Both the position numbers and the translations under genes were made by a program. The notes below the pieces were generated by a model. That model did not search any database. It worked only from the letters and a program-made list of their open reading frames with translations, and had not been told where the DNA came from. This document shows, one piece after another, positions 1 through 64,000 of a stretch of DNA of 64,000 nt (positions are counted from its first letter, which is position 1; each line of letters opens with the position of its first letter). The DNA comes from Winogradskyella sp. (GTDB taxonomy: Bacteria; Bacteroidota; Bacteroidia; Flavobacteriales; Flavobacteriaceae), in NCBI RefSeq assembly GCF_016744625.1, contig NZ_JADGDZ010000002.1:1-64000 (forward strand). The letters are read 5' to 3'.

Positions 1-2217
1 ATTCTATTATTAGTCTACCTTTCAACTATTTTGTCATGTAATGACAAAAATAGTTACGAAGGAATCGATAAAAAGGAATCTGTTTTTTTATCAGGAAAAC
101 AAATCTCAGATAGCCATTTTTTAGGCGATAACAATTGTAAAGAATGTCATATAAAAGAATTTAAAGACTGGCAAGGGTCGCATCATGATAAAGCAATGCA
201 AATTGCAGATAGTTTTTCTGTATTGGCTGGTTTTAATGGTGAGAAATTCACAAGCCAAGGAATTACATCACATTTCTATAAAAAAGACAACGCCTTTTAC
301 GCAAATACTGAAGGGCCAGATGGGAAATACCATGATTACAAGGTAATCTACACATTTGGAATCACACCTCTCCAACAGTATATCGTACAATTTCCTGATG
401 GACATTACCAATGTTTAAGAACTGCTTGGGATTCAGTAGAAAATAAATGGTTTGACTTATATCCAGATTTTAAGGTTGTGCATTCTGAATGGTTACATTG
501 GTCTAGAGGAGGTTTAAACTGGAATAATATGTGTGCAGATTGCCACTCAACCAATGTTAGAAAAAATTACAACCAAGAAACACATAGCTACGACACTAAA
601 TATGCCATAATCAACGTAAACTGCGAAGCTTGTCATGGTCCTGGAAAACAACATGTGGAGGATGTTAATAGATTAGGAGACAGTTATACTTCAACCGGAA
701 CTATGCATATGACTTTAGATACTAAACCAAAAGAATTAGTAGATCAATGTGCGCGTTGCCATATGCGTAGAGAACAATACTCTACTAATTTTAATTTTGA
801 AGGAACTATGTTCGACCATTATTTTCCTCAGGTACTAAACGACCGTTTGTATTATCCAGATGGTCAAATATTAGATGAAGTATATGTTTATGGTTCATTC
901 GTTCAAAGTAAAATGTATCAAAACAATGTGACTTGCAATAATTGCCACAATTCACATTCATTAAAATTAAAATTTGAGGGCAATACATTATGTGCTCAGT
1001 GTCATTTACCTGAAAAATATGACACACCTAAACATTACTTTCATAAAGAGGATACAGAGGCTTCTCAATGTATCAATTGCCATATGACAGGGAAATACTA
1101 TATGGGAAATGATTTTAGAAGAGACCATAGTTTTAGAATTCCGAGGCCAGATCTAAGCTTAAAGTATGGTTCGCCGAATGCTTGTACTGGATGTCATGAA
1201 GATAAGGATGATAAATGGGCTTGGGAAGAATTCAAAAAGCAATATGGAGAAGTAGACTCTATACATTTTTCAGAAAAATTAGCTCCTGGAATTGTTCACG
1301 AACCAAATGCTCATATAGGTTTAGCCGAATTAATGAATGACAAAACACAGCCAGAAATGGCAAGAGCTTCTGCTGTTAGAGCGCTTTCAAATTACAACGC
1401 GGAAAATTTAATAGAGCAATACCTAGCGCTTTTAAATGATGAATCCCCTTTGGTTAGAGGAACTACTATCGATGTATTGAGTGAGGTAAATACTAACGAT
1501 TATGCAGCTTACTTTTTACCATTGTTAGAGGATAGTAAAAGAAGTGTAAGAGTAAAAGCATTTTATGGGCTTGGAGGTTTAACAGAGTTCCAAATACCTG
1601 AAAAATATAAAAGCAGTTATCAAAAAGTTAAAAAAGAGTTTTTTAACCATTTAAATACCAATTCTGATTTTGTTGGAGGAAGAATTAAAAAAGCCATCTA
1701 TTATATAAAAAAGGGCGATTTAGAAAGAGGTATTGAAGGCTATGAAAGCGCTTTAGAAATTGATAATACAAATAATCAAATACGGTTGGATTTAGCAAAC
1801 TTATATTATCGTAATCATAACGTATTAAAGGCAGAAGAAACATTCAAAACAATTACTGAGCAAGAACCAGAATTTGGCCCAGTTTATTATTCTTTGGCCT
1901 TATTATATGCTGAATTAAATCGTACTGATGATGCCATAGTACAGATGCAAAATGCTGTTAATTATATGCCCGATAACACACGTGCTTATTATAATTTAAG
2001 TTTGTTATATGGTAAAAAACAAGATAGCAAAAATGCAGAACAAACACTCATTAACGGATTAAAGATTGATGCAAACAATGAAAGTTTATTATATGCCTTG
2101 GCGTATCATTATTCAAATACCAGTCAAACTAATAAAGCTAAAAACATCTTATCCAAGTTAGTTAACCTTTATCCAAACAACACACAGTATTTAGATTTTT
2201 TAAATCGACTTAATTAA
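1..2217 (+). CDS. Multiheme (8x CXXCH) cytochrome c family lipoprotein with HEAT-like and TPR repeats; 5' end outside window
   Basis: CKECH, CADCH, CEACH, CARCH, CNNCH, CAQCH, CINCH, CTGCH motifs; C-terminal TPR-like repeats. The frame stays open to base 1 (ILLLVYLSTILSC, lipobox-like), so the ORF-track TTG start at 31 is probably not the true start. Confidence 0.85.
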   Translation: MLLLVYLSTILSCNDKNSYEGIDKKESVFLSGKQISDSHFLGDNNCKECHIKEFKDWQGSHHDKAMQIADSFSVLAGFNGEKFTSQGITSHFYKKDNAFYANTEGPDGKYHDYKVIYTFGITPLQQYIVQFPDGHYQCLRTAWDSVENKWFDLYPDFKVVHSEWLHWSRGGLNWNNMCADCHSTNVRKNYNQETHSYDTKYAIINVNCEACHGPGKQHVEDVNRLGDSYTSTGTMHMTLDTKPKELVDQCARCHMRREQYSTNFNFEGTMFDHYFPQVLNDRLYYPDGQILDEVYVYGSFVQSKMYQNNVTCNNCHNSHSLKLKFEGNTLCAQCHLPEKYDTPKHYFHKEDTEASQCINCHMTGKYYMGNDFRRDHSFRIPRPDLSLKYGSPNACTGCHEDKDDKWAWEEFKKQYGEVDSIHFSEKLAPGIVHEPNAHIGLAELMNDKTQPEMARASAVRALSNYNAENLIEQYLALLNDESPLVRGTTIDVLSEVNTNDYAAYFLPLLEDSKRSVRVKAFYGLGGLTEFQIPEKYKSSYQKVKKEFFNHLNTNSDFVGGRIKKAIYYIKKGDLERGIEGYESALEIDNTNNQIRLDLANLYYRNHNVLKAEETFKTITEQEPEFGPVYYSLALLYAELNRTDDAIVQMQNAVNYMPDNTRAYYNLSLLYGKKQDSKNAEQTLINGLKIDANNESLLYALAYHYSNTSQTNKAKNILSKLVNLYPNNTQYLDFLNRLN

Positions 2218-2249
2218 TCCTAAATCAAAAACTATTATAAATTTTAAAG

Positions 2250-4565
2250 ATGAAAAACATGAGTAAAAATCGTAAAAGGAATGTTTCTGTTACTGGCTCA
2301 ATTGAGTTTAGTAATCTACAATTAAAAGAACCATCAAAATCAGCTGCTGGATTAACAGGAGTTAAAGTAGCAATACAACATGCTTTTAACGAAATGGGAA
2401 TTGGTCGCTCATTAAAAACATTATCTAAATTAAATCAAGTAGAAGGTATTGATTGTCCTGGTTGCGCATGGCCAGATCCAGAAAAGCGATCAAAATTAGG
2501 GGAGTTTTGTGAAAATGGTGTAAAAGCTATAGCAGAAGAAGCTACAACAAAAAAGATAGATGCTTCTTTTTTTAAGAATTATTCTGTTGAGGAATTGTCT
2601 CAATGGACAGATTATGAAATTGGCAAAAGTGGGAGACTTACAGAGCCTATGGTTCTTTATCCTAATGAAGTACATTACAAACCAATTTCTTGGCATGATG
2701 CATTCACTTTAATTACTGATGAGCTTAAACAATTAGATAATCCGAATGAAGCCATATTCTACACTTCGGGAAGAAGCAGTAACGAGGCTGCTTTCTTATA
2801 TGGATTATTTGTCCGCGCTTTCGGAACTAACAACTTACCAGATTGTTCAAACATGTGTCACGAATCAAGTGGAATTGCTTTATCAGAGACTTTAGGAATA
2901 GGAAAAGGCTCTGTGAAACTTAAAGATTTTGAGCAAGCAGAAGTTGTTATGATTCTTGGACAAAACCCAGGAACAAACCACCCAAGAATGCTAAATTCTC
3001 TTGAAAAGTGTAAACGTAATGATGGAAAAATAATAGCCATAAACCCTTTAAAGGAAGTAGGATTAATCAACTTTAAAAACCCACAGAAAATTAGTGGATA
3101 CAGTAGTCCTGGTGTTGCTCTTGCAGATATTTATTTACAAGTGAAAATTAATCAGGACGTTGCTTTATTAAAACTAATTTTAAAGAAACTTAAAGATAGA
3201 GAAGAACAAAAAGAAGGTGTTTTTGATTGGGATTTTATTGAAACATATACTTCTGGAGTAGAAAACCTGTTAGAAGATTTAGACAAGTATGATGTTACAT
3301 ATTTATTAGAATTGTGTGGTGTTGAGGAAAAGTTAATTGATAAAACAGTTGACCTTTTGGCTAGTAAAAGTAAAATTATTATTTGTTGGGCAATGGGGTT
3401 AACTCAGCATAAAAATGCTGTTGATAATATTAAAGAGTGTGTTAATCTACTATTATTAAAAGGCAGTTTGGGTAAACCTGGTTCAGGAACCTGTCCTGTT
3501 CGTGGACATAGTAATGTTCAAGGAGATCGCTCTGTTGGAATTATGCATTATGTTTCAAAAGACCTTAACGATGCTATTAAAAAAGAATTCAATTTTGAAG
3601 CACCAAAAAAACAAGGTTTAGATGTCGTTGAATCCATAGAAGCCATGCACAATAATAAAGCAAAAATATTTGTCGCATTAGGTGGTAATTTTTCTTCTGC
3701 AGCTTCAGATAGTTATTATACAGCAGAAGCATTGGAAAAGTGCTCACTTACTGTACAGATTAGCACCAAGTTAAACCGCTCACATTTAATAACAGGCAAA
3801 ACAGCTTTAATTTTACCTACTCTTGGTAGAACAGAAATAGATGAAAGGTCAGGAAATCAACGCTTTTTAACTGTAGAAAACAGTATGGGAAAAGTTCATA
3901 CTACACGAGGAACTTTAAAACCAACTTCTGGGAATTTAAAAAGTGAACCTGAAATTATTGGAGGAATTGCCAATTCTTTTTTTGGAGGAAATCATAATGT
4001 TAATTGGAAAACATTAAGCGAGAACTATGATTTGATAAGAGAAAAAATTGAAAACGTATGTAAAGCTTATAAAGGAGTAACTCATAAAGCTCAAAAAAAT
4101 GGGTTTTACCTTCCTAACAACGTTCGTGATTTAGATTTTTCAAAACTTCCAGATGGTAAAGCGCAATTTAGCTTGTGCCAACTTTCAGATATTAAAACAA
4201 ATGATGATGAATTTGTTTTAATGACAATTCGTTCTCATGATCAGTTTAATACTACTATTTATGGCATGAATGACAGATATCGTGGTGTTTTAGGCGAACG
4301 TCGTATAGTTATGATGAATATTGAAGATATGAATAGATTAGATTTAAAAAACAAGGATGTAATTAATTTAGCTAGTTATTATGATAATAAAGAAAGGAAA
4401 ATAGAGAACTTTAAAGTAATTCCTTATGACATTCCTAAAGGGAATTTAGCAGCATATTTCCCTGAAACAAATCCTTTAGTACCAATTAATCAGTACGCTA
4501 GAAAAAGCCAAACACCAATTAGCAAATCAATTAAAGTAAAGGTGTACAAAACTTTAATTCTATAA
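2250..4565 (+). CDS. FdhF/YdeP family molybdopterin-dependent oxidoreductase
   Basis: GIDCPGCAWPDP N-terminal motif, molybdopterin oxidoreductase motifs (CPVRGHSNVQGDRSVGI; RSHDQFNTTIYGMNDRYRG). Confidence 0.85.
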   Translation: MKNMSKNRKRNVSVTGSIEFSNLQLKEPSKSAAGLTGVKVAIQHAFNEMGIGRSLKTLSKLNQVEGIDCPGCAWPDPEKRSKLGEFCENGVKAIAEEATTKKIDASFFKNYSVEELSQWTDYEIGKSGRLTEPMVLYPNEVHYKPISWHDAFTLITDELKQLDNPNEAIFYTSGRSSNEAAFLYGLFVRAFGTNNLPDCSNMCHESSGIALSETLGIGKGSVKLKDFEQAEVVMILGQNPGTNHPRMLNSLEKCKRNDGKIIAINPLKEVGLINFKNPQKISGYSSPGVALADIYLQVKINQDVALLKLILKKLKDREEQKEGVFDWDFIETYTSGVENLLEDLDKYDVTYLLELCGVEEKLIDKTVDLLASKSKIIICWAMGLTQHKNAVDNIKECVNLLLLKGSLGKPGSGTCPVRGHSNVQGDRSVGIMHYVSKDLNDAIKKEFNFEAPKKQGLDVVESIEAMHNNKAKIFVALGGNFSSAASDSYYTAEALEKCSLTVQISTKLNRSHLITGKTALILPTLGRTEIDERSGNQRFLTVENSMGKVHTTRGTLKPTSGNLKSEPEIIGGIANSFFGGNHNVNWKTLSENYDLIREKIENVCKAYKGVTHKAQKNGFYLPNNVRDLDFSKLPDGKAQFSLCQLSDIKTNDDEFVLMTIRSHDQFNTTIYGMNDRYRGVLGERRIVMMNIEDMNRLDLKNKDVINLASYYDNKERKIENFKVIPYDIPKGNLAAYFPETNPLVPINQYARKSQTPISKSIKVKVYKTLIL

Positions 4566-5146
4566 TGAATAAAGAAGATACTATTTCGGCTTATATTTTA
4601 TGTGGAGGCACTAATAGTCGAATGCAAACCGAAAAGGGGTTGATAATCTACAAGGGCAAAACGTTTATTGACTGGGTTATTGATGCTATAAAACCGATTA
4701 CCAATTCCATTTTTTTAGTAACTAGAAATGATGATTACAAAAAATTTGGTTATCCATTAATTCCAGATACTTATCCTAACAAAGGACCTGTTGGTGGTAT
4801 TTACACGGCACTTTTGCACACCAATACTGACACCAATATCATTTTAAGTTGTGATATACCAAAGATTACTTCATCTGTTTTAAAAACTTATTTGGTTGAT
4901 AAATTTGACAAAAGTAATACTGTTTTATATGTTGCTGATAATAATAGAACATATCCTTTAATTGGTTTGTACTCTAAAAAGCTTGTTACTAAATTTGAAA
5001 CAGCTATAAATAATGACCATTTAAAATTAGTGAGATTATTAGAAAAAATTAATTGTAAGTGTGTAAAAACCAAACCTGAAGATTATAATGCTTTACAAAA
5101 CATAAACACTATTGAAGAACTCAAAATATTAATTAAAAATACTTGA
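4565..5146 (+). CDS. mobA: Molybdenum cofactor guanylyltransferase (MobA-like)
   Basis: N-terminal LCGGTNSRMQTEKGL nucleotidyltransferase motif; adjacent to the molybdoenzyme; ATG overlaps the upstream stop. Confidence 0.8.
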   Translation: MNKEDTISAYILCGGTNSRMQTEKGLIIYKGKTFIDWVIDAIKPITNSIFLVTRNDDYKKFGYPLIPDTYPNKGPVGGIYTALLHTNTDTNIILSCDIPKITSSVLKTYLVDKFDKSNTVLYVADNNRTYPLIGLYSKKLVTKFETAINNDHLKLVRLLEKINCKCVKTKPEDYNALQNINTIEELKILIKNT

Positions 5147-5247
5147 ATCAGTCAAGATTCTTATAAGACTTGAATTCACAAATACTTATTAAGCTATAAA
5201 AAGATTAAATTAAAAAATGGTAATTGATGATTATGTCTAAAAAAATA

Positions 5248-5284
5248 AAATCCTAACACATTATTATATAACGTATTAGGATTT
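5248..5284. terminator. Hairpin between convergent mobA and dsbD-like genes
   Basis: AAATCCTAA ... TTAGGATTT inverted repeat. Confidence 0.5.
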
Positions 5285-5289
5285 ATTCA

Positions 5290-5357
5290 GTGACCTCGAA
5301 GGGACAGAGTTCAAACTTTTTGACAGATGATATTAATCTAATTATCTCACAATCAAT
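5290..5357. repeat. Copy A of a 68-bp intergenic repeat (53/68 identical to 21305-21372)
   Basis: gtga.ctc.a.gggacagagttc.aactttttga... aligned by eye to copy B without gaps. Confidence 0.75.
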
Positions 5358-5381
5358 TAGTATGAAAGTAAGTCTTAAAAT

Positions 5382-7337
5382 CTAATTTCCTTTCGTTTCT
5401 AAACTTTTAGCCAACCACTCATAATATTCATCCACACCTGAATACTGTTTCGCTTCGTTTAAAATTTCTAAGTCAGAGGTCATTGTTACATAAAATGGTT
5501 GCGATGCAGTTTGAAAATTTAGGTATTGAAACGTTGACCATTTGTCTCCAATGGTTTCTATATCTTTTAAATGATTTTCATTGAGCTTCATTCTAAATTG
5601 AGCTTCTTTTGGCAATTCTTTCCTATCATCTATGTACAAGGATATAAGTACGTATTCATCTTTTAAAATCTGATATACTTTTGGATCACTCCACACATTT
5701 TCTTCCATCTTTCGACAGTTTACACAAGCCCAACCAGTAAAGTCTAATAATATGGGTTTGTTGTTTGCTTTCGCGAAAGCGATACCTTCATCAAAATCTT
5801 TAAAGCAGTCTAATCCTAACGGACAATCTGATTCTTGCTCGTAAAGGCTGTAAAAGGTCGGTGGTGGAAAGCCTGCTAATAATTTAAGATGTGAATTTTT
5901 AGTAAGTCCTGTACCAAGATAAATAACAAAGGCTACCACTAAAACTGCAAACGAAACTTTTGGGAAACTAAACTTCTTTTTACCATCGTGAGGGAATCTT
6001 ATGACTCCAAAAAAGTATAAAGCCATTAGCAAGAATATAAGCATCCAGATACCAATAAAAACCTCTCGTTTTAATAATCCCCAATGCGCCACTAAATCTG
6101 CGTTTGATAAAAATTTAAATGCTAATGCAAGCTCTACGAAACCTAATAACACCTTTACAGTTGTTAGCCATCCACCTGACTTTGGCAGGGATTTTAAAAG
6201 ATTAGGAAAGAGCGCAAATAAAGCAAAAGGCAGTGCAAGTGCTACTCCAAATCCTGTCATTCCTGCTGTTAATTGAAATGCGCCTCCATCACTTGTAAGT
6301 GATCCTGCTAACAAAGAACCTAATATAGGACCAGTACAAGAAAATGAAACTAGTGCCAATGTAACGGCCATAAAAAATATACCGATAAGCCCTCCAGTAC
6401 TGGAAGCAGAATCCATTTTATTAGACCAAGAGTTGGGAAGTGTTAATTCATAATAGCCAAAAAATGAAAAAGCAAAGAATATAAAAATCACAAAGAAGAT
6501 AACATTCAACCAAATATTAGTTGAAATGGTATTTAAAATCTCTGGGTCTACAGAGTCTAAAAAGTGGAACGGAATACTAAGCGCTACGTAAATAATAACA
6601 ATAAAGGCTCCATATAGAATTGCGTTTCTAATCCCTTTTGCTTTATTCCCTGACTGCTTTGTAAAGAATGAAACTGTAAGCGGTATCATCGGGAATACAC
6701 AAGGTGTAAGTAACGCAACAAGACCTCCCAAGAAACCAAGAACAAAAATCTTCCACAAATTCCCGTCTGAGGTAAGCTCTTCTGAGTCTGACAATAAGCG
6801 TTCTTTATGTTTTAAATCGAGTAATAAGCTATTAGAAAGTGTTTTGCTTTTTTCATCTAAAACCACATTGTCAAGCGTTGCTTTACTACCATCCAGATTG
6901 ATTACAAACTGCTCTTCCTTATTAATGCAAACTTCCTTACAAACCTGATACTCTAAATTTATAGTGAGCTGTTTTAAGTCTTGGTTTAAAACTTTAATTC
7001 GCTGGGTAAACTCAACTTTTTTAAGAAAATAAGTTTCTTCTACTTCAAAAATATCATTGTATGCTTTTACAGTTTCACTCTCTTTTGCTATGCCCAGTAG
7101 CTCATAGTTGCCTTCTGATTGCTCAAAGCTAAGAACAGATGGTAATGAGCCATCTTCACTTGTAAATTGAGAAAAAACGTGCCACTCCTCATCAATTGAT
7201 CCTGTGAGTATTACATCGTACTCGGTGTCTGAAATTTTAGTAATATTAGATTCCCAGGTTACAGGATCTATAACGCCTTGTTGAGCCGTACTTATTCCGC
7301 TCAAAAAAAGGACTAAAGCTACAATTAAATTTTTCAT
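5382..7337 (-). CDS. DsbD-like cytochrome c biogenesis / thiol:disulfide interchange protein
   Basis: Signal peptide (start probably at MKNLIVAL), N-terminal DsbD domain, TM core with TPCVFPMIPLT, C-terminal thioredoxin WACVNCR. Confidence 0.85.
   Translation of the reverse strand: MKNLIVALVLFLSGISTAQQGVIDPVTWESNITKISDTEYDVILTGSIDEEWHVFSQFTSEDGSLPSVLSFEQSEGNYELLGIAKESETVKAYNDIFEVEETYFLKKVEFTQRIKVLNQDLKQLTINLEYQVCKEVCINKEEQFVINLDGSKATLDNVVLDEKSKTLSNSLLLDLKHKERLLSDSEELTSDGNLWKIFVLGFLGGLVALLTPCVFPMIPLTVSFFTKQSGNKAKGIRNAILYGAFIVIIYVALSIPFHFLDSVDPEILNTISTNIWLNVIFFVIFIFFAFSFFGYYELTLPNSWSNKMDSASSTGGLIGIFFMAVTLALVSFSCTGPILGSLLAGSLTSDGGAFQLTAGMTGFGVALALPFALFALFPNLLKSLPKSGGWLTTVKVLLGFVELALAFKFLSNADLVAHWGLLKREVFIGIWMLIFLLMALYFFGVIRFPHDGKKKFSFPKVSFAVLVVAFVIYLGTGLTKNSHLKLLAGFPPPTFYSLYEQESDCPLGLDCFKDFDEGIAFAKANNKPILLDFTGWACVNCRKMEENVWSDPKVYQILKDEYVLISLYIDDRKELPKEAQFRMKLNENHLKDIETIGDKWSTFQYLNFQTASQPFYVTMTSDLEILNEAKQYSGVDEYYEWLAKSLETKGN
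5767..5780. repeat. Palindrome GCTTTCGCGAAAGC (AFAKA frame, DsbD)
   Basis: Exact 14-mer. Confidence 0.95.
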
Positions 7338-7404
7338 ATTAGTCTGTAAAAGTCTTGTCCTACTGTTATAGTAGAACAAGATTAGTTTGATAAGAGGTTT
7401 TGAA

Positions 7405-8721
7405 TTAGTCCATCACAAATTTAAATCCAGCGGTAATGATGCTAGAGCTAAATGTTGTATCTCTATCGTACTGATAGAATTTAAGGTCTATACTTTTTAA
7501 GCCCAATTTCCAGATGTGCGCTTTCGCAAAAATGTCTGTGTAAGAAACTCCAAAGCCAAATTGATTTGCACTGTACTCAGATAAGTCATAATCTGAAGTG
7601 TAAAACTCATCTGTGGATAATGCTTCTTCATAAGGCCTAAAGTAATCTGCTGCGGTTTGGTTATAGAATCGGTACGAAGGATAAAGCGTAAACTTATCTG
7701 TTATCTTAATAGGCACTTCTATACTTGCGGTATGCGATGTAATTCCCCAATCATCATAATAATAGCGGTAAAAAGTACGTACTGTAAAGGTTTCATTGAG
7801 ATACCAGTTTAAGCGACCACCTGCTGCCACTTTAAATCGAGAATCTGGTAAGCGTTCTATAGCATCTGCCAGTTGGAAATTCTCAATAAAAGAGTCTGCA
7901 ACATCTCCAAAATATACTCGCTGGAATGGTGTTGACAATAAACCTTGCTGCTGAACAAAATCAAGTGCTAAAGACCCTTGAACATTCTTGTGAAGAATTT
8001 GAGAGAATCCAAAACCTAGAGAATATGAATTACGCCCTTCATCTGCAAACTCAGTAAAAATCGGTGCGTAATTTGTATTTCCAGTAATCGTGTTTTGAGT
8101 AAATAATCTGTTACTTAAACCATTTCCTCCTTCGCCAAAAGGCCTTAACTCTGTAGGGTAGATAGCATTCCAGGTATCTATATACACATTACCGTTCACA
8201 CTTAGTTCGGTATTTTTCTCATTGAAGAGCTTAGTATAACTACCTCCTACACCTACAGAAAAATAATCATATTCTGAAGACACAGATAGTTTAGCTGACC
8301 AGATATCATTTCTGTCGTCTGAGCTGTGACTGTAACTTCCTGTTAGGTTTGCCCATAAATCGCTGCTTGACGCACCTGATGAAGCTTGAAAAGGATCTGC
8401 CTGTCCACCACCGTCAAAAGGTCCAACATTACTTGAAGAAGCAGAGGTGTATGCAGAAACTCCTGCATCTATCGTTAATACATCGTCATCATTTAATGGA
8501 ATGGAAACCACAAATGTACCTGTAACGTCTGTCAACTCTTCAGTACCAATACCGCCACTTACGGCAGCATTATCTCCATCTTGCGTGTAATAACTTGATA
8601 AGAAATCTACTTCTACAGATTCAAGTACTCTTTTTTTATAGACTTTAGTCGAGTCTTGTGCTGTTTGTGAGTACGCTTTCGCGAAAGCGAATACACACAT
8701 TACTAAAATTAATTTTTTCAA
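7405..8721 (-). CDS. DUF3570-like outer membrane protein
   Basis: Signal peptide, beta-rich sequence; neighbours DUF4266, ApbE and thioredoxin genes as in the known Bacteroidetes cluster. Confidence 0.7.
   Translation of the reverse strand: MKKLILVMCVFAFAKAYSQTAQDSTKVYKKRVLESVEVDFLSSYYTQDGDNAAVSGGIGTEELTDVTGTFVVSIPLNDDDVLTIDAGVSAYTSASSSNVGPFDGGGQADPFQASSGASSSDLWANLTGSYSHSSDDRNDIWSAKLSVSSEYDYFSVGVGGSYTKLFNEKNTELSVNGNVYIDTWNAIYPTELRPFGEGGNGLSNRLFTQNTITGNTNYAPIFTEFADEGRNSYSLGFGFSQILHKNVQGSLALDFVQQQGLLSTPFQRVYFGDVADSFIENFQLADAIERLPDSRFKVAAGGRLNWYLNETFTVRTFYRYYYDDWGITSHTASIEVPIKITDKFTLYPSYRFYNQTAADYFRPYEEALSTDEFYTSDYDLSEYSANQFGFGVSYTDIFAKAHIWKLGLKSIDLKFYQYDRDTTFSSSIITAGFKFVMD
8675..8688. repeat. 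Palindrome GCTTTCGCGAAAGC (16-mer form; AFAKA in a signal peptide)
   Basis: Exact. Confidence 0.95.
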
Positions 8722-8743
8722 ATTGTTTTGTTGTATTAATTAG

Positions 8744-8763
8744 ATTCCGCTATACAGCGGAAT
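8744..8763. other. Intergenic hairpin between DUF4266-like and DUF3570-like genes
   Basis: ATTCCGCT-ATAC-AGCGGAAT, 8-bp perfect stem. Confidence 0.5.
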
Positions 8764-8815
8764 AACTTCAATTCACATTTTTAAGTGCCGATTGCTTCTT
8801 AAAAAAGGAATTCAG

Positions 8816-9028
8816 TTAATTACAGCCGCAGCCTCCTCCAGTTTTTCCTCCATTTGCACCTACCGCTGCTTCGCGATAGGAATGTGCTGTGGTTACATTA
8901 CGATCACACTTCTTTTCAGACAATGCCATATCTGGATCATTGATATTTACTTTTTCGTATTCTTTTACGACTACACAACTACTTAAACAGGTAGCTATTA
9001 CTGCCGCTATCATTAATCTCTTTATCAT
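8816..9028 (-). CDS. DUF4266-like small lipoprotein
   Basis: Lipobox LSSC; C-terminal GGKTGGGCGCN. Confidence 0.7.
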   Translation of the reverse strand: MIKRLMIAAVIATCLSSCVVVKEYEKVNINDPDMALSEKKCDRNVTTAHSYREAAVGANGGKTGGGCGCN

Positions 9029-10005
9029 ATTTTGTCTATTTTTATGTTGTCTGATTTGAAGATATTTCCTTTATCATCAATGATGATACATTCTATCTTT
9101 GGCATCTGATTTATTCTGCTCAATCCTACATCTTTACCCATAACAAATACAGACGTAGCGAGTGCGTCGGCAAGTTCTGCTTTGGGCGCAAAAACTGTTA
9201 CACTTATAATTCCGCTAGATGGATATCCTGTTCTAGGATCAATAATGTGGGAATAGCGTGTTCCATTAAATTTTACAAACTTCTCGTAATTACCAGAGGT
9301 CACAACAGCACCATTTGTAATAGGCAATAGCGCAAATACCTTATCCTTATCCATTGGATTTGTGATGGCTACTTTCCATTCTTTACCACTAGGTTGTTTT
9401 CCCCAAGTATTCATATCTCCAGAGGCGTTTATAATGCCTGATGACACTCCTTTAGAGATTAACAAAGACTTAGCTTTGTCTGCCGCATATCCTTTTCCGA
9501 TAGCTCCAAAGCCTATTTTCATTCCTTCTAACTTGAGAAAGACTGTACTATTTTCTTTATCTAAGATGATGTTCTTAAAGCCAACTTTAGCAACAGATTC
9601 TTTTATTTTTTCTTCGGAAGGCATCTCTGTCATACTACCATCAAATTTCCAAATGCGATCCATAGATGCATAGCTAATGTCAAAAGCGCCATCTGTCAAT
9701 TTTGAAATACCTATTGCTCTTTCAATTAATTGAAACAATTCTGAATCTACTTTTACAGCTTTGATACCAGCATTTCTATTAATTTCTGATGTTTGAGAAT
9801 TGGTATCCCAAGAAGAAATCAGTTTTTCTATTCTTGTAATTTCGGCTACAGCAGTATCGATATACTTATTTCCTATACTTTCATTTTCTGCAACTACGGT
9901 TATGTCAAAACGACTACCCATTAGTTTGAGTGTACGTTTGTATGGCTGTTGCGCTATACAGACAACTGAAAAGAACAATAATGATAAAGTGATTAGATTC
10001 TTCAA
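9025..10005 (-). CDS. apbE: FAD:protein FMN transferase (ApbE family)
   Basis: GSRFDITV, GFGAIGKGYAADKA, INASGDMNTWG, HIIDPRTGYP motifs. Confidence 0.85.
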   Translation of the reverse strand: MKNLITLSLLFFSVVCIAQQPYKRTLKLMGSRFDITVVAENESIGNKYIDTAVAEITRIEKLISSWDTNSQTSEINRNAGIKAVKVDSELFQLIERAIGISKLTDGAFDISYASMDRIWKFDGSMTEMPSEEKIKESVAKVGFKNIILDKENSTVFLKLEGMKIGFGAIGKGYAADKAKSLLISKGVSSGIINASGDMNTWGKQPSGKEWKVAITNPMDKDKVFALLPITNGAVVTSGNYEKFVKFNGTRYSHIIDPRTGYPSSGIISVTVFAPKAELADALATSVFVMGKDVGLSRINQMPKIECIIIDDKGNIFKSDNIKIDKI

Positions 10006-10006
10006 A

Positions 10007-10447
10007 TTACTTGGTAAAAGTGTTTAGTTCCTCAATGTACGCTTCTGGCGTCGTCTTTTTATAACTCGTTTCTCCTAATACTTTTCCGTTAGCGTCAAGT
10101 ATAACTATGAAAGGAAAAATCCCATTTTTGTTATAGGCCTCTGCCAATTTTGCATTTGCTGCAGTTTGAGATTCACTCAATGCGTTTTTCTTTTTTCTTG
10201 GGAAGTCTGCTTGAAGCATCACGTAGTTTTTACTTGCGTACTTTTTAAAGGCTTCCGTACTCCAAATTTCACGATCTAATTTTATACAAGGCGCACACCA
10301 GTCTGATCCTTGAAAAACAAGAATTATAGGTTTATTTTCTTCGGTTGCTGTTTTCTTTGCTTTTGCAAAATCCGTATGCCATTCTTGAGCGGTTACTCCG
10401 CTAATAGTTAATAGTAGCACAAGTAATGTAAAAATGTTTTTTTTCAT
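10007..10447 (-). CDS. Thioredoxin-family protein
   Basis: Signal peptide plus SDWCAPCIKLDREIW. Confidence 0.8.
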   Translation of the reverse strand: MKKNIFTLLVLLLTISGVTAQEWHTDFAKAKKTATEENKPIILVFQGSDWCAPCIKLDREIWSTEAFKKYASKNYVMLQADFPRKKKNALSESQTAANAKLAEAYNKNGIFPFIVILDANGKVLGETSYKKTTPEAYIEELNTFTK

Positions 10448-10521
10448 AATAATTTATAATCTGTAAAGGTATTTAGTTTAACGTTAAAAGCTATTTATTC
10501 TTACATTGACATTTATCAATT

Positions 10522-11214
10522 TTATTTATAATTACTTGCTTTTACAAGCCCTTCAAGGTCTTCAATAAAAATGATTCTACCCTTAGTAGAAATAAGCTTT
10601 TCTTCTTTAAAATCTTTCAACATTCGTACCAAGGACTCTTTTGCCGTACCTACCATACTTGCAAGATCTTCTCTGTTTATTTCAATTTCTTTAAGACTCT
10701 CTTTAACGCTGAATTTTCTTTGTAAAATCAATAGATTTATTGCCGTGCGTTCTCTAACCGTGTAACGTGCTAATATTTTAGTTGCATTTAAAAAAACTCC
10801 AAATTCGTGACTTAAATTTTTAAGCAAGCGTTGCGATAATAGGTGAGATTTGCTAACCACATTTAAAAAATCATTTTTAGGAATAAATGCTACTTCACAA
10901 TCTAATAATGCAGTTGCAGAGTCTGGATACTCTTCTTCACTTAGAATAGCGTGATACCCAAGATATTCGTTTTCTCCACAGATATAAAATATATGGTCTG
11001 TACCAAAATTGGTAGCAGTATATTTCTTTACTTTTCCTGATAGTACTCTATAAATACCTTTAGGCTCTGTACCTTCTTTAAATATCTGCGTGCCTGCCTT
11101 AAAGTTCAGTATTTCTTTATTAGCTGTGAGTCTATCGCATTCAGCTGTTGTTAACCCAGATAATAAATCTTGATTATTAAAATTGTATTTTGAGTATGGA
11201 AAATTATTATTCAT
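10522..11214 (-). CDS. Crp/Fnr family transcriptional regulator
   Basis: cNMP-binding-like N-terminus and C-terminal HTH (INREDLASMVGTAKESLVRMLKDF). Confidence 0.85.
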   Translation of the reverse strand: MNNNFPYSKYNFNNQDLLSGLTTAECDRLTANKEILNFKAGTQIFKEGTEPKGIYRVLSGKVKKYTATNFGTDHIFYICGENEYLGYHAILSEEEYPDSATALLDCEVAFIPKNDFLNVVSKSHLLSQRLLKNLSHEFGVFLNATKILARYTVRERTAINLLILQRKFSVKESLKEIEINREDLASMVGTAKESLVRMLKDFKEEKLISTKGRIIFIEDLEGLVKASNYK

Positions 11215-11809
11215 TGAAATAGTTTAAAATGTTTTCAACTTTATGAAGATTTTCCTGCTTGCCGATTTCTAAAGTTTGCTTTCCATAATCACTTCTAAAG
11301 TGATGCTCTTTTAAAAATTTGAGATTCAATAAATGCCATTCTTTATTTGTTGTTTTAATATCACAGAATAACTCCCATTCTCTACGAAGCAATAATTTTC
11401 TGTAAAAGAAATGCGAGTTACTTATATGAAAAATGTCTGCATCGCACAGAATTTCAGATAATCTATCTGTTGGACTTTGAGGCATCTTTGTGGCTTCTAT
11501 ACAATTACAAATTGTACTAATACTATTGCTTTCCATTCCTATACTGGAAAGAAACTTTTTAGCAATTTTTATACTTTCTGCCTCGTGCTCTTTGTATGTT
11601 TTAGAAAATCCTGTGTCATGAAACCAAGCTGCAATAATTAACAAATCTGTTTCTACTGAATTGATATCCATTGCTGCACATAAATACTTTACATTTTGAA
11701 CGACCTCTTTAGTATGCTCAAGATTATGAAAAGGCAGTTCCTTACATTTTGAAGTGGTAAGCAAGTTTGAGCAATATTCAGAAACATCTTTAATCATCAT
11801 CGGAGTCAT
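11207..11809 (-). CDS. HD-domain protein (putative phosphohydrolase)
   Basis: HNLEHTKEV...AAWFHDTGF HD signature. Confidence 0.75.
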   Translation of the reverse strand: MTPMMIKDVSEYCSNLLTTSKCKELPFHNLEHTKEVVQNVKYLCAAMDINSVETDLLIIAAWFHDTGFSKTYKEHEAESIKIAKKFLSSIGMESNSISTICNCIEATKMPQSPTDRLSEILCDADIFHISNSHFFYRKLLLRREWELFCDIKTTNKEWHLLNLKFLKEHHFRSDYGKQTLEIGKQENLHKVENILNYFNE

Positions 11810-12281
11810 TATCTTGAGAATCTAACTGAATTACATTTGCATCGTTTCTAATTTCGATATGCGTTATTTCGCCGCCACTTGTTCCTACATATTTAGAAAT
11901 CCCAATTGAGGCAACGGAAAGCAATAAACACACAACAAAGCCATATTTATAAAACGGCAACTTTTTATATTCTAAAAACAAGGTTATTATTGATACTCCT
12001 CCTAAAATCAGCATCATTGTAAAAAACAATTCTGCATACTCTTCGTGTTTATGAATTAATGTCTCGCTAATTCCAGGTAAATTCTCTACAATTTCTTCAG
12101 CTCCTTCTCCTGTTAAAAAAGCTACTACTGCTGTTACGGCACTAAATATAAAAATGCCTAATGCGGTGTTTTTTATTTGAGGTTTTTTCATAATAAAACC
12201 TACTAATAATACTAAGAATCCAATCAATACTCCCACAATAGGAAGATGATTTACTGCTAAATGAAAATGTGCGTCGTTCAT
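11790..12281 (-). CDS. Four-TM membrane protein (DUF2231-like)
   Basis: Hydrophobic segments; HFHLAVNHLPIVGVLIG-type N-terminus. Confidence 0.55.
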   Translation of the reverse strand: MNDAHFHLAVNHLPIVGVLIGFLVLLVGFIMKKPQIKNTALGIFIFSAVTAVVAFLTGEGAEEIVENLPGISETLIHKHEEYAELFFTMMLILGGVSIITLFLEYKKLPFYKYGFVVCLLLSVASIGISKYVGTSGGEITHIEIRNDANVIQLDSQDNDSDDD

Positions 12282-12296
12282 AATTTTATGTTTTGT

Positions 12297-13010
12297 TTAG
12301 AGATTTACTCCAAATAGATATCCAACTAATGCTGTTAGACCCATTGCTACGGTTCCCCAAAATGTGATACGTATAATTGCTATTCCTATACTTGACCCAC
12401 CTGTTTTAGCTGCTAGAGCTCCTAATACAATAAGGAAAAATAGCGCAAAACCGTAAATAGAATATTCCATACTATTTAATGGCAGAAAAAGGGTTACTAA
12501 AAAAGGAAGTAATCCTCCTATAGTAAATGCTGCTCCAGATGCAAAAGCCGCTTGAATAGGTTTGGCTTGACTAATCTCATTAATACCTAATTCGTCTCTG
12601 ATATGTGCACCTAAAGCATCGTGCTCTGTTAATTCTTGAGCAACAGTTAATGCAGTTGTTTTTTTAAGCCCTCTTTTTACATAGATATCTGCTAATCGCT
12701 GTAATTCGATTTCTGGCATTTCATTTAATTCTTGCTTTTCACGTTCAATGTCTGCTTTTTCTACATCTGTCTGTGAACTTACAGAAACATATTCTCCAGC
12801 AGCCATTGATAAAGCACCAGCAACAAGTCCTGCCAAGGTTGCTAAAATAATAGGCTCTCTTGTAGCACTTGCAGCTGCAACACCTATTGCAAGACTGGCT
12901 GTAGATAAAATACCATCGTTTGCTCCAAGCACTGCTGCTCTTAACCAATTGCTTCTATGAATGTAGTGGTTGTCTAAATAATTGTCTAATTCGTTTATTT
13001 GTTCTGCCAT
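12297..13010 (-). CDS. VIT1/CCC1 family Fe/Mn transporter
   Basis: WLRAAVLGANDGILSTASLAIGVAAA and AGEYVSVSSQTDVEKADIEREKQEL motifs. Confidence 0.85.
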   Translation of the reverse strand: MAEQINELDNYLDNHYIHRSNWLRAAVLGANDGILSTASLAIGVAAASATREPIILATLAGLVAGALSMAAGEYVSVSSQTDVEKADIEREKQELNEMPEIELQRLADIYVKRGLKKTTALTVAQELTEHDALGAHIRDELGINEISQAKPIQAAFASGAAFTIGGLLPFLVTLFLPLNSMEYSIYGFALFFLIVLGALAAKTGGSSIGIAIIRITFWGTVAMGLTALVGYLFGVNL

Positions 13011-14177
13011 TTATTCAGTTATTAAATTAAAAGCTCCTTTTGTCAAAAACTCTGTATCTGCATCAAAATCCGAAGCATTTACTATTTGAATATAGCCATT
13101 ATTTGTAGTTCCAATTTTTACTAACATTCTTTTAAAGTTTATCCCGTTTTCTTTAACCAGAACAAAGTAGTCATTATCAATATTTGCAACTGCTTCAACT
13201 GGTAGAGCAGGATATTCTGTGGTAGTAGTTAAAATCTCTCCTTCAATGTACATTCCTGGTGCAAATAATTTTACCTCACTTTCATTTACTAAATCTCCGT
13301 GAATATCTACTGTTCTGTCTTGGGTATTGATTGCCTTGTTTACTAAATGTACCTTTCCTCGGTATACTTTATCGGTATCATTTTGAAGTCTTACGTTAAT
13401 AGGCTGTCCTACTTTTACCATAGGTAGATCTTTTTCAAAAATCTTTAACTCTATGTGTAAATCATCAGTATTTGTAACTGTAATAGCAACATCTGAAGGG
13501 TTTAAATACATCCCTTTTGTTGCATTAATTGTTGTCGCATAACCTGACAAAGGCGAAGGTACGCTGATGACAGAACGAATATTATCTCCTGTTAAGGTAT
13601 TTGGGTTAATATTCATTAAGCTCAACTTCTTTTTCATTGACTGGTATTGTGCTAACGTCACGTTGTATTCTGACTCTGCCTTTAGGAAGTTCTTTTTTGA
13701 TGTCACGTTATCTGCAACCAATTCTTTTTGGCGCTCATAGTCTGACTTTAAATAATTCAAACGTCCTTTGGCTTCTAAAAAATCTTGTTGTGCTTGTACA
13801 TATTCAGGATTTTCAATCGTGAATAAGGTCTGGCCTTTTTTTACTACATCTCCAGGCAATAGACTAATGTTTTTTACATAACCAGCAAAATAGGCACTTA
13901 CATCTGCTTGATTTTCTGGTGGAACAGCAAACATCCCGTTTGCTTTTACTACCGTATTAAATGGTTGCATTGTTATTTTGCCAAGCTGCATATCGCCAGA
14001 TTTAAACTGATTCTCTGTTATTGAAACTACATCAGTGTTTTCAATCTCTGTGGTCGCTTCTGCATTGGTAACCTCGGTTTTCTCTTTAGAATTACAAGAG
14101 GCTAAAGCCATTATTACTACTAATAAAAAACTTTTCAAGTATATAAAATTTGCTATGGTGTTACAGGTATTTTTCAT
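13011..14177 (-). CDS. RND efflux periplasmic adaptor (CusB/CzcB-like)
   Basis: Lipobox LASC, HlyD/barrel-sandwich motifs. Confidence 0.8.
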   Translation of the reverse strand: MKNTCNTIANFIYLKSFLLVVIMALASCNSKEKTEVTNAEATTEIENTDVVSITENQFKSGDMQLGKITMQPFNTVVKANGMFAVPPENQADVSAYFAGYVKNISLLPGDVVKKGQTLFTIENPEYVQAQQDFLEAKGRLNYLKSDYERQKELVADNVTSKKNFLKAESEYNVTLAQYQSMKKKLSLMNINPNTLTGDNIRSVISVPSPLSGYATTINATKGMYLNPSDVAITVTNTDDLHIELKIFEKDLPMVKVGQPINVRLQNDTDKVYRGKVHLVNKAINTQDRTVDIHGDLVNESEVKLFAPGMYIEGEILTTTTEYPALPVEAVANIDNDYFVLVKENGINFKRMLVKIGTTNNGYIQIVNASDFDADTEFLTKGAFNLITE

Positions 14178-14179
14178 CG

Positions 14180-17100
14180 TTAATTGGTTAAGTAGTTTAA
14201 TTCTAAAACTGTATTATTATACTTATTTAGGTTTTGTAAATAGTTGATTTCGATATTTTTTGCACTCTCTAAAAGCTGCACATATTGTAAAAAATCTATC
14301 TCGCCATTTTGAAACGCTTTTGAAGCTGTTGTTGTTAATTGCTTAGAAAGATCTCTTCCTGTACTTTGATAATAATCAACTGTTTCTTGAAACTTTTTTA
14401 AATCAGAAAGCAAGGCGTCGTATTTTGATTGTAATTGAATTTTATAGTTTTCAAATTCATTAGCAATAATCAATGTTTCTGTCTTAGCTGCATTGATTTT
14501 TGATTTATGTGCTCCAAACCATAATGGTACTGCAATACCTACTTGAAATCCATTATAATTTCTTGCAGCTACACCATTGTTTGTGCCTTGAAATACTGAT
14601 AATTGTAAATCAGGTAAAAGCTTTTGTCGCTCTAATGAAAGAGAAGATTTAGCTAAGTTTTCTGCTGAATTATAATACATTAGTCCAGGATGATCTGTTA
14701 GACTGAATTCTTTTAATTCCAGTCTTGGTAACACATCTTCTGAAACCGTAATTGTTGAATCGGTCTGTACCCATTGATTTAACATTGTGTAGGCTTTAGA
14801 AACGTCTTCGCGTGCTTGAGAAAGTGCGATAGCGATTTCTTTTTGCTTGGTTTCAGCCGTTAGTTTTTCTAATAAATTAGTTTCCCCTACATCGTATCTC
14901 TTTTTAGCAGCTCTTGCAAATTGACCATATAAGCTATCTAAATAGACATATTGCCTCACAAGATTATTGCTATAGACTACATTATAATAGGCTGAATTAA
15001 CCTCTTTAGTCAATATTCTTTCATTTAGACGATACTGCTGCGTTATTAATGCTACTTTTTGATTTTCTACTTTACGCTGTGCGCCATATACTGTTGGGAA
15101 TTGAAGTGATTGACTAATGCCTAACACCTTTAATGGCAAACCATTTTCGGCAATGTTATTTTGGTCATAGCTATAGTAAACTTGTGTTTTGTCCAAATTA
15201 AAAGCACTTCCTACCAACTGTTCTGATTGATTAATCTTTTTCGCGTAAGCTTGCAATCCATTATTATTTTCAATAGCCATTTTTACAGTCTGCTCAACAT
15301 TTACTGGGTTTTGTTGTGCCTTACCAAAGAATGGTAAAAACAATAAAAGCATAATGCTTAGAGCCTTAAAATTCACTTTTGTTTTTATTTTAGGATGATG
15401 TCCTTTTCTGTCGAACATTGCATATAAAATAGGCAGTACAACTAAAGTTAAAACGGTTGCAGTTATTAATCCACCTACAACTACTGTTGCTAATGGTCTT
15501 TGTACTTCGGCGCCAGCGGAAGTTGATATTGCCATAGGTAAAAATCCTAAAGCTGCTGCTGCTGCAGTTAATAATACTGGACGCAATCTGTTTTTTGTTC
15601 CCATTAAAATTCGCTTATTAATATTGCTGACACCGTGTGCTTTTAGTTCTTTAAACTCTTCAATCAACACAATACCATTTAATACCGCAATACCGAAAAG
15701 CGCAATAAACCCAACACCTGCCGATATACTGAAAGGAAGGTCTCTTATATACAGTAGCATCACACCACCAATTGCGGATAAAGGAATGGCACTGTAAATC
15801 ATTAAGGCTTCTTTTACAGAATCAAAAGCGAAGTATAACAACACGAAAATTAATATTAGTGCAATGGGTACCGCTACTTTTAACCGTGCTGATGCAGTTC
15901 TTAAATTTTCAAATTGCCCTCCGTAGCTTATAGAATATCCGGTTGGAATCTTAACATCTCTCTCAATGATTGCTTGTACATCTTTTACAACAGATTCTAA
16001 ATCTCGGTTTCTAACATTGACACCTACTACGATACGACGCTTGGTGTTATCACGTGAAATCTTTGCTGGTCCTTTGGTGTAACTTATGTTCGCAAATTCG
16101 CTAAGCGGTAATTTAGTACCATTAGGTAAAGTAACCGATGCGGTTTCTAAGTTTTCAATATCTTTTCTGTGAGCAGCATCAAAACGTAATACTAAATCAA
16201 ATTGTTTTTCGCCTTCAAATACATTTCCAGCAGGCATTCCTGCAAATCCCATTGTTACCACTTTATTTAAGTCTTCAATGTTTAATCCATATTTAGCTAT
16301 TTTCTGGCGGTCATATTTTACAGACATTTGTGGTAAACCAGCTGTTTTCTCTACAGAAATATCAGCTGCTCCTTCCACATTTTGAATGGCCTTTTCTATT
16401 TCTAATGCTTTTCTATAAAGCACATCTAAATCTTCTCCAAAAACCTTGATAGCTAAATCTGCTCTTACTCCTGTAATCAATTCGTTAAATCGCATTTCAA
16501 TAGGTTGTGTAAATTCAAAATCTACACCTACAATTTCATTTGATAAGGCTTCTTTAAATTTATCTGCTAATTCGTCTTTAGACTCAGCAGAAGTCCATTC
16601 GCCTTTAGGTTTCAATTTTATGATAACATCACTTTCTTCCATAGACATTGGGTCTGTTGGTACTTCGGCAGCTCCAATTCTACTTACCACTTGTTCTACT
16701 TCAGGGAATTGTTTTAGTATTTTTTCTATTTTGGTAGTGGCTTCAATCGTTTTACTCAAAGACATTCCTGTTTTTAAAACGGGTTGAATTACAAAGTCAC
16801 CTTCATCTAAAGTAGGTACAAACTCGCCACCCATTCTAGTGAATAAAAATCCTGTAAAAACTAACAACGCTACAGCCATACTTAATACCAATGTCTTTTT
16901 ACGCAATGCCCAAGTAATGGTAGGTCGGTATTTGTTTTCTAAAAATGTAATAAGTCTTGATGATATGGTTTTCTTTTCTGTATTAGAAGGTTTAATAAAT
17001 AATGAAGCCATTACTGGAATGTAGGTAAAGCATAACAGCATTGCACCTATTAATGCAAAACAGAATACCAATGCCATAGGACGGAACATTTTTCCTTCTA

Positions 17101-18517
17101 CATTAACTAAAGATAGAATAGGTATAAAAACGATGATGATGATTAATTGCCCAAATACCGCAGAGTTCATCATTTTCGAAGCTCCTTGATAGGTTATTGT
17201 ATCAATCAATCCTTGTCGTTCTTCTATTGGAAGCGCTAATAATTTAGCGCGTTGACTTGTGATTTTAAAGGCGATAAATTCGACTATAATTACGGCACCA
17301 TCTATTATAATACCGAAGTCGATCGCACCCAAACTCATTAAGTTCGCATCGACCCCAAAAATGTACATTAACGAAAGCGCAAACAATAAACATAATGGAA
17401 TTACAGAAGCCACTACTAAACCAGAACGCAGGTTTCCTAAAAGTAAAACCACTACAAAAATCACGATTAAACATCCTAAAATCAGGTTTTCGGCAATTGT
17501 GAAGGTCGTTTTAGCAATAAGTTCGCTACGCTCTAAAAATGGGTTGATTGAAATTCCTTTAGGTAATGAGGATTGTATTTCTGCCACACGTTGTTTTACT
17601 GCCTCGATTACAGCATTAGAATTGGCATCTTTAAGCATCATTACTTGTCCTAAAACTTTTTCGCCTTCTCCGTTTCCTGTGATAGCACCAAAACGGTTAG
17701 CGTGACCAAAGCCTACATTGGCCACATCTCTTACATATACAGGAATGTCACCTTTATTAGTTACGACAATATCTTGAATATCTTCAATTGAAGTGACTAA
17801 GCCTTCACCTCTTATAAAATAACTTTCATTAATTTTTTCAATATAACCACCTCCAGCAACGCTATTGTTTTTTTCAAGAGAATTAAAGACATCGAAAATA
17901 GAAACATCCATTGAACGTAGACGTTCTGGATTAACCGCTACTTCATAAGTCTTTAAGTAGCCTCCCCAAGTGTTTACTTCAACAACTCCTGGTATTCCAG
18001 AAAGCTGACGTTTTACTACCCAATCTTGGATGGTACGAACATCTGATAAGGAATACTGGTCTTTGTATTTAGGATCTACATCAATTACATATTGATAAAT
18101 TTCTCCCAAACCGGTAGAAACTGGCCCCATAAAAGGTTTCCCAAAACCAGTTGGAATTTTTTCTTCGGCACTTTTAATTTTCTCAGCAATAAGTTGACGC
18201 GGTAGGTAAGTACCCATTTCATCATCAAAAACTACAGTAACTACTGATAATCCAAATTTAGAAATAGAACGAATTTCTGTTACTCCAGGTAAGTTTGCCA
18301 TTTCTAACTCTACTGGGTAGGTTAAAAATTTCTCAACATCTTCGGTCGATAAGGTTCTTGAGGTGGTAATAACCTGAACTTGATTATTGGTCACATCTGG
18401 AACTGCTCCAATAGGTATATTGGAAAGGGAATACAAGCCGAATCCAACGATTCCTGCGGTAAATAACAGCACAATCAGTTTGTGATGAATACTGTACTGG
18501 ATAATACGTTCTAACAT
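14180..18517 (-). CDS. CusA/CzcA heavy-metal RND transporter fused to a TolC-family domain
   Basis: RND motifs (VPDVTNNQVQVIT, GAIDFGIIIDGAVIIVE, MGGEFVPTLDEGD); last ~400 aa coiled-coil TolC-like after an internal signal-like segment. Confidence 0.85.
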   Translation of the reverse strand: MLERIIQYSIHHKLIVLLFTAGIVGFGLYSLSNIPIGAVPDVTNNQVQVITTSRTLSTEDVEKFLTYPVELEMANLPGVTEIRSISKFGLSVVTVVFDDEMGTYLPRQLIAEKIKSAEEKIPTGFGKPFMGPVSTGLGEIYQYVIDVDPKYKDQYSLSDVRTIQDWVVKRQLSGIPGVVEVNTWGGYLKTYEVAVNPERLRSMDVSIFDVFNSLEKNNSVAGGGYIEKINESYFIRGEGLVTSIEDIQDIVVTNKGDIPVYVRDVANVGFGHANRFGAITGNGEGEKVLGQVMMLKDANSNAVIEAVKQRVAEIQSSLPKGISINPFLERSELIAKTTFTIAENLILGCLIVIFVVVLLLGNLRSGLVVASVIPLCLLFALSLMYIFGVDANLMSLGAIDFGIIIDGAVIIVEFIAFKITSQRAKLLALPIEERQGLIDTITYQGASKMMNSAVFGQLIIIIVFIPILSLVNVEGKMFRPMALVFCFALIGAMLLCFTYIPVMASLFIKPSNTEKKTISSRLITFLENKYRPTITWALRKKTLVLSMAVALLVFTGFLFTRMGGEFVPTLDEGDFVIQPVLKTGMSLSKTIEATTKIEKILKQFPEVEQVVSRIGAAEVPTDPMSMEESDVIIKLKPKGEWTSAESKDELADKFKEALSNEIVGVDFEFTQPIEMRFNELITGVRADLAIKVFGEDLDVLYRKALEIEKAIQNVEGAADISVEKTAGLPQMSVKYDRQKIAKYGLNIEDLNKVVTMGFAGMPAGNVFEGEKQFDLVLRFDAAHRKDIENLETASVTLPNGTKLPLSEFANISYTKGPAKISRDNTKRRIVVGVNVRNRDLESVVKDVQAIIERDVKIPTGYSISYGGQFENLRTASARLKVAVPIALILIFVLLYFAFDSVKEALMIYSAIPLSAIGGVMLLYIRDLPFSISAGVGFIALFGIAVLNGIVLIEEFKELKAHGVSNINKRILMGTKNRLRPVLLTAAAAALGFLPMAISTSAGAEVQRPLATVVVGGLITATVLTLVVLPILYAMFDRKGHHPKIKTKVNFKALSIMLLLFLPFFGKAQQNPVNVEQTVKMAIENNNGLQAYAKKINQSEQLVGSAFNLDKTQVYYSYDQNNIAENGLPLKVLGISQSLQFPTVYGAQRKVENQKVALITQQYRLNERILTKEVNSAYYNVVYSNNLVRQYVYLDSLYGQFARAAKKRYDVGETNLLEKLTAETKQKEIAIALSQAREDVSKAYTMLNQWVQTDSTITVSEDVLPRLELKEFSLTDHPGLMYYNSAENLAKSSLSLERQKLLPDLQLSVFQGTNNGVAARNYNGFQVGIAVPLWFGAHKSKINAAKTETLIIANEFENYKIQLQSKYDALLSDLKKFQETVDYYQSTGRDLSKQLTTTASKAFQNGEIDFLQYVQLLESAKNIEINYLQNLNKYNNTVLELNYLTN

Positions 18518-18585
18518 TTTCTGGTGGTTAATTAAAATAATGAAACAAATGTAGATGGGTTATCTAATTGTAATCTAAACGGTTT

Positions 18586-18605
18586 CTTAAGATTAGCTTA
18601 AGATT
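18586..18605. promoter_or_regulatory. Candidate OmpR-family regulator box upstream of the RND gene
   Basis: CTTAAGATTAGCTTAAGATT, two CTTAAGATT half-sites at 11-bp spacing. Confidence 0.6.
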
Positions 18606-18632
18606 GATTATTTATGTGTTACTCTAAAAAAC

Positions 18633-18660
18633 AAAAGCCCTGAGAAACCTCAAGGCTTTT
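18633..18660 (-). terminator. Hairpin downstream of the sensor kinase gene
   Basis: AAAAGCC.TGAG...CTCA.GGCTTTT stem. Confidence 0.6.
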
Positions 18661-18792
18661 GCAACTACTAACCAATAAAAACCAACCAAAATATTTAAAG
18701 GTCAAGAGGGGGAACTGTTTTCTTTTTCAAGAGTTATTAAGCTAATTCTTTATAAAAGTAATGCTGTAATTTTAAGACTGTCTAAGGATAGT

Positions 18793-18810
18793 CTTAAGAT
18801 TGGCTTAAAA
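18793..18810. promoter_or_regulatory. Weaker copy of the regulator box (overlaps kinase stop codon)
   Basis: CTTAAGATTGGCTTAAAA. Confidence 0.4.
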
Positions 18811-20178
18811 GTAAACAGTAAAAGTGGTTCCAACGTTCAACGTGCTTTCTACTTCAATGTTTGCATCAATAGCATCTGCAGCTTTTTTGGCTATTGATAG
18901 TCCCAAACCATTTCCAGAGATAGTCTTGTGATTTAGTGCATCAGATCTAAAAAAATGGTTGAATAAATTATCTAAATCTTCATTTTTTATTCCAATACCC
19001 TCATCTTGAACTTTGCAAATAGTTTCTGAATCTAATTGGGTAATTGATATGTGTATTTTGGTAGCATCCTTAGCATATTTTATAGCATTACCAATAATAT
19101 TTTCTAATATAAGGTTACTAAAATACTGAGGGACTGAGGTGTCATTTACTGTTTCATTTTTAAAATCAATCGAGAGTTTCTTTTTTGTAATCTGATTTTT
19201 ATGTCTTGAAAGAATTTCGTCAATGATTGTTGTTAAGGAAATGGACGCTTTGTTTTTTTGCTTTGAATTAGTATCTAATCTTGCTAACAACAATAATTGT
19301 TCGATAGTGGCAGTCATTCTGTCTATTTCTGTAAGACTAAACTTAATTTTGTCTTCATATTCTGATTGCTCCCTTGGTTTACGAATTAATACTTCCAGCG
19401 TCCCTTTTAAAGTTGCTAAAGGTGTACGTAATTCGTGAGAAGCGTCCGATGTAAATTGACGTTCTCTTTCGATAGCATTCTCGATACGCTGTAATAAAGC
19501 ATTAATACCAGAAGACAAATCAAACAGTTCATCTTTGTTTTGAGGAAGTGCAACGCGTTCTTTTAAGTTGTTTTTGGTGATTCTGTTAGTAGTCTCCGTA
19601 ACTATTTGTACAGGAATGATACTTCTACCTGCAATATATTTTGATATAAAATAAAGGCTTGCTAAGAGTACTAAATAGACAAAAAATAAAATATTTCTTA
19701 AATTCAATAACACCATTAGAGAGGATTCTAATGGCATAGCCGCCACAATAAAACCTTTTATTTTACCATCTTGTTCAATGGGTAATTGAATCTGTCTTAT
19801 GGGTTTACTATTGAGAGTTTCGTTATAGCTTCCGCCAAAATTGGCTTCAGAATTGTATGCAAGTTCGTTTTCTTTAAGATTAGGGGATTTATCCATAAAA
19901 GAACCGTTTCTATCCAAAATTTGGATAAAAACAGGATTTACTTGAACCTCTCTATGTTCGCGTTCTTCCCACTCTTTTTTGTTTTTAATTTTGATGCTGT
20001 CACCAACAATTTTTATTTCTTCGGTATGCTTTTCAGCTTCAAAAGAAAGGTCACTATCTATATTTTGATACACCACACCTTTTACCACAAAGAATACAAC
20101 TGTAAATGCTACAGCCATTATAACTGCTGTGGCGATCATATAATGTAACGCAACCCTATTTTTAAAACTTAAATTCAT
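18805..20178 (-). CDS. Two-component sensor histidine kinase (HAMP; CusS-like)
   Basis: Two TMs, ASHELRTPLATLKG H-box, ENIIGNAIKYAKD, GNGLGLSIAK. Confidence 0.85.
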   Translation of the reverse strand: MNLSFKNRVALHYMIATAVIMAVAFTVVFFVVKGVVYQNIDSDLSFEAEKHTEEIKIVGDSIKIKNKKEWEEREHREVQVNPVFIQILDRNGSFMDKSPNLKENELAYNSEANFGGSYNETLNSKPIRQIQLPIEQDGKIKGFIVAAMPLESSLMVLLNLRNILFFVYLVLLASLYFISKYIAGRSIIPVQIVTETTNRITKNNLKERVALPQNKDELFDLSSGINALLQRIENAIERERQFTSDASHELRTPLATLKGTLEVLIRKPREQSEYEDKIKFSLTEIDRMTATIEQLLLLARLDTNSKQKNKASISLTTIIDEILSRHKNQITKKKLSIDFKNETVNDTSVPQYFSNLILENIIGNAIKYAKDATKIHISITQLDSETICKVQDEGIGIKNEDLDNLFNHFFRSDALNHKTISGNGLGLSIAKKAADAIDANIEVESTLNVGTTFTVYF

Positions 20179-20843
20179 AGCTCCTTCGCAATGTAACCAA
20201 CACCTCTAACGGTCTGGATATAGTTTTCGTCCTTACTCAATTTCAATTTTTTACGAAGCGCATTAATAAAAACATCAATAACACCTGTATTATAATCAAA
20301 ATGTATATCCCAGACACTTTCAATAATTCGGGATCTTCTACATACTATACCTTTATTACGTAATAAGTACTCTAACAAAGCAAATTCTTTTTGTGTTAAG
20401 TTGACTTCTTCTGTTCCTTTAAACACTTGATAGGTTGTTGTGTTCAGCGTGATATCTCCAATTTTAAAAATAGAATGTTCTCCAGATTTTGGTCGTAATT
20501 GCACTTTTATGCGTTCCAGAAGCTCTTCAAAATGGAAAGGTTTTTTAATGTAATCATTTGCGCCAGCCTGTAGTCCAAAAACAGTTTCGTCTATGGTGTC
20601 TTTAGCGGTCAAAAATATGATAGGTGTTTCTTTAAATTGTTTTCTAAATTGACGGCATACTTCAATACCGCTTAAACCAGGAACCATCCAATCTAATAAT
20701 AAGAGATCATATTCTCCTGACAGTGCTAATTCTAAACCTTTTTTGCCATCTTCTGCAATATCTATAGCATAGGATTCTTCTTCTAATCCTTGCTTTAGAA
20801 AATTAAATATACCTGGTTCGTCTTCTACTATTAGTATTCGCAT
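20175..20843 (-). CDS. OmpR/PhoB-family response regulator (CusR-like)
   Basis: MRILIVEDEPG receiver, LLLDWMVPG, C-terminal winged HTH (VIDVFINALRKKL...YIQTVRGVGYI). Confidence 0.85.
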   Translation of the reverse strand: MRILIVEDEPGIFNFLKQGLEEESYAIDIAEDGKKGLELALSGEYDLLLLDWMVPGLSGIEVCRQFRKQFKETPIIFLTAKDTIDETVFGLQAGANDYIKKPFHFEELLERIKVQLRPKSGEHSIFKIGDITLNTTTYQVFKGTEEVNLTQKEFALLEYLLRNKGIVCRRSRIIESVWDIHFDYNTGVIDVFINALRKKLKLSKDENYIQTVRGVGYIAKEL

Positions 20844-20887
20844 TGTACAAAAATCAATTCTTAAATTTAAAGTAGCATTAGTTGTTT

Positions 20888-20907
20888 CTTAAGATTTGCT
20901 TAAGATA
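20888..20907. promoter_or_regulatory. Candidate regulator box upstream of the response regulator gene
   Basis: CTTAAGATTTGCTTAAGATA; same 11-bp direct repeat as 18586-18605. Confidence 0.6.
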
Positions 20908-21260
20908 TAATTTATTGGTTACATATCTTCATTAGAAGTAGAAGATGGTTTGAAGAAAAATAGTGAAATTTAATACAAGTAGCACATTGCAATTCATACT
21001 CCATTTAAGAAGGTAATTTAATCGTTGGACTAAACCAAGCCTCATCTGAGTTGACTGCTGCGAACTTATTAGAAATATTGGGGTGAAAATTGAAACTCTA
21101 AATTAAAGAGAAACAATATATGTGCTTACTTGGATCATTTTTTTGTCAAAACATAAATAGCCAAAATATTATATATTGAACTTAAACGAGAAATAATCAA
21201 ACTTTTACTTATTTCATAATCAAATGATTAACAAAAATCTAAAATTTACAATAAAGCTAA

Positions 21261-21293
21261 AAAGCTCTTTAAACAATTAGTTTAAAGAGCTTT
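21261..21293 (-). terminator. Strong hairpin downstream of P-type ATPase gene
   Basis: AAAGCTCTTTAAAC-AATTA-GTTTAAAGAGCTTT, 14-bp perfect stem. Confidence 0.7.
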
Positions 21294-21304
21294 ACATAAT
21301 GTTC

Positions 21305-21372
21305 GTGAACTCAACGGGACAGAGTTCGAACTTTTTGAAGAGTGATATTTCTTTAACACTCTCAAAATCAAT
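21305..21372. repeat. Copy B of the 68-bp intergenic repeat (see 5290-5357)
   Basis: gtgaactcaacgggacagagttcgaactttttga...; 53/68 identical to copy A. Confidence 0.75.
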
Positions 21373-21403
21373 GCTTATTGAAAATACTATTAGATTGTAA
21401 TGT

Positions 21404-23371
21404 TTACTCCCACTTCATTTTCTGCAATCGAACAGCATTGAGAATAGCCAGCAATGCTACACCTACATCTGCAAAGACTGCTTCCCACATTGTGGCGAGA
21501 CCTCCAGCGCCTAATATTAATACAATAACTTTCACGCCAAAGGCAAGTATGATATTTTGCCAAACAACCCGACGTGTAGAACGGCCTATTTTTATCGCTC
21601 TTGAGATTTTACTGGGTTGATCTGTTTGTATAATAACATCTGAGGTTTCAATAGCCACATCGCTACCAAGACCGCCCATCGCGATTCCTACATCACTAGC
21701 CGCAAGTACAGGCGCATCATTAATACCATCACCTATAAAAGCCACCTTAGTATCTGGTTGCTGTTTTAATTTTTCCACCTCATTGAGTTTGTCTTCTGGA
21801 AGCATTCCACCTTTTGCCCAGTCGATGCCTAATTCTTTTGCTACTTCTTGAGTGATAGAATCCTTATCTCCAGAAAGCATAATAATCTTATCGATTCCTG
21901 CTGCCCTTATTTCTTTGATCGCTTGATGCGCATCGTCTTTCAATTCATCGGCGATTGTTACATAACCTGCAAATGCGCCATCTATACCTACCATCACTAT
22001 AGACTCAACAATGTTGTCTGTTTCTGCTGGAACTTCTATCTGATGTGCTGTCATCAATGCTTTGTTCCCAACTAAGACTGTTTTTCCATTTACGCTACCT
22101 TTCAAACCTTTACCTGCAATTTCAGAAACGTCTGTAGCATTATAATCTGCTCCTTCAGCCTTATATTCCATAATGGCTATTGCTATTGGATGCGTGGATT
22201 GCTCTTCCATTGCCATTAGGTATTTCATAAATTCTGCTTTCGCGAAAGCGGAACCAGTAACAATTTCTTTAATCTTAAATACTGCTTTAGTGACCGTTCC
22301 CGTCTTATCCATCACTACGGTATTAACTTGAGTCATTGCATCGAGAAAGGACGCACCCTTAAAAAGAATACCATTACGTGAAGCAGCTCCCAAACCACCG
22401 AAATAACCTAGCGGTATCGAGATAACCAAAGCACAAGGACACGAAATCACGAGGAATATCAATGCACGATATAACCAATCTCTAAACACATAATCATCTA
22501 CAAAAAAGTAAGGAAGAAACGTCAGGCTGATGGCAAGGAATACAACGATAGGCGTATAAATCCGCGCAAATTTTCTAATGAACAATTCCGTTTTTGATTT
22601 TCTAGCAGTTGCGTTTTGCACCATATCGAGAATACGTGCAATGGAACTGTCCTTAAATTCTTTTGTTGTTTCAACTTCAATAACTCCATCGAGATTAATA
22701 CTTCCAGCAAAAACGGTATCGCCTTTAGCAATAGTATCAGGTTTGCTTTCGCCTGTCAAGGCAGCAGTATTAAAAGAACCCTTTTCAGAAAGCAGAATAC
22801 CATCAAGCGGAACTTTTTCGCCTACACGTACCTGTATCTTTTCGCCAATTTCAACTGTCTCGGGATTTACTGAAACATAATCGCCATCACGATAAACTAA
22901 TGCCTCATTTGGTCTTACATCGAGTAAGGCTTTTATATTTCCTTTCGCACGGTTAACGGCCGCATTTTGGAAGAGTTCGCCCACAGCATAAAACAGCATT
23001 ACGGCAACACCTTCGGGATATTCGCCAATGGCAAATGCACCTAAAGTGGCTATGGACATTAAGAAGAATTCCGTAAAAAAATCACCATTTTTGACACTCT
23101 TCCAACCTTCCTTAATTACAGGGAATCCCACAGGTATATAGGCTACCGTGTACCACACTATGCGAATCCATCCTTTGAAGAAAAGAAACGCATCAAAGTA
23201 ATCAATAGCAATTCCGGCTATCAGCATCACAAAGCTGAAAATTGCCGGTAGATAGGTTCTAAAATTTGAAATTTCTTCAGGGCTGCTATGGTTATGGCCA
23301 TCATCGTGTCTGTGCTCACCTTGATGTTCTTTCGCTTCTAAGTCACGTAAGTTTACTTTTTTCTTTTTCAT
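21404..23371 (-). CDS. Heavy-metal translocating P-type ATPase (Zn/Cd/Co type)
   Basis: SCPCALVISIP, DKTGTVTK, GDGINDAPVLA; His-rich N-terminus HQGEHRHDDGHNH. Confidence 0.85.
   Translation of the reverse strand: MKKKKVNLRDLEAKEHQGEHRHDDGHNHSSPEEISNFRTYLPAIFSFVMLIAGIAIDYFDAFLFFKGWIRIVWYTVAYIPVGFPVIKEGWKSVKNGDFFTEFFLMSIATLGAFAIGEYPEGVAVMLFYAVGELFQNAAVNRAKGNIKALLDVRPNEALVYRDGDYVSVNPETVEIGEKIQVRVGEKVPLDGILLSEKGSFNTAALTGESKPDTIAKGDTVFAGSINLDGVIEVETTKEFKDSSIARILDMVQNATARKSKTELFIRKFARIYTPIVVFLAISLTFLPYFFVDDYVFRDWLYRALIFLVISCPCALVISIPLGYFGGLGAASRNGILFKGASFLDAMTQVNTVVMDKTGTVTKAVFKIKEIVTGSAFAKAEFMKYLMAMEEQSTHPIAIAIMEYKAEGADYNATDVSEIAGKGLKGSVNGKTVLVGNKALMTAHQIEVPAETDNIVESIVMVGIDGAFAGYVTIADELKDDAHQAIKEIRAAGIDKIIMLSGDKDSITQEVAKELGIDWAKGGMLPEDKLNEVEKLKQQPDTKVAFIGDGINDAPVLAASDVGIAMGGLGSDVAIETSDVIIQTDQPSKISRAIKIGRSTRRVVWQNIILAFGVKVIVLILGAGGLATMWEAVFADVGVALLAILNAVRLQKMKWE
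22236..22249. repeat. Palindrome GCTTTCGCGAAAGC (AFAKA, P-type ATPase)
   Basis: Exact. Confidence 0.95.
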
Positions 23372-23404
23372 ATGTTCTAATCAAGTTTGATATCATTTTA
23401 AAAA

Positions 23405-24202
23405 CTACTTCGATAATTTCAATATTCTCAATGCACCGCGCATTACAAAAGTGAAAACGATGCCGCCAATCACTAAATCGGGCCATTTACTATTCAGAAA
23501 ATAAACCAGCACCCCAGCTACTATAACACCACCATTAACAATAATATCATTGGATGTAAAAATGGCACTTGCCTGCATATGAGCCTCTTGACTCTTTGCC
23601 TTGTTGATGAGCCAGAGCGATATCAAATTACCTGCCAATGCGAAAATTGAAACGATAATCATCCATTGAAACAAGGGTGTTTCGGTATTGCTAAAAAACC
23701 TTCTCAAGACCTCTGCAAACCCAAGTGTTGCCAATGCCATCTGAAAGTATCCGCTGTATTTCGCAACCTTCTTTTTTCTTGAAATGGCACCGCCTACCGC
23801 AAATAGGCTTAATGCATATACGATGGAATCTGCCAGCATATCTAATGAGTCTGCCACAAGACCCATCGAAGAAGAAATCCAACCGGTGGTCATTTCGATA
23901 ACGAAAAAGCCAAAGTTGATGCCCAAGACCCACCATAGGATTCTTTTTTGTTTGGATTGGTCTTCCATTACGGGTGGTTCGGCTTCTGTGGTTCCTTCTA
24001 AGGAATCCCCAAGTTTTAAGCTGGCTATAGACGTTTTTATCGCCTTGACGTCGTCCACGTGATATACTTCCAATTTTCTGTTTGGAATATCAAAATCCAA
24101 GTGTTTTACTTGAGCATAAGACTCTAACTTCATCCGAATCATCTGCTCTTCTGAAGGGCAGTCCATTTTAGTTATTATAAAAGTGCTTTTTTTCAAAATC
24201 AA
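23405..24202 (-). CDS. CDF-like cation transporter with N-terminal HMA-like domain
   Basis: TKMDCPSEEQMIR metal-binding-like N-terminus then CDF TM core (DSLDMLADSIVYALSL). Confidence 0.75.
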   Translation of the reverse strand: MILKKSTFIITKMDCPSEEQMIRMKLESYAQVKHLDFDIPNRKLEVYHVDDVKAIKTSIASLKLGDSLEGTTEAEPPVMEDQSKQKRILWWVLGINFGFFVIEMTTGWISSSMGLVADSLDMLADSIVYALSLFAVGGAISRKKKVAKYSGYFQMALATLGFAEVLRRFFSNTETPLFQWMIIVSIFALAGNLISLWLINKAKSQEAHMQASAIFTSNDIIVNGGVIVAGVLVYFLNSKWPDLVIGGIVFTFVMRGALRILKLSK

Positions 24203-24223
24203 TCTAATTTGTTCGTTTGTTTA

Positions 24224-24646
24224 TTAAAGTAAATTACTGCTGCATTTTTCGCATATTCCCGTAACCACGAGATTAACATCCTCTGCCAAATATCCATCTG
24301 GCAAATTGATATGCGGGATTTTTTGTTCCGTTAAACAAACTGTTTCGTCACAGTTAGTGCAATGAAAATGTAAATGCAAATCCTGTTCTATTTCACAATT
24401 ACAGCCTTCTTCACAAAGTGCGTATTTAGAGATTCCAGTTCCGTCATCTATGTGATGCACCACGTTTTTTTCTTCAAACGTTTTTAGGGTTCGGTACAAT
24501 GTGGTTCTATCCGATTTTGCGAAAGCATTCTCAATATCAGTCAGGGCGATGGCGGCATCCCTATCGGCCATATACTTATAAATCAAGATGCGCATTGCGG
24601 TGGGACGCACGTTATGGTCATTTAATGTTTTTTCAATTTCAGTCAT
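24224..24646 (-). CDS. Fur-family transcriptional regulator
   Basis: RTTLYRTLKTFEEKNVVHHI; HLHFHCTNCDETVCL; CEKC. Start placed at MTEIEKTLNDHNVRPTAMR. Confidence 0.8.
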   Translation of the reverse strand: MTEIEKTLNDHNVRPTAMRILIYKYMADRDAAIALTDIENAFAKSDRTTLYRTLKTFEEKNVVHHIDDGTGISKYALCEEGCNCEIEQDLHLHFHCTNCDETVCLTEQKIPHINLPDGYLAEDVNLVVTGICEKCSSNLL

Positions 24647-25280
24647 TTTGTGCGGTGTTATAATTGATATTTTTAGCTTTATTGTAGGCTTCATAGCCTT
24701 CTTTTGCAGCGTACGGAACGATAAGTAATGCCGCCACAGGATCTGCCCACCACCAGCCTAACCAGTTGACCAATAGCAATCCTATAAGTACGACCACGGT
24801 TTGGTATAAGCAAATAAAGGTGTCTTTAGCATCAGCCAGCAAGGCTGGACTGTCTAATTTCTTTCCATACTTTCTTTTGAAATAGATCAGGATAGGATTT
24901 ACAACCAGGGAAACCAATAATATAATCAGTCCCATCGTGCTCCAGTTTGCGGTTTCTTTATTTATAAGCTTTGTAATGGAATCGTAGGAAATGAAAATAC
25001 AGATGAGCGTAAAGGAAACTGCAATTACGATTAACGTGATTTTTTGTCTTCGTTTTACTTTTTCTTCATCGATACCTTTAATCTCGCCGTGTAGTCGCCA
25101 GCCTAATGTTCCCGCACTAACCACTTCAATCGTGCTGTCCAATCCCCAACCTATCAGAGCCGAACTATTTGCCGTAAATCCAGCAATAAGCGAGACCGCA
25201 ACTTCAATAACATCGTAGATGACGTTCCAAATCTGTAAGGTTCTTGCTACTTTTAAGTTTTTCTTTCTTTTTTCTTTCAT
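24639..25280 (-). CDS. CDF-like cation transporter
   Basis: ALIGWGLDSTIEV and LLADAKDTFICL motifs, TM segments. Confidence 0.75.
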   Translation of the reverse strand: MKEKRKKNLKVARTLQIWNVIYDVIEVAVSLIAGFTANSSALIGWGLDSTIEVVSAGTLGWRLHGEIKGIDEEKVKRRQKITLIVIAVSFTLICIFISYDSITKLINKETANWSTMGLIILLVSLVVNPILIYFKRKYGKKLDSPALLADAKDTFICLYQTVVVLIGLLLVNWLGWWWADPVAALLIVPYAAKEGYEAYNKAKNINYNTAQND

Positions 25281-25286
25281 TCCATT

Positions 25287-26516
25287 TTAATCATCGTCAC
25301 CAAGTTCCCCTTTTTTCATCTCTCCCATAAGGTAATAGGCATTATTAAAGGCAAAATGAGTATTTGGGTCTGGGGTTTCAAAAAAACGTATGGCTATCCA
25401 GTCACCATCCTTCTCGCCCGTAGTGACTTCTACTGGTATAAAACTCCAAGTGTTGCCTTCCCTTTGCGCTTTAAACACATAATCCCTACCACCTTCTGTA
25501 ATAATGGCACTTTCTGGTAATGCGGTTTCAGCGGTTTCATCGTTATCAACTTCAATCCTACCTTTAATGTACATTCCTGGGATAAGACCACCACCTTTGT
25601 TCTCAATTTCTGCGTGTACGTGCACCGCTTTGGGATCTTGCTCGAAGGTTTTTCCTACTGAATAAATTTCGGCAACGAGTTCCGTTCCTGGTCTTGATTG
25701 AACGCTAAATCGTACTTGTTGACCTTTTTTTACCCTATCAACATCTTTTTCGAAAACCATTAAATCTGCGTGTACGTGGTCTGTATCTACTATTTCCATT
25801 AGGTTGGTCTGTGGCTCCACATATTGTCCAGTTTTTATAAAAACTTTTTCTACAACCCCTGCAATGGGACTGCGCAATGCAACACGCTGGTAGATAGTGC
25901 CATTGCGCACGCCATTCACATTGATGTTGTACTGTCGCAATTGTGCTTCCAGCCCGTTTACCATTGCGGTAGATGACTGATAGTCTGCCGTTGCCTTTTG
26001 GAAATTCATACCAGATGCCACACCAGCTTCATAAAGCCTTTTTTGACGTTCGTATTCTTGTTTTAAAAACCGACTGTTGCTGTGTGCATTTAAGTAATCG
26101 CTCTGTATCTGTATGATGCTGGGATGTGAGAGATAGGCGACCGCTTGATTTTTTTTCACTTCATCACCTTCTATTACTTCTATGGATGCCACATTTGCTC
26201 CTGTTATGGCGGTAATGGATGCTTCGTTTTGTGGTGGTACTTCCAGCGTGCCATTTGCTTCTACATAACCGCTCATATAACGTTGTGAGAGCGTGTCAAT
26301 TTCCATCTGTAAGGCTTCAAACTGCTGTGCCGTGAGCATTACTTCCTTAGCTTCGCCTTCCATATTATCTTCTTCATCTTCCCCTTCAGAGTGATTTTCT
26401 TCTGTTTCAGAATGGGTGGCTTCATCGTGGCCATCTTCAGTTTTTGACTCGCCACAGCTGAATAATGTCAATGCCATAAGCATTGTGGTAATCGGTATAT
26501 ATTTTAATTTTTTCAT
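25287..26516 (-). CDS. RND efflux periplasmic adaptor (CzcB-like), His/Glu-rich N-terminus
   Basis: Lipobox FSC, DGHDEATHSETEENHSEGEDEE, HlyD-type motifs. Confidence 0.8.
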   Translation of the reverse strand: MKKLKYIPITTMLMALTLFSCGESKTEDGHDEATHSETEENHSEGEDEEDNMEGEAKEVMLTAQQFEALQMEIDTLSQRYMSGYVEANGTLEVPPQNEASITAITGANVASIEVIEGDEVKKNQAVAYLSHPSIIQIQSDYLNAHSNSRFLKQEYERQKRLYEAGVASGMNFQKATADYQSSTAMVNGLEAQLRQYNINVNGVRNGTIYQRVALRSPIAGVVEKVFIKTGQYVEPQTNLMEIVDTDHVHADLMVFEKDVDRVKKGQQVRFSVQSRPGTELVAEIYSVGKTFEQDPKAVHVHAEIENKGGGLIPGMYIKGRIEVDNDETAETALPESAIITEGGRDYVFKAQREGNTWSFIPVEVTTGEKDGDWIAIRFFETPDPNTHFAFNNAYYLMGEMKKGELGDDD

Positions 26517-26522
26517 CTTTTT

Positions 26523-29500
26523 TTAGTTTTGGAAATATTGTAGTTTAAACAAGGCTTCTAAATAATTATCGAGTGCGTCCAGCGCATCCATTTCGGTCTG
26601 TATGGCATCACGTATAATTTGCGTGAATGCTGCATAATCAAGCGCACCTTCTTTGTAGGCGAGCAATGCGCCTTTGCGCTGGTCTATGGCAAGTGGCAGA
26701 GCTTCGGTTTTATAGAAAAACCAAGTATCTCGCCATCGTGTATAATTTTGCTGTGCTTGTGTATATTGGGATTGCAGCTCGCGTTGTTTGAATGCGGCAT
26801 TGGTTTCTGCAATCTGTGCATCCAGTTTAGCAGCTTTTGCGCGGCTGCGGTCTGGGCCAGAAAACAGCGGTATGGAAATCCCTGCCTGATAGGTGTAGAA
26901 ACCACTATCGCCATTTACACGTTGCAGGCCACCTTGCAGATTGAATTTGGGCAACAAATTTGCTCTTGCTGCATCATAGCTTGCCTGTGCTTCGTCTATA
27001 CGCTTTCGCGAAAGCGATAACTCGGGATGTTCATCCAATGTATCATCAGTCTCTAACACCGAAATTTCGGTAGCTTCAAATTCATCAGCTACGGTGTACA
27101 TCGTATCTGGTGTCAACCAAAGATTGAGTTTTTGTAATGCGATTAAATAATCTGTTTCTGCCTGCTGAAACCTGTTGGTTATCTGTAACGCTTGATTGCG
27201 CGCAGCAGCATATTCCAGTCTCGAAATGGCTTCGACTTCAAAATTGAGTTCTACAGATTGTGCAAATTGACCATAAATGCTGTCCAGTTCTCGATAAAGA
27301 ACAAATTTCTTCTTTGCCTGAAAAGCTTCTGACCAGGCTTTTTTGACTTCCAGTTCTATCTGGATTTCAGATAGGTCAAAAGCTGTTTCGGCTAACTGGA
27401 TGCGTTGTTGTTGCAAGCGTTTTTTGGCACCTATTCCCAATAGATCAATATTTTGTTGACCGATACCTATCAAGGTATAAATGCCCTGACCATCTGCCAC
27501 TTCTTCGCCACCTGTAAATACTTTAGTATTACCGAAGTCATAGGCATTGCCCGTGAGTGCGCTCTGTCTTTCTATTTCGAGTTGGCTCGTCTTGAGTGCT
27601 GGATAATTCTCTTTAGCAATTTCTACAGCCCGAGATAAGGTAATGGGTGTAATGCTATCCTGAACAATGAGGTCTGGCACAGGTGCTTGTGTTTGTTGCC
27701 CTTTCCCTTCGACTGCGCTCTGGGCAGGCGCGAAAGCGGTACCACCTAACATAAAACCAAGTATTAAAATCGTGGCCAATGCTTGCGGATTAAACGAACC
27801 AATCTTGTTCTGGTCTTTGCGCTCACGTCGCTTTTCTATAAAGGTATAGAGCACGGGAAGTACGATCAACGTGAGTAGGGTGGCCGTAAGCATCCCACCA
27901 ATAACTACCGTAGCGAGCGGTTGTTGCACCTCTGCACCGGCTGATGTGGAAAATGCCATTGGTAAAAACCCAAAAATATCTGTGGTGGCCGTGAGCATAA
28001 TGGGACGAATACGTTCTTTAGTCCCTTGAAATATTCTATCCTTTATACTTATCACACCTTCTTCTTTTAAGGAATTAAATCGGTTTATAAGTACCAGTCC
28101 GTTAAGAACTGCAACACCAAATAGCACAATAAAGCCGACACCTGCCGAAATACTAAATGGCATATCCCGCAACCATAGGGCAAACACACCACCGATGGCC
28201 GCCAAGGGAATCGCTATGTAAATCATTAGCGATTGTGAAAAGGATTTTAAGGCAAAGTACAGCAGTATAAATATTAAAAACAGGGCGATGGGCACAACGA
28301 TTATCAAACGATCCTTTGCGCTTTGTAGATTTTCAAACTCGCCACCATAGGTAATATAATAGCCTGATGGCAAGTCCAGTTCTTCATCTAATTTTTGCTG
28401 AATATCTTTTACTACAGACTCCACATCCCTGCCTCTTGCATTTACACCTACGTAGGTTCTTCTATACGTATTGTCACGTGAAATTTGCATAGGTCCAGGG
28501 ACGTATTCAATTTCGGCTATTTCGATAATGGGTATCTGATTGCCATCCTTAAGATCGATATACATATTGCGTAGGTCATCGATACTTTTTCTATGGCTTT
28601 CATCAAATCGTACCACGAGATCAAATCGTTTCTCGCCTTCAAAAATTACTCCTGCAGTTCCGCCAGCGAATGCGGTACTTATGTAATCATTTACTTTTTG
28701 AATATCCAGTCCATATTGCGCCATTTTATCACGCTTATATTTTACGGTCATCTGTGGTAATCCTGCAGTTCGTTCTGCACTCACATCACCAGCGCCAGGA
28801 ACGGTCTGTATAATCGCTGCCATTTCCTGAACCTTTTGTGATAACACATCTAAATCTTCGCCATACAGCTTTACCGCAATATCTTCTCTTACACCTTCTA
28901 ACAGCTCGTTAAATCGTAACTCTACTGGTTGGGTAAAAACTAAATTTACACCCACGAGTTCTTCATCTAATTTGTCTCTAATGGCATCTATCAAACCTTC
29001 TTTAGTAGTAGCTGTTGTCCACTCGTCCATATCCTTGTTTAGGATGATGTACATATCTGCAATATCCATAGGCATAGGATCTGTAGGAATATCTGCAACA
29101 CCTATACGAGCTGTGACTGTTTTAATTTCAGAGAAATTTTCTAATAGGATAGTTTCTATTTTCTTGGAAACTTCAATAGATTCGGATAATGAACTTCCTG
29201 GTCTAATGAGCGCTTGCATTGCTAGATCTCCTTCATCAAGCTGGGGCACAAATTCTCCACCCATATTAGAAAAGATAAAACCAGCAATAAGAAGTAATAC
29301 GGTAGCAGCTGATAAAACAATAAGTTTTAGTTTAAGGGCTCCCTTTAATAATGGCATATATGCACTATGAATAGCACCTATAATTTTATCGCTTATTTTT
29401 TCGAGCCAACGCTCGAACCTGCCGAACCAGTTTTTGGTATTTTGTACTGGTTTCATAAAAAGCGCTGCCATCATAGGCACATACGTGAGACACAAGATGA

Positions 29501-30968
29501 TGGCACCTATCATTGCAAAGCCAAAGGTGTATGCCATAGGTTTAAACATTTTACCTTCTACACCAGTTAGAAAAAGTATAGGCGTAAAAACGATGAGGAT
29601 AATTATCTGTCCAAAAAAAGCGGAACCCATCATCGTGCTTCCTGCATCATAAGCCACTTTATCCATCACGCCTTGATTGAATTTTAGCTTGCCAGACCTA
29701 ATCCGTTTTTGGATCTCATAAACCGTTCCTTCTATAATAATTACCGCACCATCTATGATAATCCCAAAATCAATAGCTCCCAAGCTCATTAAGTTTGCCC
29801 ATACATTAAACTGCTTCATCAGGATAAAGGCAAAAAGTAAGGACAATGGTATGGTCGTGGCTGTTATGATTCCACCTCTTAAACTACCCAGCAATAACAC
29901 AAGGGCAAAAATCACTATTAGAGCACCTTCCAGTAAATTAGTTTTAACCGTATCTGTAGTTCTGGCAATAAGCTCACTACGATCAATGATAGGGGCGATC
30001 GTTAAACCTTCTGGCAGGGATTTTTCAATTTCTGCCATACGATCCTTTACATTTTGAATAACTGCATTAGGATTAGAACCCTTGAGCATCATAATCATAC
30101 CGCCCACGGCTTCCTTACCGTCTTGGGTAAATGCACCATAACGTACCTGACTCCCAAAATGGACACGCGTTGCTACATCTCCAATTGTTATGGGAATGTT
30201 GCCTTCGTTGATAATCGAGATATTCTTGATGTCTTCCAAAGAGCGAATAAGACCTTCGCCTCTTATGAAGTTTGACATTTTATTTTTCTCAATATAGGCA
30301 CCACCTGTATTGACATTGTTCATAGCAAGAGCGTCATACACTTGTGAAATGCTGATGCCCATACTATTTAACTTCTCTGGATCGACGGCAACTTCGTACT
30401 GCTTAATGCTACCACCATATGAGTTAACTTCTACCACACCTTCCAGTAAAGTAAGTTGTCGTTTGATAACCCAGTCCTGGATGGTACGCAGTTCCATAGG
30501 CGAATATCTGTTTTCAAATCCTTTCCCTGGCTGAATGGTGTATTCATAAATTTGACCTAATCCTGTGGAAATGGGACCCATAGATGGACTTCCAAATTTT
30601 TCAGGTATAGATTCTCCAAGTTCGTTGAGTTTTTCCCCTACCAGTTGTCTAGGAAGATAAGTCCCCATATCGTCCTCAAAAACGATGGTTACTACAGAGA
30701 GTCCGAAACGTGAGATAGATCTTATTTCGGTAACGCCCGGTAAATTACCCATAGATAATTCTACAGGATAGGTCACGAACTGTTCAATATCTTCCGTTCC
30801 CAGATTGGGCGATTGCGTGATGACTTGCACTTGATTATTGGTAATATCTGGCACAGACCCAAGATTTACCGTTGCCATTGACCAGATACCGACACCTACA
30901 AGAGTCAAGGTAAACAAGCCAATAATAAATTTGTTATTGATTGAAAAATCAATGATTCTGTTAATCAT
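26523..30968 (-). CDS. CusA/CzcA heavy-metal RND transporter fused to a TolC-family domain
   Basis: RND motifs; C-terminal TolC-like region after a signal-like segment ALATILILGFMLGGTAFAPAQSA. Confidence 0.85.
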   Translation of the reverse strand: MINRIIDFSINNKFIIGLFTLTLVGVGIWSMATVNLGSVPDITNNQVQVITQSPNLGTEDIEQFVTYPVELSMGNLPGVTEIRSISRFGLSVVTIVFEDDMGTYLPRQLVGEKLNELGESIPEKFGSPSMGPISTGLGQIYEYTIQPGKGFENRYSPMELRTIQDWVIKRQLTLLEGVVEVNSYGGSIKQYEVAVDPEKLNSMGISISQVYDALAMNNVNTGGAYIEKNKMSNFIRGEGLIRSLEDIKNISIINEGNIPITIGDVATRVHFGSQVRYGAFTQDGKEAVGGMIMMLKGSNPNAVIQNVKDRMAEIEKSLPEGLTIAPIIDRSELIARTTDTVKTNLLEGALIVIFALVLLLGSLRGGIITATTIPLSLLFAFILMKQFNVWANLMSLGAIDFGIIIDGAVIIIEGTVYEIQKRIRSGKLKFNQGVMDKVAYDAGSTMMGSAFFGQIIILIVFTPILFLTGVEGKMFKPMAYTFGFAMIGAIILCLTYVPMMAALFMKPVQNTKNWFGRFERWLEKISDKIIGAIHSAYMPLLKGALKLKLIVLSAATVLLLIAGFIFSNMGGEFVPQLDEGDLAMQALIRPGSSLSESIEVSKKIETILLENFSEIKTVTARIGVADIPTDPMPMDIADMYIILNKDMDEWTTATTKEGLIDAIRDKLDEELVGVNLVFTQPVELRFNELLEGVREDIAVKLYGEDLDVLSQKVQEMAAIIQTVPGAGDVSAERTAGLPQMTVKYKRDKMAQYGLDIQKVNDYISTAFAGGTAGVIFEGEKRFDLVVRFDESHRKSIDDLRNMYIDLKDGNQIPIIEIAEIEYVPGPMQISRDNTYRRTYVGVNARGRDVESVVKDIQQKLDEELDLPSGYYITYGGEFENLQSAKDRLIIVVPIALFLIFILLYFALKSFSQSLMIYIAIPLAAIGGVFALWLRDMPFSISAGVGFIVLFGVAVLNGLVLINRFNSLKEEGVISIKDRIFQGTKERIRPIMLTATTDIFGFLPMAFSTSAGAEVQQPLATVVIGGMLTATLLTLIVLPVLYTFIEKRRERKDQNKIGSFNPQALATILILGFMLGGTAFAPAQSAVEGKGQQTQAPVPDLIVQDSITPITLSRAVEIAKENYPALKTSQLEIERQSALTGNAYDFGNTKVFTGGEEVADGQGIYTLIGIGQQNIDLLGIGAKKRLQQQRIQLAETAFDLSEIQIELEVKKAWSEAFQAKKKFVLYRELDSIYGQFAQSVELNFEVEAISRLEYAAARNQALQITNRFQQAETDYLIALQKLNLWLTPDTMYTVADEFEATEISVLETDDTLDEHPELSLSRKRIDEAQASYDAARANLLPKFNLQGGLQRVNGDSGFYTYQAGISIPLFSGPDRSRAKAAKLDAQIAETNAAFKQRELQSQYTQAQQNYTRWRDTWFFYKTEALPLAIDQRKGALLAYKEGALDYAAFTQIIRDAIQTEMDALDALDNYLEALFKLQYFQN
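27002..27015. repeat. Palindrome GCTTTCGCGAAAGC (16-mer form; LSRKR frame)
   Basis: Exact. Confidence 0.95.
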
Positions 30969-31087
30969 AGATTAATGTATTAATTCAGTTAAAAAACGAG
31001 TTTGCGTTTTCGCGTAGCAAAAACATAGTTGAGCATTCCCATTAGGAAAACTTCAAAAAAGGATATAGTTATCCTATGAAAACTGAA

Positions 31088-31396
31088 TTATGCCCGAGGT
31101 GGCTGAAAAAGGGAATGGGGAATATCTTTGCCAAGGTCATCGAAATGGGCAAAGAATTCTTGAGGAATAGCAGGCTGTAGCGGTTGAAATGCAACAAGCC
31201 CAAAATTTATCGTGTGAACGTGACAACAATGGCATTGGCAAAAAGGCGAGCATAACTCACAGTCTTGGTCGTGGTCGCCATCAATATCGATTACTGTAAC
31301 TACTTGGGTATCATCAGCTCTATTTGCCGCATCGCTACAAGGCACTACATTGAGTGCCAAGAAATAAAACGATAAAATGATTGCTACAACTTTCAC
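31088..31396 (-). CDS. Small secreted Cys/His-rich protein (DUF6660-like)
   Basis: Signal peptide plus CELCSPFCQCHCCHVH. Confidence 0.6.
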   Translation of the reverse strand: MKVVAIILSFYFLALNVVPCSDAANRADDTQVVTVIDIDGDHDQDCELCSPFCQCHCCHVHTINFGLVAFQPLQPAIPQEFFAHFDDLGKDIPHSLFQPPRA

Positions 31397-31443
31397 AATG
31401 CAAAGATAAAATTTTTTTGGTGCAACTGTGTTGCAAATGATTT

Positions 31444-33177
31444 TTACAACGAATCAATCACACTTCCGCAAGTCAACATTGCATCGCCATAGTATGGATT
31501 TCTTATTTCTTCTTCCATACTTAGCCATACCGCACCTTTATTGTTATTTGCCATAGGGCATTTCTGAATGTAATAATTTATCGAGTTTTTTATGCTCATT
31601 GCAATAGGCACGATATTCTCGTTTAGAATGACGAAGTGAGCGCGCTGGTTTTCCAGATTATCATTGTTTGCAACGGCATCCAGCATCTCAATACTTTTGG
31701 TTAAGTGTTGTTTTTCCATCGTACTTAAATCATCAGTCGATATTGCTTTTAATTTTAATGATGTCGCTTTCGCGAAAGCGGAAACTTGACTTGCATCGCT
31801 TGCTACAAGGGCATCTTTCATTTTGAGATATGATGGTAATGCTTTGTCGAAATCAGAACTAAACGCATTGCTGAAACTCATTTCCATATCGCCCATCATT
31901 GCTGATTCGTCCTGCATCATTTGCTGATTCATCATTGATTTTTTACCCTGTAACTGTGCCGCTGCATCTACTGTAAATGTTCCATTGGTAACAATTTCAT
32001 CGCCATTATTTAATCCGGCCGATACTTGGTAAGTTTCGCCAGAGCGATTGCCCAAGGTTACTTCGTGCATTTCAAATACAGGCTCGTTAGGATTGGTTTT
32101 CACATATACCAATGAGCGCTCGCCCGTCCATAACACAGCACTTGCAGGCACGGTAAGGGTGTTTTCCATAGTTTGTGTTGCGCCTTTAACCTTACCTGTA
32201 ACAAACATTCCTGGTTTAAATAGGTCGTCTCTATTTTGAAGGGTTGCACGTACCGTTACCGTTCTTGTAGCATTATTTAAAATTGGGTCAATAAATGAAA
32301 TTGTTCCCTCAAATTCTTTATTTGGATAGGCATTGGTCGTGATGTTGATTTTTTGCCTAACGTTGAATAGCGCTATTTGATTTTCATAGGCATCAAATTC
32401 TGCCCAAACCGAATTGAGGTTGCTCAACTTCACAATAGGCTGTCCTTGATTTACATAATCGCCTTGTGCTGCCATTACTTCTGAAACCGTTCCGGAAACC
32501 GTTGCATAAATCGGGAAATTCTCTCGTACCGTTCCACTTTCTTCAATAGCATTGATTTGTGTATCTGAAAGTTTCCAGTTTTTGAGTTTATTGCGAACTG
32601 CTTTATACAAAGCGGGTTGCGATTCTTTCAACGATGCTGCGGTAATCAATTCCTGTTGTGCCGCTACAAGGTCTGGTGCGTAAATGGTTGCGAGCAGCTG
32701 ACCACGATTTACTTGTTGACCTTCATAGTTGACGTTGAGTCTTTCTATTCTTCCTTTGAAATAGCTGGCTTGCACAGTATTGTTTTCTTCATTAGCAGCT
32801 ATTTTTCCAGAAAGGGATGTCATCCCATCATCATCGCTGGCTTCTGCATTGCCCACGATAGTGGTTTGAATATTTGCTAATGCCATAGCATTTTCGGTCA
32901 TTTTTATCTCGTTTGCTGCGAGACCTTCAGCACCAGCTTCAGCAGGGATTAAGTCCATTCCACATATAGGACAATCGCCAGCTTCTGGTTGCATAATCTG
33001 TGGATGCATTGAGCACGTCCACATCTGGTCTGCACTCTCGCCAGAATGGTCGTGTTGATCGGACATATCAGACGTATCCTTATTTGCTGCATTGTCTGAG
33101 CTATTTCCAAAAATTAGCCAGCCAGCGCCCAAACCTATGATAACGGCTATTGCTATATATAAAATATTCTTATTCAT
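31444..33177 (-). CDS. CusB-like RND adaptor with heavy-metal-binding domain and C-terminal DUF3347-like domain
   Basis: WTCSMHPQIMQPEAGDCPICGMDLIP; HlyD core; C-term [32 protein letters not shown]. Confidence 0.85.
   Translation of the reverse strand: MNKNILYIAIAVIIGLGAGWLIFGNSSDNAANKDTSDMSDQHDHSGESADQMWTCSMHPQIMQPEAGDCPICGMDLIPAEAGAEGLAANEIKMTENAMALANIQTTIVGNAEASDDDGMTSLSGKIAANEENNTVQASYFKGRIERLNVNYEGQQVNRGQLLATIYAPDLVAAQQELITAASLKESQPALYKAVRNKLKNWKLSDTQINAIEESGTVRENFPIYATVSGTVSEVMAAQGDYVNQGQPIVKLSNLNSVWAEFDAYENQIALFNVRQKINITTNAYPNKEFEGTISFIDPILNNATRTVTVRATLQNRDDLFKPGMFVTGKVKGATQTMENTLTVPASAVLWTGERSLVYVKTNPNEPVFEMHEVTLGNRSGETYQVSAGLNNGDEIVTNGTFTVDAAAQLQGKKSMMNQQMMQDESAMMGDMEMSFSNAFSSDFDKALPSYLKMKDALVASDASQVSAFAKATSLKLKAISTDDLSTMEKQHLTKSIEMLDAVANNDNLENQRAHFVILNENIVPIAMSIKNSINYYIQKCPMANNNKGAVWLSMEEEIRNPYYGDAMLTCGSVIDSL
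31766..31779. repeat. Palindrome GCTTTCGCGAAAGC (16-mer form; AFAKA)
   Basis: Exact. Confidence 0.95.
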
Positions 33178-33181
33178 AATC

Positions 33182-33673
33182 TTATTTTTCGTTTTCTAGA
33201 CGTTCAATCATTGCTTTCATCTCTGCAATTTCCTTACGTTGTGCCTTAATAATGTCTTCTGCTAGTTTTTTTACTTCTGGGTCTTTAATATCTGCACGCT
33301 CACTTGTTAAAATTGCTATAGAATGGTGCGGTATCATTGCTTTCATCCACAGTACGTCGCCCACAGTGGATTTTTGGTCGCGTACTAGTCCTAATGCTCC
33401 CAAAAACAATATAACACTACCTGCGAGAATTGCAATATTCTTTTTCTTGTCTTTATACATATTCAGCATAAATAACAACATAATAACAGCCATAGTAGCT
33501 ATTCCTAGACACACCATATAAAATCGTGTAAGACTGAACCACACGTGGTCAAACTCGTAGGTATTTAAATACATTGTGATGTACATTGCTATAAATGATG
33601 ACCCTAGCATAAGGAAGAATTTAGTGTATTGGCTCATTCCTTTGTTCTTGTTTTCGTGTTCGTTTGAATTCAT
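33182..33673 (-). CDS. DUF305-like membrane protein
   Basis: WMKAMIPHHSIAILTSERADIKDPEVKKLAEDIIKAQ. Confidence 0.75.
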   Translation of the reverse strand: MNSNEHENKNKGMSQYTKFFLMLGSSFIAMYITMYLNTYEFDHVWFSLTRFYMVCLGIATMAVIMLLFMLNMYKDKKKNIAILAGSVILFLGALGLVRDQKSTVGDVLWMKAMIPHHSIAILTSERADIKDPEVKKLAEDIIKAQRKEIAEMKAMIERLENEK

Positions 33674-33697
33674 AATTTTTGGTTTTTTTGTTATTAA

Positions 33698-34405
33698 TTA
33701 TTTAATCTTCTTTTCTAGTTTTCTGATTGATGGGGAACTGATATACCACAAAACGAAACCACTCAATACGGTTATCAATCCCAAAAGTGAAAATGCCCTT
33801 AACAACAACGTGTTGAAATTATCCCTTCCCTGATAATCCATTGTATGGGTCATCCAAAGAAAATCAAACCAGCGCCAATCCCTGTGTCTCACCGTTTGAA
33901 AAGCGCCATTTTCAACCGCCACATAGGCTTTTAAATTTTGTGGTGTCTCATACAAGATTTCATAAGCTGGAAGTGGGCGACCGCGATATTCGTGATGTGA
34001 CCCTACAGAATCGACTAATTGAATTTTTGCTATTTCTAAATCGTCCAACATATACCTATTTGCAACTTGTTGTGCCTCTTCTTTAGAAATTCCATTTTTC
34101 CTTTGTCCCGTTCTTGCATTATAAAGCTGTGCTTCATTAATCCAATAATAAGGTTCATTTGCGATTTCCAGTAGTTCCAAAGATTTTACGGATTCTTTTG
34201 TAGCCAGTTGGGATGTACCGAGCAAATTATCAAAAGAGGTCTGCACCGGTGCCGATTTCTTAAAATGGTCACCGTGGATTTCGTCGATGTCCGTCCAACT
34301 GAAATACATCCCACTAATCGTCCACATCAGAAACTGAATACCTAAAAAGATACCCAAATAGCGATGTGCTTTTCTAATTTTAAGAGCTGTCTTTCTTTTA
34401 ACCAT
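33698..34405 (-). CDS. PepSY-domain membrane protein
   Basis: HRYLGIFLGIQFLMWTISGMYFSW and PepSY-like periplasmic region. Confidence 0.7.
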   Translation of the reverse strand: MVKRKTALKIRKAHRYLGIFLGIQFLMWTISGMYFSWTDIDEIHGDHFKKSAPVQTSFDNLLGTSQLATKESVKSLELLEIANEPYYWINEAQLYNARTGQRKNGISKEEAQQVANRYMLDDLEIAKIQLVDSVGSHHEYRGRPLPAYEILYETPQNLKAYVAVENGAFQTVRHRDWRWFDFLWMTHTMDYQGRDNFNTLLLRAFSLLGLITVLSGFVLWYISSPSIRKLEKKIK

Positions 34406-34406
34406 T

Positions 34407-34994
34407 TTAGTTTACTTCAAATGGAAATTCAACAATGACCTTTTCCCAACTTAAACTAATTGTGCCTGATGTATTGTTAACCTTAGTTACTTTGTACTCT
34501 AGATGTTCCTTGATTTCTTCGGAAATTTTAGGGGCTACTTTAAATCGCAATACATCATTATTCTCGTCATATTCATCCTTACCGTGTTGGTCCCAATTGG
34601 TATTAAAAATGATTGTCCATTCTTCTTGATTAGGAATAACAAAGAATCCATACTTTCCAGCATTCAATACTTTTCCATCAATGGTTAAATCTTTATTTGT
34701 TTCCATCCAAGTTGCATTATGTGCACCTGCCTGCCAAACAGCGTCATAAGGAAGTAATCCTCCAAAAACGATTCGATTACGAACTCCGGGCGATGAATAG
34801 TCAAAATGGATGTGTGCATCTCCCACCATTGCCATTGTACTTGTATGTGGACTCAATGGTTTTTTCTTATCTGGTTCAGCACTTTTTGTTTTTTGCTCCG
34901 TCGTTTCTTCACTCTGTGGTTCTTGCGCATTCTTTGAAGTTTCTTTACAAGAGACTAAGAGGATAAGGCATAAAAGAATGATACTGTTTTTCAT
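34407..34994 (-). CDS. DUF2911-like lipoprotein
   Basis: Lipobox VSC; DYSSPGVRNRIVFGGLLPYDAVWQAGAHNAT. Confidence 0.75.
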   Translation of the reverse strand: MKNSIILLCLILLVSCKETSKNAQEPQSEETTEQKTKSAEPDKKKPLSPHTSTMAMVGDAHIHFDYSSPGVRNRIVFGGLLPYDAVWQAGAHNATWMETNKDLTIDGKVLNAGKYGFFVIPNQEEWTIIFNTNWDQHGKDEYDENNDVLRFKVAPKISEEIKEHLEYKVTKVNNTSGTISLSWEKVIVEFPFEVN

Positions 34995-35005
34995 ATAAGT
35001 ATGGT

Positions 35006-37510
35006 TTAGTTAATTGATTTTGTTTTAAGTCTAAGTGCATTCACGATTACAGAAACCGAGCTAAAGCTCATTGCCAATGCAGCAATCATAGGCGAGAGTA
35101 GAATTCCGAAAAACGGGAACAATACTCCTGCTGCAATAGGTACACCGAGTGTGTTATATATCAAAGCAAAAAATAGATTTTGCTTAATATTCCGCATTAC
35201 TTTATGGCTTAAATTCCTTGCTTTTACGATGCCGTGCAAATCTCCTTTTACAAGCGTTATCATCGCACTTTCAATAGCGACATCTGTTCCCGTACCCATT
35301 GCAATACCTACATCACTCTTAGCGAGTGCTGGTGCGTCGTTGATACCGTCGCCCGCCATTGCTACGACTTTGCCTTGTTCCTGTAATTTTTTGACTTCAT
35401 CAAGTTTGTTCTCGGGTAACATTCCTGCCATAAAGTTTGCAAGGTTCAATTCACTCGCTACGGCTTGAGCTGTATCGTGATTATCGCCCGTAAGCATAAT
35501 GACATCAATACCTTTTTCTTGAAGTTCCTTAATTGCCTTAGCGCTTGTTTCTTTGATTTTATCGCCTATTACTACATATCCTAAAACATCGCCATCAATG
35601 GATAGATACGAAACTGTCTTACCTTGTTTCTGAAAAGATTTTGCTTCGGTTTGCATTTCAGAGGATAGCGTAGCATTTGCGTACTCCATCATCTTTGCAT
35701 TTCCCAAATCGAGTTTTTTTCCATCAACTGTTCCTTCTACGCCTTTTCCTGTTACTGCGCTAAAGTTTTCGGTTTTGGATATTTCAGTTTTCTGTTCCTT
35801 TCCATATTTCACGGTAGCTTCGGCAAGTGGATGCTCGCTGGAACTGTTTAGGGATGCGATAAAATTTAGAATCTCGCTTTCGCGAAAGCGGTCTCCAAAA
35901 ACACCTATTTTCTCTACCGTTGGTTTTCCTTCCGTTATGGTTCCTGTTTTATCCACGATGAGCGTGTCTACCTTATCCATTTTTTCGAGCGCTTCGGCAT
36001 TTTTAATCAGCACTCCGTTTTGAGCACCTTTACCCACGCCCACCATTACTGACATAGGTGTAGCCAATCCTAAAGCGCAAGGGCAAGCAATAATCAATAC
36101 CGCGATGGCATTGACCAATGCATAGACATATGCAGGTTCTGGACCCCAAATTGCCCAAACCGCAAATGTGATGAGTGAAATAACAACTACAACTGGAACA
36201 AAATAACCTGAAACCGTGTCTGCTAATTTCTGAATGGGTGCACGACTGCGACTGGCATCGTTTACCATATGTATAATTTGGGAAAGCAAGGTGTCGCTAC
36301 CTACTTTTTCGGCTTTCATTAAAAAAGACTGGTTTCCGTTAATTGTACCGCTGCTCACTTTATCACCTTCAACTTTATCGACAGGTATTGGCTCGCCAGA
36401 AATCATCGACTCATCCACAGTTGTTTTGCCTTCAGTAATCTTACCATCTACAGGAATTTTATCGCCCGGCTTCACTCGTAGTATATCGCCTTTTTCAATC
36501 TGGTCAATAGAAACTTCTTCTTCATTTCCATTAACTACTTTAATTGCTTTATTGGGTGCGAGCTTTAATAATTCCTTTACTGCGGAATTGGTTTTACTAT
36601 GCGCACGGGCTTCCAAAACTTGACCCATCAATACCAATGTGAGAATTACGGTAGCGGCCTCAAAATAAACGTGAACCGCACCAGATGCTGTTTTGAATTG
36701 TTCGGGGAAAAAATCTGGAAACAACATTCCAAAAACACTAAAAAGCCACGCAACGCCGGCACCTATGCCAATAAGCGTGAACATATTGAGATTCCAAGTT
36801 TTGATGCTTCGGTAGGCACGCTCAAAAAACATCCAAGTGGCATAAAACACAACTGGAATAGATAGCCCGAATTGAATCCAGTTCCACCATTTTTGCTCCA
36901 TTATATCGTATAATGGATTATTAGGAATCATTTCACTCATAGCGATTATGAAAATAGGTAGTGTGAAGGCTACAGCAACCCAAAACTTCTTTACTAACTT
37001 TTTATACGTTTTTTCTTCTGCTGAACTATCGGCTTCCATTGGGACTAAATCCATTCCGCAAATAGGGCAAGCTCCAGCTTCGTCTTTTACGACTTCTGGG
37101 TGCATTGGGCAGGTCCATTGTTCTGAAGTTACTACTGATAGATTTTGCTCTTCGACCAAATCCATACCGCAGACAGGACAATCGCCTGGCTTGTCATAGG
37201 TTTTATCGCCTTCGCAATGCATTGGGCAATAGAAGGTGCCAGCTCCTTTACCTTTTGGTTCTTCTTTATTTGCCTTTTTTGTATGGTGTTGGTGTTCTTC
37301 TGAATTATGAATACTATATCGACCACCATCATTTTGTAAAGCCTCTTGAAACGTCTCTATTGCAATGTGAGATTCCATTTCGATTGTAGCTTCTGCTTTC
37401 TCTAAATTTACCGAGGCGTTAGTAACACCTTCCACTTTAGAAAGTGTTTGCTCTACGTGATTTCGACAACCGTTGCAGGTCATTCCTTGTATGTGATAGG
37501 TGTGTTTCAT
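35006..37510 (-). CDS. copA: Copper-translocating P-type ATPase (CopA-like)
   Basis: GMTCNGCRNH HMA domain, two CPMH...CPxCGMDLV domains, ACPCALGLATP, DKTGTITEG, GDGINDAPALA. Confidence 0.9.
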   Translation of the reverse strand: MKHTYHIQGMTCNGCRNHVEQTLSKVEGVTNASVNLEKAEATIEMESHIAIETFQEALQNDGGRYSIHNSEEHQHHTKKANKEEPKGKGAGTFYCPMHCEGDKTYDKPGDCPVCGMDLVEEQNLSVVTSEQWTCPMHPEVVKDEAGACPICGMDLVPMEADSSAEEKTYKKLVKKFWVAVAFTLPIFIIAMSEMIPNNPLYDIMEQKWWNWIQFGLSIPVVFYATWMFFERAYRSIKTWNLNMFTLIGIGAGVAWLFSVFGMLFPDFFPEQFKTASGAVHVYFEAATVILTLVLMGQVLEARAHSKTNSAVKELLKLAPNKAIKVVNGNEEEVSIDQIEKGDILRVKPGDKIPVDGKITEGKTTVDESMISGEPIPVDKVEGDKVSSGTINGNQSFLMKAEKVGSDTLLSQIIHMVNDASRSRAPIQKLADTVSGYFVPVVVVISLITFAVWAIWGPEPAYVYALVNAIAVLIIACPCALGLATPMSVMVGVGKGAQNGVLIKNAEALEKMDKVDTLIVDKTGTITEGKPTVEKIGVFGDRFRESEILNFIASLNSSSEHPLAEATVKYGKEQKTEISKTENFSAVTGKGVEGTVDGKKLDLGNAKMMEYANATLSSEMQTEAKSFQKQGKTVSYLSIDGDVLGYVVIGDKIKETSAKAIKELQEKGIDVIMLTGDNHDTAQAVASELNLANFMAGMLPENKLDEVKKLQEQGKVVAMAGDGINDAPALAKSDVGIAMGTGTDVAIESAMITLVKGDLHGIVKARNLSHKVMRNIKQNLFFALIYNTLGVPIAAGVLFPFFGILLSPMIAALAMSFSSVSVIVNALRLKTKSIN
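35876..35889. repeat. Palindrome GCTTTCGCGAAAGC (16-mer form; RFRES frame)
   Basis: Exact. Confidence 0.95.
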
Positions 37511-37523
37511 AATTTTCTAAATT

Positions 37524-38879
37524 TTACATTTTCATCATTCCCTCATCATCCATCTTCATTTCCATATGCATGTTACCATCACTATCAGTATGAGATTTCA
37601 TAAAAAGGAATTGAAAAAGGAATATAAGAATGATACCTATTCCTGCTACTATAAGCACGAAGGGGTCGTTTATATATTTTAAATAAATGAATGCAGATAA
37701 AATAACTACATCCATTACTATTGCTATTATAGGAATAACTGGATTAAATTTTACTTCTGTTCTAAGATGTCTAAATAGTCCCCAGTGAATTGCAATATCC
37801 ATTATCAGATAAAAGATTGCACCTATGGAAGCTATACGAGTTAAGTCAAACAAAATAGTCAAAAGTATTGCCAAAGAAACCGTGAAAATGAGTGCTGGAT
37901 TTTTAAGTTTTTGAATGATGTTTAAATTGGGCACTTGTTTCATACTACTTAACATTCCTAACATTCTTGAAGCGGAATATACACTAGCTATTACCCCAGA
38001 TACCGTAGCAATAATTGCAAGAATAATTGTTAATATAGAACCCCATTCGCCAAATATTGGTTTTGCTGCCGCCGCCAAAGCATAATCTTTTGCTATAATT
38101 ATTTCTTCAACACCTAATGCTCCAGCAACTGATAAGGCCAAAACAACATAAATAATGGTGCATATAACTATTGAAATAATTATGGAACGCCCAACATTCT
38201 TATGTGGATTTTTAATATCCCCTCCCTGATTCGTAATAGTTGTAAATCCTTTAAAGGCAAGTATAGATAAAGCCAAAGCAGCTATAAAACCGAAACCTTC
38301 GGGTAAGGATTGACTACTACTCGCTACATAATTCCCCGTGATGGTCGGTAAGCCTGAAATAATCAATCCTGAAACTGCCAACAGTACAATGCCAATTACT
38401 TTAATAATTGCTGTAAACGTAGCCGTAGTTTCAATAATCTTGTTACCGGATATATTTATAATGTAAGCGAGACCTATAAGAACCACACCTAATACTGATG
38501 CATATCCTGAATATTCCTGTGGAAATAGTCGCAATGCATAAGCTCCAAAAGTACCTGCAACTAAACTCTCTGCAACTACCATAGACACGTACATTAATAA
38601 TGAGAAAGACCCAGCAGCAGTACCTGGTCCATACGCTTTTGTTAAAAATTTTGCAACACCTCCAGATGAAGGATACGCGTTTGAAAATTTTACATAAGAA
38701 TAAGAACTGAACCCAACCACGATGGCACCTGCAATAAAAGCAATGGGAAACAAATCGCCTACCAACTCTGCTATTTGACCCATTAAGACAAAAATACCAG
38801 CACCTATCATCACGCCTGTGCCTAATGATACAGAGCCTATTAATGAAAGTTTTTGATTATTTATTTTTGGTGGTTTCAT
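37524..38879 (-). CDS. APC-superfamily permease
   Basis: GVMIGAGIFVLMGQIAE N-terminal motif, ~12 TMs; Met/His-rich C-terminus MKSHTDSDGNMHMEMKMDDEGMMKM. Confidence 0.8.
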   Translation of the reverse strand: MKPPKINNQKLSLIGSVSLGTGVMIGAGIFVLMGQIAELVGDLFPIAFIAGAIVVGFSSYSYVKFSNAYPSSGGVAKFLTKAYGPGTAAGSFSLLMYVSMVVAESLVAGTFGAYALRLFPQEYSGYASVLGVVLIGLAYIINISGNKIIETTATFTAIIKVIGIVLLAVSGLIISGLPTITGNYVASSSQSLPEGFGFIAALALSILAFKGFTTITNQGGDIKNPHKNVGRSIIISIVICTIIYVVLALSVAGALGVEEIIIAKDYALAAAAKPIFGEWGSILTIILAIIATVSGVIASVYSASRMLGMLSSMKQVPNLNIIQKLKNPALIFTVSLAILLTILFDLTRIASIGAIFYLIMDIAIHWGLFRHLRTEVKFNPVIPIIAIVMDVVILSAFIYLKYINDPFVLIVAGIGIILIFLFQFLFMKSHTDSDGNMHMEMKMDDEGMMKM

Positions 38880-38880
38880 T

Positions 38881-39174
38881 TTATCTTAATTTTTTTCGCA
38901 TAGCTTCGGAAATGTTCTCGGCATAGACACCATAGGCATCTACTAATAAGCCTTTAATTCCTTTTTTAGAAGATATAGCGTAAAGCACACTATTGTCGTC
39001 GGTACTGCTCATACCTTCAAAGCGATACATCTTATCAACCTCAAAATCTTCTGGGTGTAATTTTAATTTTAAAGAATTGCATTCTATATGTCCCGAGCAT
39101 ATATTGAAATCATAGGTATAGCCATCAGCTTTTAAACTGTTCATAGCCTCTGAAAGAGTATCGTAATTTTTCAT
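38881..39174 (-). CDS. Conserved hypothetical protein
   Basis: 97-aa ORF, tight spacing to neighbours. Confidence 0.6.
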   Translation of the reverse strand: MKNYDTLSEAMNSLKADGYTYDFNICSGHIECNSLKLKLHPEDFEVDKMYRFEGMSSTDDNSVLYAISSKKGIKGLLVDAYGVYAENISEAMRKKLR

Positions 39175-39175
39175 A

Positions 39176-40009
39176 TTATAGATGAACTGTCATCACTGGT
39201 TTTTTTGAATGATTCGTTACATCTTCGGCAATACTCTTTGAAAACATACTTGATAATCCCTTTCTGCTATGGGTATACATTACAATTAAATCTACATCAA
39301 TGGATTCTTCAAATTTTTGGATACCACTTTCTACATTAGTTTCACTATAAACGTGCATCTGATAGTTTTCCAAGTTTGGGAAATGCTTTATGAAATCTTT
39401 AATAGGCTCCAAACCATCTTCAACGCTATTAAAATCTGTTGTTGTGTTGATGTTTAACAAGTGTATTTTTGAATTACATTTTTTTGAAATTTCTTCAACT
39501 GTTTTAAATGCATTGGAAATATCTTCCTTAAAGTCTGACACAAATGCAATATTTTTAAAAGGAAATATTACTTCATTTTCCTTAACAACCAAAATAGGCA
39601 CACGAGTATTCCGAATAATCTTTTGGGCGTTACTACCCAATAATTTACTTAAGAATCCTTTTTGAATACCTTTACTTCCAGTTACAATAAAATCGTGATG
39701 AAAATCGTGAGAATGTTCTACAATTGCTTGATTGTCTGATACAAATTGTAAAAAGGTTCTTGATTTTAAACCCTTATGTTCTGCCTCCATATCTAATGCT
39801 CTTAATTTACTTTTGGCATCACCTATTGCTGCAAGCGTATCAGGATAATTACTTTCCTTTTCCTTATCGAGTTTTACCCAATCTACAGGTGTATGCAATT
39901 GATGTAAAAAATGAATTTCGGATTTGAAAAGTGTTGCGATTTTAATAGCCAGTTTTGCTGCTTTATCGCAATTATCTGAAAAGTCTGTGGGCACTAATAT
40001 GTTTTTCAT
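39176..40009 (-). CDS. Tandem universal stress protein
   Basis: KNILVPTDFSDNC...FIVTGSKGIQKGFLSKLLGSNAQKII; second Usp half. Confidence 0.85.
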   Translation of the reverse strand: MKNILVPTDFSDNCDKAAKLAIKIATLFKSEIHFLHQLHTPVDWVKLDKEKESNYPDTLAAIGDAKSKLRALDMEAEHKGLKSRTFLQFVSDNQAIVEHSHDFHHDFIVTGSKGIQKGFLSKLLGSNAQKIIRNTRVPILVVKENEVIFPFKNIAFVSDFKEDISNAFKTVEEISKKCNSKIHLLNINTTTDFNSVEDGLEPIKDFIKHFPNLENYQMHVYSETNVESGIQKFEESIDVDLIVMYTHSRKGLSSMFSKSIAEDVTNHSKKPVMTVHL

Positions 40010-40034
40010 AACATCTATTTAACAATCAATTGAA

Positions 40035-40520
40035 TTATAACTTTTTAAATGAAGTATGTGAGTGTATGATTTTCCATTTGCCTTCTATTTTTTCTAAAAT
40101 AGAAGTAGCAACTCCTTTACTTTTAATGGTTCGCTCCTCTGTCCCTTTAGCCTTGTCACCTTTTAAAACTATCTTATACAGGTAATTTTCAGTTGTATAT
40201 GCATACGGTAAATTGACATTTGCATTAATTTTATAATCTGAAAATGTAAAACTTTTAAAGTGACCTAATTCTGGACCTAGATGCCCATTAATGTACTCTT
40301 TATAAGTGCCCTCTACTTTACCTTGTTCAAAAATTGTAGCATCCTCCGTAAAAAGTTCGAAAGTACCGTCTGTAGTCAGGTTTTGAATGGCATCTTTATA
40401 CGACTTCATCACTTCTATGACCGCTTGTTCTTCTGTATCCACATCGGCATTTTGACTGTTGATTTGACTAGTCACAAATAACAATAGCGTTAATAATGTT
40501 GTAAGTTTTACTGTTTTCAT
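40035..40520 (-). CDS. Secreted SnoaL/NTF2-like (DUF4440-type) protein
   Basis: Signal peptide; EVMKSYKDAIQNLTTDGTFELFTEDATIFEQG. Confidence 0.6.
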   Translation of the reverse strand: MKTVKLTTLLTLLLFVTSQINSQNADVDTEEQAVIEVMKSYKDAIQNLTTDGTFELFTEDATIFEQGKVEGTYKEYINGHLGPELGHFKSFTFSDYKINANVNLPYAYTTENYLYKIVLKGDKAKGTEERTIKSKGVATSILEKIEGKWKIIHSHTSFKKL

Positions 40521-40540
40521 ACTGTTTTTTCTTTAAAGGG

Positions 40541-41089
40541 TTATTTATTCACTCTAATTCTATTCACATTTGCGATACCAAAAACCAACACGAAAAATCT
40601 AAGTAATACCTCAAGTGTTACTAAAATTTTAGCAGGAACCGTTATTGGAACTATATCTCCAAATCCTACAGATGAAAATGTAATAAGGCTGAAATAGGAT
40701 AAATCGAAAAATACCGAGAGTCCATTATTTCCAATGCCATTGTTGACTTTAAAATGAGTAGGGTCCAAAAATTGTAATGCTGTAAAATCTATTGCAAACG
40801 AGAATATAACCAACACAATCAAATATCCGAACAGCACCAATACGTGACTCAAGAGATGACTTTGAGCAATTATTTTCATCAACTGATTAAAGGACAAGGC
40901 TATAATAAACCCAATTTTAATCAATGTTAAAACTAAAATTATAATTGTAACGTAAGACGCATCAAGACTAGGCATAGCGTACAGTTCGACTACCGAAGCG
41001 ATAAGCAGCACTAATAGCACATACTTAGAACCATAGAATAGCTGCCCATAAAACGCAGTTGTAGTTTCTATGTCTTTTTCTTTACCCAT
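40541..41089 (-). CDS. Potassium-channel-like (Ion_trans_2) protein
   Basis: Pore-like SLITFSSVGFGDIVP between TM helices. Confidence 0.7.
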   Translation of the reverse strand: MGKEKDIETTTAFYGQLFYGSKYVLLVLLIASVVELYAMPSLDASYVTIIILVLTLIKIGFIIALSFNQLMKIIAQSHLLSHVLVLFGYLIVLVIFSFAIDFTALQFLDPTHFKVNNGIGNNGLSVFFDLSYFSLITFSSVGFGDIVPITVPAKILVTLEVLLRFFVLVFGIANVNRIRVNK

Positions 41090-41146
41090 TCATTAATTAG
41101 TTAACTATGATTTTTCATCAAAGGTCTCTTCAATTATATTATTCTT

Positions 41147-41281
41147 TTAAACTAATATCTGTAGCACCAATGCACCGCCAATTATTGCTATTAATATTGC
41201 ATACACTAAATAATTGAACCATTTTGCAAAAGAGCTCTTATTTTGGGCTTTGGCATTATTAGTATTACAACAATTCTTCAT
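41147..41281 (-). CDS. 44-aa small single-TM protein (not in ORF track)
   Basis: ATG...TAA: MKNCCNTNNAKAQNKSSFAKWFNYLVYAILIAIIGGALVLQILV. Confidence 0.5.
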   Translation of the reverse strand: MKNCCNTNNAKAQNKSSFAKWFNYLVYAILIAIIGGALVLQILV

Positions 41282-41444
41282 TCACTTTACATATTTTTTG
41301 ATTGTGATTAGTAAACTGAAATCTTTATTTTATACTTAAAAATGTGGGGCGAACTAGTATTAAACGATTAACCACTTAAGTCTTTCATCTCATAAAATCA
41401 GATACTCTTTACTATTTTTTTTAATTAATACATTGTGCCTAAAA

Positions 41445-41495
41445 AAGAGAAAGGGTTTACTAAACCAACCAATGAAAAGAACATCCCTTTCTCTT
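41445..41495. terminator. 11-bp perfect inverted repeat in a long intergenic region
   Basis: AAGAGAAAGGG ... CCCTTTCTCTT. Confidence 0.5.
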
Positions 41496-41662
41496 ATTAG
41501 GACTTTAATTTGTGCTTGAATTGGGAAGTAACTAACACTAACCATCAATTATTTTTCCTTCCAAAACAGGACTTTTTAACTATTCAGATATCCTTATCAT
41601 CTCTCAACTTTCTGTTAACTAATAAACCAGAGTATTGAAAAGATTTCTATACAAGGGACTAT

Positions 41663-42211
41663 CTATTGAATAGTTTTTTGAACTTTTCCACACTTCAACA
41701 TTGAGCTTCCATAATAAGGATTTCTAATTTCTTCACTTGTGCTTAACCAAGCACTCCCTTTATCATACATTGGGCAAAATTGTTGGTACAATGTGCTTTT
41801 TGACCCTGTAATAGCTATCATATCGGTAATATCCTTACTCAAGATCTTAAAATGCTCTCTTTGGTGGTCTATGGCACTTTCAGCAATATGTTCTGAGTGT
41901 TCAGTAGCATCTTCTATAATGTCGGTTAGCTCCTTTTGCTGATCTTTTGTGTAGCTACTTTTATCAAATGATTTAAGAGAGGCTACTAGTTTAGTACCTG
42001 CTTGTGCGGCTTTTTTGGTGTCATCTCCTACTAGAGCATCTTTCAACATAAAATAATCAGTAAGAATTACTTCTGTTTTGGCATCTCCCATTTTCATTTT
42101 ACTATGATCCATTTCCATTTCTCCGTGGTTCATTTTTTCTTTTTCCTGTGCATTAGTAAAAGAAATTGTTAACAATAGCATTGCTGCTATACTCATTTTT
42201 AAATTTTTCAT
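41663..42211 (-). CDS. DUF3347-like secreted protein
   Basis: [51 protein letters not shown]. Confidence 0.8.
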
Positions 42212-42234
42212 TTTCCTTAATATTTAATTATTAT

Positions 42235-42690
42235 TTATAAACTATCCTTTAATTGTGTGATGAAATTGATTATTTCATTCGTTTCTTCCTTTGAGAACGT
42301 TGCGTCTTTATGAATTAAGGTGTAAGAATCTAAAGGCATTTCTCCGCTTTCTATTTGTTTAATAATTGATCGAAGTTTACTTTTCTTTCTTCGGTTTGAT
42401 AACGAATCCCATTCGTTGAAATTTAGTTCCGCTTTTCCTTCTTTAATGTGACCTTCTAAAAACCAGGTAAAAGGTTGCACTTTATTATACCAAGGGTATC
42501 GGGTGTTATTACTATGGCAATCATAGCAGGATACTTGCAACTTTTTTTGAATAGTTTTAGGTACATTATTAACCAACATAAAATCGGTTACTGGGACAAT
42601 ATCGCTTTGGTTGCGTTCTGTGGGTACAAATTGAATTCCCACAAGAACGACCAATGCGATAATTGCTATGATTTTTATAGCTTTTTTCAT
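42235..42690 (-). CDS. Haem-binding domain protein
   Basis: CYDCHSNNTRYPWYNKVQPFTWFLEGHIKEGKAELNFNEW. Confidence 0.8.
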   Translation of the reverse strand: MKKAIKIIAIIALVVLVGIQFVPTERNQSDIVPVTDFMLVNNVPKTIQKKLQVSCYDCHSNNTRYPWYNKVQPFTWFLEGHIKEGKAELNFNEWDSLSNRRKKSKLRSIIKQIESGEMPLDSYTLIHKDATFSKEETNEIINFITQLKDSL

Positions 42691-43293
42691 TTAGTTAATT
42701 TCTCTTTGCACTTTACCACATTTAAGCATTTTGCTACCATAGTATGGGTTTGTTACTTCTTCATTCATACTTAACCAAGCTGAACCACCGTCAAACATTG
42801 GACAAAATTGTTCGTATAATTTTGTTGTTGTTCCTGTAATTGCTACCATATCAGTTACATCCTTGCTTAAGATTTTAAAGTGCTCACGTTGGTGGTCTAT
42901 ATCATTTTTTGAAATATGCTCTGAATGCTCAACAGCATCTTCAATAATATCCTTTAAATCTGCTTTTTTAGCATCTGAATAATTTGAAACATCAAGATTT
43001 CCTAAACTTTTAGCAAGGGTTGCACCAAGGTTTTTTGCCTTTACATTATCGTCTGCGACCAATGCATCTTTAAGATTGAAATAGTCATTTAAAATAGCTT
43101 GTGATGCGCCATCTCCATTCATTGCCATTTTCTTGCTTTCTCCATCGTGATGTCCATCGCTATTATCGTGGTTCATTTCTGAATGATTACCATCTGAGGT
43201 ATTTTGTTCCTTTTTTGCGTCTTTGCAAGACACCGCTGTTACCGTGATAAATGCTATTGCAACTATACCTATTGTTAATTTTAGTTTTCTCAT
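42691..43293 (-). CDS. DUF3347-like lipoprotein (paralogue of 41663-42211)
   Basis: Lipobox VSC; YEQFCPMFDGGSAWLSMNEEVTNPYYGSKMLKCG. Confidence 0.8.
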   Translation of the reverse strand: MRKLKLTIGIVAIAFITVTAVSCKDAKKEQNTSDGNHSEMNHDNSDGHHDGESKKMAMNGDGASQAILNDYFNLKDALVADDNVKAKNLGATLAKSLGNLDVSNYSDAKKADLKDIIEDAVEHSEHISKNDIDHQREHFKILSKDVTDMVAITGTTTKLYEQFCPMFDGGSAWLSMNEEVTNPYYGSKMLKCGKVQREIN

Positions 43294-43324
43294 TACTATT
43301 TGTTTTAGTGTTAATATTATTTAC

Positions 43325-45775
43325 TTAAAATCTTACGGATAATCCTCCGCCAGCTCCAAAGCGGTTATCATAACTTCCCATTAACGAGAAATTTCTAGAT
43401 AGCATATATTCGGCTCCTGCACTCCATACGGTTTCTGAAGTAAAATCTTTATTCATAGGTAAATCATCTACGAAACCTAAATCTATTTGGTATTCATAAT
43501 AACCGAATACAGACAGTTTAGGGAATATCATTATACTGCGTCCTACACCAATTCTTGGTCTTAGTTTATTATCGACACGCACATCTAAATTGAATAAGTA
43601 GGGCGTTAAATAACGCACACCAACAACTGCTGTAGTACTAAATTCATCTAAGCTGTCTGGAGATTCATTTTCAATATTAACTCCTCCAAAAACTCGTAAA
43701 TAATCGTGTAGATAGCGTTCATATGTAAATTCTCCTTCCATATTCTCATTCCAGCCATATTCAAAAGAGGCATTAAATTGATTTCTAATATTCGAAGTCA
43801 ATAAATTAAAACCTGTAGTATGCGATGCAACATCTGCCATTCCCCAAGTGTACCATTTATTAGTTTCTTCAATGATTTTAGAAGCTGGAAATTCATCCAT
43901 TCTTGGGTCTCTTGGCGTATCATAAGACACTACTCTTGCCATACCACCCATCATATGATATAAAATGTGGCAATGGAAAAACCAGTCTCCAGCCTCATCG
44001 CCATTATTTCCATAAAATTCTATGGTCATTTTTTGCATTGGTGGCACATTTACCGTGTGCTTTAATGGCGAGTATTCACCATTTTCATTAAGTACTCTAA
44101 AAAAGTGACCGTGCAAGTGCATTGGGTGGTGCATCATCGTCAGGTTATTGAATGTAATGCGCGTTACCTCCTTATTATTTATTTTGATATTATCAGCCTC
44201 AGACAATGGTACACCATTCATACTCCAGATGTAACGATTCATATTACCAGTAAGATTCAATAAGATTTCTTTTACAGGAACATTCTTGTCGTAGGTTGTT
44301 TTCTCTGGCGACTTTAAATAATCGTAATTGTATTCGGAAAACATATCCATTCCTTCTATCTTCATTCCCGGCATAGAATCCTCTTTCTTCATATTCATTC
44401 CAGACATTGTTTTGTCTTTATTCATATCCATTCCTGCCATATTAGAATGGTCCATCTTACCCATTGCTATAGTATCTTTTGACTTATTCATATCCATTCC
44501 AGATGTTTTTGAATGATCCGTCTTCATACCTTTCATTTTAGAGTGATCCACTAGCATTGAATCTTTAGGCATTTCCATTTTAGAATGATCCATTTTCATC
44601 TCTCCATCCATTTTCATTCCCTCCATTTTATCCATCTGCATCCCGTATTCCTCATTCATCTCAAAACGCTCATCCTTACCTGGCTGAAATTTTAAGGCGT
44701 GTGCACCCATTTTCATATCCATTTTAGCCATTTTTTGCATCATCCCGATTTTATCTGGTCGAGCAACATCCATTGCAGGTAAAATTGTACCATTACCTAT
44801 AAAAGCAGATGCTGTACCAGAACCATCTTGTGCAGTAATTCTAAATTCCATCTTACCTTCTTTTGGTACCGTGACAATAAAATCATACGTTTCGGCTACT
44901 CCTATAAAAGTTTTATTTCTTTCTACAGGAACCACATCTAATCCATCTGAAGAAACCAGTACAGGCGTTTCCCCACCAAAAGTCATCCAAAAAGAGGTAG
45001 AAGCTCCTCCATTAATCATTCGTAGTCTTATTTTTTCACCAGCTTTAAATTCTGGATAGTCAATGCTTTCTTCTCCATTAATTAAAAATGCAGGATAATA
45101 TACATCTGCAATATCTGCACCTTCCATACGCTGTCTCCAAAAATCTAATTGCGCACCAAAAGCACCTCGTGCGATTACTTGATTTAGTGGTGTAGCTGTT
45201 CCTTTTTTAATGCCATACCATTCGTTGCCACGTTTTAAATTACGCAATACGTTCATTGGCTTTTCATTAGTCCAATCAGAAAAAACCAATACCAATTCTT
45301 TATCATAATCCAACACTTTTTCTTTAGGCTGAATTACAATGGAACCATAAACACCGCTTTGTTCTTGTAACATTGTATGCGAGTGATACCAGTAGGTTCC
45401 AGATTGCTTGATAGGAAATTCATATTTCTGTGTATGGCCTGGTTCTATAGGTGGTGTATTTAAGTAAGGAACACCATCGTAAAAGTTAGGAAGTAAAAGT
45501 CCGTGCCAATGCACCGATGTTTCTACACTCATCTCGTTCTTTACATAAATAATTGCATATTCTCCTTCGGTAAATTCTAATGTCGGACCAGGAATGGTTC
45601 CATTAACGGTCATTCCCATAACGTCTTTTCCTGCTTTATTTACGGTAGCCTCTCGTAAGGTGATGGTGTGTTCTCTTATAGGAAGGTTATTTATGTTTCC
45701 TTCTAACTGTACTTCTTGAGCAAAAACGCCCGTTGTTAAAGCAAGTAGTAAAAGAAATATCAATTTTGTTTTCAT
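43325..45775 (-). CDS. Multicopper oxidase (PcoA/CopA type) with Met-rich insert, fused to a PcoB/CopB-like beta-barrel
   Basis: SVHWHGLLLPN, YWYHSH, HPMHLHGHFFRV, HCHILYHMMGGM; MDHSKM-type repeats; C-terminal beta-rich ~200 aa ending SVRF. Confidence 0.85.
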   Translation of the reverse strand: MKTKLIFLLLLALTTGVFAQEVQLEGNINNLPIREHTITLREATVNKAGKDVMGMTVNGTIPGPTLEFTEGEYAIIYVKNEMSVETSVHWHGLLLPNFYDGVPYLNTPPIEPGHTQKYEFPIKQSGTYWYHSHTMLQEQSGVYGSIVIQPKEKVLDYDKELVLVFSDWTNEKPMNVLRNLKRGNEWYGIKKGTATPLNQVIARGAFGAQLDFWRQRMEGADIADVYYPAFLINGEESIDYPEFKAGEKIRLRMINGGASTSFWMTFGGETPVLVSSDGLDVVPVERNKTFIGVAETYDFIVTVPKEGKMEFRITAQDGSGTASAFIGNGTILPAMDVARPDKIGMMQKMAKMDMKMGAHALKFQPGKDERFEMNEEYGMQMDKMEGMKMDGEMKMDHSKMEMPKDSMLVDHSKMKGMKTDHSKTSGMDMNKSKDTIAMGKMDHSNMAGMDMNKDKTMSGMNMKKEDSMPGMKIEGMDMFSEYNYDYLKSPEKTTYDKNVPVKEILLNLTGNMNRYIWSMNGVPLSEADNIKINNKEVTRITFNNLTMMHHPMHLHGHFFRVLNENGEYSPLKHTVNVPPMQKMTIEFYGNNGDEAGDWFFHCHILYHMMGGMARVVSYDTPRDPRMDEFPASKIIEETNKWYTWGMADVASHTTGFNLLTSNIRNQFNASFEYGWNENMEGEFTYERYLHDYLRVFGGVNIENESPDSLDEFSTTAVVGVRYLTPYLFNLDVRVDNKLRPRIGVGRSIMIFPKLSVFGYYEYQIDLGFVDDLPMNKDFTSETVWSAGAEYMLSRNFSLMGSYDNRFGAGGGLSVRF

Positions 45776-45840
45776 AGTTATCTTTTTTTATAAAAATACT
45801 GTTGGTTAACAGCTTGCTATCTATTAATTATGGTTGGTAT

Positions 45841-46407
45841 TTACACAATTCGGTCTAAAGGATTCCTAAAATTTTGCTTGTTGTCTTTGTACTCTGTTAA
45901 GCTCATACCTGTCTCATTTTTAAATTGATTACTTAAATGCGTTAAATTGCTATAATCAAGTAGTTGTGAAATTTCTGTAAAGTTGTTTTCTTGTAATTGT
46001 ATCAGTTCTTTTACTTTTTCTATTTTCAATTTGATAAAGTATTTTTCTATAGTTATACTTTCATTAAATGAAAAAATCTTACTGATTTTTGAGTACTCAA
46101 TATTCATTGTACTTTCTAAATATTTAGAGAGTGTTTTCTCTAATTGTAAAGGTAATTTTTGCAGTAATTTGATGAGTTCAATTTTAGTTTGTTCTACTAA
46201 TTGCTGGTCTTGAGCAAGTAGAATTTCAAAGCCATTGTTTTCTAAGGCATCTTTTATATTTTGAAAATCATCTTTAGATTTCTGTTCATAAATTATAGAG
46301 CCCAATTCGATATGTTTTGACTGAATACCCAATGCATCGACATCTCTCTGGATTGCTTTAATACAGCGATTACAAACCATATTTTTTATGAATAATTTCT
46401 TTTCCAT
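45841..46407 (-). CDS. AraC-type HTH regulator with N-terminal HMA-like domain
   Basis: IKNMVCNRCIKAIQRDV then ISQLLDYSNLTHLSNQFKNETGMSLTEYK. Confidence 0.75.
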   Translation of the reverse strand: MEKKLFIKNMVCNRCIKAIQRDVDALGIQSKHIELGSIIYEQKSKDDFQNIKDALENNGFEILLAQDQQLVEQTKIELIKLLQKLPLQLEKTLSKYLESTMNIEYSKISKIFSFNESITIEKYFIKLKIEKVKELIQLQENNFTEISQLLDYSNLTHLSNQFKNETGMSLTEYKDNKQNFRNPLDRIV

Positions 46408-46410
46408 CGG

Positions 46411-47628
46411 TTAGTTGATTAGGTAATTAATCAATGCAGATTGTATGTAATACATCTGTATGGATTCCACCTGATTCAACTCAAATTTGAGTTGTAGCTC
46501 TTGAATATCCAGCACGTCGTTAAAATCGATAGTTCCCGTTTCATAATTCTTGATGAGAATTTGTTCGGCATCTTTAGCTTGCTTTAAATTTTTAGCTTGT
46601 GTGTTGTATGCTATTCTGGACTGATTATGTTGGGATATCGCTTTCGCGAAAGCTGACTCCAGCACATTTAATCGCTCATCCTTTTGCAAGTTAATTTCTT
46701 GCTGTCGCAGTTCATTTTGCTTAGAAATAGATTTATACCGATTATTAAAAATGGGAATAGAAACAGAAACCATAGGCATCAAAATATCTTTACCATTATC
46801 GCTAGGAAATGCATCTGTACGCTCACTAACAGGTAAATAATCCACGCCAAAACCTATCATAGGCAATCCTTCACGCTGATTGAGTAACTCTGATTGCGCT
46901 ACAGATTCGTAAAGTTTATCGTACTTGAGTAATTCAGGATTTAATGCTAAACCTTCTAAAGTTTTGATTGAGTCTATTTCTGGAATATTCATCTCTGTAG
47001 GAATAGTAATCAGGGCATTTTTTTCTTTATTTAATAAATTATTAAATACAGTTTGCTCTGCGATAAATTCTTCTTCAAGCACTTCTTTTTTCTGTTGCAT
47101 TTCGTTCTGGCGTATTTGTAAACGCAGTACATCTACCGCACTCGCTTTGCCCACTTCTACAGATGTTAAAGCTAATCGCTCGTAAGTATTTAAAAGCTGG
47201 ATATTCTCTTCAAGTACTTCTTGCTTTGCTCGAATGGCGTATAGTCTATAATACGATTGAGAAACAGAAAGCGCTAACTTTCGTTTTGCAATCGCGATTT
47301 CCACATACTCGGTATCTGCCATAGAGGTGGCATAATTTTCACGTGCTGTTATAGTTCCAAACCAAGGCAACATTTGTTTTACACCTATACGTGCTCGTTG
47401 CGCTCCTGTTCTGGTTTCTGGTGTGCTCAAAAAATAGCCTGCGCTTATCTCTGTATTAGGAATCCAGTCAGCCTCATTTACTTTTTCTTCGGCTCTATTA
47501 TAGCGCAATTCAAAAGCCTGAATGTCTGGGTTATTAGATTGTGCCTCGTCTATGTATGCTTGTAATTGTTGCGCTTTCGCGAAAGCGGAAACAAACAAAA
47601 GACAAAGAATTATTAGTGTATTTTTCAT
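46411..47628 (-). CDS. TolC-family outer membrane efflux protein (CusC-like)
   Basis: Signal peptide and TolC-type coiled-coil repeats; overlaps the CusA gene by 4 bp. Confidence 0.8.
   Translation of the reverse strand: MKNTLIILCLLFVSAFAKAQQLQAYIDEAQSNNPDIQAFELRYNRAEEKVNEADWIPNTEISAGYFLSTPETRTGAQRARIGVKQMLPWFGTITARENYATSMADTEYVEIAIAKRKLALSVSQSYYRLYAIRAKQEVLEENIQLLNTYERLALTSVEVGKASAVDVLRLQIRQNEMQQKKEVLEEEFIAEQTVFNNLLNKEKNALITIPTEMNIPEIDSIKTLEGLALNPELLKYDKLYESVAQSELLNQREGLPMIGFGVDYLPVSERTDAFPSDNGKDILMPMVSVSIPIFNNRYKSISKQNELRQQEINLQKDERLNVLESAFAKAISQHNQSRIAYNTQAKNLKQAKDAEQILIKNYETGTIDFNDVLDIQELQLKFELNQVESIQMYYIQSALINYLIN
46640..46653. repeat. Palindrome GCTTTCGCGAAAGC (AFAKA)
   Basis: Exact. 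Confidence 0.95.
47573..47586. repeat. Palindrome GCTTTCGCGAAAGC (16-mer form; AFAKA in a signal peptide)
   Basis: Exact. Confidence 0.95.
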
Positions 47629-50600
47629 TTGTTTGCTCTTTTAAGTTGAAATTCTTTTTTCCAGCTATACAATACTGGTAGTAGAAAATAGGATGTAACA
47701 TCTATAATCATCCCACCAAAAATAGGTATCGCCATAGGTATCATTATATCACTACCTTTTCCAGTAGACGTAAGGACTGGAAGTAAAGCGAGTACGGTTG
47801 TAACGGTTGTCATTAAACAAGGTCTAATACGTTTTCCAGCTGCCTCTAAAGTAGCAAGCCTTATCCCTTTTTTAGTATCTGGATTTTTACTTTCAAAAGA
47901 TTGGTCTAAATAAGTGGCCATTACCACACCATCATCTGTAGCAATACCAAACAGCGCTATAAACCCTACCCATACGGCAACACTTAAATTGATAGTTTTC
48001 ATATTAAAGAGGTCTCGCATATTCTCGCCAAAGAGACTAAAATTGAAAAACCAATCTTGACCATATAACCAGATCATTATAAAGCCACCAGCAAACGCCA
48101 CAGCAATCGCAGTAAAAACCATCAACGACGTGGAAACTGACTTGAACTGGAAATAAAGAATCAAGAAAATTACGAGTAGGCAAAGTGGAACTACAACCGC
48201 TAAGGTTTTTTCTGCTCTTAATTGATTTTCATAGGTTCCCGTAAAGCGATAGCTTATACCTGAAGGAACAACCAATTTTCCCGTATCAATATTTTCCTGA
48301 ATTAATGCCTGTGCATTCTCTACAACATCTACTTCGGCAAAACCATCGAGTTTATCAAATAGTACATAACCAATTAAGAATGTGTCTTCACTTTTAATGA
48401 CTTGCGGTCCTTGTTCGTAACGAATGTCTACTAACTCGCCTAATGGCACAGGATTCCCTTTTTCAACCGGAACATAAATTTTTTTTAAGTCGTCTTCATT
48501 ACCACGTAATTCCCGTGGGTAACGTACACGAATACCATAGCGCTCGCGACCTTCAACAGTTTGTGTAAGTGGCATTCCTCCAACAGCTACTTTAAGAACC
48601 TCCTGCACATCCATTACTGAAATACCGTATCTGGCCAATTGTTCTCGCTTGATATCAATAAGTAAATAAGGTTTCCCAACAATACGGTCTGCAAAAACAG
48701 CTTGTTCTTTTACACCTTCGGCTTGTTTTAAAATACCTTCTAATTGTAAACCGAAATCCTCAATCGTTTTTAAATCAGGACCCTTTACTTTAATTCCCAT
48801 AGGCGCTCGCATTCCCGTCTGTAGCATCACGAGCCTAGTTTCAATAGGCTGTAATTTGGGTGCAGAAGTAACTCCTGGGAATTTGGTCACCTTAACTATT
48901 TCATTCCAAATATCATCTGGGCTATTGATGTCTGGTCGCCAGTTTCTGTAATACTCGCCATCGTTATCTTCAATTAAATCATCCCGGTTTGCAGAAGTCT
49001 GTAGACTTGCTTTATCATAATTTGCATTTTTCTCAACTTCGTTATTTGGATTTACGATGAACTTATTATTTTTGAGGACAAAAAATCCGTCATCATTTAC
49101 CTGATAGCGTTGTCTTTCACCATTCTCGTTACGTATATATTCAGATTTATACTGAATTACATTTTCATACATAGAGAGTGGAGCAGGATCTAAAGCAGAA
49201 TCTGTTCTTCCAGATTTACCTACTACCGTTTCAATTTCTGGAATGCTTGCCACTGCCATATCGAGCTGTTGTAGTACACGTTTATTTTCTTCAACTCCTG
49301 CGTGTGGTAAGGATGTAGGCATTAATAAGAATGAACCCTCATTAAGTGCTGGCATAAATTCTTTACCAGTATTACGCATAATCAAAAACCCAAACGTCAA
49401 TACCGTTGCTGGAATAATTAAAAACAAAAGTTTATTTTCTAATGCCCAGCGTAGTATTCTATCATAATACATTCTGAAAATAGAGAATACACCCAGCAGT
49501 CCGAAACAGATAATAGATACAAATATCAAATTGAGAAAAATGCTACGGTCAAAACCTAGCGGTCTCCAGTATTCGGCAAGAAGTATGACTATCGCAATAC
49601 AGGAAATAATAATATGAATGAGATTTGCTCGTTTTGCTGTAATAATCTCTCTCACACTCAAAATTGCTACGACACCAAAGGCAATTAAAATAAGTCCTAG
49701 CCAGTAGCCGAAAATAATCGCCGTAACGCCTAGAATGATGAGAACACTATTGACAATGTATTTAGTACGTTCTCTAAGAGTATTATTTCTAAAAAGGAAA
49801 GCAGCAACTGGCGGAATTATAAATAGAGCAATAACTAAAGAGGATGCAAGTGCCATCGTCTTTGTAAACGCCAGTGGACGGAATAATTTACCTTCTGCAC
49901 CTATCATTGTAAAAACGGGCAAGAAACTGATAATCGTTGTGAGTACCGCAGTTAAGATTGCGCCAGAAACTTCAGCAGTAGCGTTGTAGATTATTTCGTT
50001 TGTGGTGTATTCTATACCGCTTTCGCGAAAGCGTAACTTCTCATCTTCCAAATGCCGAATCATATTTTCGGCAAGTATGACGCCTACATCCACCATTGTA
50101 CCAATAGCAATAGCAATTCCTGATAGTGCAACAATATTTGCATCTACATTAAAAAGCTTCATCGCGACGAAAACCATCAATACCGCTACAGGTAATAATC
50201 CTGAAATTAGAATGGATGCTCGTAGATTAAATACCATTACGATAATTACTAAAATAGTAATGAGTATTTCAAGAGTAAGCGCTTCGTTAAGTGTATGAAG
50301 TGTTTCCTCAATGAGCTGTGTACGGTCATAGAATGGAACAATAGTTAATTGTGAGGTGCGACCATCTGCTAATATTTTAGTTGGAAGTCCTGATGATAAT
50401 TCGGCAATTTGATCTTTTACATTATTAATGACTTCCATTGGGTTTGCGCCATAGCGAGCTACCACAACACCACCTACAACTTCGGCACCTTCTTTGTCTA
50501 GAATACCACGCCTTGTTGCTGGTCCTAAATGAACATTTGCAACGTCCTTTATACGAATAGAAGTGAAGTTTTCTGAATCTACGACTGCATTTTCTATATC

Positions 50601-51377
50601 TGCTATCGATTTCACATACCCTAAACCACGCACGAGATATTCGGCTTGGTTAATTTCTAAAGTTTGAGCACCGATGTCTTGATTGCTTTCCTTGACAGTT
50701 TTTGCTATCTGGGAGAGACTTATGTTATATTGACGCATTTTTTCTGGGTCAATATCCACTTGGTATTCCTGAACATAGCCGCCGATAGATGCTACTTCTG
50801 AAACGCCGCCTGCAGAAGACAATCCATACTTCACGTAATAATCCTGAATACTACGTAATTCTTGCAAATCCCAACCACCAGTAACATTACCGTCTTGATC
50901 ACGACCTTCGAGTGTGTACCAAAATATTTGTCCCAATCCCGTTGCGTCTGGGCCCAAAGCTGGGTTGACACCTTCGGGCAATAAATTTGCAGGAAGCGAA
51001 TTGAGTTTTTCAAGAATGCGGCTACGTGACCAATAAAACTCTACGTCTTCTTCAAAAATGATATAGATACTGGAAAACCCAAACATAGAAGAACTACGAA
51101 TAGTTTTAACTCCAGGAATACCCAGAAGTGAAGTCGTAAGTGGGTAGGTGATCTGGTCTTCGATATCCTGCGGAGATCGCCCTTGCCATTTTGTAAAAAC
51201 AATTTGTTGATTTTCACCAATGTCTGGAATAGCGTCTACTGCAACTGGATTGGTAGGTAGAAAACCTGTGTCCCAACTAAATGGTGCGTTTATAACTCCC
51301 CAACCTATAAAAAGAGTTAAAAGAAGTACCGCTACAAGTTTATTTTCAATTAGAAATTTAATCGCCTTATTAAGCAT
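47625..51377 (-). CDS. cusA: CusA-type heavy-metal RND transporter (no TolC fusion)
   Basis: VDAIPDIGENQQIVFTKWQGRSPQDIEDQITYPL; GTMVDVGVILAENMI; C-terminus ends after the TM region. Confidence 0.85.
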   Translation of the reverse strand: MLNKAIKFLIENKLVAVLLLTLFIGWGVINAPFSWDTGFLPTNPVAVDAIPDIGENQQIVFTKWQGRSPQDIEDQITYPLTTSLLGIPGVKTIRSSSMFGFSSIYIIFEEDVEFYWSRSRILEKLNSLPANLLPEGVNPALGPDATGLGQIFWYTLEGRDQDGNVTGGWDLQELRSIQDYYVKYGLSSAGGVSEVASIGGYVQEYQVDIDPEKMRQYNISLSQIAKTVKESNQDIGAQTLEINQAEYLVRGLGYVKSIADIENAVVDSENFTSIRIKDVANVHLGPATRRGILDKEGAEVVGGVVVARYGANPMEVINNVKDQIAELSSGLPTKILADGRTSQLTIVPFYDRTQLIEETLHTLNEALTLEILITILVIIVMVFNLRASILISGLLPVAVLMVFVAMKLFNVDANIVALSGIAIAIGTMVDVGVILAENMIRHLEDEKLRFRESGIEYTTNEIIYNATAEVSGAILTAVLTTIISFLPVFTMIGAEGKLFRPLAFTKTMALASSLVIALFIIPPVAAFLFRNNTLRERTKYIVNSVLIILGVTAIIFGYWLGLILIAFGVVAILSVREIITAKRANLIHIIISCIAIVILLAEYWRPLGFDRSIFLNLIFVSIICFGLLGVFSIFRMYYDRILRWALENKLLFLIIPATVLTFGFLIMRNTGKEFMPALNEGSFLLMPTSLPHAGVEENKRVLQQLDMAVASIPEIETVVGKSGRTDSALDPAPLSMYENVIQYKSEYIRNENGERQRYQVNDDGFFVLKNNKFIVNPNNEVEKNANYDKASLQTSANRDDLIEDNDGEYYRNWRPDINSPDDIWNEIVKVTKFPGVTSAPKLQPIETRLVMLQTGMRAPMGIKVKGPDLKTIEDFGLQLEGILKQAEGVKEQAVFADRIVGKPYLLIDIKREQLARYGISVMDVQEVLKVAVGGMPLTQTVEGRERYGIRVRYPRELRGNEDDLKKIYVPVEKGNPVPLGELVDIRYEQGPQVIKSEDTFLIGYVLFDKLDGFAEVDVVENAQALIQENIDTGKLVVPSGISYRFTGTYENQLRAEKTLAVVVPLCLLVIFLILYFQFKSVSTSLMVFTAIAVAFAGGFIMIWLYGQDWFFNFSLFGENMRDLFNMKTINLSVAVWVGFIALFGIATDDGVVMATYLDQSFESKNPDTKKGIRLATLEAAGKRIRPCLMTTVTTVLALLPVLTSTGKGSDIMIPMAIPIFGGMIIDVTSYFLLPVLYSWKKEFQLKRANK
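50019..50032. repeat. Palindrome GCTTTCGCGAAAGC (16-mer form; RFRES frame)
   Basis: Exact. Confidence 0.95.
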
Positions 51378-51485
51378 ACGATTTGATTATTAGATAGTTG
51401 AAATTGTGCGAAGTAAAAAATACCGTACACGAGATTCAGCCCACTACAGTATAACTGCTGGGCTTTGTTTCAAAAGTCTAATAGA

Positions 51486-51905
51486 TCAAATAAGAAAAGT
51501 CTGGTGCAACACTTGCACGTCCTGTTTGACAAAGGGCGGCGAGTAAGCAACAAAAGGAACATCTGTAGTTGCGGTTCCTTCAAATAAATTTAAATAAGAA
51601 TATGTAAATGAGGCAACAAAAACTTGTTGCTCGAAACTGAGTGAATCAAAAGAAACCTTTAAATCATCTTGCCCTTGCTTAACCATTTGCTCATCAGAGC
51701 AGCAAGACTTTTTAGATAGTGTTGGTTTCTCACAAGAAACAGTTACTTGTGCTTTCTCCATTCCGCAAGTTTCTACTTGTTGAACAAAAGAAAAATCAAC
51801 AAGTATATCTCCACAATAATGCATATCCACAGTAAACGACATCGTAGTCATAAGAACTACGGCTGCCATAAAAACTGCCATTGATTTGTGGATAAATTGT
51901 TTCAT
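51486..51905 (-). CDS. HYC_CC_PP-like small secreted protein
   Basis: Signal peptide; MHYCGDILVDF...CC...PP pattern; start placed at MKQFIHKS. Confidence 0.65.
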   Translation of the reverse strand: MKQFIHKSMAVFMAAVVLMTTMSFTVDMHYCGDILVDFSFVQQVETCGMEKAQVTVSCEKPTLSKKSCCSDEQMVKQGQDDLKVSFDSLSFEQQVFVASFTYSYLNLFEGTATTDVPFVAYSPPFVKQDVQVLHQTFLI

Positions 51906-52134
51906 TTGATACAAAGTTAAAAATTTATTTAACATTGAAGCTGTCTTTAACTAATTTTTATGCTCTCGATAAAATCATATTTTAGAAAATTAAGAACAAA
52001 TCACAATGAAATTCTTTTAACTTAGTAAGCTCACAAATCATTAAACTTCATTAATTATAGATTTCGATTTAGCAGACATACACGCATCATACTCCAGTCT
52101 TATTCCAAAGAAGATTGACGGTATTACTGTCTAT

Positions 52135-53433
52135 ATGCTTCATAAGAGAATCATTAATAGACAGGTAAATAAGCACTTTACATATAAAGATATTGAAAGA
52201 TGTATTAAAGAAGCGGCACTTATGGAAAGCGGCGTCGTACCTCACACGGATGCTATTGTAGATGGTTTGCTAAAGTACTATTTAGAACACCCAAGAGAAG
52301 AACGCTTTAAGTATGCATTAACCGATTTCGCACTCAAATTCGTCAAACTTTTAGATAATAAACTTTATAGTCCGTACGCAAAATTTCCGTTACGTGATAC
52401 TTTTAAAAAACTTGCAGATTTTAAATCTGCAGAAATTAAAAGTATAGATGATTTTAATAGATGGTATGAATTCAATTTTGAAGGAAACAGCGGTACCGTT
52501 ATTATAGATCATCTAGAGGCATTAAAGGATTACGTAAATAAAGCTATTGATGAGCTTAATGCATACATTAATCAAGATCAAGATTCTGCATTAAAAACAG
52601 CAGAAAACGTTTCTATTTTATTTGAGAAAATCACTGCAAAAAGTGAGGAGATAAAAGACACTCTTTTAATAAGCAACAGTCTTGATGAAGAAATAGAAAA
52701 GGTTGTAAACTACTTTCTAAGGAAGAAAAATAGTCTTCCTGATAATAAAACGCCTAAGCAAAAAGAAGCGCATAAAATTTTAAGAGAGGAATACGATAGA
52801 GCTGTAGAAATTAAGAAAAAGGTAGATGACTTTTTTGTTGAAGTTGAATATAAACTGGGACAGTTATTAGACAGATCTGCCTATGCAAGTACGCAACTTA
52901 TAACGGTACAAGATAATTTTAAAAATAAATCTGCAGTTAGAATTAATATCAAGCGCCTCTTGAAGTTTACATTAGAGCAAGCCAAATTTTCAAAAAAAGA
53001 AGGTTTCTTATTACCTGAACATTTCCCAATTAAGTCTGTAGTATCTGAACGTTTTAAACATATTGGTTTGGTTTATTATGAAGAATTTGGTCTTCAGAAA
53101 AGCTACGTTATTGAGCCTAAGACTAATGAAGCACATCTTAAATCACAAGTTTTGAAACTGGATACAGAATTAACAAGGCAAGAGAATACCGCAAAATGGG
53201 TTAATCTATTCAAAAAGCAGTTGCAAAAAGAAAGAGAGATTGATTTTAGCAATCATTTTTACGATATCGCATTGAAAGAAAATGATACTTTAATTGCACT
53301 TAAAGTAGGGTTTGAACTTGTAGAGTTTGCAAGACATAATAAAGAGTATGAAATTAAAATAGACAGAGAAATACCAGAATCCTCGCTGTCACAAAATATT
53401 GCATTATGGAAAATGAAAATAATAAAGAGATAA
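52135..53433 (+). CDS. jetA: Wadjet/Mks-like non-SMC subunit (JetA/MksF-like)
   Basis: First of four overlapping genes; helical coiled-coil protein; identity mainly from operon context. The frame is open upstream to about 52045 without an ATG. Confidence 0.7.
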   Translation: MLHKRIINRQVNKHFTYKDIERCIKEAALMESGVVPHTDAIVDGLLKYYLEHPREERFKYALTDFALKFVKLLDNKLYSPYAKFPLRDTFKKLADFKSAEIKSIDDFNRWYEFNFEGNSGTVIIDHLEALKDYVNKAIDELNAYINQDQDSALKTAENVSILFEKITAKSEEIKDTLLISNSLDEEIEKVVNYFLRKKNSLPDNKTPKQKEAHKILREEYDRAVEIKKKVDDFFVEVEYKLGQLLDRSAYASTQLITVQDNFKNKSAVRINIKRLLKFTLEQAKFSKKEGFLLPEHFPIKSVVSERFKHIGLVYYEEFGLQKSYVIEPKTNEAHLKSQVLKLDTELTRQENTAKWVNLFKKQLQKEREIDFSNHFYDIALKENDTLIALKVGFELVEFARHNKEYEIKIDREIPESSLSQNIALWKMKIIKR

Positions 53434-54089
53434 ATCAAAATTTTTCGTTTTTTGAAAACGCCGACGTACAAGAATATTTTGCAGATTTGAATATTGAATT
53501 GCTATCTGGTAGGCACATCCAGAAAGATAGATTTTATCTCTACAAACTACTTAAAGATTACTACAACGAACTTTCGTTTTATTATGAAAAATTATATGGT
53601 TTAGAGCTATTAATGGAAACCAGAGAGAACTCTAAATACTACTATGTCGATTATCCCGATACATCTAAAGGAGCGCTTGCAAATCCGTTGCGCCACAAAA
53701 TGTTAACTCAGAAACAAACGCTAATAGGTCTAATATTACTTAATATGTATTATGAGCAGTATTTTGAAAATAAAAAAGAGGTACGCTTTGCGGACATTAA
53801 AAAAGAAATTAAAGAAAGTGAGAACAACATTTTGTACAAAAAATTATTTTTCAACAAAGTGCAAGACGATTATCTTGAGGGCGACTGGTCAATAAAAGTT
53901 ATAAAACCATTTAAAAGTGTGTTAAGAGAATTCAGTAGGCTAGGATGGATTACAAACCTGGCAGTCGAGGATGGCGAAGAAATTCATTTTGTGCTTCGTG
54001 AACCCATTATTAGGTTTCAAAAATTATATGAAAAAGAAATTACAAACTTCACAGAGTTCAGTGAAAAATACCTTAGCCAATTACAATGA
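53406..54089 (+). CDS. jetB: Wadjet/Mks-like subunit (JetB/MksE-like)
   Basis: wHTH-like protein, overlaps both neighbours. Confidence 0.7.
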   Translation: MENENNKEINQNFSFFENADVQEYFADLNIELLSGRHIQKDRFYLYKLLKDYYNELSFYYEKLYGLELLMETRENSKYYYVDYPDTSKGALANPLRHKMLTQKQTLIGLILLNMYYEQYFENKKEVRFADIKKEIKESENNILYKKLFFNKVQDDYLEGDWSIKVIKPFKSVLREFSRLGWITNLAVEDGEEIHFVLREPIIRFQKLYEKEITNFTEFSEKYLSQLQ

Positions 54090-57000
54090 TAGAATATCCT
54101 AGAATTTTTTCGTTATCTACGGTTGGTATTAGAAAGCACTATAATCAAGACTATTTACTGCATCGCGTAAGAACAGATTTTACCGGTAATAATGGTATTG
54201 GTAAATCGCTTATAGCAGACTTATTTCAACTCATATTTATTGGGCAAAAGAGCAAAATAAGTTTTGGTACAGAAAGTTTTAAAAACAAAGATAGGCACAT
54301 ACATACCATACCTTACGATACCGATGATGCCTACGTTTTTATACATATTGAGTTTAAGAAAAATGAATTTATAACCATTGGTACTAACATAGGTAACAAG
54401 CGTAGCAGACCTTTGAAATCTTTTTGGATATTAAACCAAGCCTATAATGATAATGACAAAAAAGACCTTGAAACTTTGTCACTTAACGCCGACCAGCTAT
54501 CATACAGTAAAGATTTTTTAAAAGATGGCCACTTTTTGCCTATAAGCCAACTTGCAAGACACCTTAAAAAGAATAAAAAAGGATTTCTGAAATCGTTTAC
54601 GGATGTAGAAGATAAAAAGGAATACTATGAATTTCTTTATTCAAATGAGCTTTTGCCCATAAATCTTGCGATTGATGAAAATATGGACGCTTTCGCGAAA
54701 GTGATACAATCCTTTTCAAAAGCAAACTCGTTAGATACTGAAAGCGATAAGATTTTAAAAGATTTTCTATTTGAAAATAGTTTGGACACGCTTCAGTCTA
54801 AATACCAATCAAACAAAGAGAAGCTTGAGAAACTAATAAATGAATACAATGAGCTGGATGAGGAAATACATACGATTGAATTAAAACAAGAAGTGTTAGG
54901 CGATCTTAAAGAGTTACAACAGCTTAAAAATGAATCTCAAAAAAAATACCTTACAGCAAAATATCACATCAATTATTTTAGGTATGATAAAGTAGCAACT
55001 AACTGCACAGATACTTCCGATAAGATAAAGAAGGAAACAGATTTTATTGGTAATTTAAAAAAAGGAGTCCCTAAAATTGAAAAACAAATAGGAATTACAA
55101 AGTCGGAATACGACACCTATTCTAATGCTCAAATATTCTTCATAAATTATAAAAATCTGTTCAATACAAGATCGAAAAAATTAGAAAGTCTTAACCAGCT
55201 TCAAAAAATGAAGCTACCTATAATAGATCAAGCAAATTTAGTTGAGATAGATATTGATGAATATGGCGACCAGATAATCATTGAAAAGATAAATAAGCTT
55301 AATTCAGCTTTAGAAAAATACGGCACGATACATAACATAAATGAAAAAACGCTATCGCAACGAAAAATAATAACAGAATACAAAGAGAAAAAAACCTCAG
55401 AGCTTGCTGATTTGGAAGCGCTTAATCGTATTCTTTCTGCTGGAGAAGATGGCTCTTTAATAGCACAAATTATAAAAAATGGTAGAAATCTTACGGTAGA
55501 AGAGGAAACGGTTCTGTTTGGGTTACTCAAAAATGTTCATTTGGAAAAACCAAATAATCCTTCTAAAGGAACACAATTCACTAAAGATAGTTCTCTTTTA
55601 AAATATGATAATATAGAAGACGATAAAGTTAATTCTGGTTATTGGTTCAAGGTTGGTGCTCTGCGAACATTCGTACCTTATTCCAATGAGAAGCAAATAT
55701 TTGCAGATACTGCTAAAATGAAAATTGCCAAAGAAAAAAAGCAGAATGCAATTGATGAGCAAATCAAGTCTATTAAAAATGAACTTGTCGAAATTTTGAA
55801 ATTTGAGAAAGGAGACGTTTATAATCTGTCATCGGTTGATGAGTTAAAAAATCTCAATAAAAATTTTAAAGACTTCTCATTATACGAATCCTCAAAAATC
55901 GCAATGAGTATAGCCGAAAGTCTTTCTACAAAGATCCTTACTGATCAAAAAGAGTTGGCGCAATCATTACAGGAGTTAGAGATGCTTGAAAAGAAAATTC
56001 CAATTAAAATTACTGATGAGAAAATAGACGACCAGTTAACGTCTTATATTCAAAAAATAGCTGCTAAAAAATCCGTTTATAAAGAATTACAAAACAAACT
56101 TAAAAACTCAAAATCTACAATAACCCAAAAGGAAGATAACTTAACTACATTAAACGAACTACTTACAGCAAAAGAAAAGGAAAGAGATGACTTAAAGAAA
56201 CAATACGAAGACGCGTTAACAAATTTTAAAAAGCATTTTAAGCTCTTAAATATTAACGATTTAAAACCTACCAACCTCGACTCGATTGATTTAGATGACC
56301 TTAGTAAACAACATAATAAGCACAAGGATAATTATATAAACGCTTATGGTAAAGCATCGTCTCAGTTTGATACTACAAAGGATGACTTAGAAGTTAAAAA
56401 CCAGATGGATGATCAAAACTATTCATTTGAAGTTTTAGAATTAGTTCTTTTAGGTCCAAAAATTAAGCATACAGAAAATCTGGCACCAGCACTTAAAAAA
56501 TCCAATCAAAACAGAACTAAAGTAATGCAGGCCATCACTCAGGCGATGCTCCGAATATTTAAGTTGACAAAAACAAAATATAAAGACTTTGAAAAAATAG
56601 TTGAAGATTTAAACGACTTCTTTAGTGAGCGACTTATTAGTGATAAATACAACTTCAAGATCGACTTCACACCTAATGAGACTTTTAAAATAGATTGGAT
56701 GAAAAATTTACAATCTTCCACACAAGCTGCATATTCAGAAGGAGAATTGCAATTTTCAGACTCAGTAGAAAGTTTTGTTGAGAAGATTTTCACAGAAGCA
56801 ACATCCTACAACGAAAAGATTAAATTTTCAGATCTATTAGACCCGAAAACGTATTTTGATTTGAGTACGAGGTTGCTTGACAAAGATGGAGTTGACCAAA
56901 CAGGAAGCACAGGACAAAGCTATACTGCGATTGTTTTATTAGGTATTGGGAGACTTTCTATTGTACAAAAGGAAGATAGAAAAGGTGTAAAGTTTTTAAT

Positions 57001-57256
57001 ACTTGAAGAAGTCTCAAATATGGATAAAGGTAACTTTAACACATTTCCTAACATAGCAAAAGAGTTTGGATATCAAATGCTAACGATGACACCAGAACCT
57101 TACGGATCTAATGAAAATGAAGGTTGGTATTTACACCATTTAATAGAGGGCTATGAAGACGTTAATATTAATTATGCGATGCCAAGCAGCTATTTTAAAA
57201 CAAATGAATCTAGAGAAGATTTATCAGATTACTTAAAAAATATAAATAAACAATGA
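54086..57256 (+). CDS. jetC: SMC-like ATPase (JetC/MksB-like)
   Basis: Walker A TGNNGIGKSLIADLFQL; long coiled coil; signature-like GSTGQSYTAIVLLGIGRLS; Walker B-like KFLILEEVSNMD. Confidence 0.85.
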   Translation: MIEYPRIFSLSTVGIRKHYNQDYLLHRVRTDFTGNNGIGKSLIADLFQLIFIGQKSKISFGTESFKNKDRHIHTIPYDTDDAYVFIHIEFKKNEFITIGTNIGNKRSRPLKSFWILNQAYNDNDKKDLETLSLNADQLSYSKDFLKDGHFLPISQLARHLKKNKKGFLKSFTDVEDKKEYYEFLYSNELLPINLAIDENMDAFAKVIQSFSKANSLDTESDKILKDFLFENSLDTLQSKYQSNKEKLEKLINEYNELDEEIHTIELKQEVLGDLKELQQLKNESQKKYLTAKYHINYFRYDKVATNCTDTSDKIKKETDFIGNLKKGVPKIEKQIGITKSEYDTYSNAQIFFINYKNLFNTRSKKLESLNQLQKMKLPIIDQANLVEIDIDEYGDQIIIEKINKLNSALEKYGTIHNINEKTLSQRKIITEYKEKKTSELADLEALNRILSAGEDGSLIAQIIKNGRNLTVEEETVLFGLLKNVHLEKPNNPSKGTQFTKDSSLLKYDNIEDDKVNSGYWFKVGALRTFVPYSNEKQIFADTAKMKIAKEKKQNAIDEQIKSIKNELVEILKFEKGDVYNLSSVDELKNLNKNFKDFSLYESSKIAMSIAESLSTKILTDQKELAQSLQELEMLEKKIPIKITDEKIDDQLTSYIQKIAAKKSVYKELQNKLKNSKSTITQKEDNLTTLNELLTAKEKERDDLKKQYEDALTNFKKHFKLLNINDLKPTNLDSIDLDDLSKQHNKHKDNYINAYGKASSQFDTTKDDLEVKNQMDDQNYSFEVLELVLLGPKIKHTENLAPALKKSNQNRTKVMQAITQAMLRIFKLTKTKYKDFEKIVEDLNDFFSERLISDKYNFKIDFTPNETFKIDWMKNLQSSTQAAYSEGELQFSDSVESFVEKIFTEATSYNEKIKFSDLLDPKTYFDLSTRLLDKDGVDQTGSTGQSYTAIVLLGIGRLSIVQKEDRKGVKFLILEEVSNMDKGNFNTFPNIAKEFGYQMLTMTPEPYGSNENEGWYLHHLIEGYEDVNINYAMPSSYFKTNESREDLSDYLKNINKQ
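54689..54702. repeat. Near-copy GCTTTCGCGAAAGT (AFAKV in the SMC gene)
   Basis: 13/14 match; perfect 12-bp palindromic core. Confidence 0.85.
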
Positions 57257-58194
57257 ATTGGGTCGCACTAAAATCCCTAAATGAACTTTATAGAGATAAA
57301 CAGACAAAGATTAAAGAAACTTTAATCAAGGACTCTTTGTTTCAACATTTACTGAACGATACTCAAGAGATAAAAGAAGGTTATAAAATTTATTATTCTG
57401 ATGATGAAGAATTTTTTGAGATGTATGAAGAAGAGCATTTAGAGAAATTTAATCAATACTATGATTTTTTAGAACATAATAAACTCTTAAAACCCCAAAC
57501 AAGATTTGAAGAGGCAGATATTATTGAGCTAATGGATATGAAGCGTCGTATGGATAATGGTCAGCTATTGCCAATACGAGACCAAATTGTCCAAAATGAA
57601 GATACTGTTAGAAATGTATCTTCTATGTTTTTTAAAAATGAAAAGTATTTGCTCGGAAAGAAATCGCTCATAGATGCCATAAAACAAATACTTCAAATTG
57701 AAGAACTTGCAGATGATAAAGATCAGCAGTATATGTACAAGCTACTATGCGAGAAAGCTAATCTAATAATACTTTGTGAAAATTTAGACTTTTTAAAAAA
57801 GCCATCATTACCACAAAAATATGGGTATGAATTATGGTATGCTGGCGGTAAAAATATTGATAAATTAAAATTCACAGATAACAGAGGTTTACCAATTTAT
57901 TACTCCGCAGACTGGGATTATGATGGCTTACTCATTTTTAATATGATAAAAAAAATTATCCCTAATATTAAGTTGTTATATCCAACCGCAAATCCAAAAA
58001 GCATCGTAAAGTCGGAACATAAAAGCCTATGGGCAGATATGGATAATCCTGAAAATTATTCTAATCTTGACATAAAAGACTTAGATACAAAGCATAAAAC
58101 TATTTTAAAGAAATTAATAGAAAATAACCAGTGGATTACCGAAGAGGATAATAATCTGAAAGAAATGGTATCATTAGTCTTTAATTCCAATTAA
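57253..58194 (+). CDS. jetD: Toprim-type nuclease subunit (JetD/MksG-like)
   Basis: C-terminal Toprim-like ILCENLDFL ... YSADWDYDGLLIFNMIKK; ATGA overlap with the SMC gene. Confidence 0.8.
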   Translation: MNWVALKSLNELYRDKQTKIKETLIKDSLFQHLLNDTQEIKEGYKIYYSDDEEFFEMYEEEHLEKFNQYYDFLEHNKLLKPQTRFEEADIIELMDMKRRMDNGQLLPIRDQIVQNEDTVRNVSSMFFKNEKYLLGKKSLIDAIKQILQIEELADDKDQQYMYKLLCEKANLIILCENLDFLKKPSLPQKYGYELWYAGGKNIDKLKFTDNRGLPIYYSADWDYDGLLIFNMIKKIIPNIKLLYPTANPKSIVKSEHKSLWADMDNPENYSNLDIKDLDTKHKTILKKLIENNQWITEEDNNLKEMVSLVFNSN

Positions 58195-58904
58195 ACAATC
58201 TCAATAGTATCTTCAGATCTATCATCAAAAAAATAAATACGATCAAAACCGTTTTTATCAATTGATGACCTATCGAGTAAATCGAATCTGTATCCTGATG
58301 ATCGATGACCTAAGCCAGCAATAATAACAAGCCATTTTTCATCAATATTATTTGGGTATTGGGTAATTAGACTGGCTTTGTGATTTATTACAAGTTGTAC
58401 ATCTTTGTAATCTATTGGCTTTACCAGATATGCACCTACGGATTGCCAGTTACTCCAAGTAGTATCTGAGCTCACATTGATACTATCTACAAATTCATTT
58501 TCTAACTTGCAATGTTTAGTACTAACTCTAAAATCTCTTCCCTTATTTGCTAAATAAATAGTTTCTACAAGACTGAAAAACAAGTCAATATAATGGTTTT
58601 TAGAATGTCGCTTGTCCATCACGGCATCAGAGTACCTGAACATACATTGCAACTCCACATCGTACTTATCCTCAAATTTAAGGCGTGCTGCATCGATAAT
58701 ACTTTGCCGGTAGACTTCAATCATTTTACTTTGATTGTTAATGAATCTCGTATGTTCTATCGATATGATTTTATCAGTCGTCTCCGCAGTAAAATCTGGT
58801 GTTTCAGACGCTTCTCATGTCTGAAATATGATACCGTGCTTCACGTTAGATATAAAGCGTTCAATCTGTAGTTGCTCAATTTCCTTTGCCCTAATTCTTG
58901 TCAC
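58191..58904 (-). pseudogene. Possible nuclease-like gene interrupted by in-frame TGA (58815-58817); intact downstream part is ORF 58191-58724
   Basis: Same frame reads VTRIRAKEIEQLQIERFISNVKHGIIFQT*EASETPDFTAETTDKIISIEHTRFINNQSKMIEVYRQ.... Confidence 0.5.
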
Positions 58905-58944
58905 AATACTTTTTTAAGACAAAGTAAAGTAATTAATTTAAAAC

Positions 58945-59481
58945 CTAAACAAAAGGATTTACCTCCGCAGGTGTCCCACTTGGATAGCCCCAAGCCACAT
59001 ACTGCGACTTCATTTCATCTGTATCAAGATGCACAAAGGTTCTACCTACTCCAATGCGCTTAAAACCAACATCGCGAGCTACAGAGACTAGATGATTACG
59101 GATAAACGTAGTTTGAGCTTTAATATCTACAGCTTTACACGTAGGGATTTTATGAGACGAACTGGAAACGCCGCCTACTTTTTTGTTGTGTGAAGCGCTA
59201 CGAGCTCCAGAGTTAATCCATTGAAAAATAGGGTAGCCAGTTCTGGCTTCCAGTTGCTGAAGCATAAAGATTAATTGCCTATCCATACAACTACCAGAGC
59301 CAGGAAGATCTGGACTGTCAAAAACAGATAAATCGATAGGTCGTTGAGTCATTCGTATCACTCGATTTTTAATTGACTTTGTTTTTGATTTTCTGTAAAT
59401 AACAAAAGCACCTATCAGCAAAATTGACAAGGTGCCTAATCCAACATAGATATGTTGATTGTTACTTTTTACCACAGCCAC
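58945..59481 (-). CDS. Membrane-anchored M15-type peptidase
   Basis: N-terminal TM; SSSHKIPTCKAVDIKA and FVHLDTD zinc-peptidase motifs. Confidence 0.75.
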   Translation of the reverse strand: MAVVKSNNQHIYVGLGTLSILLIGAFVIYRKSKTKSIKNRVIRMTQRPIDLSVFDSPDLPGSGSCMDRQLIFMLQQLEARTGYPIFQWINSGARSASHNKKVGGVSSSSHKIPTCKAVDIKAQTTFIRNHLVSVARDVGFKRIGVGRTFVHLDTDEMKSQYVAWGYPSGTPAEVNPFV

Positions 59482-59608
59482 AACCTTTTGCTGTTTCTTT
59501 ACTTTTCTTGTATCTCAAGAATAAATCTGAACTTATTTTTACAGCGCTTAGCAGTATAAACGCCCCAAAAATATAGTTCAATGTGTTATTTCCTTTGTCC
59601 ACGTTCAT
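59462..59608 (-). CDS. Small single-TM protein with CGCGKK tail
   Basis: Start placed at MNVDKGNNTLNYIFGAF; overlaps both neighbours. Confidence 0.5.
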   Translation of the reverse strand: MNVDKGNNTLNYIFGAFILLSAVKISSDLFLRYKKSKETAKGCGCGKK

Positions 59609-59927
59609 TGTTTTTTTGTTTGTTATATAATTGAATTTCAGCTTCCAATTGCTCGATATATCTTTCAAGATCTGTTATACGATCCCTTTGTTTGGTAATC
59701 GTTTTATTCATCAAGGTATTCTTACTTTCCAGTTGTTTCAACCGTTTCTCCATATTTTCAGACCATAGCTTATAGTTTTCTACCACAAGACTATTGGCCT
59801 GAACATTGAGATTGCGTATTTCGGCGCTTTTGAGACGTCTTTGCGTCCCATATTGCAATAGCACTTCAATGAGTTTCCAAAACCCAGTAGCGCCCAGTAC
59901 AATTGCAAGAATTTTAATTAAGTCCAT
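59586..59927 (-). CDS. TM plus coiled-coil protein
   Basis: N-terminal hydrophobic helix then long coiled coil. Confidence 0.6.
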   Translation of the reverse strand: MDLIKILAIVLGATGFWKLIEVLLQYGTQRRLKSAEIRNLNVQANSLVVENYKLWSENMEKRLKQLESKNTLMNKTITKQRDRITDLERYIEQLEAEIQLYNKQKNNERGQRK

Positions 59928-59942
59928 TAGTTTTTAGATTAC

Positions 59943-59956
59943 GCTTTCGCGAAAGC
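59943..59956. repeat. Palindrome GCTTTCGCGAAAGC (intergenic)
   Basis: Exact; lies between two minus-strand ORFs. Confidence 0.95.
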
Positions 59957-59967
59957 ATCATTAAATT

Positions 59968-60498
59968 TTAAAAGGTGCTTGGTACTCGAGTTCGTCTTAC
60001 TATAACTGGCTCAGACTCTTCGATTTCGTCTTTCTCAATAACATCAGGTGGTAGCACAAATATTCCACCAGAAAACGGTCTAAACTTCAATGGAAGCTCC
60101 GCCACATACGGATTCACATTAAAAATGATTTCATCTTCTGGATCGTTAAAAATACCGCTTACAAATACACGACCGTCGTCATCTATCGCATAGTAAAACG
60201 GTTTTCCTTGACGGCTCAACAGTGTTCCTGTATGCTCGCCTTGTTGATTTTTGTTGATCGGTGCAGGTAGACTTAATTGCCAGCCAGCAATTTCCTTTCT
60301 TCCAGACCTTGAACGCAAACGAATGTCCTTGCCGATTACGATATTCTCGTTGATCACTGCATAAATATTACGACCAGGAGAGTGCAACATATCTGCATTT
60401 AATTGATTAGATGGCACACTCAGCTCTCGCTGAGTGTTTGCTATTAATCCGCCACCTTGTGCTTTTGGCACATTACTTTGATATCCTACTATACTCAT
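59968..60498 (-). CDS. Hypothetical protein, no predicted TM, possible structural protein
   Basis: 176-aa ORF within the collinear block; beta-rich appearance. Confidence 0.5.
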   Translation of the reverse strand: MSIVGYQSNVPKAQGGGLIANTQRELSVPSNQLNADMLHSPGRNIYAVINENIVIGKDIRLRSRSGRKEIAGWQLSLPAPINKNQQGEHTGTLLSRQGKPFYYAIDDDGRVFVSGIFNDPEDEIIFNVNPYVAELPLKFRPFSGGIFVLPPDVIEKDEIEESEPVIVRRTRVPSTF

Positions 60499-60926
60499 TA
60501 TTGTGCTATTATTATTCCGGTTAATACAAGTAAGCCACCGCCAAAAAACCAGCGCTCCAGCTTACCTCTTTTAATTTGTTTGTGCTGTCTCTTAATGGTC
60601 AAGTTCAGCTCTTGAATATGAGATTCATCATTATCCTGAATGACAACAAAATTCTCAACTTTACGCTCCAATTTAAAAATGATCGTATCCTTTTTTTGAG
60701 TGAGATACTGCCATCTATAATTGCGTAATTGCAACGTATCAATAATGCTATCTTGATAAAGACTGAACTCTAATCGCTTTGCCAAATACTTTGATTGTGA
60801 TAAGTCAAAACAGAAATATTTCTTATTGTTTAAGTCTTGTACTATCGGCTGTAAATCCTGAGAAATACTCATACAAGTCCAGAGCAGACATCCTATCAAT
60901 AGTATTAATTTTTTCATCCAATGCAT
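60498..60926 (-). CDS. Signal-anchored coiled-coil protein with C-terminal TM
   Basis: Hydrophobic N-term LILLIGCLLWTC; C-term GGLLVLTGIIIAQ; overlaps the upstream ORF by ~100 bp. Confidence 0.5.
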   Translation of the reverse strand: MHWMKKLILLIGCLLWTCMSISQDLQPIVQDLNNKKYFCFDLSQSKYLAKRLEFSLYQDSIIDTLQLRNYRWQYLTQKKDTIIFKLERKVENFVVIQDNDESHIQELNLTIKRQHKQIKRGKLERWFFGGGLLVLTGIIIAQ

Positions 60927-61173
60927 TTTGTAAATTTTGAATCGTTTTATGGCTTAAAACTATCTTACCAGTCAAGCTATCAGTTTGCTTTTTAAGCTTT
61001 TTTATTTCTTCATCAAGGCTTACGTTTTCAACCGTAAGTAGTTCGTTTTCCTTTTCAAGTTTTAGTATGGTTTCATTGTTCAAAGCTTCCTCTTGCGGAA
61101 TGATGTAAAAGATGAGCAAGACAAGAATCCCTGCAATCCAAAGCACTAATAAAAAAGGTTTCCAAAACTTCAT
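60823..61173 (-). CDS. Spanin-like (i-spanin-type) TM coiled-coil protein
   Basis: N-terminal TM LVLWIAGILVLLIFYII followed by coiled coil. Confidence 0.45.
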   Translation of the reverse strand: MKFWKPFLLVLWIAGILVLLIFYIIPQEEALNNETILKLEKENELLTVENVSLDEEIKKLKKQTDSLTGKIVLSHKTIQNLQNALDEKINTIDRMSALDLYEYFSGFTADSTRLKQ

Positions 61174-61496
61174 TACTCCTTGGGTTTCGTTTGAAATAGT
61201 TTGTTTAAAAATTTCTCTAATAAGAGTTTATGAAACACCAGCGCAAAAGCAAACGATTGTAATAAACATTCAATCATCTTGATTTGATAACCTCGTATGA
61301 AGTACAGAGCGACTCCGTAAATAATGCCGATGATGAGCACACGATAGCGTGTTGCTATTTTAAGCTTAAAAACTTCATAAAAGAAGTTAGTTGAGCGGTA
61401 ATGGTTGAGACCATAAGCAATAACGATGAATGTGAAAATGTAAGCCCAATCCAGGCTATTTAAATAATTGGAGATGTGTGATAAAATTTCGATCAT
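61173..61496 (-). CDS. Holin-like multi-TM protein
   Basis: ~3 hydrophobic segments, charged C-terminus. Confidence 0.4.
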   Translation of the reverse strand: MIEILSHISNYLNSLDWAYIFTFIVIAYGLNHYRSTNFFYEVFKLKIATRYRVLIIGIIYGVALYFIRGYQIKMIECLLQSFAFALVFHKLLLEKFLNKLFQTKPKE

Positions 61497-61741
61497 TTTA
61501 ATTGTGTTTTTAGGGTTTCTTTTATGCTTTTAATATCTGCTTGCAACGCAGCTATTTGATGATTTGGAAATAGATTCTTAGTTAAATGTACTACTACCAC
61601 TATAGTTGCTCCCGAAGCCAATAGAGCAAGCACAATTTTGGTTAATGTTTGATTGGTAAGCGTTACTGTGACTTCGGTCTTGATACCGTCTTTATCTACC
61701 AGACCATCTATTAAATCTTTAATGCTTCGCTTTTCTGCCAT
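61493..61741 (-). CDS. Small single-TM protein
   Basis: TM LTKIVLALLASGATIVVVVHL. Confidence 0.55.
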   Translation of the reverse strand: MAEKRSIKDLIDGLVDKDGIKTEVTVTLTNQTLTKIVLALLASGATIVVVVHLTKNLFPNHQIAALQADIKSIKETLKTQLK

Positions 61742-62222
61742 CCTTGTGTTGCTTTTTTATGTTGCCCATATTGCGTTCGTTGAAGAGCTGTTCTGACACT
61801 TCTTTTACTTTGTAAAGTCTCAAAACACGTTCTTCAGTAATAGCATCAAATTCATCTGTGATTAAGCCTTGTGCAGCACCGTGATTTTTTAAGAGATAGA
61901 CACGTAATTGATAAACAGGTTCTCCTTTGCTTCCTAATTTTAATGGAAAATCATCATTGGGTTTTGGTAGTACTTCGGGCTTTATGACGATTGCTTTCTT
62001 TTCTTTTTCCAAAGAAACTATAGGCTTCATTTCAACCACAGAAACTTCTTTTTTCTGTGGAATAGGTTTCTCAACTTTTACAGATTGAGATTCCTCAACG
62101 ATTGTAAATTCTGCATCTTCAATCGTTTCTTCTTTATCTCTAAAGAGGACATAGCCCAACAATCCTAATCCCAAAAGCCCACCAGCGATAAGCAATCCTT
62201 TTTGCATCGTTTGTTCGCTCAT
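61719..62222 (-). CDS. TM protein with degenerate peptidoglycan-binding-like domain
   Basis: N-term LLIAGGLLGLGLLGYVLF; LKLGSKGEPVYQLRVYLLKN. Confidence 0.5.
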   Translation of the reverse strand: MSEQTMQKGLLIAGGLLGLGLLGYVLFRDKEETIEDAEFTIVEESQSVKVEKPIPQKKEVSVVEMKPIVSLEKEKKAIVIKPEVLPKPNDDFPLKLGSKGEPVYQLRVYLLKNHGAAQGLITDEFDAITEERVLRLYKVKEVSEQLFNERNMGNIKKQHKDGRKAKH

Positions 62223-62725
62223 TATTTCCCGAGACTTGACAGCGCTTTTCGCATTCCTGCGATATCGGCTTGAGTGAATACTGTTTTCTTTAATCGCTTT
62301 TGTGCAGCTCGCGAGGTTTTAGGACCAAATTGCCCATCTACACCATCACGTTTTGGTCCCGTTTTGCCTAAATCTTCTTTGTAGATCTTCAGATAGCGTT
62401 GCAATATTTTCACATCAGGATGACGGCTTCCATATTTGATAGGATAGCCTGTTTTAGTAATAACTGGTTTCGTACTTGAACTAGATGAAGTTGAAGAACT
62501 TGGAATAAACGGTGGTGTTTGATAGCTGGATGAACCACTTGAAACTGTTGTAACTCCAGACGAAGATGCAGTTGCTAATGCAGCTTCTTTTTTCTCCTTT
62601 TTCTTGGTCATAAAATAATACGCGGTAGCAGCTCCCGCGAGTACCACGATAACACCACCTACCACTAAAAGGTCTTTGTTTTTAGTCATAAATGATGGAT
62701 TTGTTGCTGTTGATTTCTGTTTCAT
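62222..62725 (-). CDS. TM protein with PG_binding_1-like domain
   Basis: IKYGSRHPDVKILQRYLKI...DGVDGQFGPKTSRAAQKRLKK. Confidence 0.65.
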   Translation of the reverse strand: MKQKSTATNPSFMTKNKDLLVVGGVIVVLAGAATAYYFMTKKKEKKEAALATASSSGVTTVSSGSSSYQTPPFIPSSSTSSSSSTKPVITKTGYPIKYGSRHPDVKILQRYLKIYKEDLGKTGPKRDGVDGQFGPKTSRAAQKRLKKTVFTQADIAGMRKALSSLGK

Positions 62726-62734
62726 TGGTTCGAT

Positions 62735-63256
62735 TTATGATTGATAATTGGGAAGGCGTTGCACATAGTTTGAGACGTATTCCTTCATTTCGCTTTGGCT
62801 CAAAAAGCTATTCAAGTGTTGCCACATATCCTTGTTGTAGAGCTGATAAAATGCTTTAGAAAGACTGGCGATTTGCGTTTTATCACGCAACTTTTTACCG
62901 AAAACATCTTTGATGGCCTCTTCATCGTCATTAAAAGTGCCTTTCGCATCCTTAATGATTTTAGCCAGTTTCTTAGCCGAAGCATCGTCCAATACTTGAA
63001 TACTTTTTGGTGCCACCCATTTCTGAACATCTGTGAGATAGTTCATATCAAATGGACTGTTCCAATTCGGCTCTTGTTTGGTAGTTCCTACGTTTCCAGT
63101 AGTGACTTGCACACCAGTTCCTATAGATGTGGTTGTCGTGGATTGCAGTGCTTGCTGCTTTATACGCTTTCGCGAAAGCGTAACAAAAACACCTATCCCG
63201 ATAACGCCAAGTCCTGCGCCACCTATCATCCACCATCCTGTTTTTGAGATTTCCAT
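62735..63256 (-). CDS. TM protein with helical-repeat domain (paralogue of 63258-63746)
   Basis: AKGTFNDDEEAIKDVFGKKLRDKTQIASLSKAFYQLYNKD...VQRLPNY. Confidence 0.55.
   Translation of the reverse strand: MEISKTGWWMIGGAGLGVIGIGVFVTLSRKRIKQQALQSTTTTSIGTGVQVTTGNVGTTKQEPNWNSPFDMNYLTDVQKWVAPKSIQVLDDASAKKLAKIIKDAKGTFNDDEEAIKDVFGKKLRDKTQIASLSKAFYQLYNKDMWQHLNSFLSQSEMKEYVSNYVQRLPNYQS
63166..63179. repeat. Palindrome GCTTTCGCGAAAGC (16-mer form; LSRKR frame)
   Basis: Exact. Confidence 0.95.
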
Positions 63257-63257
63257 A

Positions 63258-63746
63258 TTAAGCTGTTCTGTAATTAGGTAGCGCCTTCACGATGTTGAGC
63301 ACTATGGTTATTTCTTCCTTATCAAAGCGGTCTTTGAGCGTGTCAATCAGGTTTTTTGAATAGGTTTCTTGGTAGGCTTTTGCCACTTGAGAGACCTGAA
63401 CTTTATCTTTCATCTTGCGAAAGACTCCGTAGACTTGTTCTTCATCATCGCCTCCTTGATACCAGCTTCCCCAAGCTTTGTGAATCTGGTCTGCATAGCG
63501 AGAAGCGGTACTTGTTTTTAATACCAACACTTCGCGGTTTACTGTTTGTAACACCTTATTCAAAAAATGAATATCAAAAGCATTCTGCGAGGTCAGTCCA
63601 CTTGAAATTGGTTGAATTTGCGCCTGAATAGCAGTCAGTAATTTGCTGGTGCGTACGTCACGACTGCGCTTCCTCAATGAGAAAAACGTTGTCCCTATAA
63701 ATAGAGTTCCTACACTTGCGCCTATGATTTTATACGTCATACTCAT
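63258..63746 (-). CDS. TM protein with helical-repeat domain (paralogue of 62735-63256)
   Basis: GSWYQGGDDEEQVYGVFRKMKDKVQVSQVAKAYQETYSKN...VKALPNY. Confidence 0.55.
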   Translation of the reverse strand: MSMTYKIIGASVGTLFIGTTFFSLRKRSRDVRTSKLLTAIQAQIQPISSGLTSQNAFDIHFLNKVLQTVNREVLVLKTSTASRYADQIHKAWGSWYQGGDDEEQVYGVFRKMKDKVQVSQVAKAYQETYSKNLIDTLKDRFDKEEITIVLNIVKALPNYRTA

Positions 63747-63964
63747 TTGTCCAACAGTTTTAAGCCACGACCTGCAGGTGTGAGCATTGCTAAATCCGAC
63801 ACATCTGCATTCTTTGCTGAATTTTTAAGAAGTACGATAACACCAACCAATACGACTGCCAGTATCACAGGAACACCAATCGATAATACCTTTGTCAAAC
63901 TCTTTCCCAAGCCAAAAACATTTCCACCTATTTCAGATAAATCGGCAATGGTTCTGGTTGCCAT
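63743..63964 (-). CDS. Small single-TM protein
   Basis: TM VLSIGVPVILAVVLVGVIVLL. Confidence 0.55.
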   Translation of the reverse strand: MATRTIADLSEIGGNVFGLGKSLTKVLSIGVPVILAVVLVGVIVLLKNSAKNADVSDLAMLTPAGRGLKLLDK

Positions 63965-64000
63965 ATTAGAAACATCAAGATTGTTTTGATTGAGCCATTT

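Follow-up and report, generated by a model that had tools for sequence, protein, structure and literature searches.

The gene run at the edge of the window

We begin with the question this locus raises: to what kind of element does the dense run of small membrane-protein genes belong that leaves the window (the 64,000-nucleotide stretch of a Winogradskyella sp. contig analysed here) at its right edge? Thirteen minus-strand ORFs, tightly spaced or overlapping, occupy 58,945-64,000, and the last of them extends past the window to 64,189. Of the 12 ORFs scored, 10 have a 19-residue stretch of strong hydrophobicity, in most cases at the N-terminus. A preliminary description had reported about 13 small collinear minus-strand genes, mostly encoding proteins with an N-terminal TM helix, and the ORFs confirm both points. 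The M15 peptidase domain it named lies above the cut-off (PF08291, Table 1), while its peptidoglycan-binding domain is a borderline match (PF01471, 20.8 bits, cut-off 23). Chance can be ruled out as the origin of the run: those ORFs that were tested are conserved between genera, their dN lying far below dS (e.g. 0.02 against 0.3-1.2), and most genes between 61.2 kb and the window edge are retained in 33-37 of 43 comparison loci. The run does not stand alone; it forms the distal portion of a module of 15.5 kb (58.9-74.4 kb).

Table 1. Features of the element from left to right. Those from 58,945 to 74,371 make up the virion-type module; those beyond 64,000 lie off the window.
Feature	Position	Strand	Evidence or remark
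Left end, attL motif GTGAACTCAACGGGACAGAGTTCGAACTTTTTGA	21305..21338	.	similarity to G136 and G454b begins here
Heavy-metal/copper resistance island (P1B ATPases, multicopper oxidase, RND efflux), left cargo	21404..51935	-	Pfam for 3 proteins; collinear in G454b
Wadjet/MksBEF-like four-gene operon (432, 227, 1056, 313 aa), left cargo	52135..58194	+	227-aa protein resembles JetB1, weakly
178-aa membrane-anchored M15 peptidase, TM 11-29; last gene of module	58945..59481	-	PF08291 E=3.6e-12; phrog_894 endolysin 1e-12
68-aa small protein, one hydrophobic segment (judged by eye)	59462..59668	-	ORF list
113-aa protein, TM and coiled coil, holin-accessory-like	59586..59927	-	phrog_2658 'hol-like' 4e-6
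176-aa protein without TM; differs between copies	59968..60498	-	
142-aa candidate outer spanin	60498..60926	-	signal/lipobox-like N-terminus (LIGC), C-terminal hydrophobic segment
116-aa candidate inner spanin, N-terminal TM and coiled coil	60823..61173	-	phrog_739 Rz-like 2e-4
107-aa putative holin, several hydrophobic segments	61173..61496	-	
82-aa single-TM protein	61493..61741	-	present in 33/43 loci
167-aa protein, TM at N-terminus	61719..62222	-	
167-aa protein, N-terminal TM 19-37, C-terminal peptidoglycan-binding-like domain	62222..62725	-	PF01471 4e-4, below cut-off
173-aa protein, N-terminal TM and helical domain	62735..63256	-	present in 37/43 loci
162-aa helical-domain protein	63258..63746	-	pattern related to neighbour's
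148-aa TM protein crossing window edge	63743..64000 (to 64,189)	-	
Amidase	64378-64872	-	
TIGR02594 hydrolase	64883-65320	-	
529-aa propeller protein	65304-66893	-	
SprT-like protease	66886-67644	-	
Basic anchored proteins	67641-70232	-	
303-aa capsid candidate	70260-71171	-	
Putative packaging ATPase	71933-72862	-	
DnaA-C-like protein	73889-74371	-	
Gabija	74565-78313		
Olokun	81853-85124		
DarB-like methylase/helicase pair	86447-93865		
Replication initiator-like gene	96042-97283		
Serine integrase	99027-100676		
tRNA-Arg	100641-100715		3' end at 100,641 is the right end of the element

An integrative element and its cargo

The module lies in a site-specific element of ~79 kb (about 21.3-100.65 kb) with its own serine integrase and a fixed site at a tRNA-Arg gene. 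Among 15 copies compared, from several hosts, the ends fall precisely at tRNA-Arg 3' ends. The left end is located by comparison with the copies G136, G454b, G033 and G069, the last two of which have the same motif, GTGAACTCAACGGGACAGAGTTCGAACTTTTTGA, at their left ends. Searching 48-98 kb for att sites as exact repeats yields none, since the left end, at 21.3 kb, is outside that range, and reconstruction of the empty site from relatives is not clean because other islands occupy this tRNA-Arg there.

The 45 related loci that we find belong without exception to Flavobacteriales or unplaced Bacteroidia, and their elements measure 48-91 kb. Three copies are present in the cultured Kordia algicida OT-1; Aquimarina agarilytica and Dokdonia pacifica are further cultured carriers. 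No related locus is found in IMG/VR, GenBank phages or plasmids, and a 396-genome sample of the phylum gives no distant relative except the genome itself. Across genera the element is 98% identical in one pair and 89% in another, against 81% and 77% for rpoB. By this comparison, horizontal transfer between genera is clear and vertical inheritance of the block is rejected. Whole copies with precise ends have been transferred recently. An integrative conjugative element is not supported, relaxase and type IV secretion genes being absent from the backbone proteins scanned, which are all but a few small ones.

More than half of the element's length is cargo, held in hotspots that here contain Gabija, Olokun, the Wadjet-like operon and the metal-resistance island. 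The defence cargo is exchanged at fixed hotspots, and the copies between them hold Gabija, Olokun, type I restriction, DISARM/BREX-like and Wadjet-like systems. In the Wadjet-like operon only the 227-aa protein matches a known system (JetB1, weakly, 1e-4); architecture suggests a Wadjet/MksBEF-like identity for the other three genes. The DarB-like pair is covered in both genes by phrog_14770, with a weak DarA_C match. It shares an N6 methylase and an SNF2-type helicase with P1 DarB, a component of the phage head that shields DNA in cis (PMC5512222), but differs from it in being two separate adjoining genes with a Strawberry-notch-type helicase and in having no tailed-phage head.

The virion-type module

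The next question is whether the module encodes the parts of a virus particle. It contains an FtsK/HerA-class A32-like ATPase, a 303-aa capsid candidate with a 529-aa homologue, and a lytic set of three enzymes (M15 peptidase, amidase, TIGR02594 hydrolase) and a spanin-like pair, whose two candidate ORFs overlap in different frames. The gene order is maintained in tens of loci, and every module gene tested is under strong purifying selection. In keeping with the preliminary description, PHROGs and Pfam give no credible match to a tail, portal, terminase or HK97-type protein among the proteins scanned; weak PHROG matches, for instance phrog_2666 ('terminase'), are to the P-loop of the ATPase. 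A tailed-phage remnant or GTA is rejected, as the proteins scanned include no hallmark.

Past 64 kb, where that description advised looking for a packaging ATPase and an integrase or replication gene, there are an FtsK/HerA-class ATPase, a serine integrase and a replication-initiator-like gene, the ATPase being soluble, with no TM segment. In Pfam, Zot is the only family above the cut-off for it and Pox_A32 lies just below (22.2 bits for the G000 protein, cut-off 22.8); Zot is matched by 18/18 family members and Pox_A32 by 6/18. The best single match of the ATPase profile is PM2 P9 (86%; an unrelated AAA control reaches 1%), confined to the N-terminal 54 columns. The Walker motifs align with P23-77 ORF13 (6.7%) and HCIV-1 ORF13 (4.7%), both weak matches, and a sequence search of the profile against solved structures gives noise only. 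By sequence, an A32-like packaging ATPase, a trait of the Varidnaviria Bamfordvirae (PM2, PRD1, FLiP), is present. Some Kordia algicida copies of the ATPase gene contain an in-frame stop.

For the capsid the outcome departs from the double jelly roll that had been anticipated. The 303-aa candidate, the most conserved protein of the module and near-invariant (identical across genera), is modelled as a beta sandwich, a single ~150-aa 8-stranded domain with disordered acidic and basic ends. The model, built from 9 similar sequences, is poor (pLDDT 55); it weakly resembles capsid-type sandwiches, with no significant fold match (best E 4e-3 to 6e-3). Its profile has zero matches to PM2 P2, the FLiP capsid proteins, P23-77 VP16 or HCIV-1 VP4, and only noise among solved structures searched by sequence. 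The 529-aa protein is its paralogue with an inserted beta-propeller; from a more diverse sequence set it is also modelled with one 8-stranded beta domain, and the propeller is well modelled. Foldseek returns propellers exclusively for this model. The propeller matches the S-layer-like 1l0q (7e-42). The module has no further long beta-rich protein lacking a propeller.

Comparison with known tailless viruses

A close parallel in architecture is with the Halopanivirales, whose two capsid proteins each have one beta-barrel, with an extra beta domain on top of the taller (PMC6414509). Like these viruses (Singelaviria; P23-77, HCIV-1, SNJ1), some of which are temperate, the element has two single-beta-domain proteins, here candidates, one with an extra domain, together with an FtsK/HerA-class ATPase, many membrane proteins and lytic enzymes. 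It differs in having an inserted propeller as the extra domain, no capsid sequence match, an unconvincing ATPase match, a length of 79-91 kb against 16-31 kb, integration by a serine integrase, and different hosts. Corticoviridae (PM2) and the Vibrio tailless prophages are likewise tailless, membrane-containing and marine, and in the latter, too, defence genes occupy a hotspot (PMC11630473), but their genomes are 12-15 kb or 10 kb and differ in the genes present and their order. Finnlakeviridae (FLiP) are lipid-containing, infect Flavobacteriaceae and have a lytic enzyme in the virion, whereas the FLiP genome is 9.2-kb ssDNA encoding no packaging ATPase (PMC5894146), and neither its capsid nor its other proteins match the element.

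Weighing the alternatives

Because of the downstream ATPase, integrase, replication-initiator-like gene and capsid candidate, and the non-vertical inheritance, a tailless, membrane-protein-rich virion module is the best reading. To this extent the earlier proposal of a tailless membrane-containing phage stands, while its placement with the double-jelly-roll viruses is not supported. A virus of the PM2/FLiP kind would agree with the tailless, membrane-type gene content, the PM2 P9 match and the shared Flavobacteriaceae hosts; we consider it very improbable, as the capsid candidate is modelled with a single 8-stranded domain instead of two, matches neither PM2 P2 nor the FLiP capsids, and sits beside an ATPase that FLiP lacks, in an element eight-fold larger, about 79 kb instead of 9-10 kb. 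Still less credible is a filamentous inovirus-like phage, in which the ATPase would act in morphogenesis as a Zot/pI protein and the coat would consist of the small TM proteins. Zot is indeed the family above the cut-off. Proteins of the pI/Zot type are membrane-anchored, and this reading is rejected because the ATPase has no TM segment; lytic enzymes and spanins, the absence of a secretin and the size of the element also speak against it.

A non-viral envelope or surface machine for adhesion, secretion or cell-wall remodelling, with the propeller as adhesin and the ATPase powering export or assembly, would account for the S-layer-like propeller and the numerous anchored proteins and cell-wall enzymes. 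We regard it as unlikely: the module is invariably within a mobile element that has an integrase and hotspots for cargo, neither an outer-membrane pore nor a secretion component is recognised, the ATPase is soluble and of packaging class, the lysis-type set is complete, and, no conjugation genes being found among the proteins scanned, a transfer route would otherwise be missing. Somewhat less probable is a decayed provirus whose sole remaining role is to give defence genes a place to land, and which forms no particles and moves by natural transformation or phage hitchhiking. Its support comes from the large share of cargo, the in-frame stops in Kordia algicida, the absence from IMG/VR, which is odd for a particle-shedding virus, and a size far above that of known tailless phages. 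The last two points also count against the viral reading itself, as do the low pLDDT and non-significant fold matches of the capsid model, the lack of any sequence match between the candidate and known capsid proteins, the unmatched ATPase among solved structures, and the short N-terminal extent of its PM2 match. Against decay stand the purifying selection on all tested module genes, the identity of the 303-aa protein across genera, the intact gene order, and the fact that whole copies, their ends precise, were transferred recently.

Proposed mechanism and implications

We therefore favour, as the probable reading, a large temperate tailless virus or virus-derived vehicle of marine Flavobacteria, whose virion probably contains a membrane and of whose virion module the in-window run would be the distal end, with structural and lysis genes. 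According to this model, the integrase would excise the element, the 303-aa protein and its propeller paralogue would build a capsid over a membrane rich in small TM proteins, and the A32-like ATPase would package the DNA. The holin-, spanin-, amidase-, TIGR02594- and M15-like proteins would open the host, and the variable propeller would bind the next one, where the DarB-like pair may shield the incoming DNA from restriction. In the provirus state, the cargo would defend the host and detoxify metals.

It is a more tentative proposal, to which we give slightly less than an even chance, that these elements represent an unrecognised high-rank lineage of temperate membrane viruses of marine Flavobacteriales with single-beta-barrel capsids and genomes of ~50-90 kb. 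Their capsids would carry islands of several defence systems and of metal resistance, with the propeller as a receptor-binding tower on one capsid protein, and cargo would change at fixed hotspots up to a packaging limit. If so, the genomes would be several times larger than those of the tailless phages in the literature consulted, in which we find no description of a tailless-virus-like ~80-kb element ferrying anti-phage and metal-resistance genes. A new tailless virus group, missing from the viral collection scanned and with genomes much above those of its known relatives, would account for the movement of defence islands and metal-resistance clusters between marine genera without conjugation genes, in hosts that are ecologically important. 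With Kordia algicida OT-1 as a ready test system, the size ceiling of tailless membrane phages, and the limit that capsid volume sets on cargo, would become directly testable.

The putative virion module

We start with the compact run of small proteins that the preliminary description picked out at the right edge of the window (bases 1-64,000 of the 108,865-bp contig C30, from a draft genome). The run is there as described, with 13 ORFs on the minus strand between 58,945 and the edge of the window, and a strong hydrophobic segment is found in ten of the 12 that were scored. These ORFs are genuine genes: their orthologues in other genera have dN far below dS. Among their products, Pfam and PHROGs recognise an M15 peptidase and, marginally, a peptidoglycan-binding protein; two others come out as an Rz-like spanin and a holin-accessory-like protein. 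The 116-aa ORF (N-terminal TM segment and coiled coil) and the 142-aa ORF (lipobox-like LIGC close to the N-terminus) share 104 nt, read in different frames, and together would resemble an Rz/Rz1 pair.

Past the window edge the run goes on, on the same strand, up to 74,371 (see the table; larger coordinates continue the window numbering). Four consecutive basic or anchored proteins have in common an acidic stretch followed by F-x-G at the border of their basic stretches (QDEDYDDFFG, QDEDYDNFGG, SQENDQFWG, KEDNFCG); speculatively, the element-encoded HExxH protease might cleave at this motif during maturation.

Features of the element and their locations
Feature	Location	Strand or class	Remarks
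Copper/heavy-metal resistance island	window 21404-51935	cargo	P1B ATPases, multicopper oxidase, several CzcA-type RND pumps
Four-gene operon with long coiled-coil ATPase	window 52135-58194	cargo	Wadjet-like by architecture; only JetB1 matched, weakly
Amidase	off window, virion module	minus	phrog_822, 5e-17
TIGR02594 cell-wall hydrolase	off window, virion module	minus	1.5e-28
529-aa beta-propeller protein	off window, virion module	minus	
SprT-like HExxH-motif protein	off window, virion module	minus	motif in alignment A5; Pfam match itself not significant
Series of basic, C-terminally anchored proteins	C30:67641-70232 (L002:12642-15233)	minus	
303-aa protein	off window, virion module	minus	acidic N-terminus, Arg-rich C-terminus
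ATPase	off window, virion module	minus	Walker A GETGVGKT, Walker B VVLDDID
DnaA-C-like protein	off window, virion module	minus	
Gabija	hotspot 74.4-78.3 kb, off window		GajB 4e-99
Olokun, complete pair	C30:81853-85124 (L003:6854-10125), off window		OloA 9e-67, OloB 1e-151
MoxR-like AAA ATPase	rest of backbone		
DUF7192 protein	rest of backbone		
N6 methylase and Strawberry-notch helicase pair	rest of backbone		like P1 DarB; phrog_14770 spans both
Replication-initiator-like protein	rest of backbone		
Regulators	rest of backbone		

The candidate packaging ATPase is without a TM segment and matches Zot above the Pfam cut-off and Pox_A32 just below it; among 18 members of its family, Zot matches all and A32 six. 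The best alignment of the family profile is with P9, the packaging ATPase of PM2 (86%, covering the N-terminal part), against 1% for an unrelated AAA ATPase from the same contig taken as a control.

The slowest-evolving product of the module is the 303-aa protein, which is 61-100% identical within its family (34 sequences) and identical across several genera (dN 0, dS 0.29). Its AlphaFold2 model is poor (pLDDT 55), and what is ordered in it forms a beta domain with eight main strands (87-95, 101-106, 118-124, 139-148, 158-163, 169-174, 204-209, 214-221). Foldseek with this model gives no significant match; the best weak PDB matches are nucleoplasmin cores, phloem lectin and PRD1 P5, as well as birnavirus, circovirus and cowpea mosaic virus capsid domains, and many of the weak matches are jelly rolls or similar sandwiches. 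The 529-aa protein is modelled better (pLDDT 81), with strands at 27-35, 41-45 and 59-69, a propeller at about 74-375, and further strands at 405-414, 422-428, 434-440, 468-474 and 479-488. These non-propeller strands agree with those of the 303-aa model in order and spacing, the C-terminal halves of the two family profiles align (93.8%, E 1.7e-7), and BLAST with the 529-aa protein picks up the 303-aa protein in a few distant loci. The two are therefore likely to be paralogous capsid-type proteins, one of them carrying the propeller as an insertion after its third strand and before the fourth. Of the pair, it is the propeller protein that evolves fast (27-95% identity), as would be expected of a receptor-binding part.

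Ends, size and backbone

When its DNA is compared with that of 14 other copies, the element shows a conserved backbone that spans 58,947 to about 100,690 and is broken up by cargo. On the right, the element stops at the 3' end of a tRNA-Arg gene (acg, tcg or tct isoacceptor, depending on the genome), adjoining a 549-aa serine integrase, and the left end is the 34-bp motif GTGAMCTCRAMGGGACAGAGTTCRAACTTTTTGA, located where similarity begins here (21,305), in G033 (7,859) and G069 (349), and also in the genomes G136 and G454b. A second copy of the motif, which resembles the tRNA-Arg sequence more closely than the 21,305 copy does, lies at window 5290-5323, and the 16-kb stretch after it (5290-21305) carries another RND efflux system; this copy may belong to a tandem or other island, or may form the outer left boundary of a larger composite (95 kb).

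The element is 79.3 kb here, and other copies are 85.3, 90.8, 84.4 and at least 78.0 kb. That the range stays within 78-91 kb despite unrelated cargo could, as a speculation from a sample of five that is too small, reflect a packaging limit. More distant copies look smaller, with a spacing of about 62 kb in Kordia and about 48 kb in the genome G131. Kordia algicida OT-1 (G413:C1) holds three copies, at about 37-66, 100-128 and 815-837 kb (L089, L090, L085). Two of these are nearly identical, with a spacing of about 62 kb, and an in-frame stop occurs in two of the ATPase matches there. A relative at L132 (G004:C1 near 302,500-306,000) carries, at the same tRNA-Arg, an integrase end that is 87% similar, yet lacks an ATPase match. 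Elements with the same integration module but other contents exist.

P1 DarB, which the methylase and helicase pair resembles, is packaged in the phage head and shields DNA in cis (PMC5512222). In Bacteroides phage BS-TP4 (L154:1511-17686), an ORF of ~5,400 aa adjoins a portal gene, and part of it matches the element helicase (29.5% identity over 79% of the helicase length); this ORF is likely a giant polyvalent (DarB-like) protein.

Cargo

Cargo is concentrated at hotspots: to the left of the virion module, next to the ATPase gene (where the ATPase-to-capsid-gene gap ranges from 0.4 to 9.3 kb), at 74.4-78.3 kb and at 81.4-85.3 kb. The metal-resistance island is collinear in G454b and adjoins the module in G136. 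The Wadjet-like operon is nearly invisible to PADLOC and Pfam and could be either a divergent form of Wadjet or a new kind of defence system. End to end with it, on the opposite strand, is a 177-aa protein (58191-58724) with no family match, which recurs only in G136. The Gabija site holds insertions in other copies, of 26.7 kb in G033 and 32 kb in G069. The Olokun pair is at the same place in G033 and G136, and other copies have other genes there, such as the type I restriction system of G347. Run on 92 cargo proteins, PADLOC reports GajB, DrmD, type I restriction, BREX helicase and Mads families.

Relation to known viruses

The integrase, the replication initiator, the lytic set, the packaging ATPase, the structural pair (a conserved beta-domain protein and its paralogue with the propeller) and a dozen small membrane proteins add up to what would be a tailless, internal-membrane virion. 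Membership of the PM2/FLiP group, which the preliminary description suggested, is rejected. By analogy, the working plan would be most like that of Singelaviria, which have two single-jelly-roll capsid proteins with an extra beta domain on the taller (PMC6414509), the propeller being the extra domain here. We do not file the element in Singelaviria, because the sequence tests failed and the jelly roll is weakly supported. Tailless Vibrio prophages have defence hotspots too, but are 12-15 kb (PMC11630473), and sphaerolipoviruses reach about 31 kb (PMC12643093), in contrast to 79.3 kb here. No account of the element was found in the literature searched, a scope outside which most subscription papers and most preprints fall.

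Distribution and horizontal movement

The ATPase is present in 10 of 400 sampled Flavobacteriaceae species, the present one counted. A capsid-profile scan of the genome collection gives 45 loci, all of which belong to Flavobacteriales or to unplaced Bacteroidia bins, with carriers in Aquimarina, Kordia, Nonlabens, Dokdonia, Algibacter, Olleya, Flavivirga, Patiriisocius and a Vicingaceae bin; a 396-genome sample of the phylum adds no further loci, and no relatives are found in IMG/VR, GenBank phages or plasmids. Over 21.5 kb, the element shares 98% identity with a copy from another genus, where rpoB is 81% identical, and it is 89% identical to a second copy, whose genome has an rpoB of 77% identity. 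Identity of the element so far above that of rpoB argues against vertical inheritance, which the preliminary description had listed as part of what would refute its own proposal.
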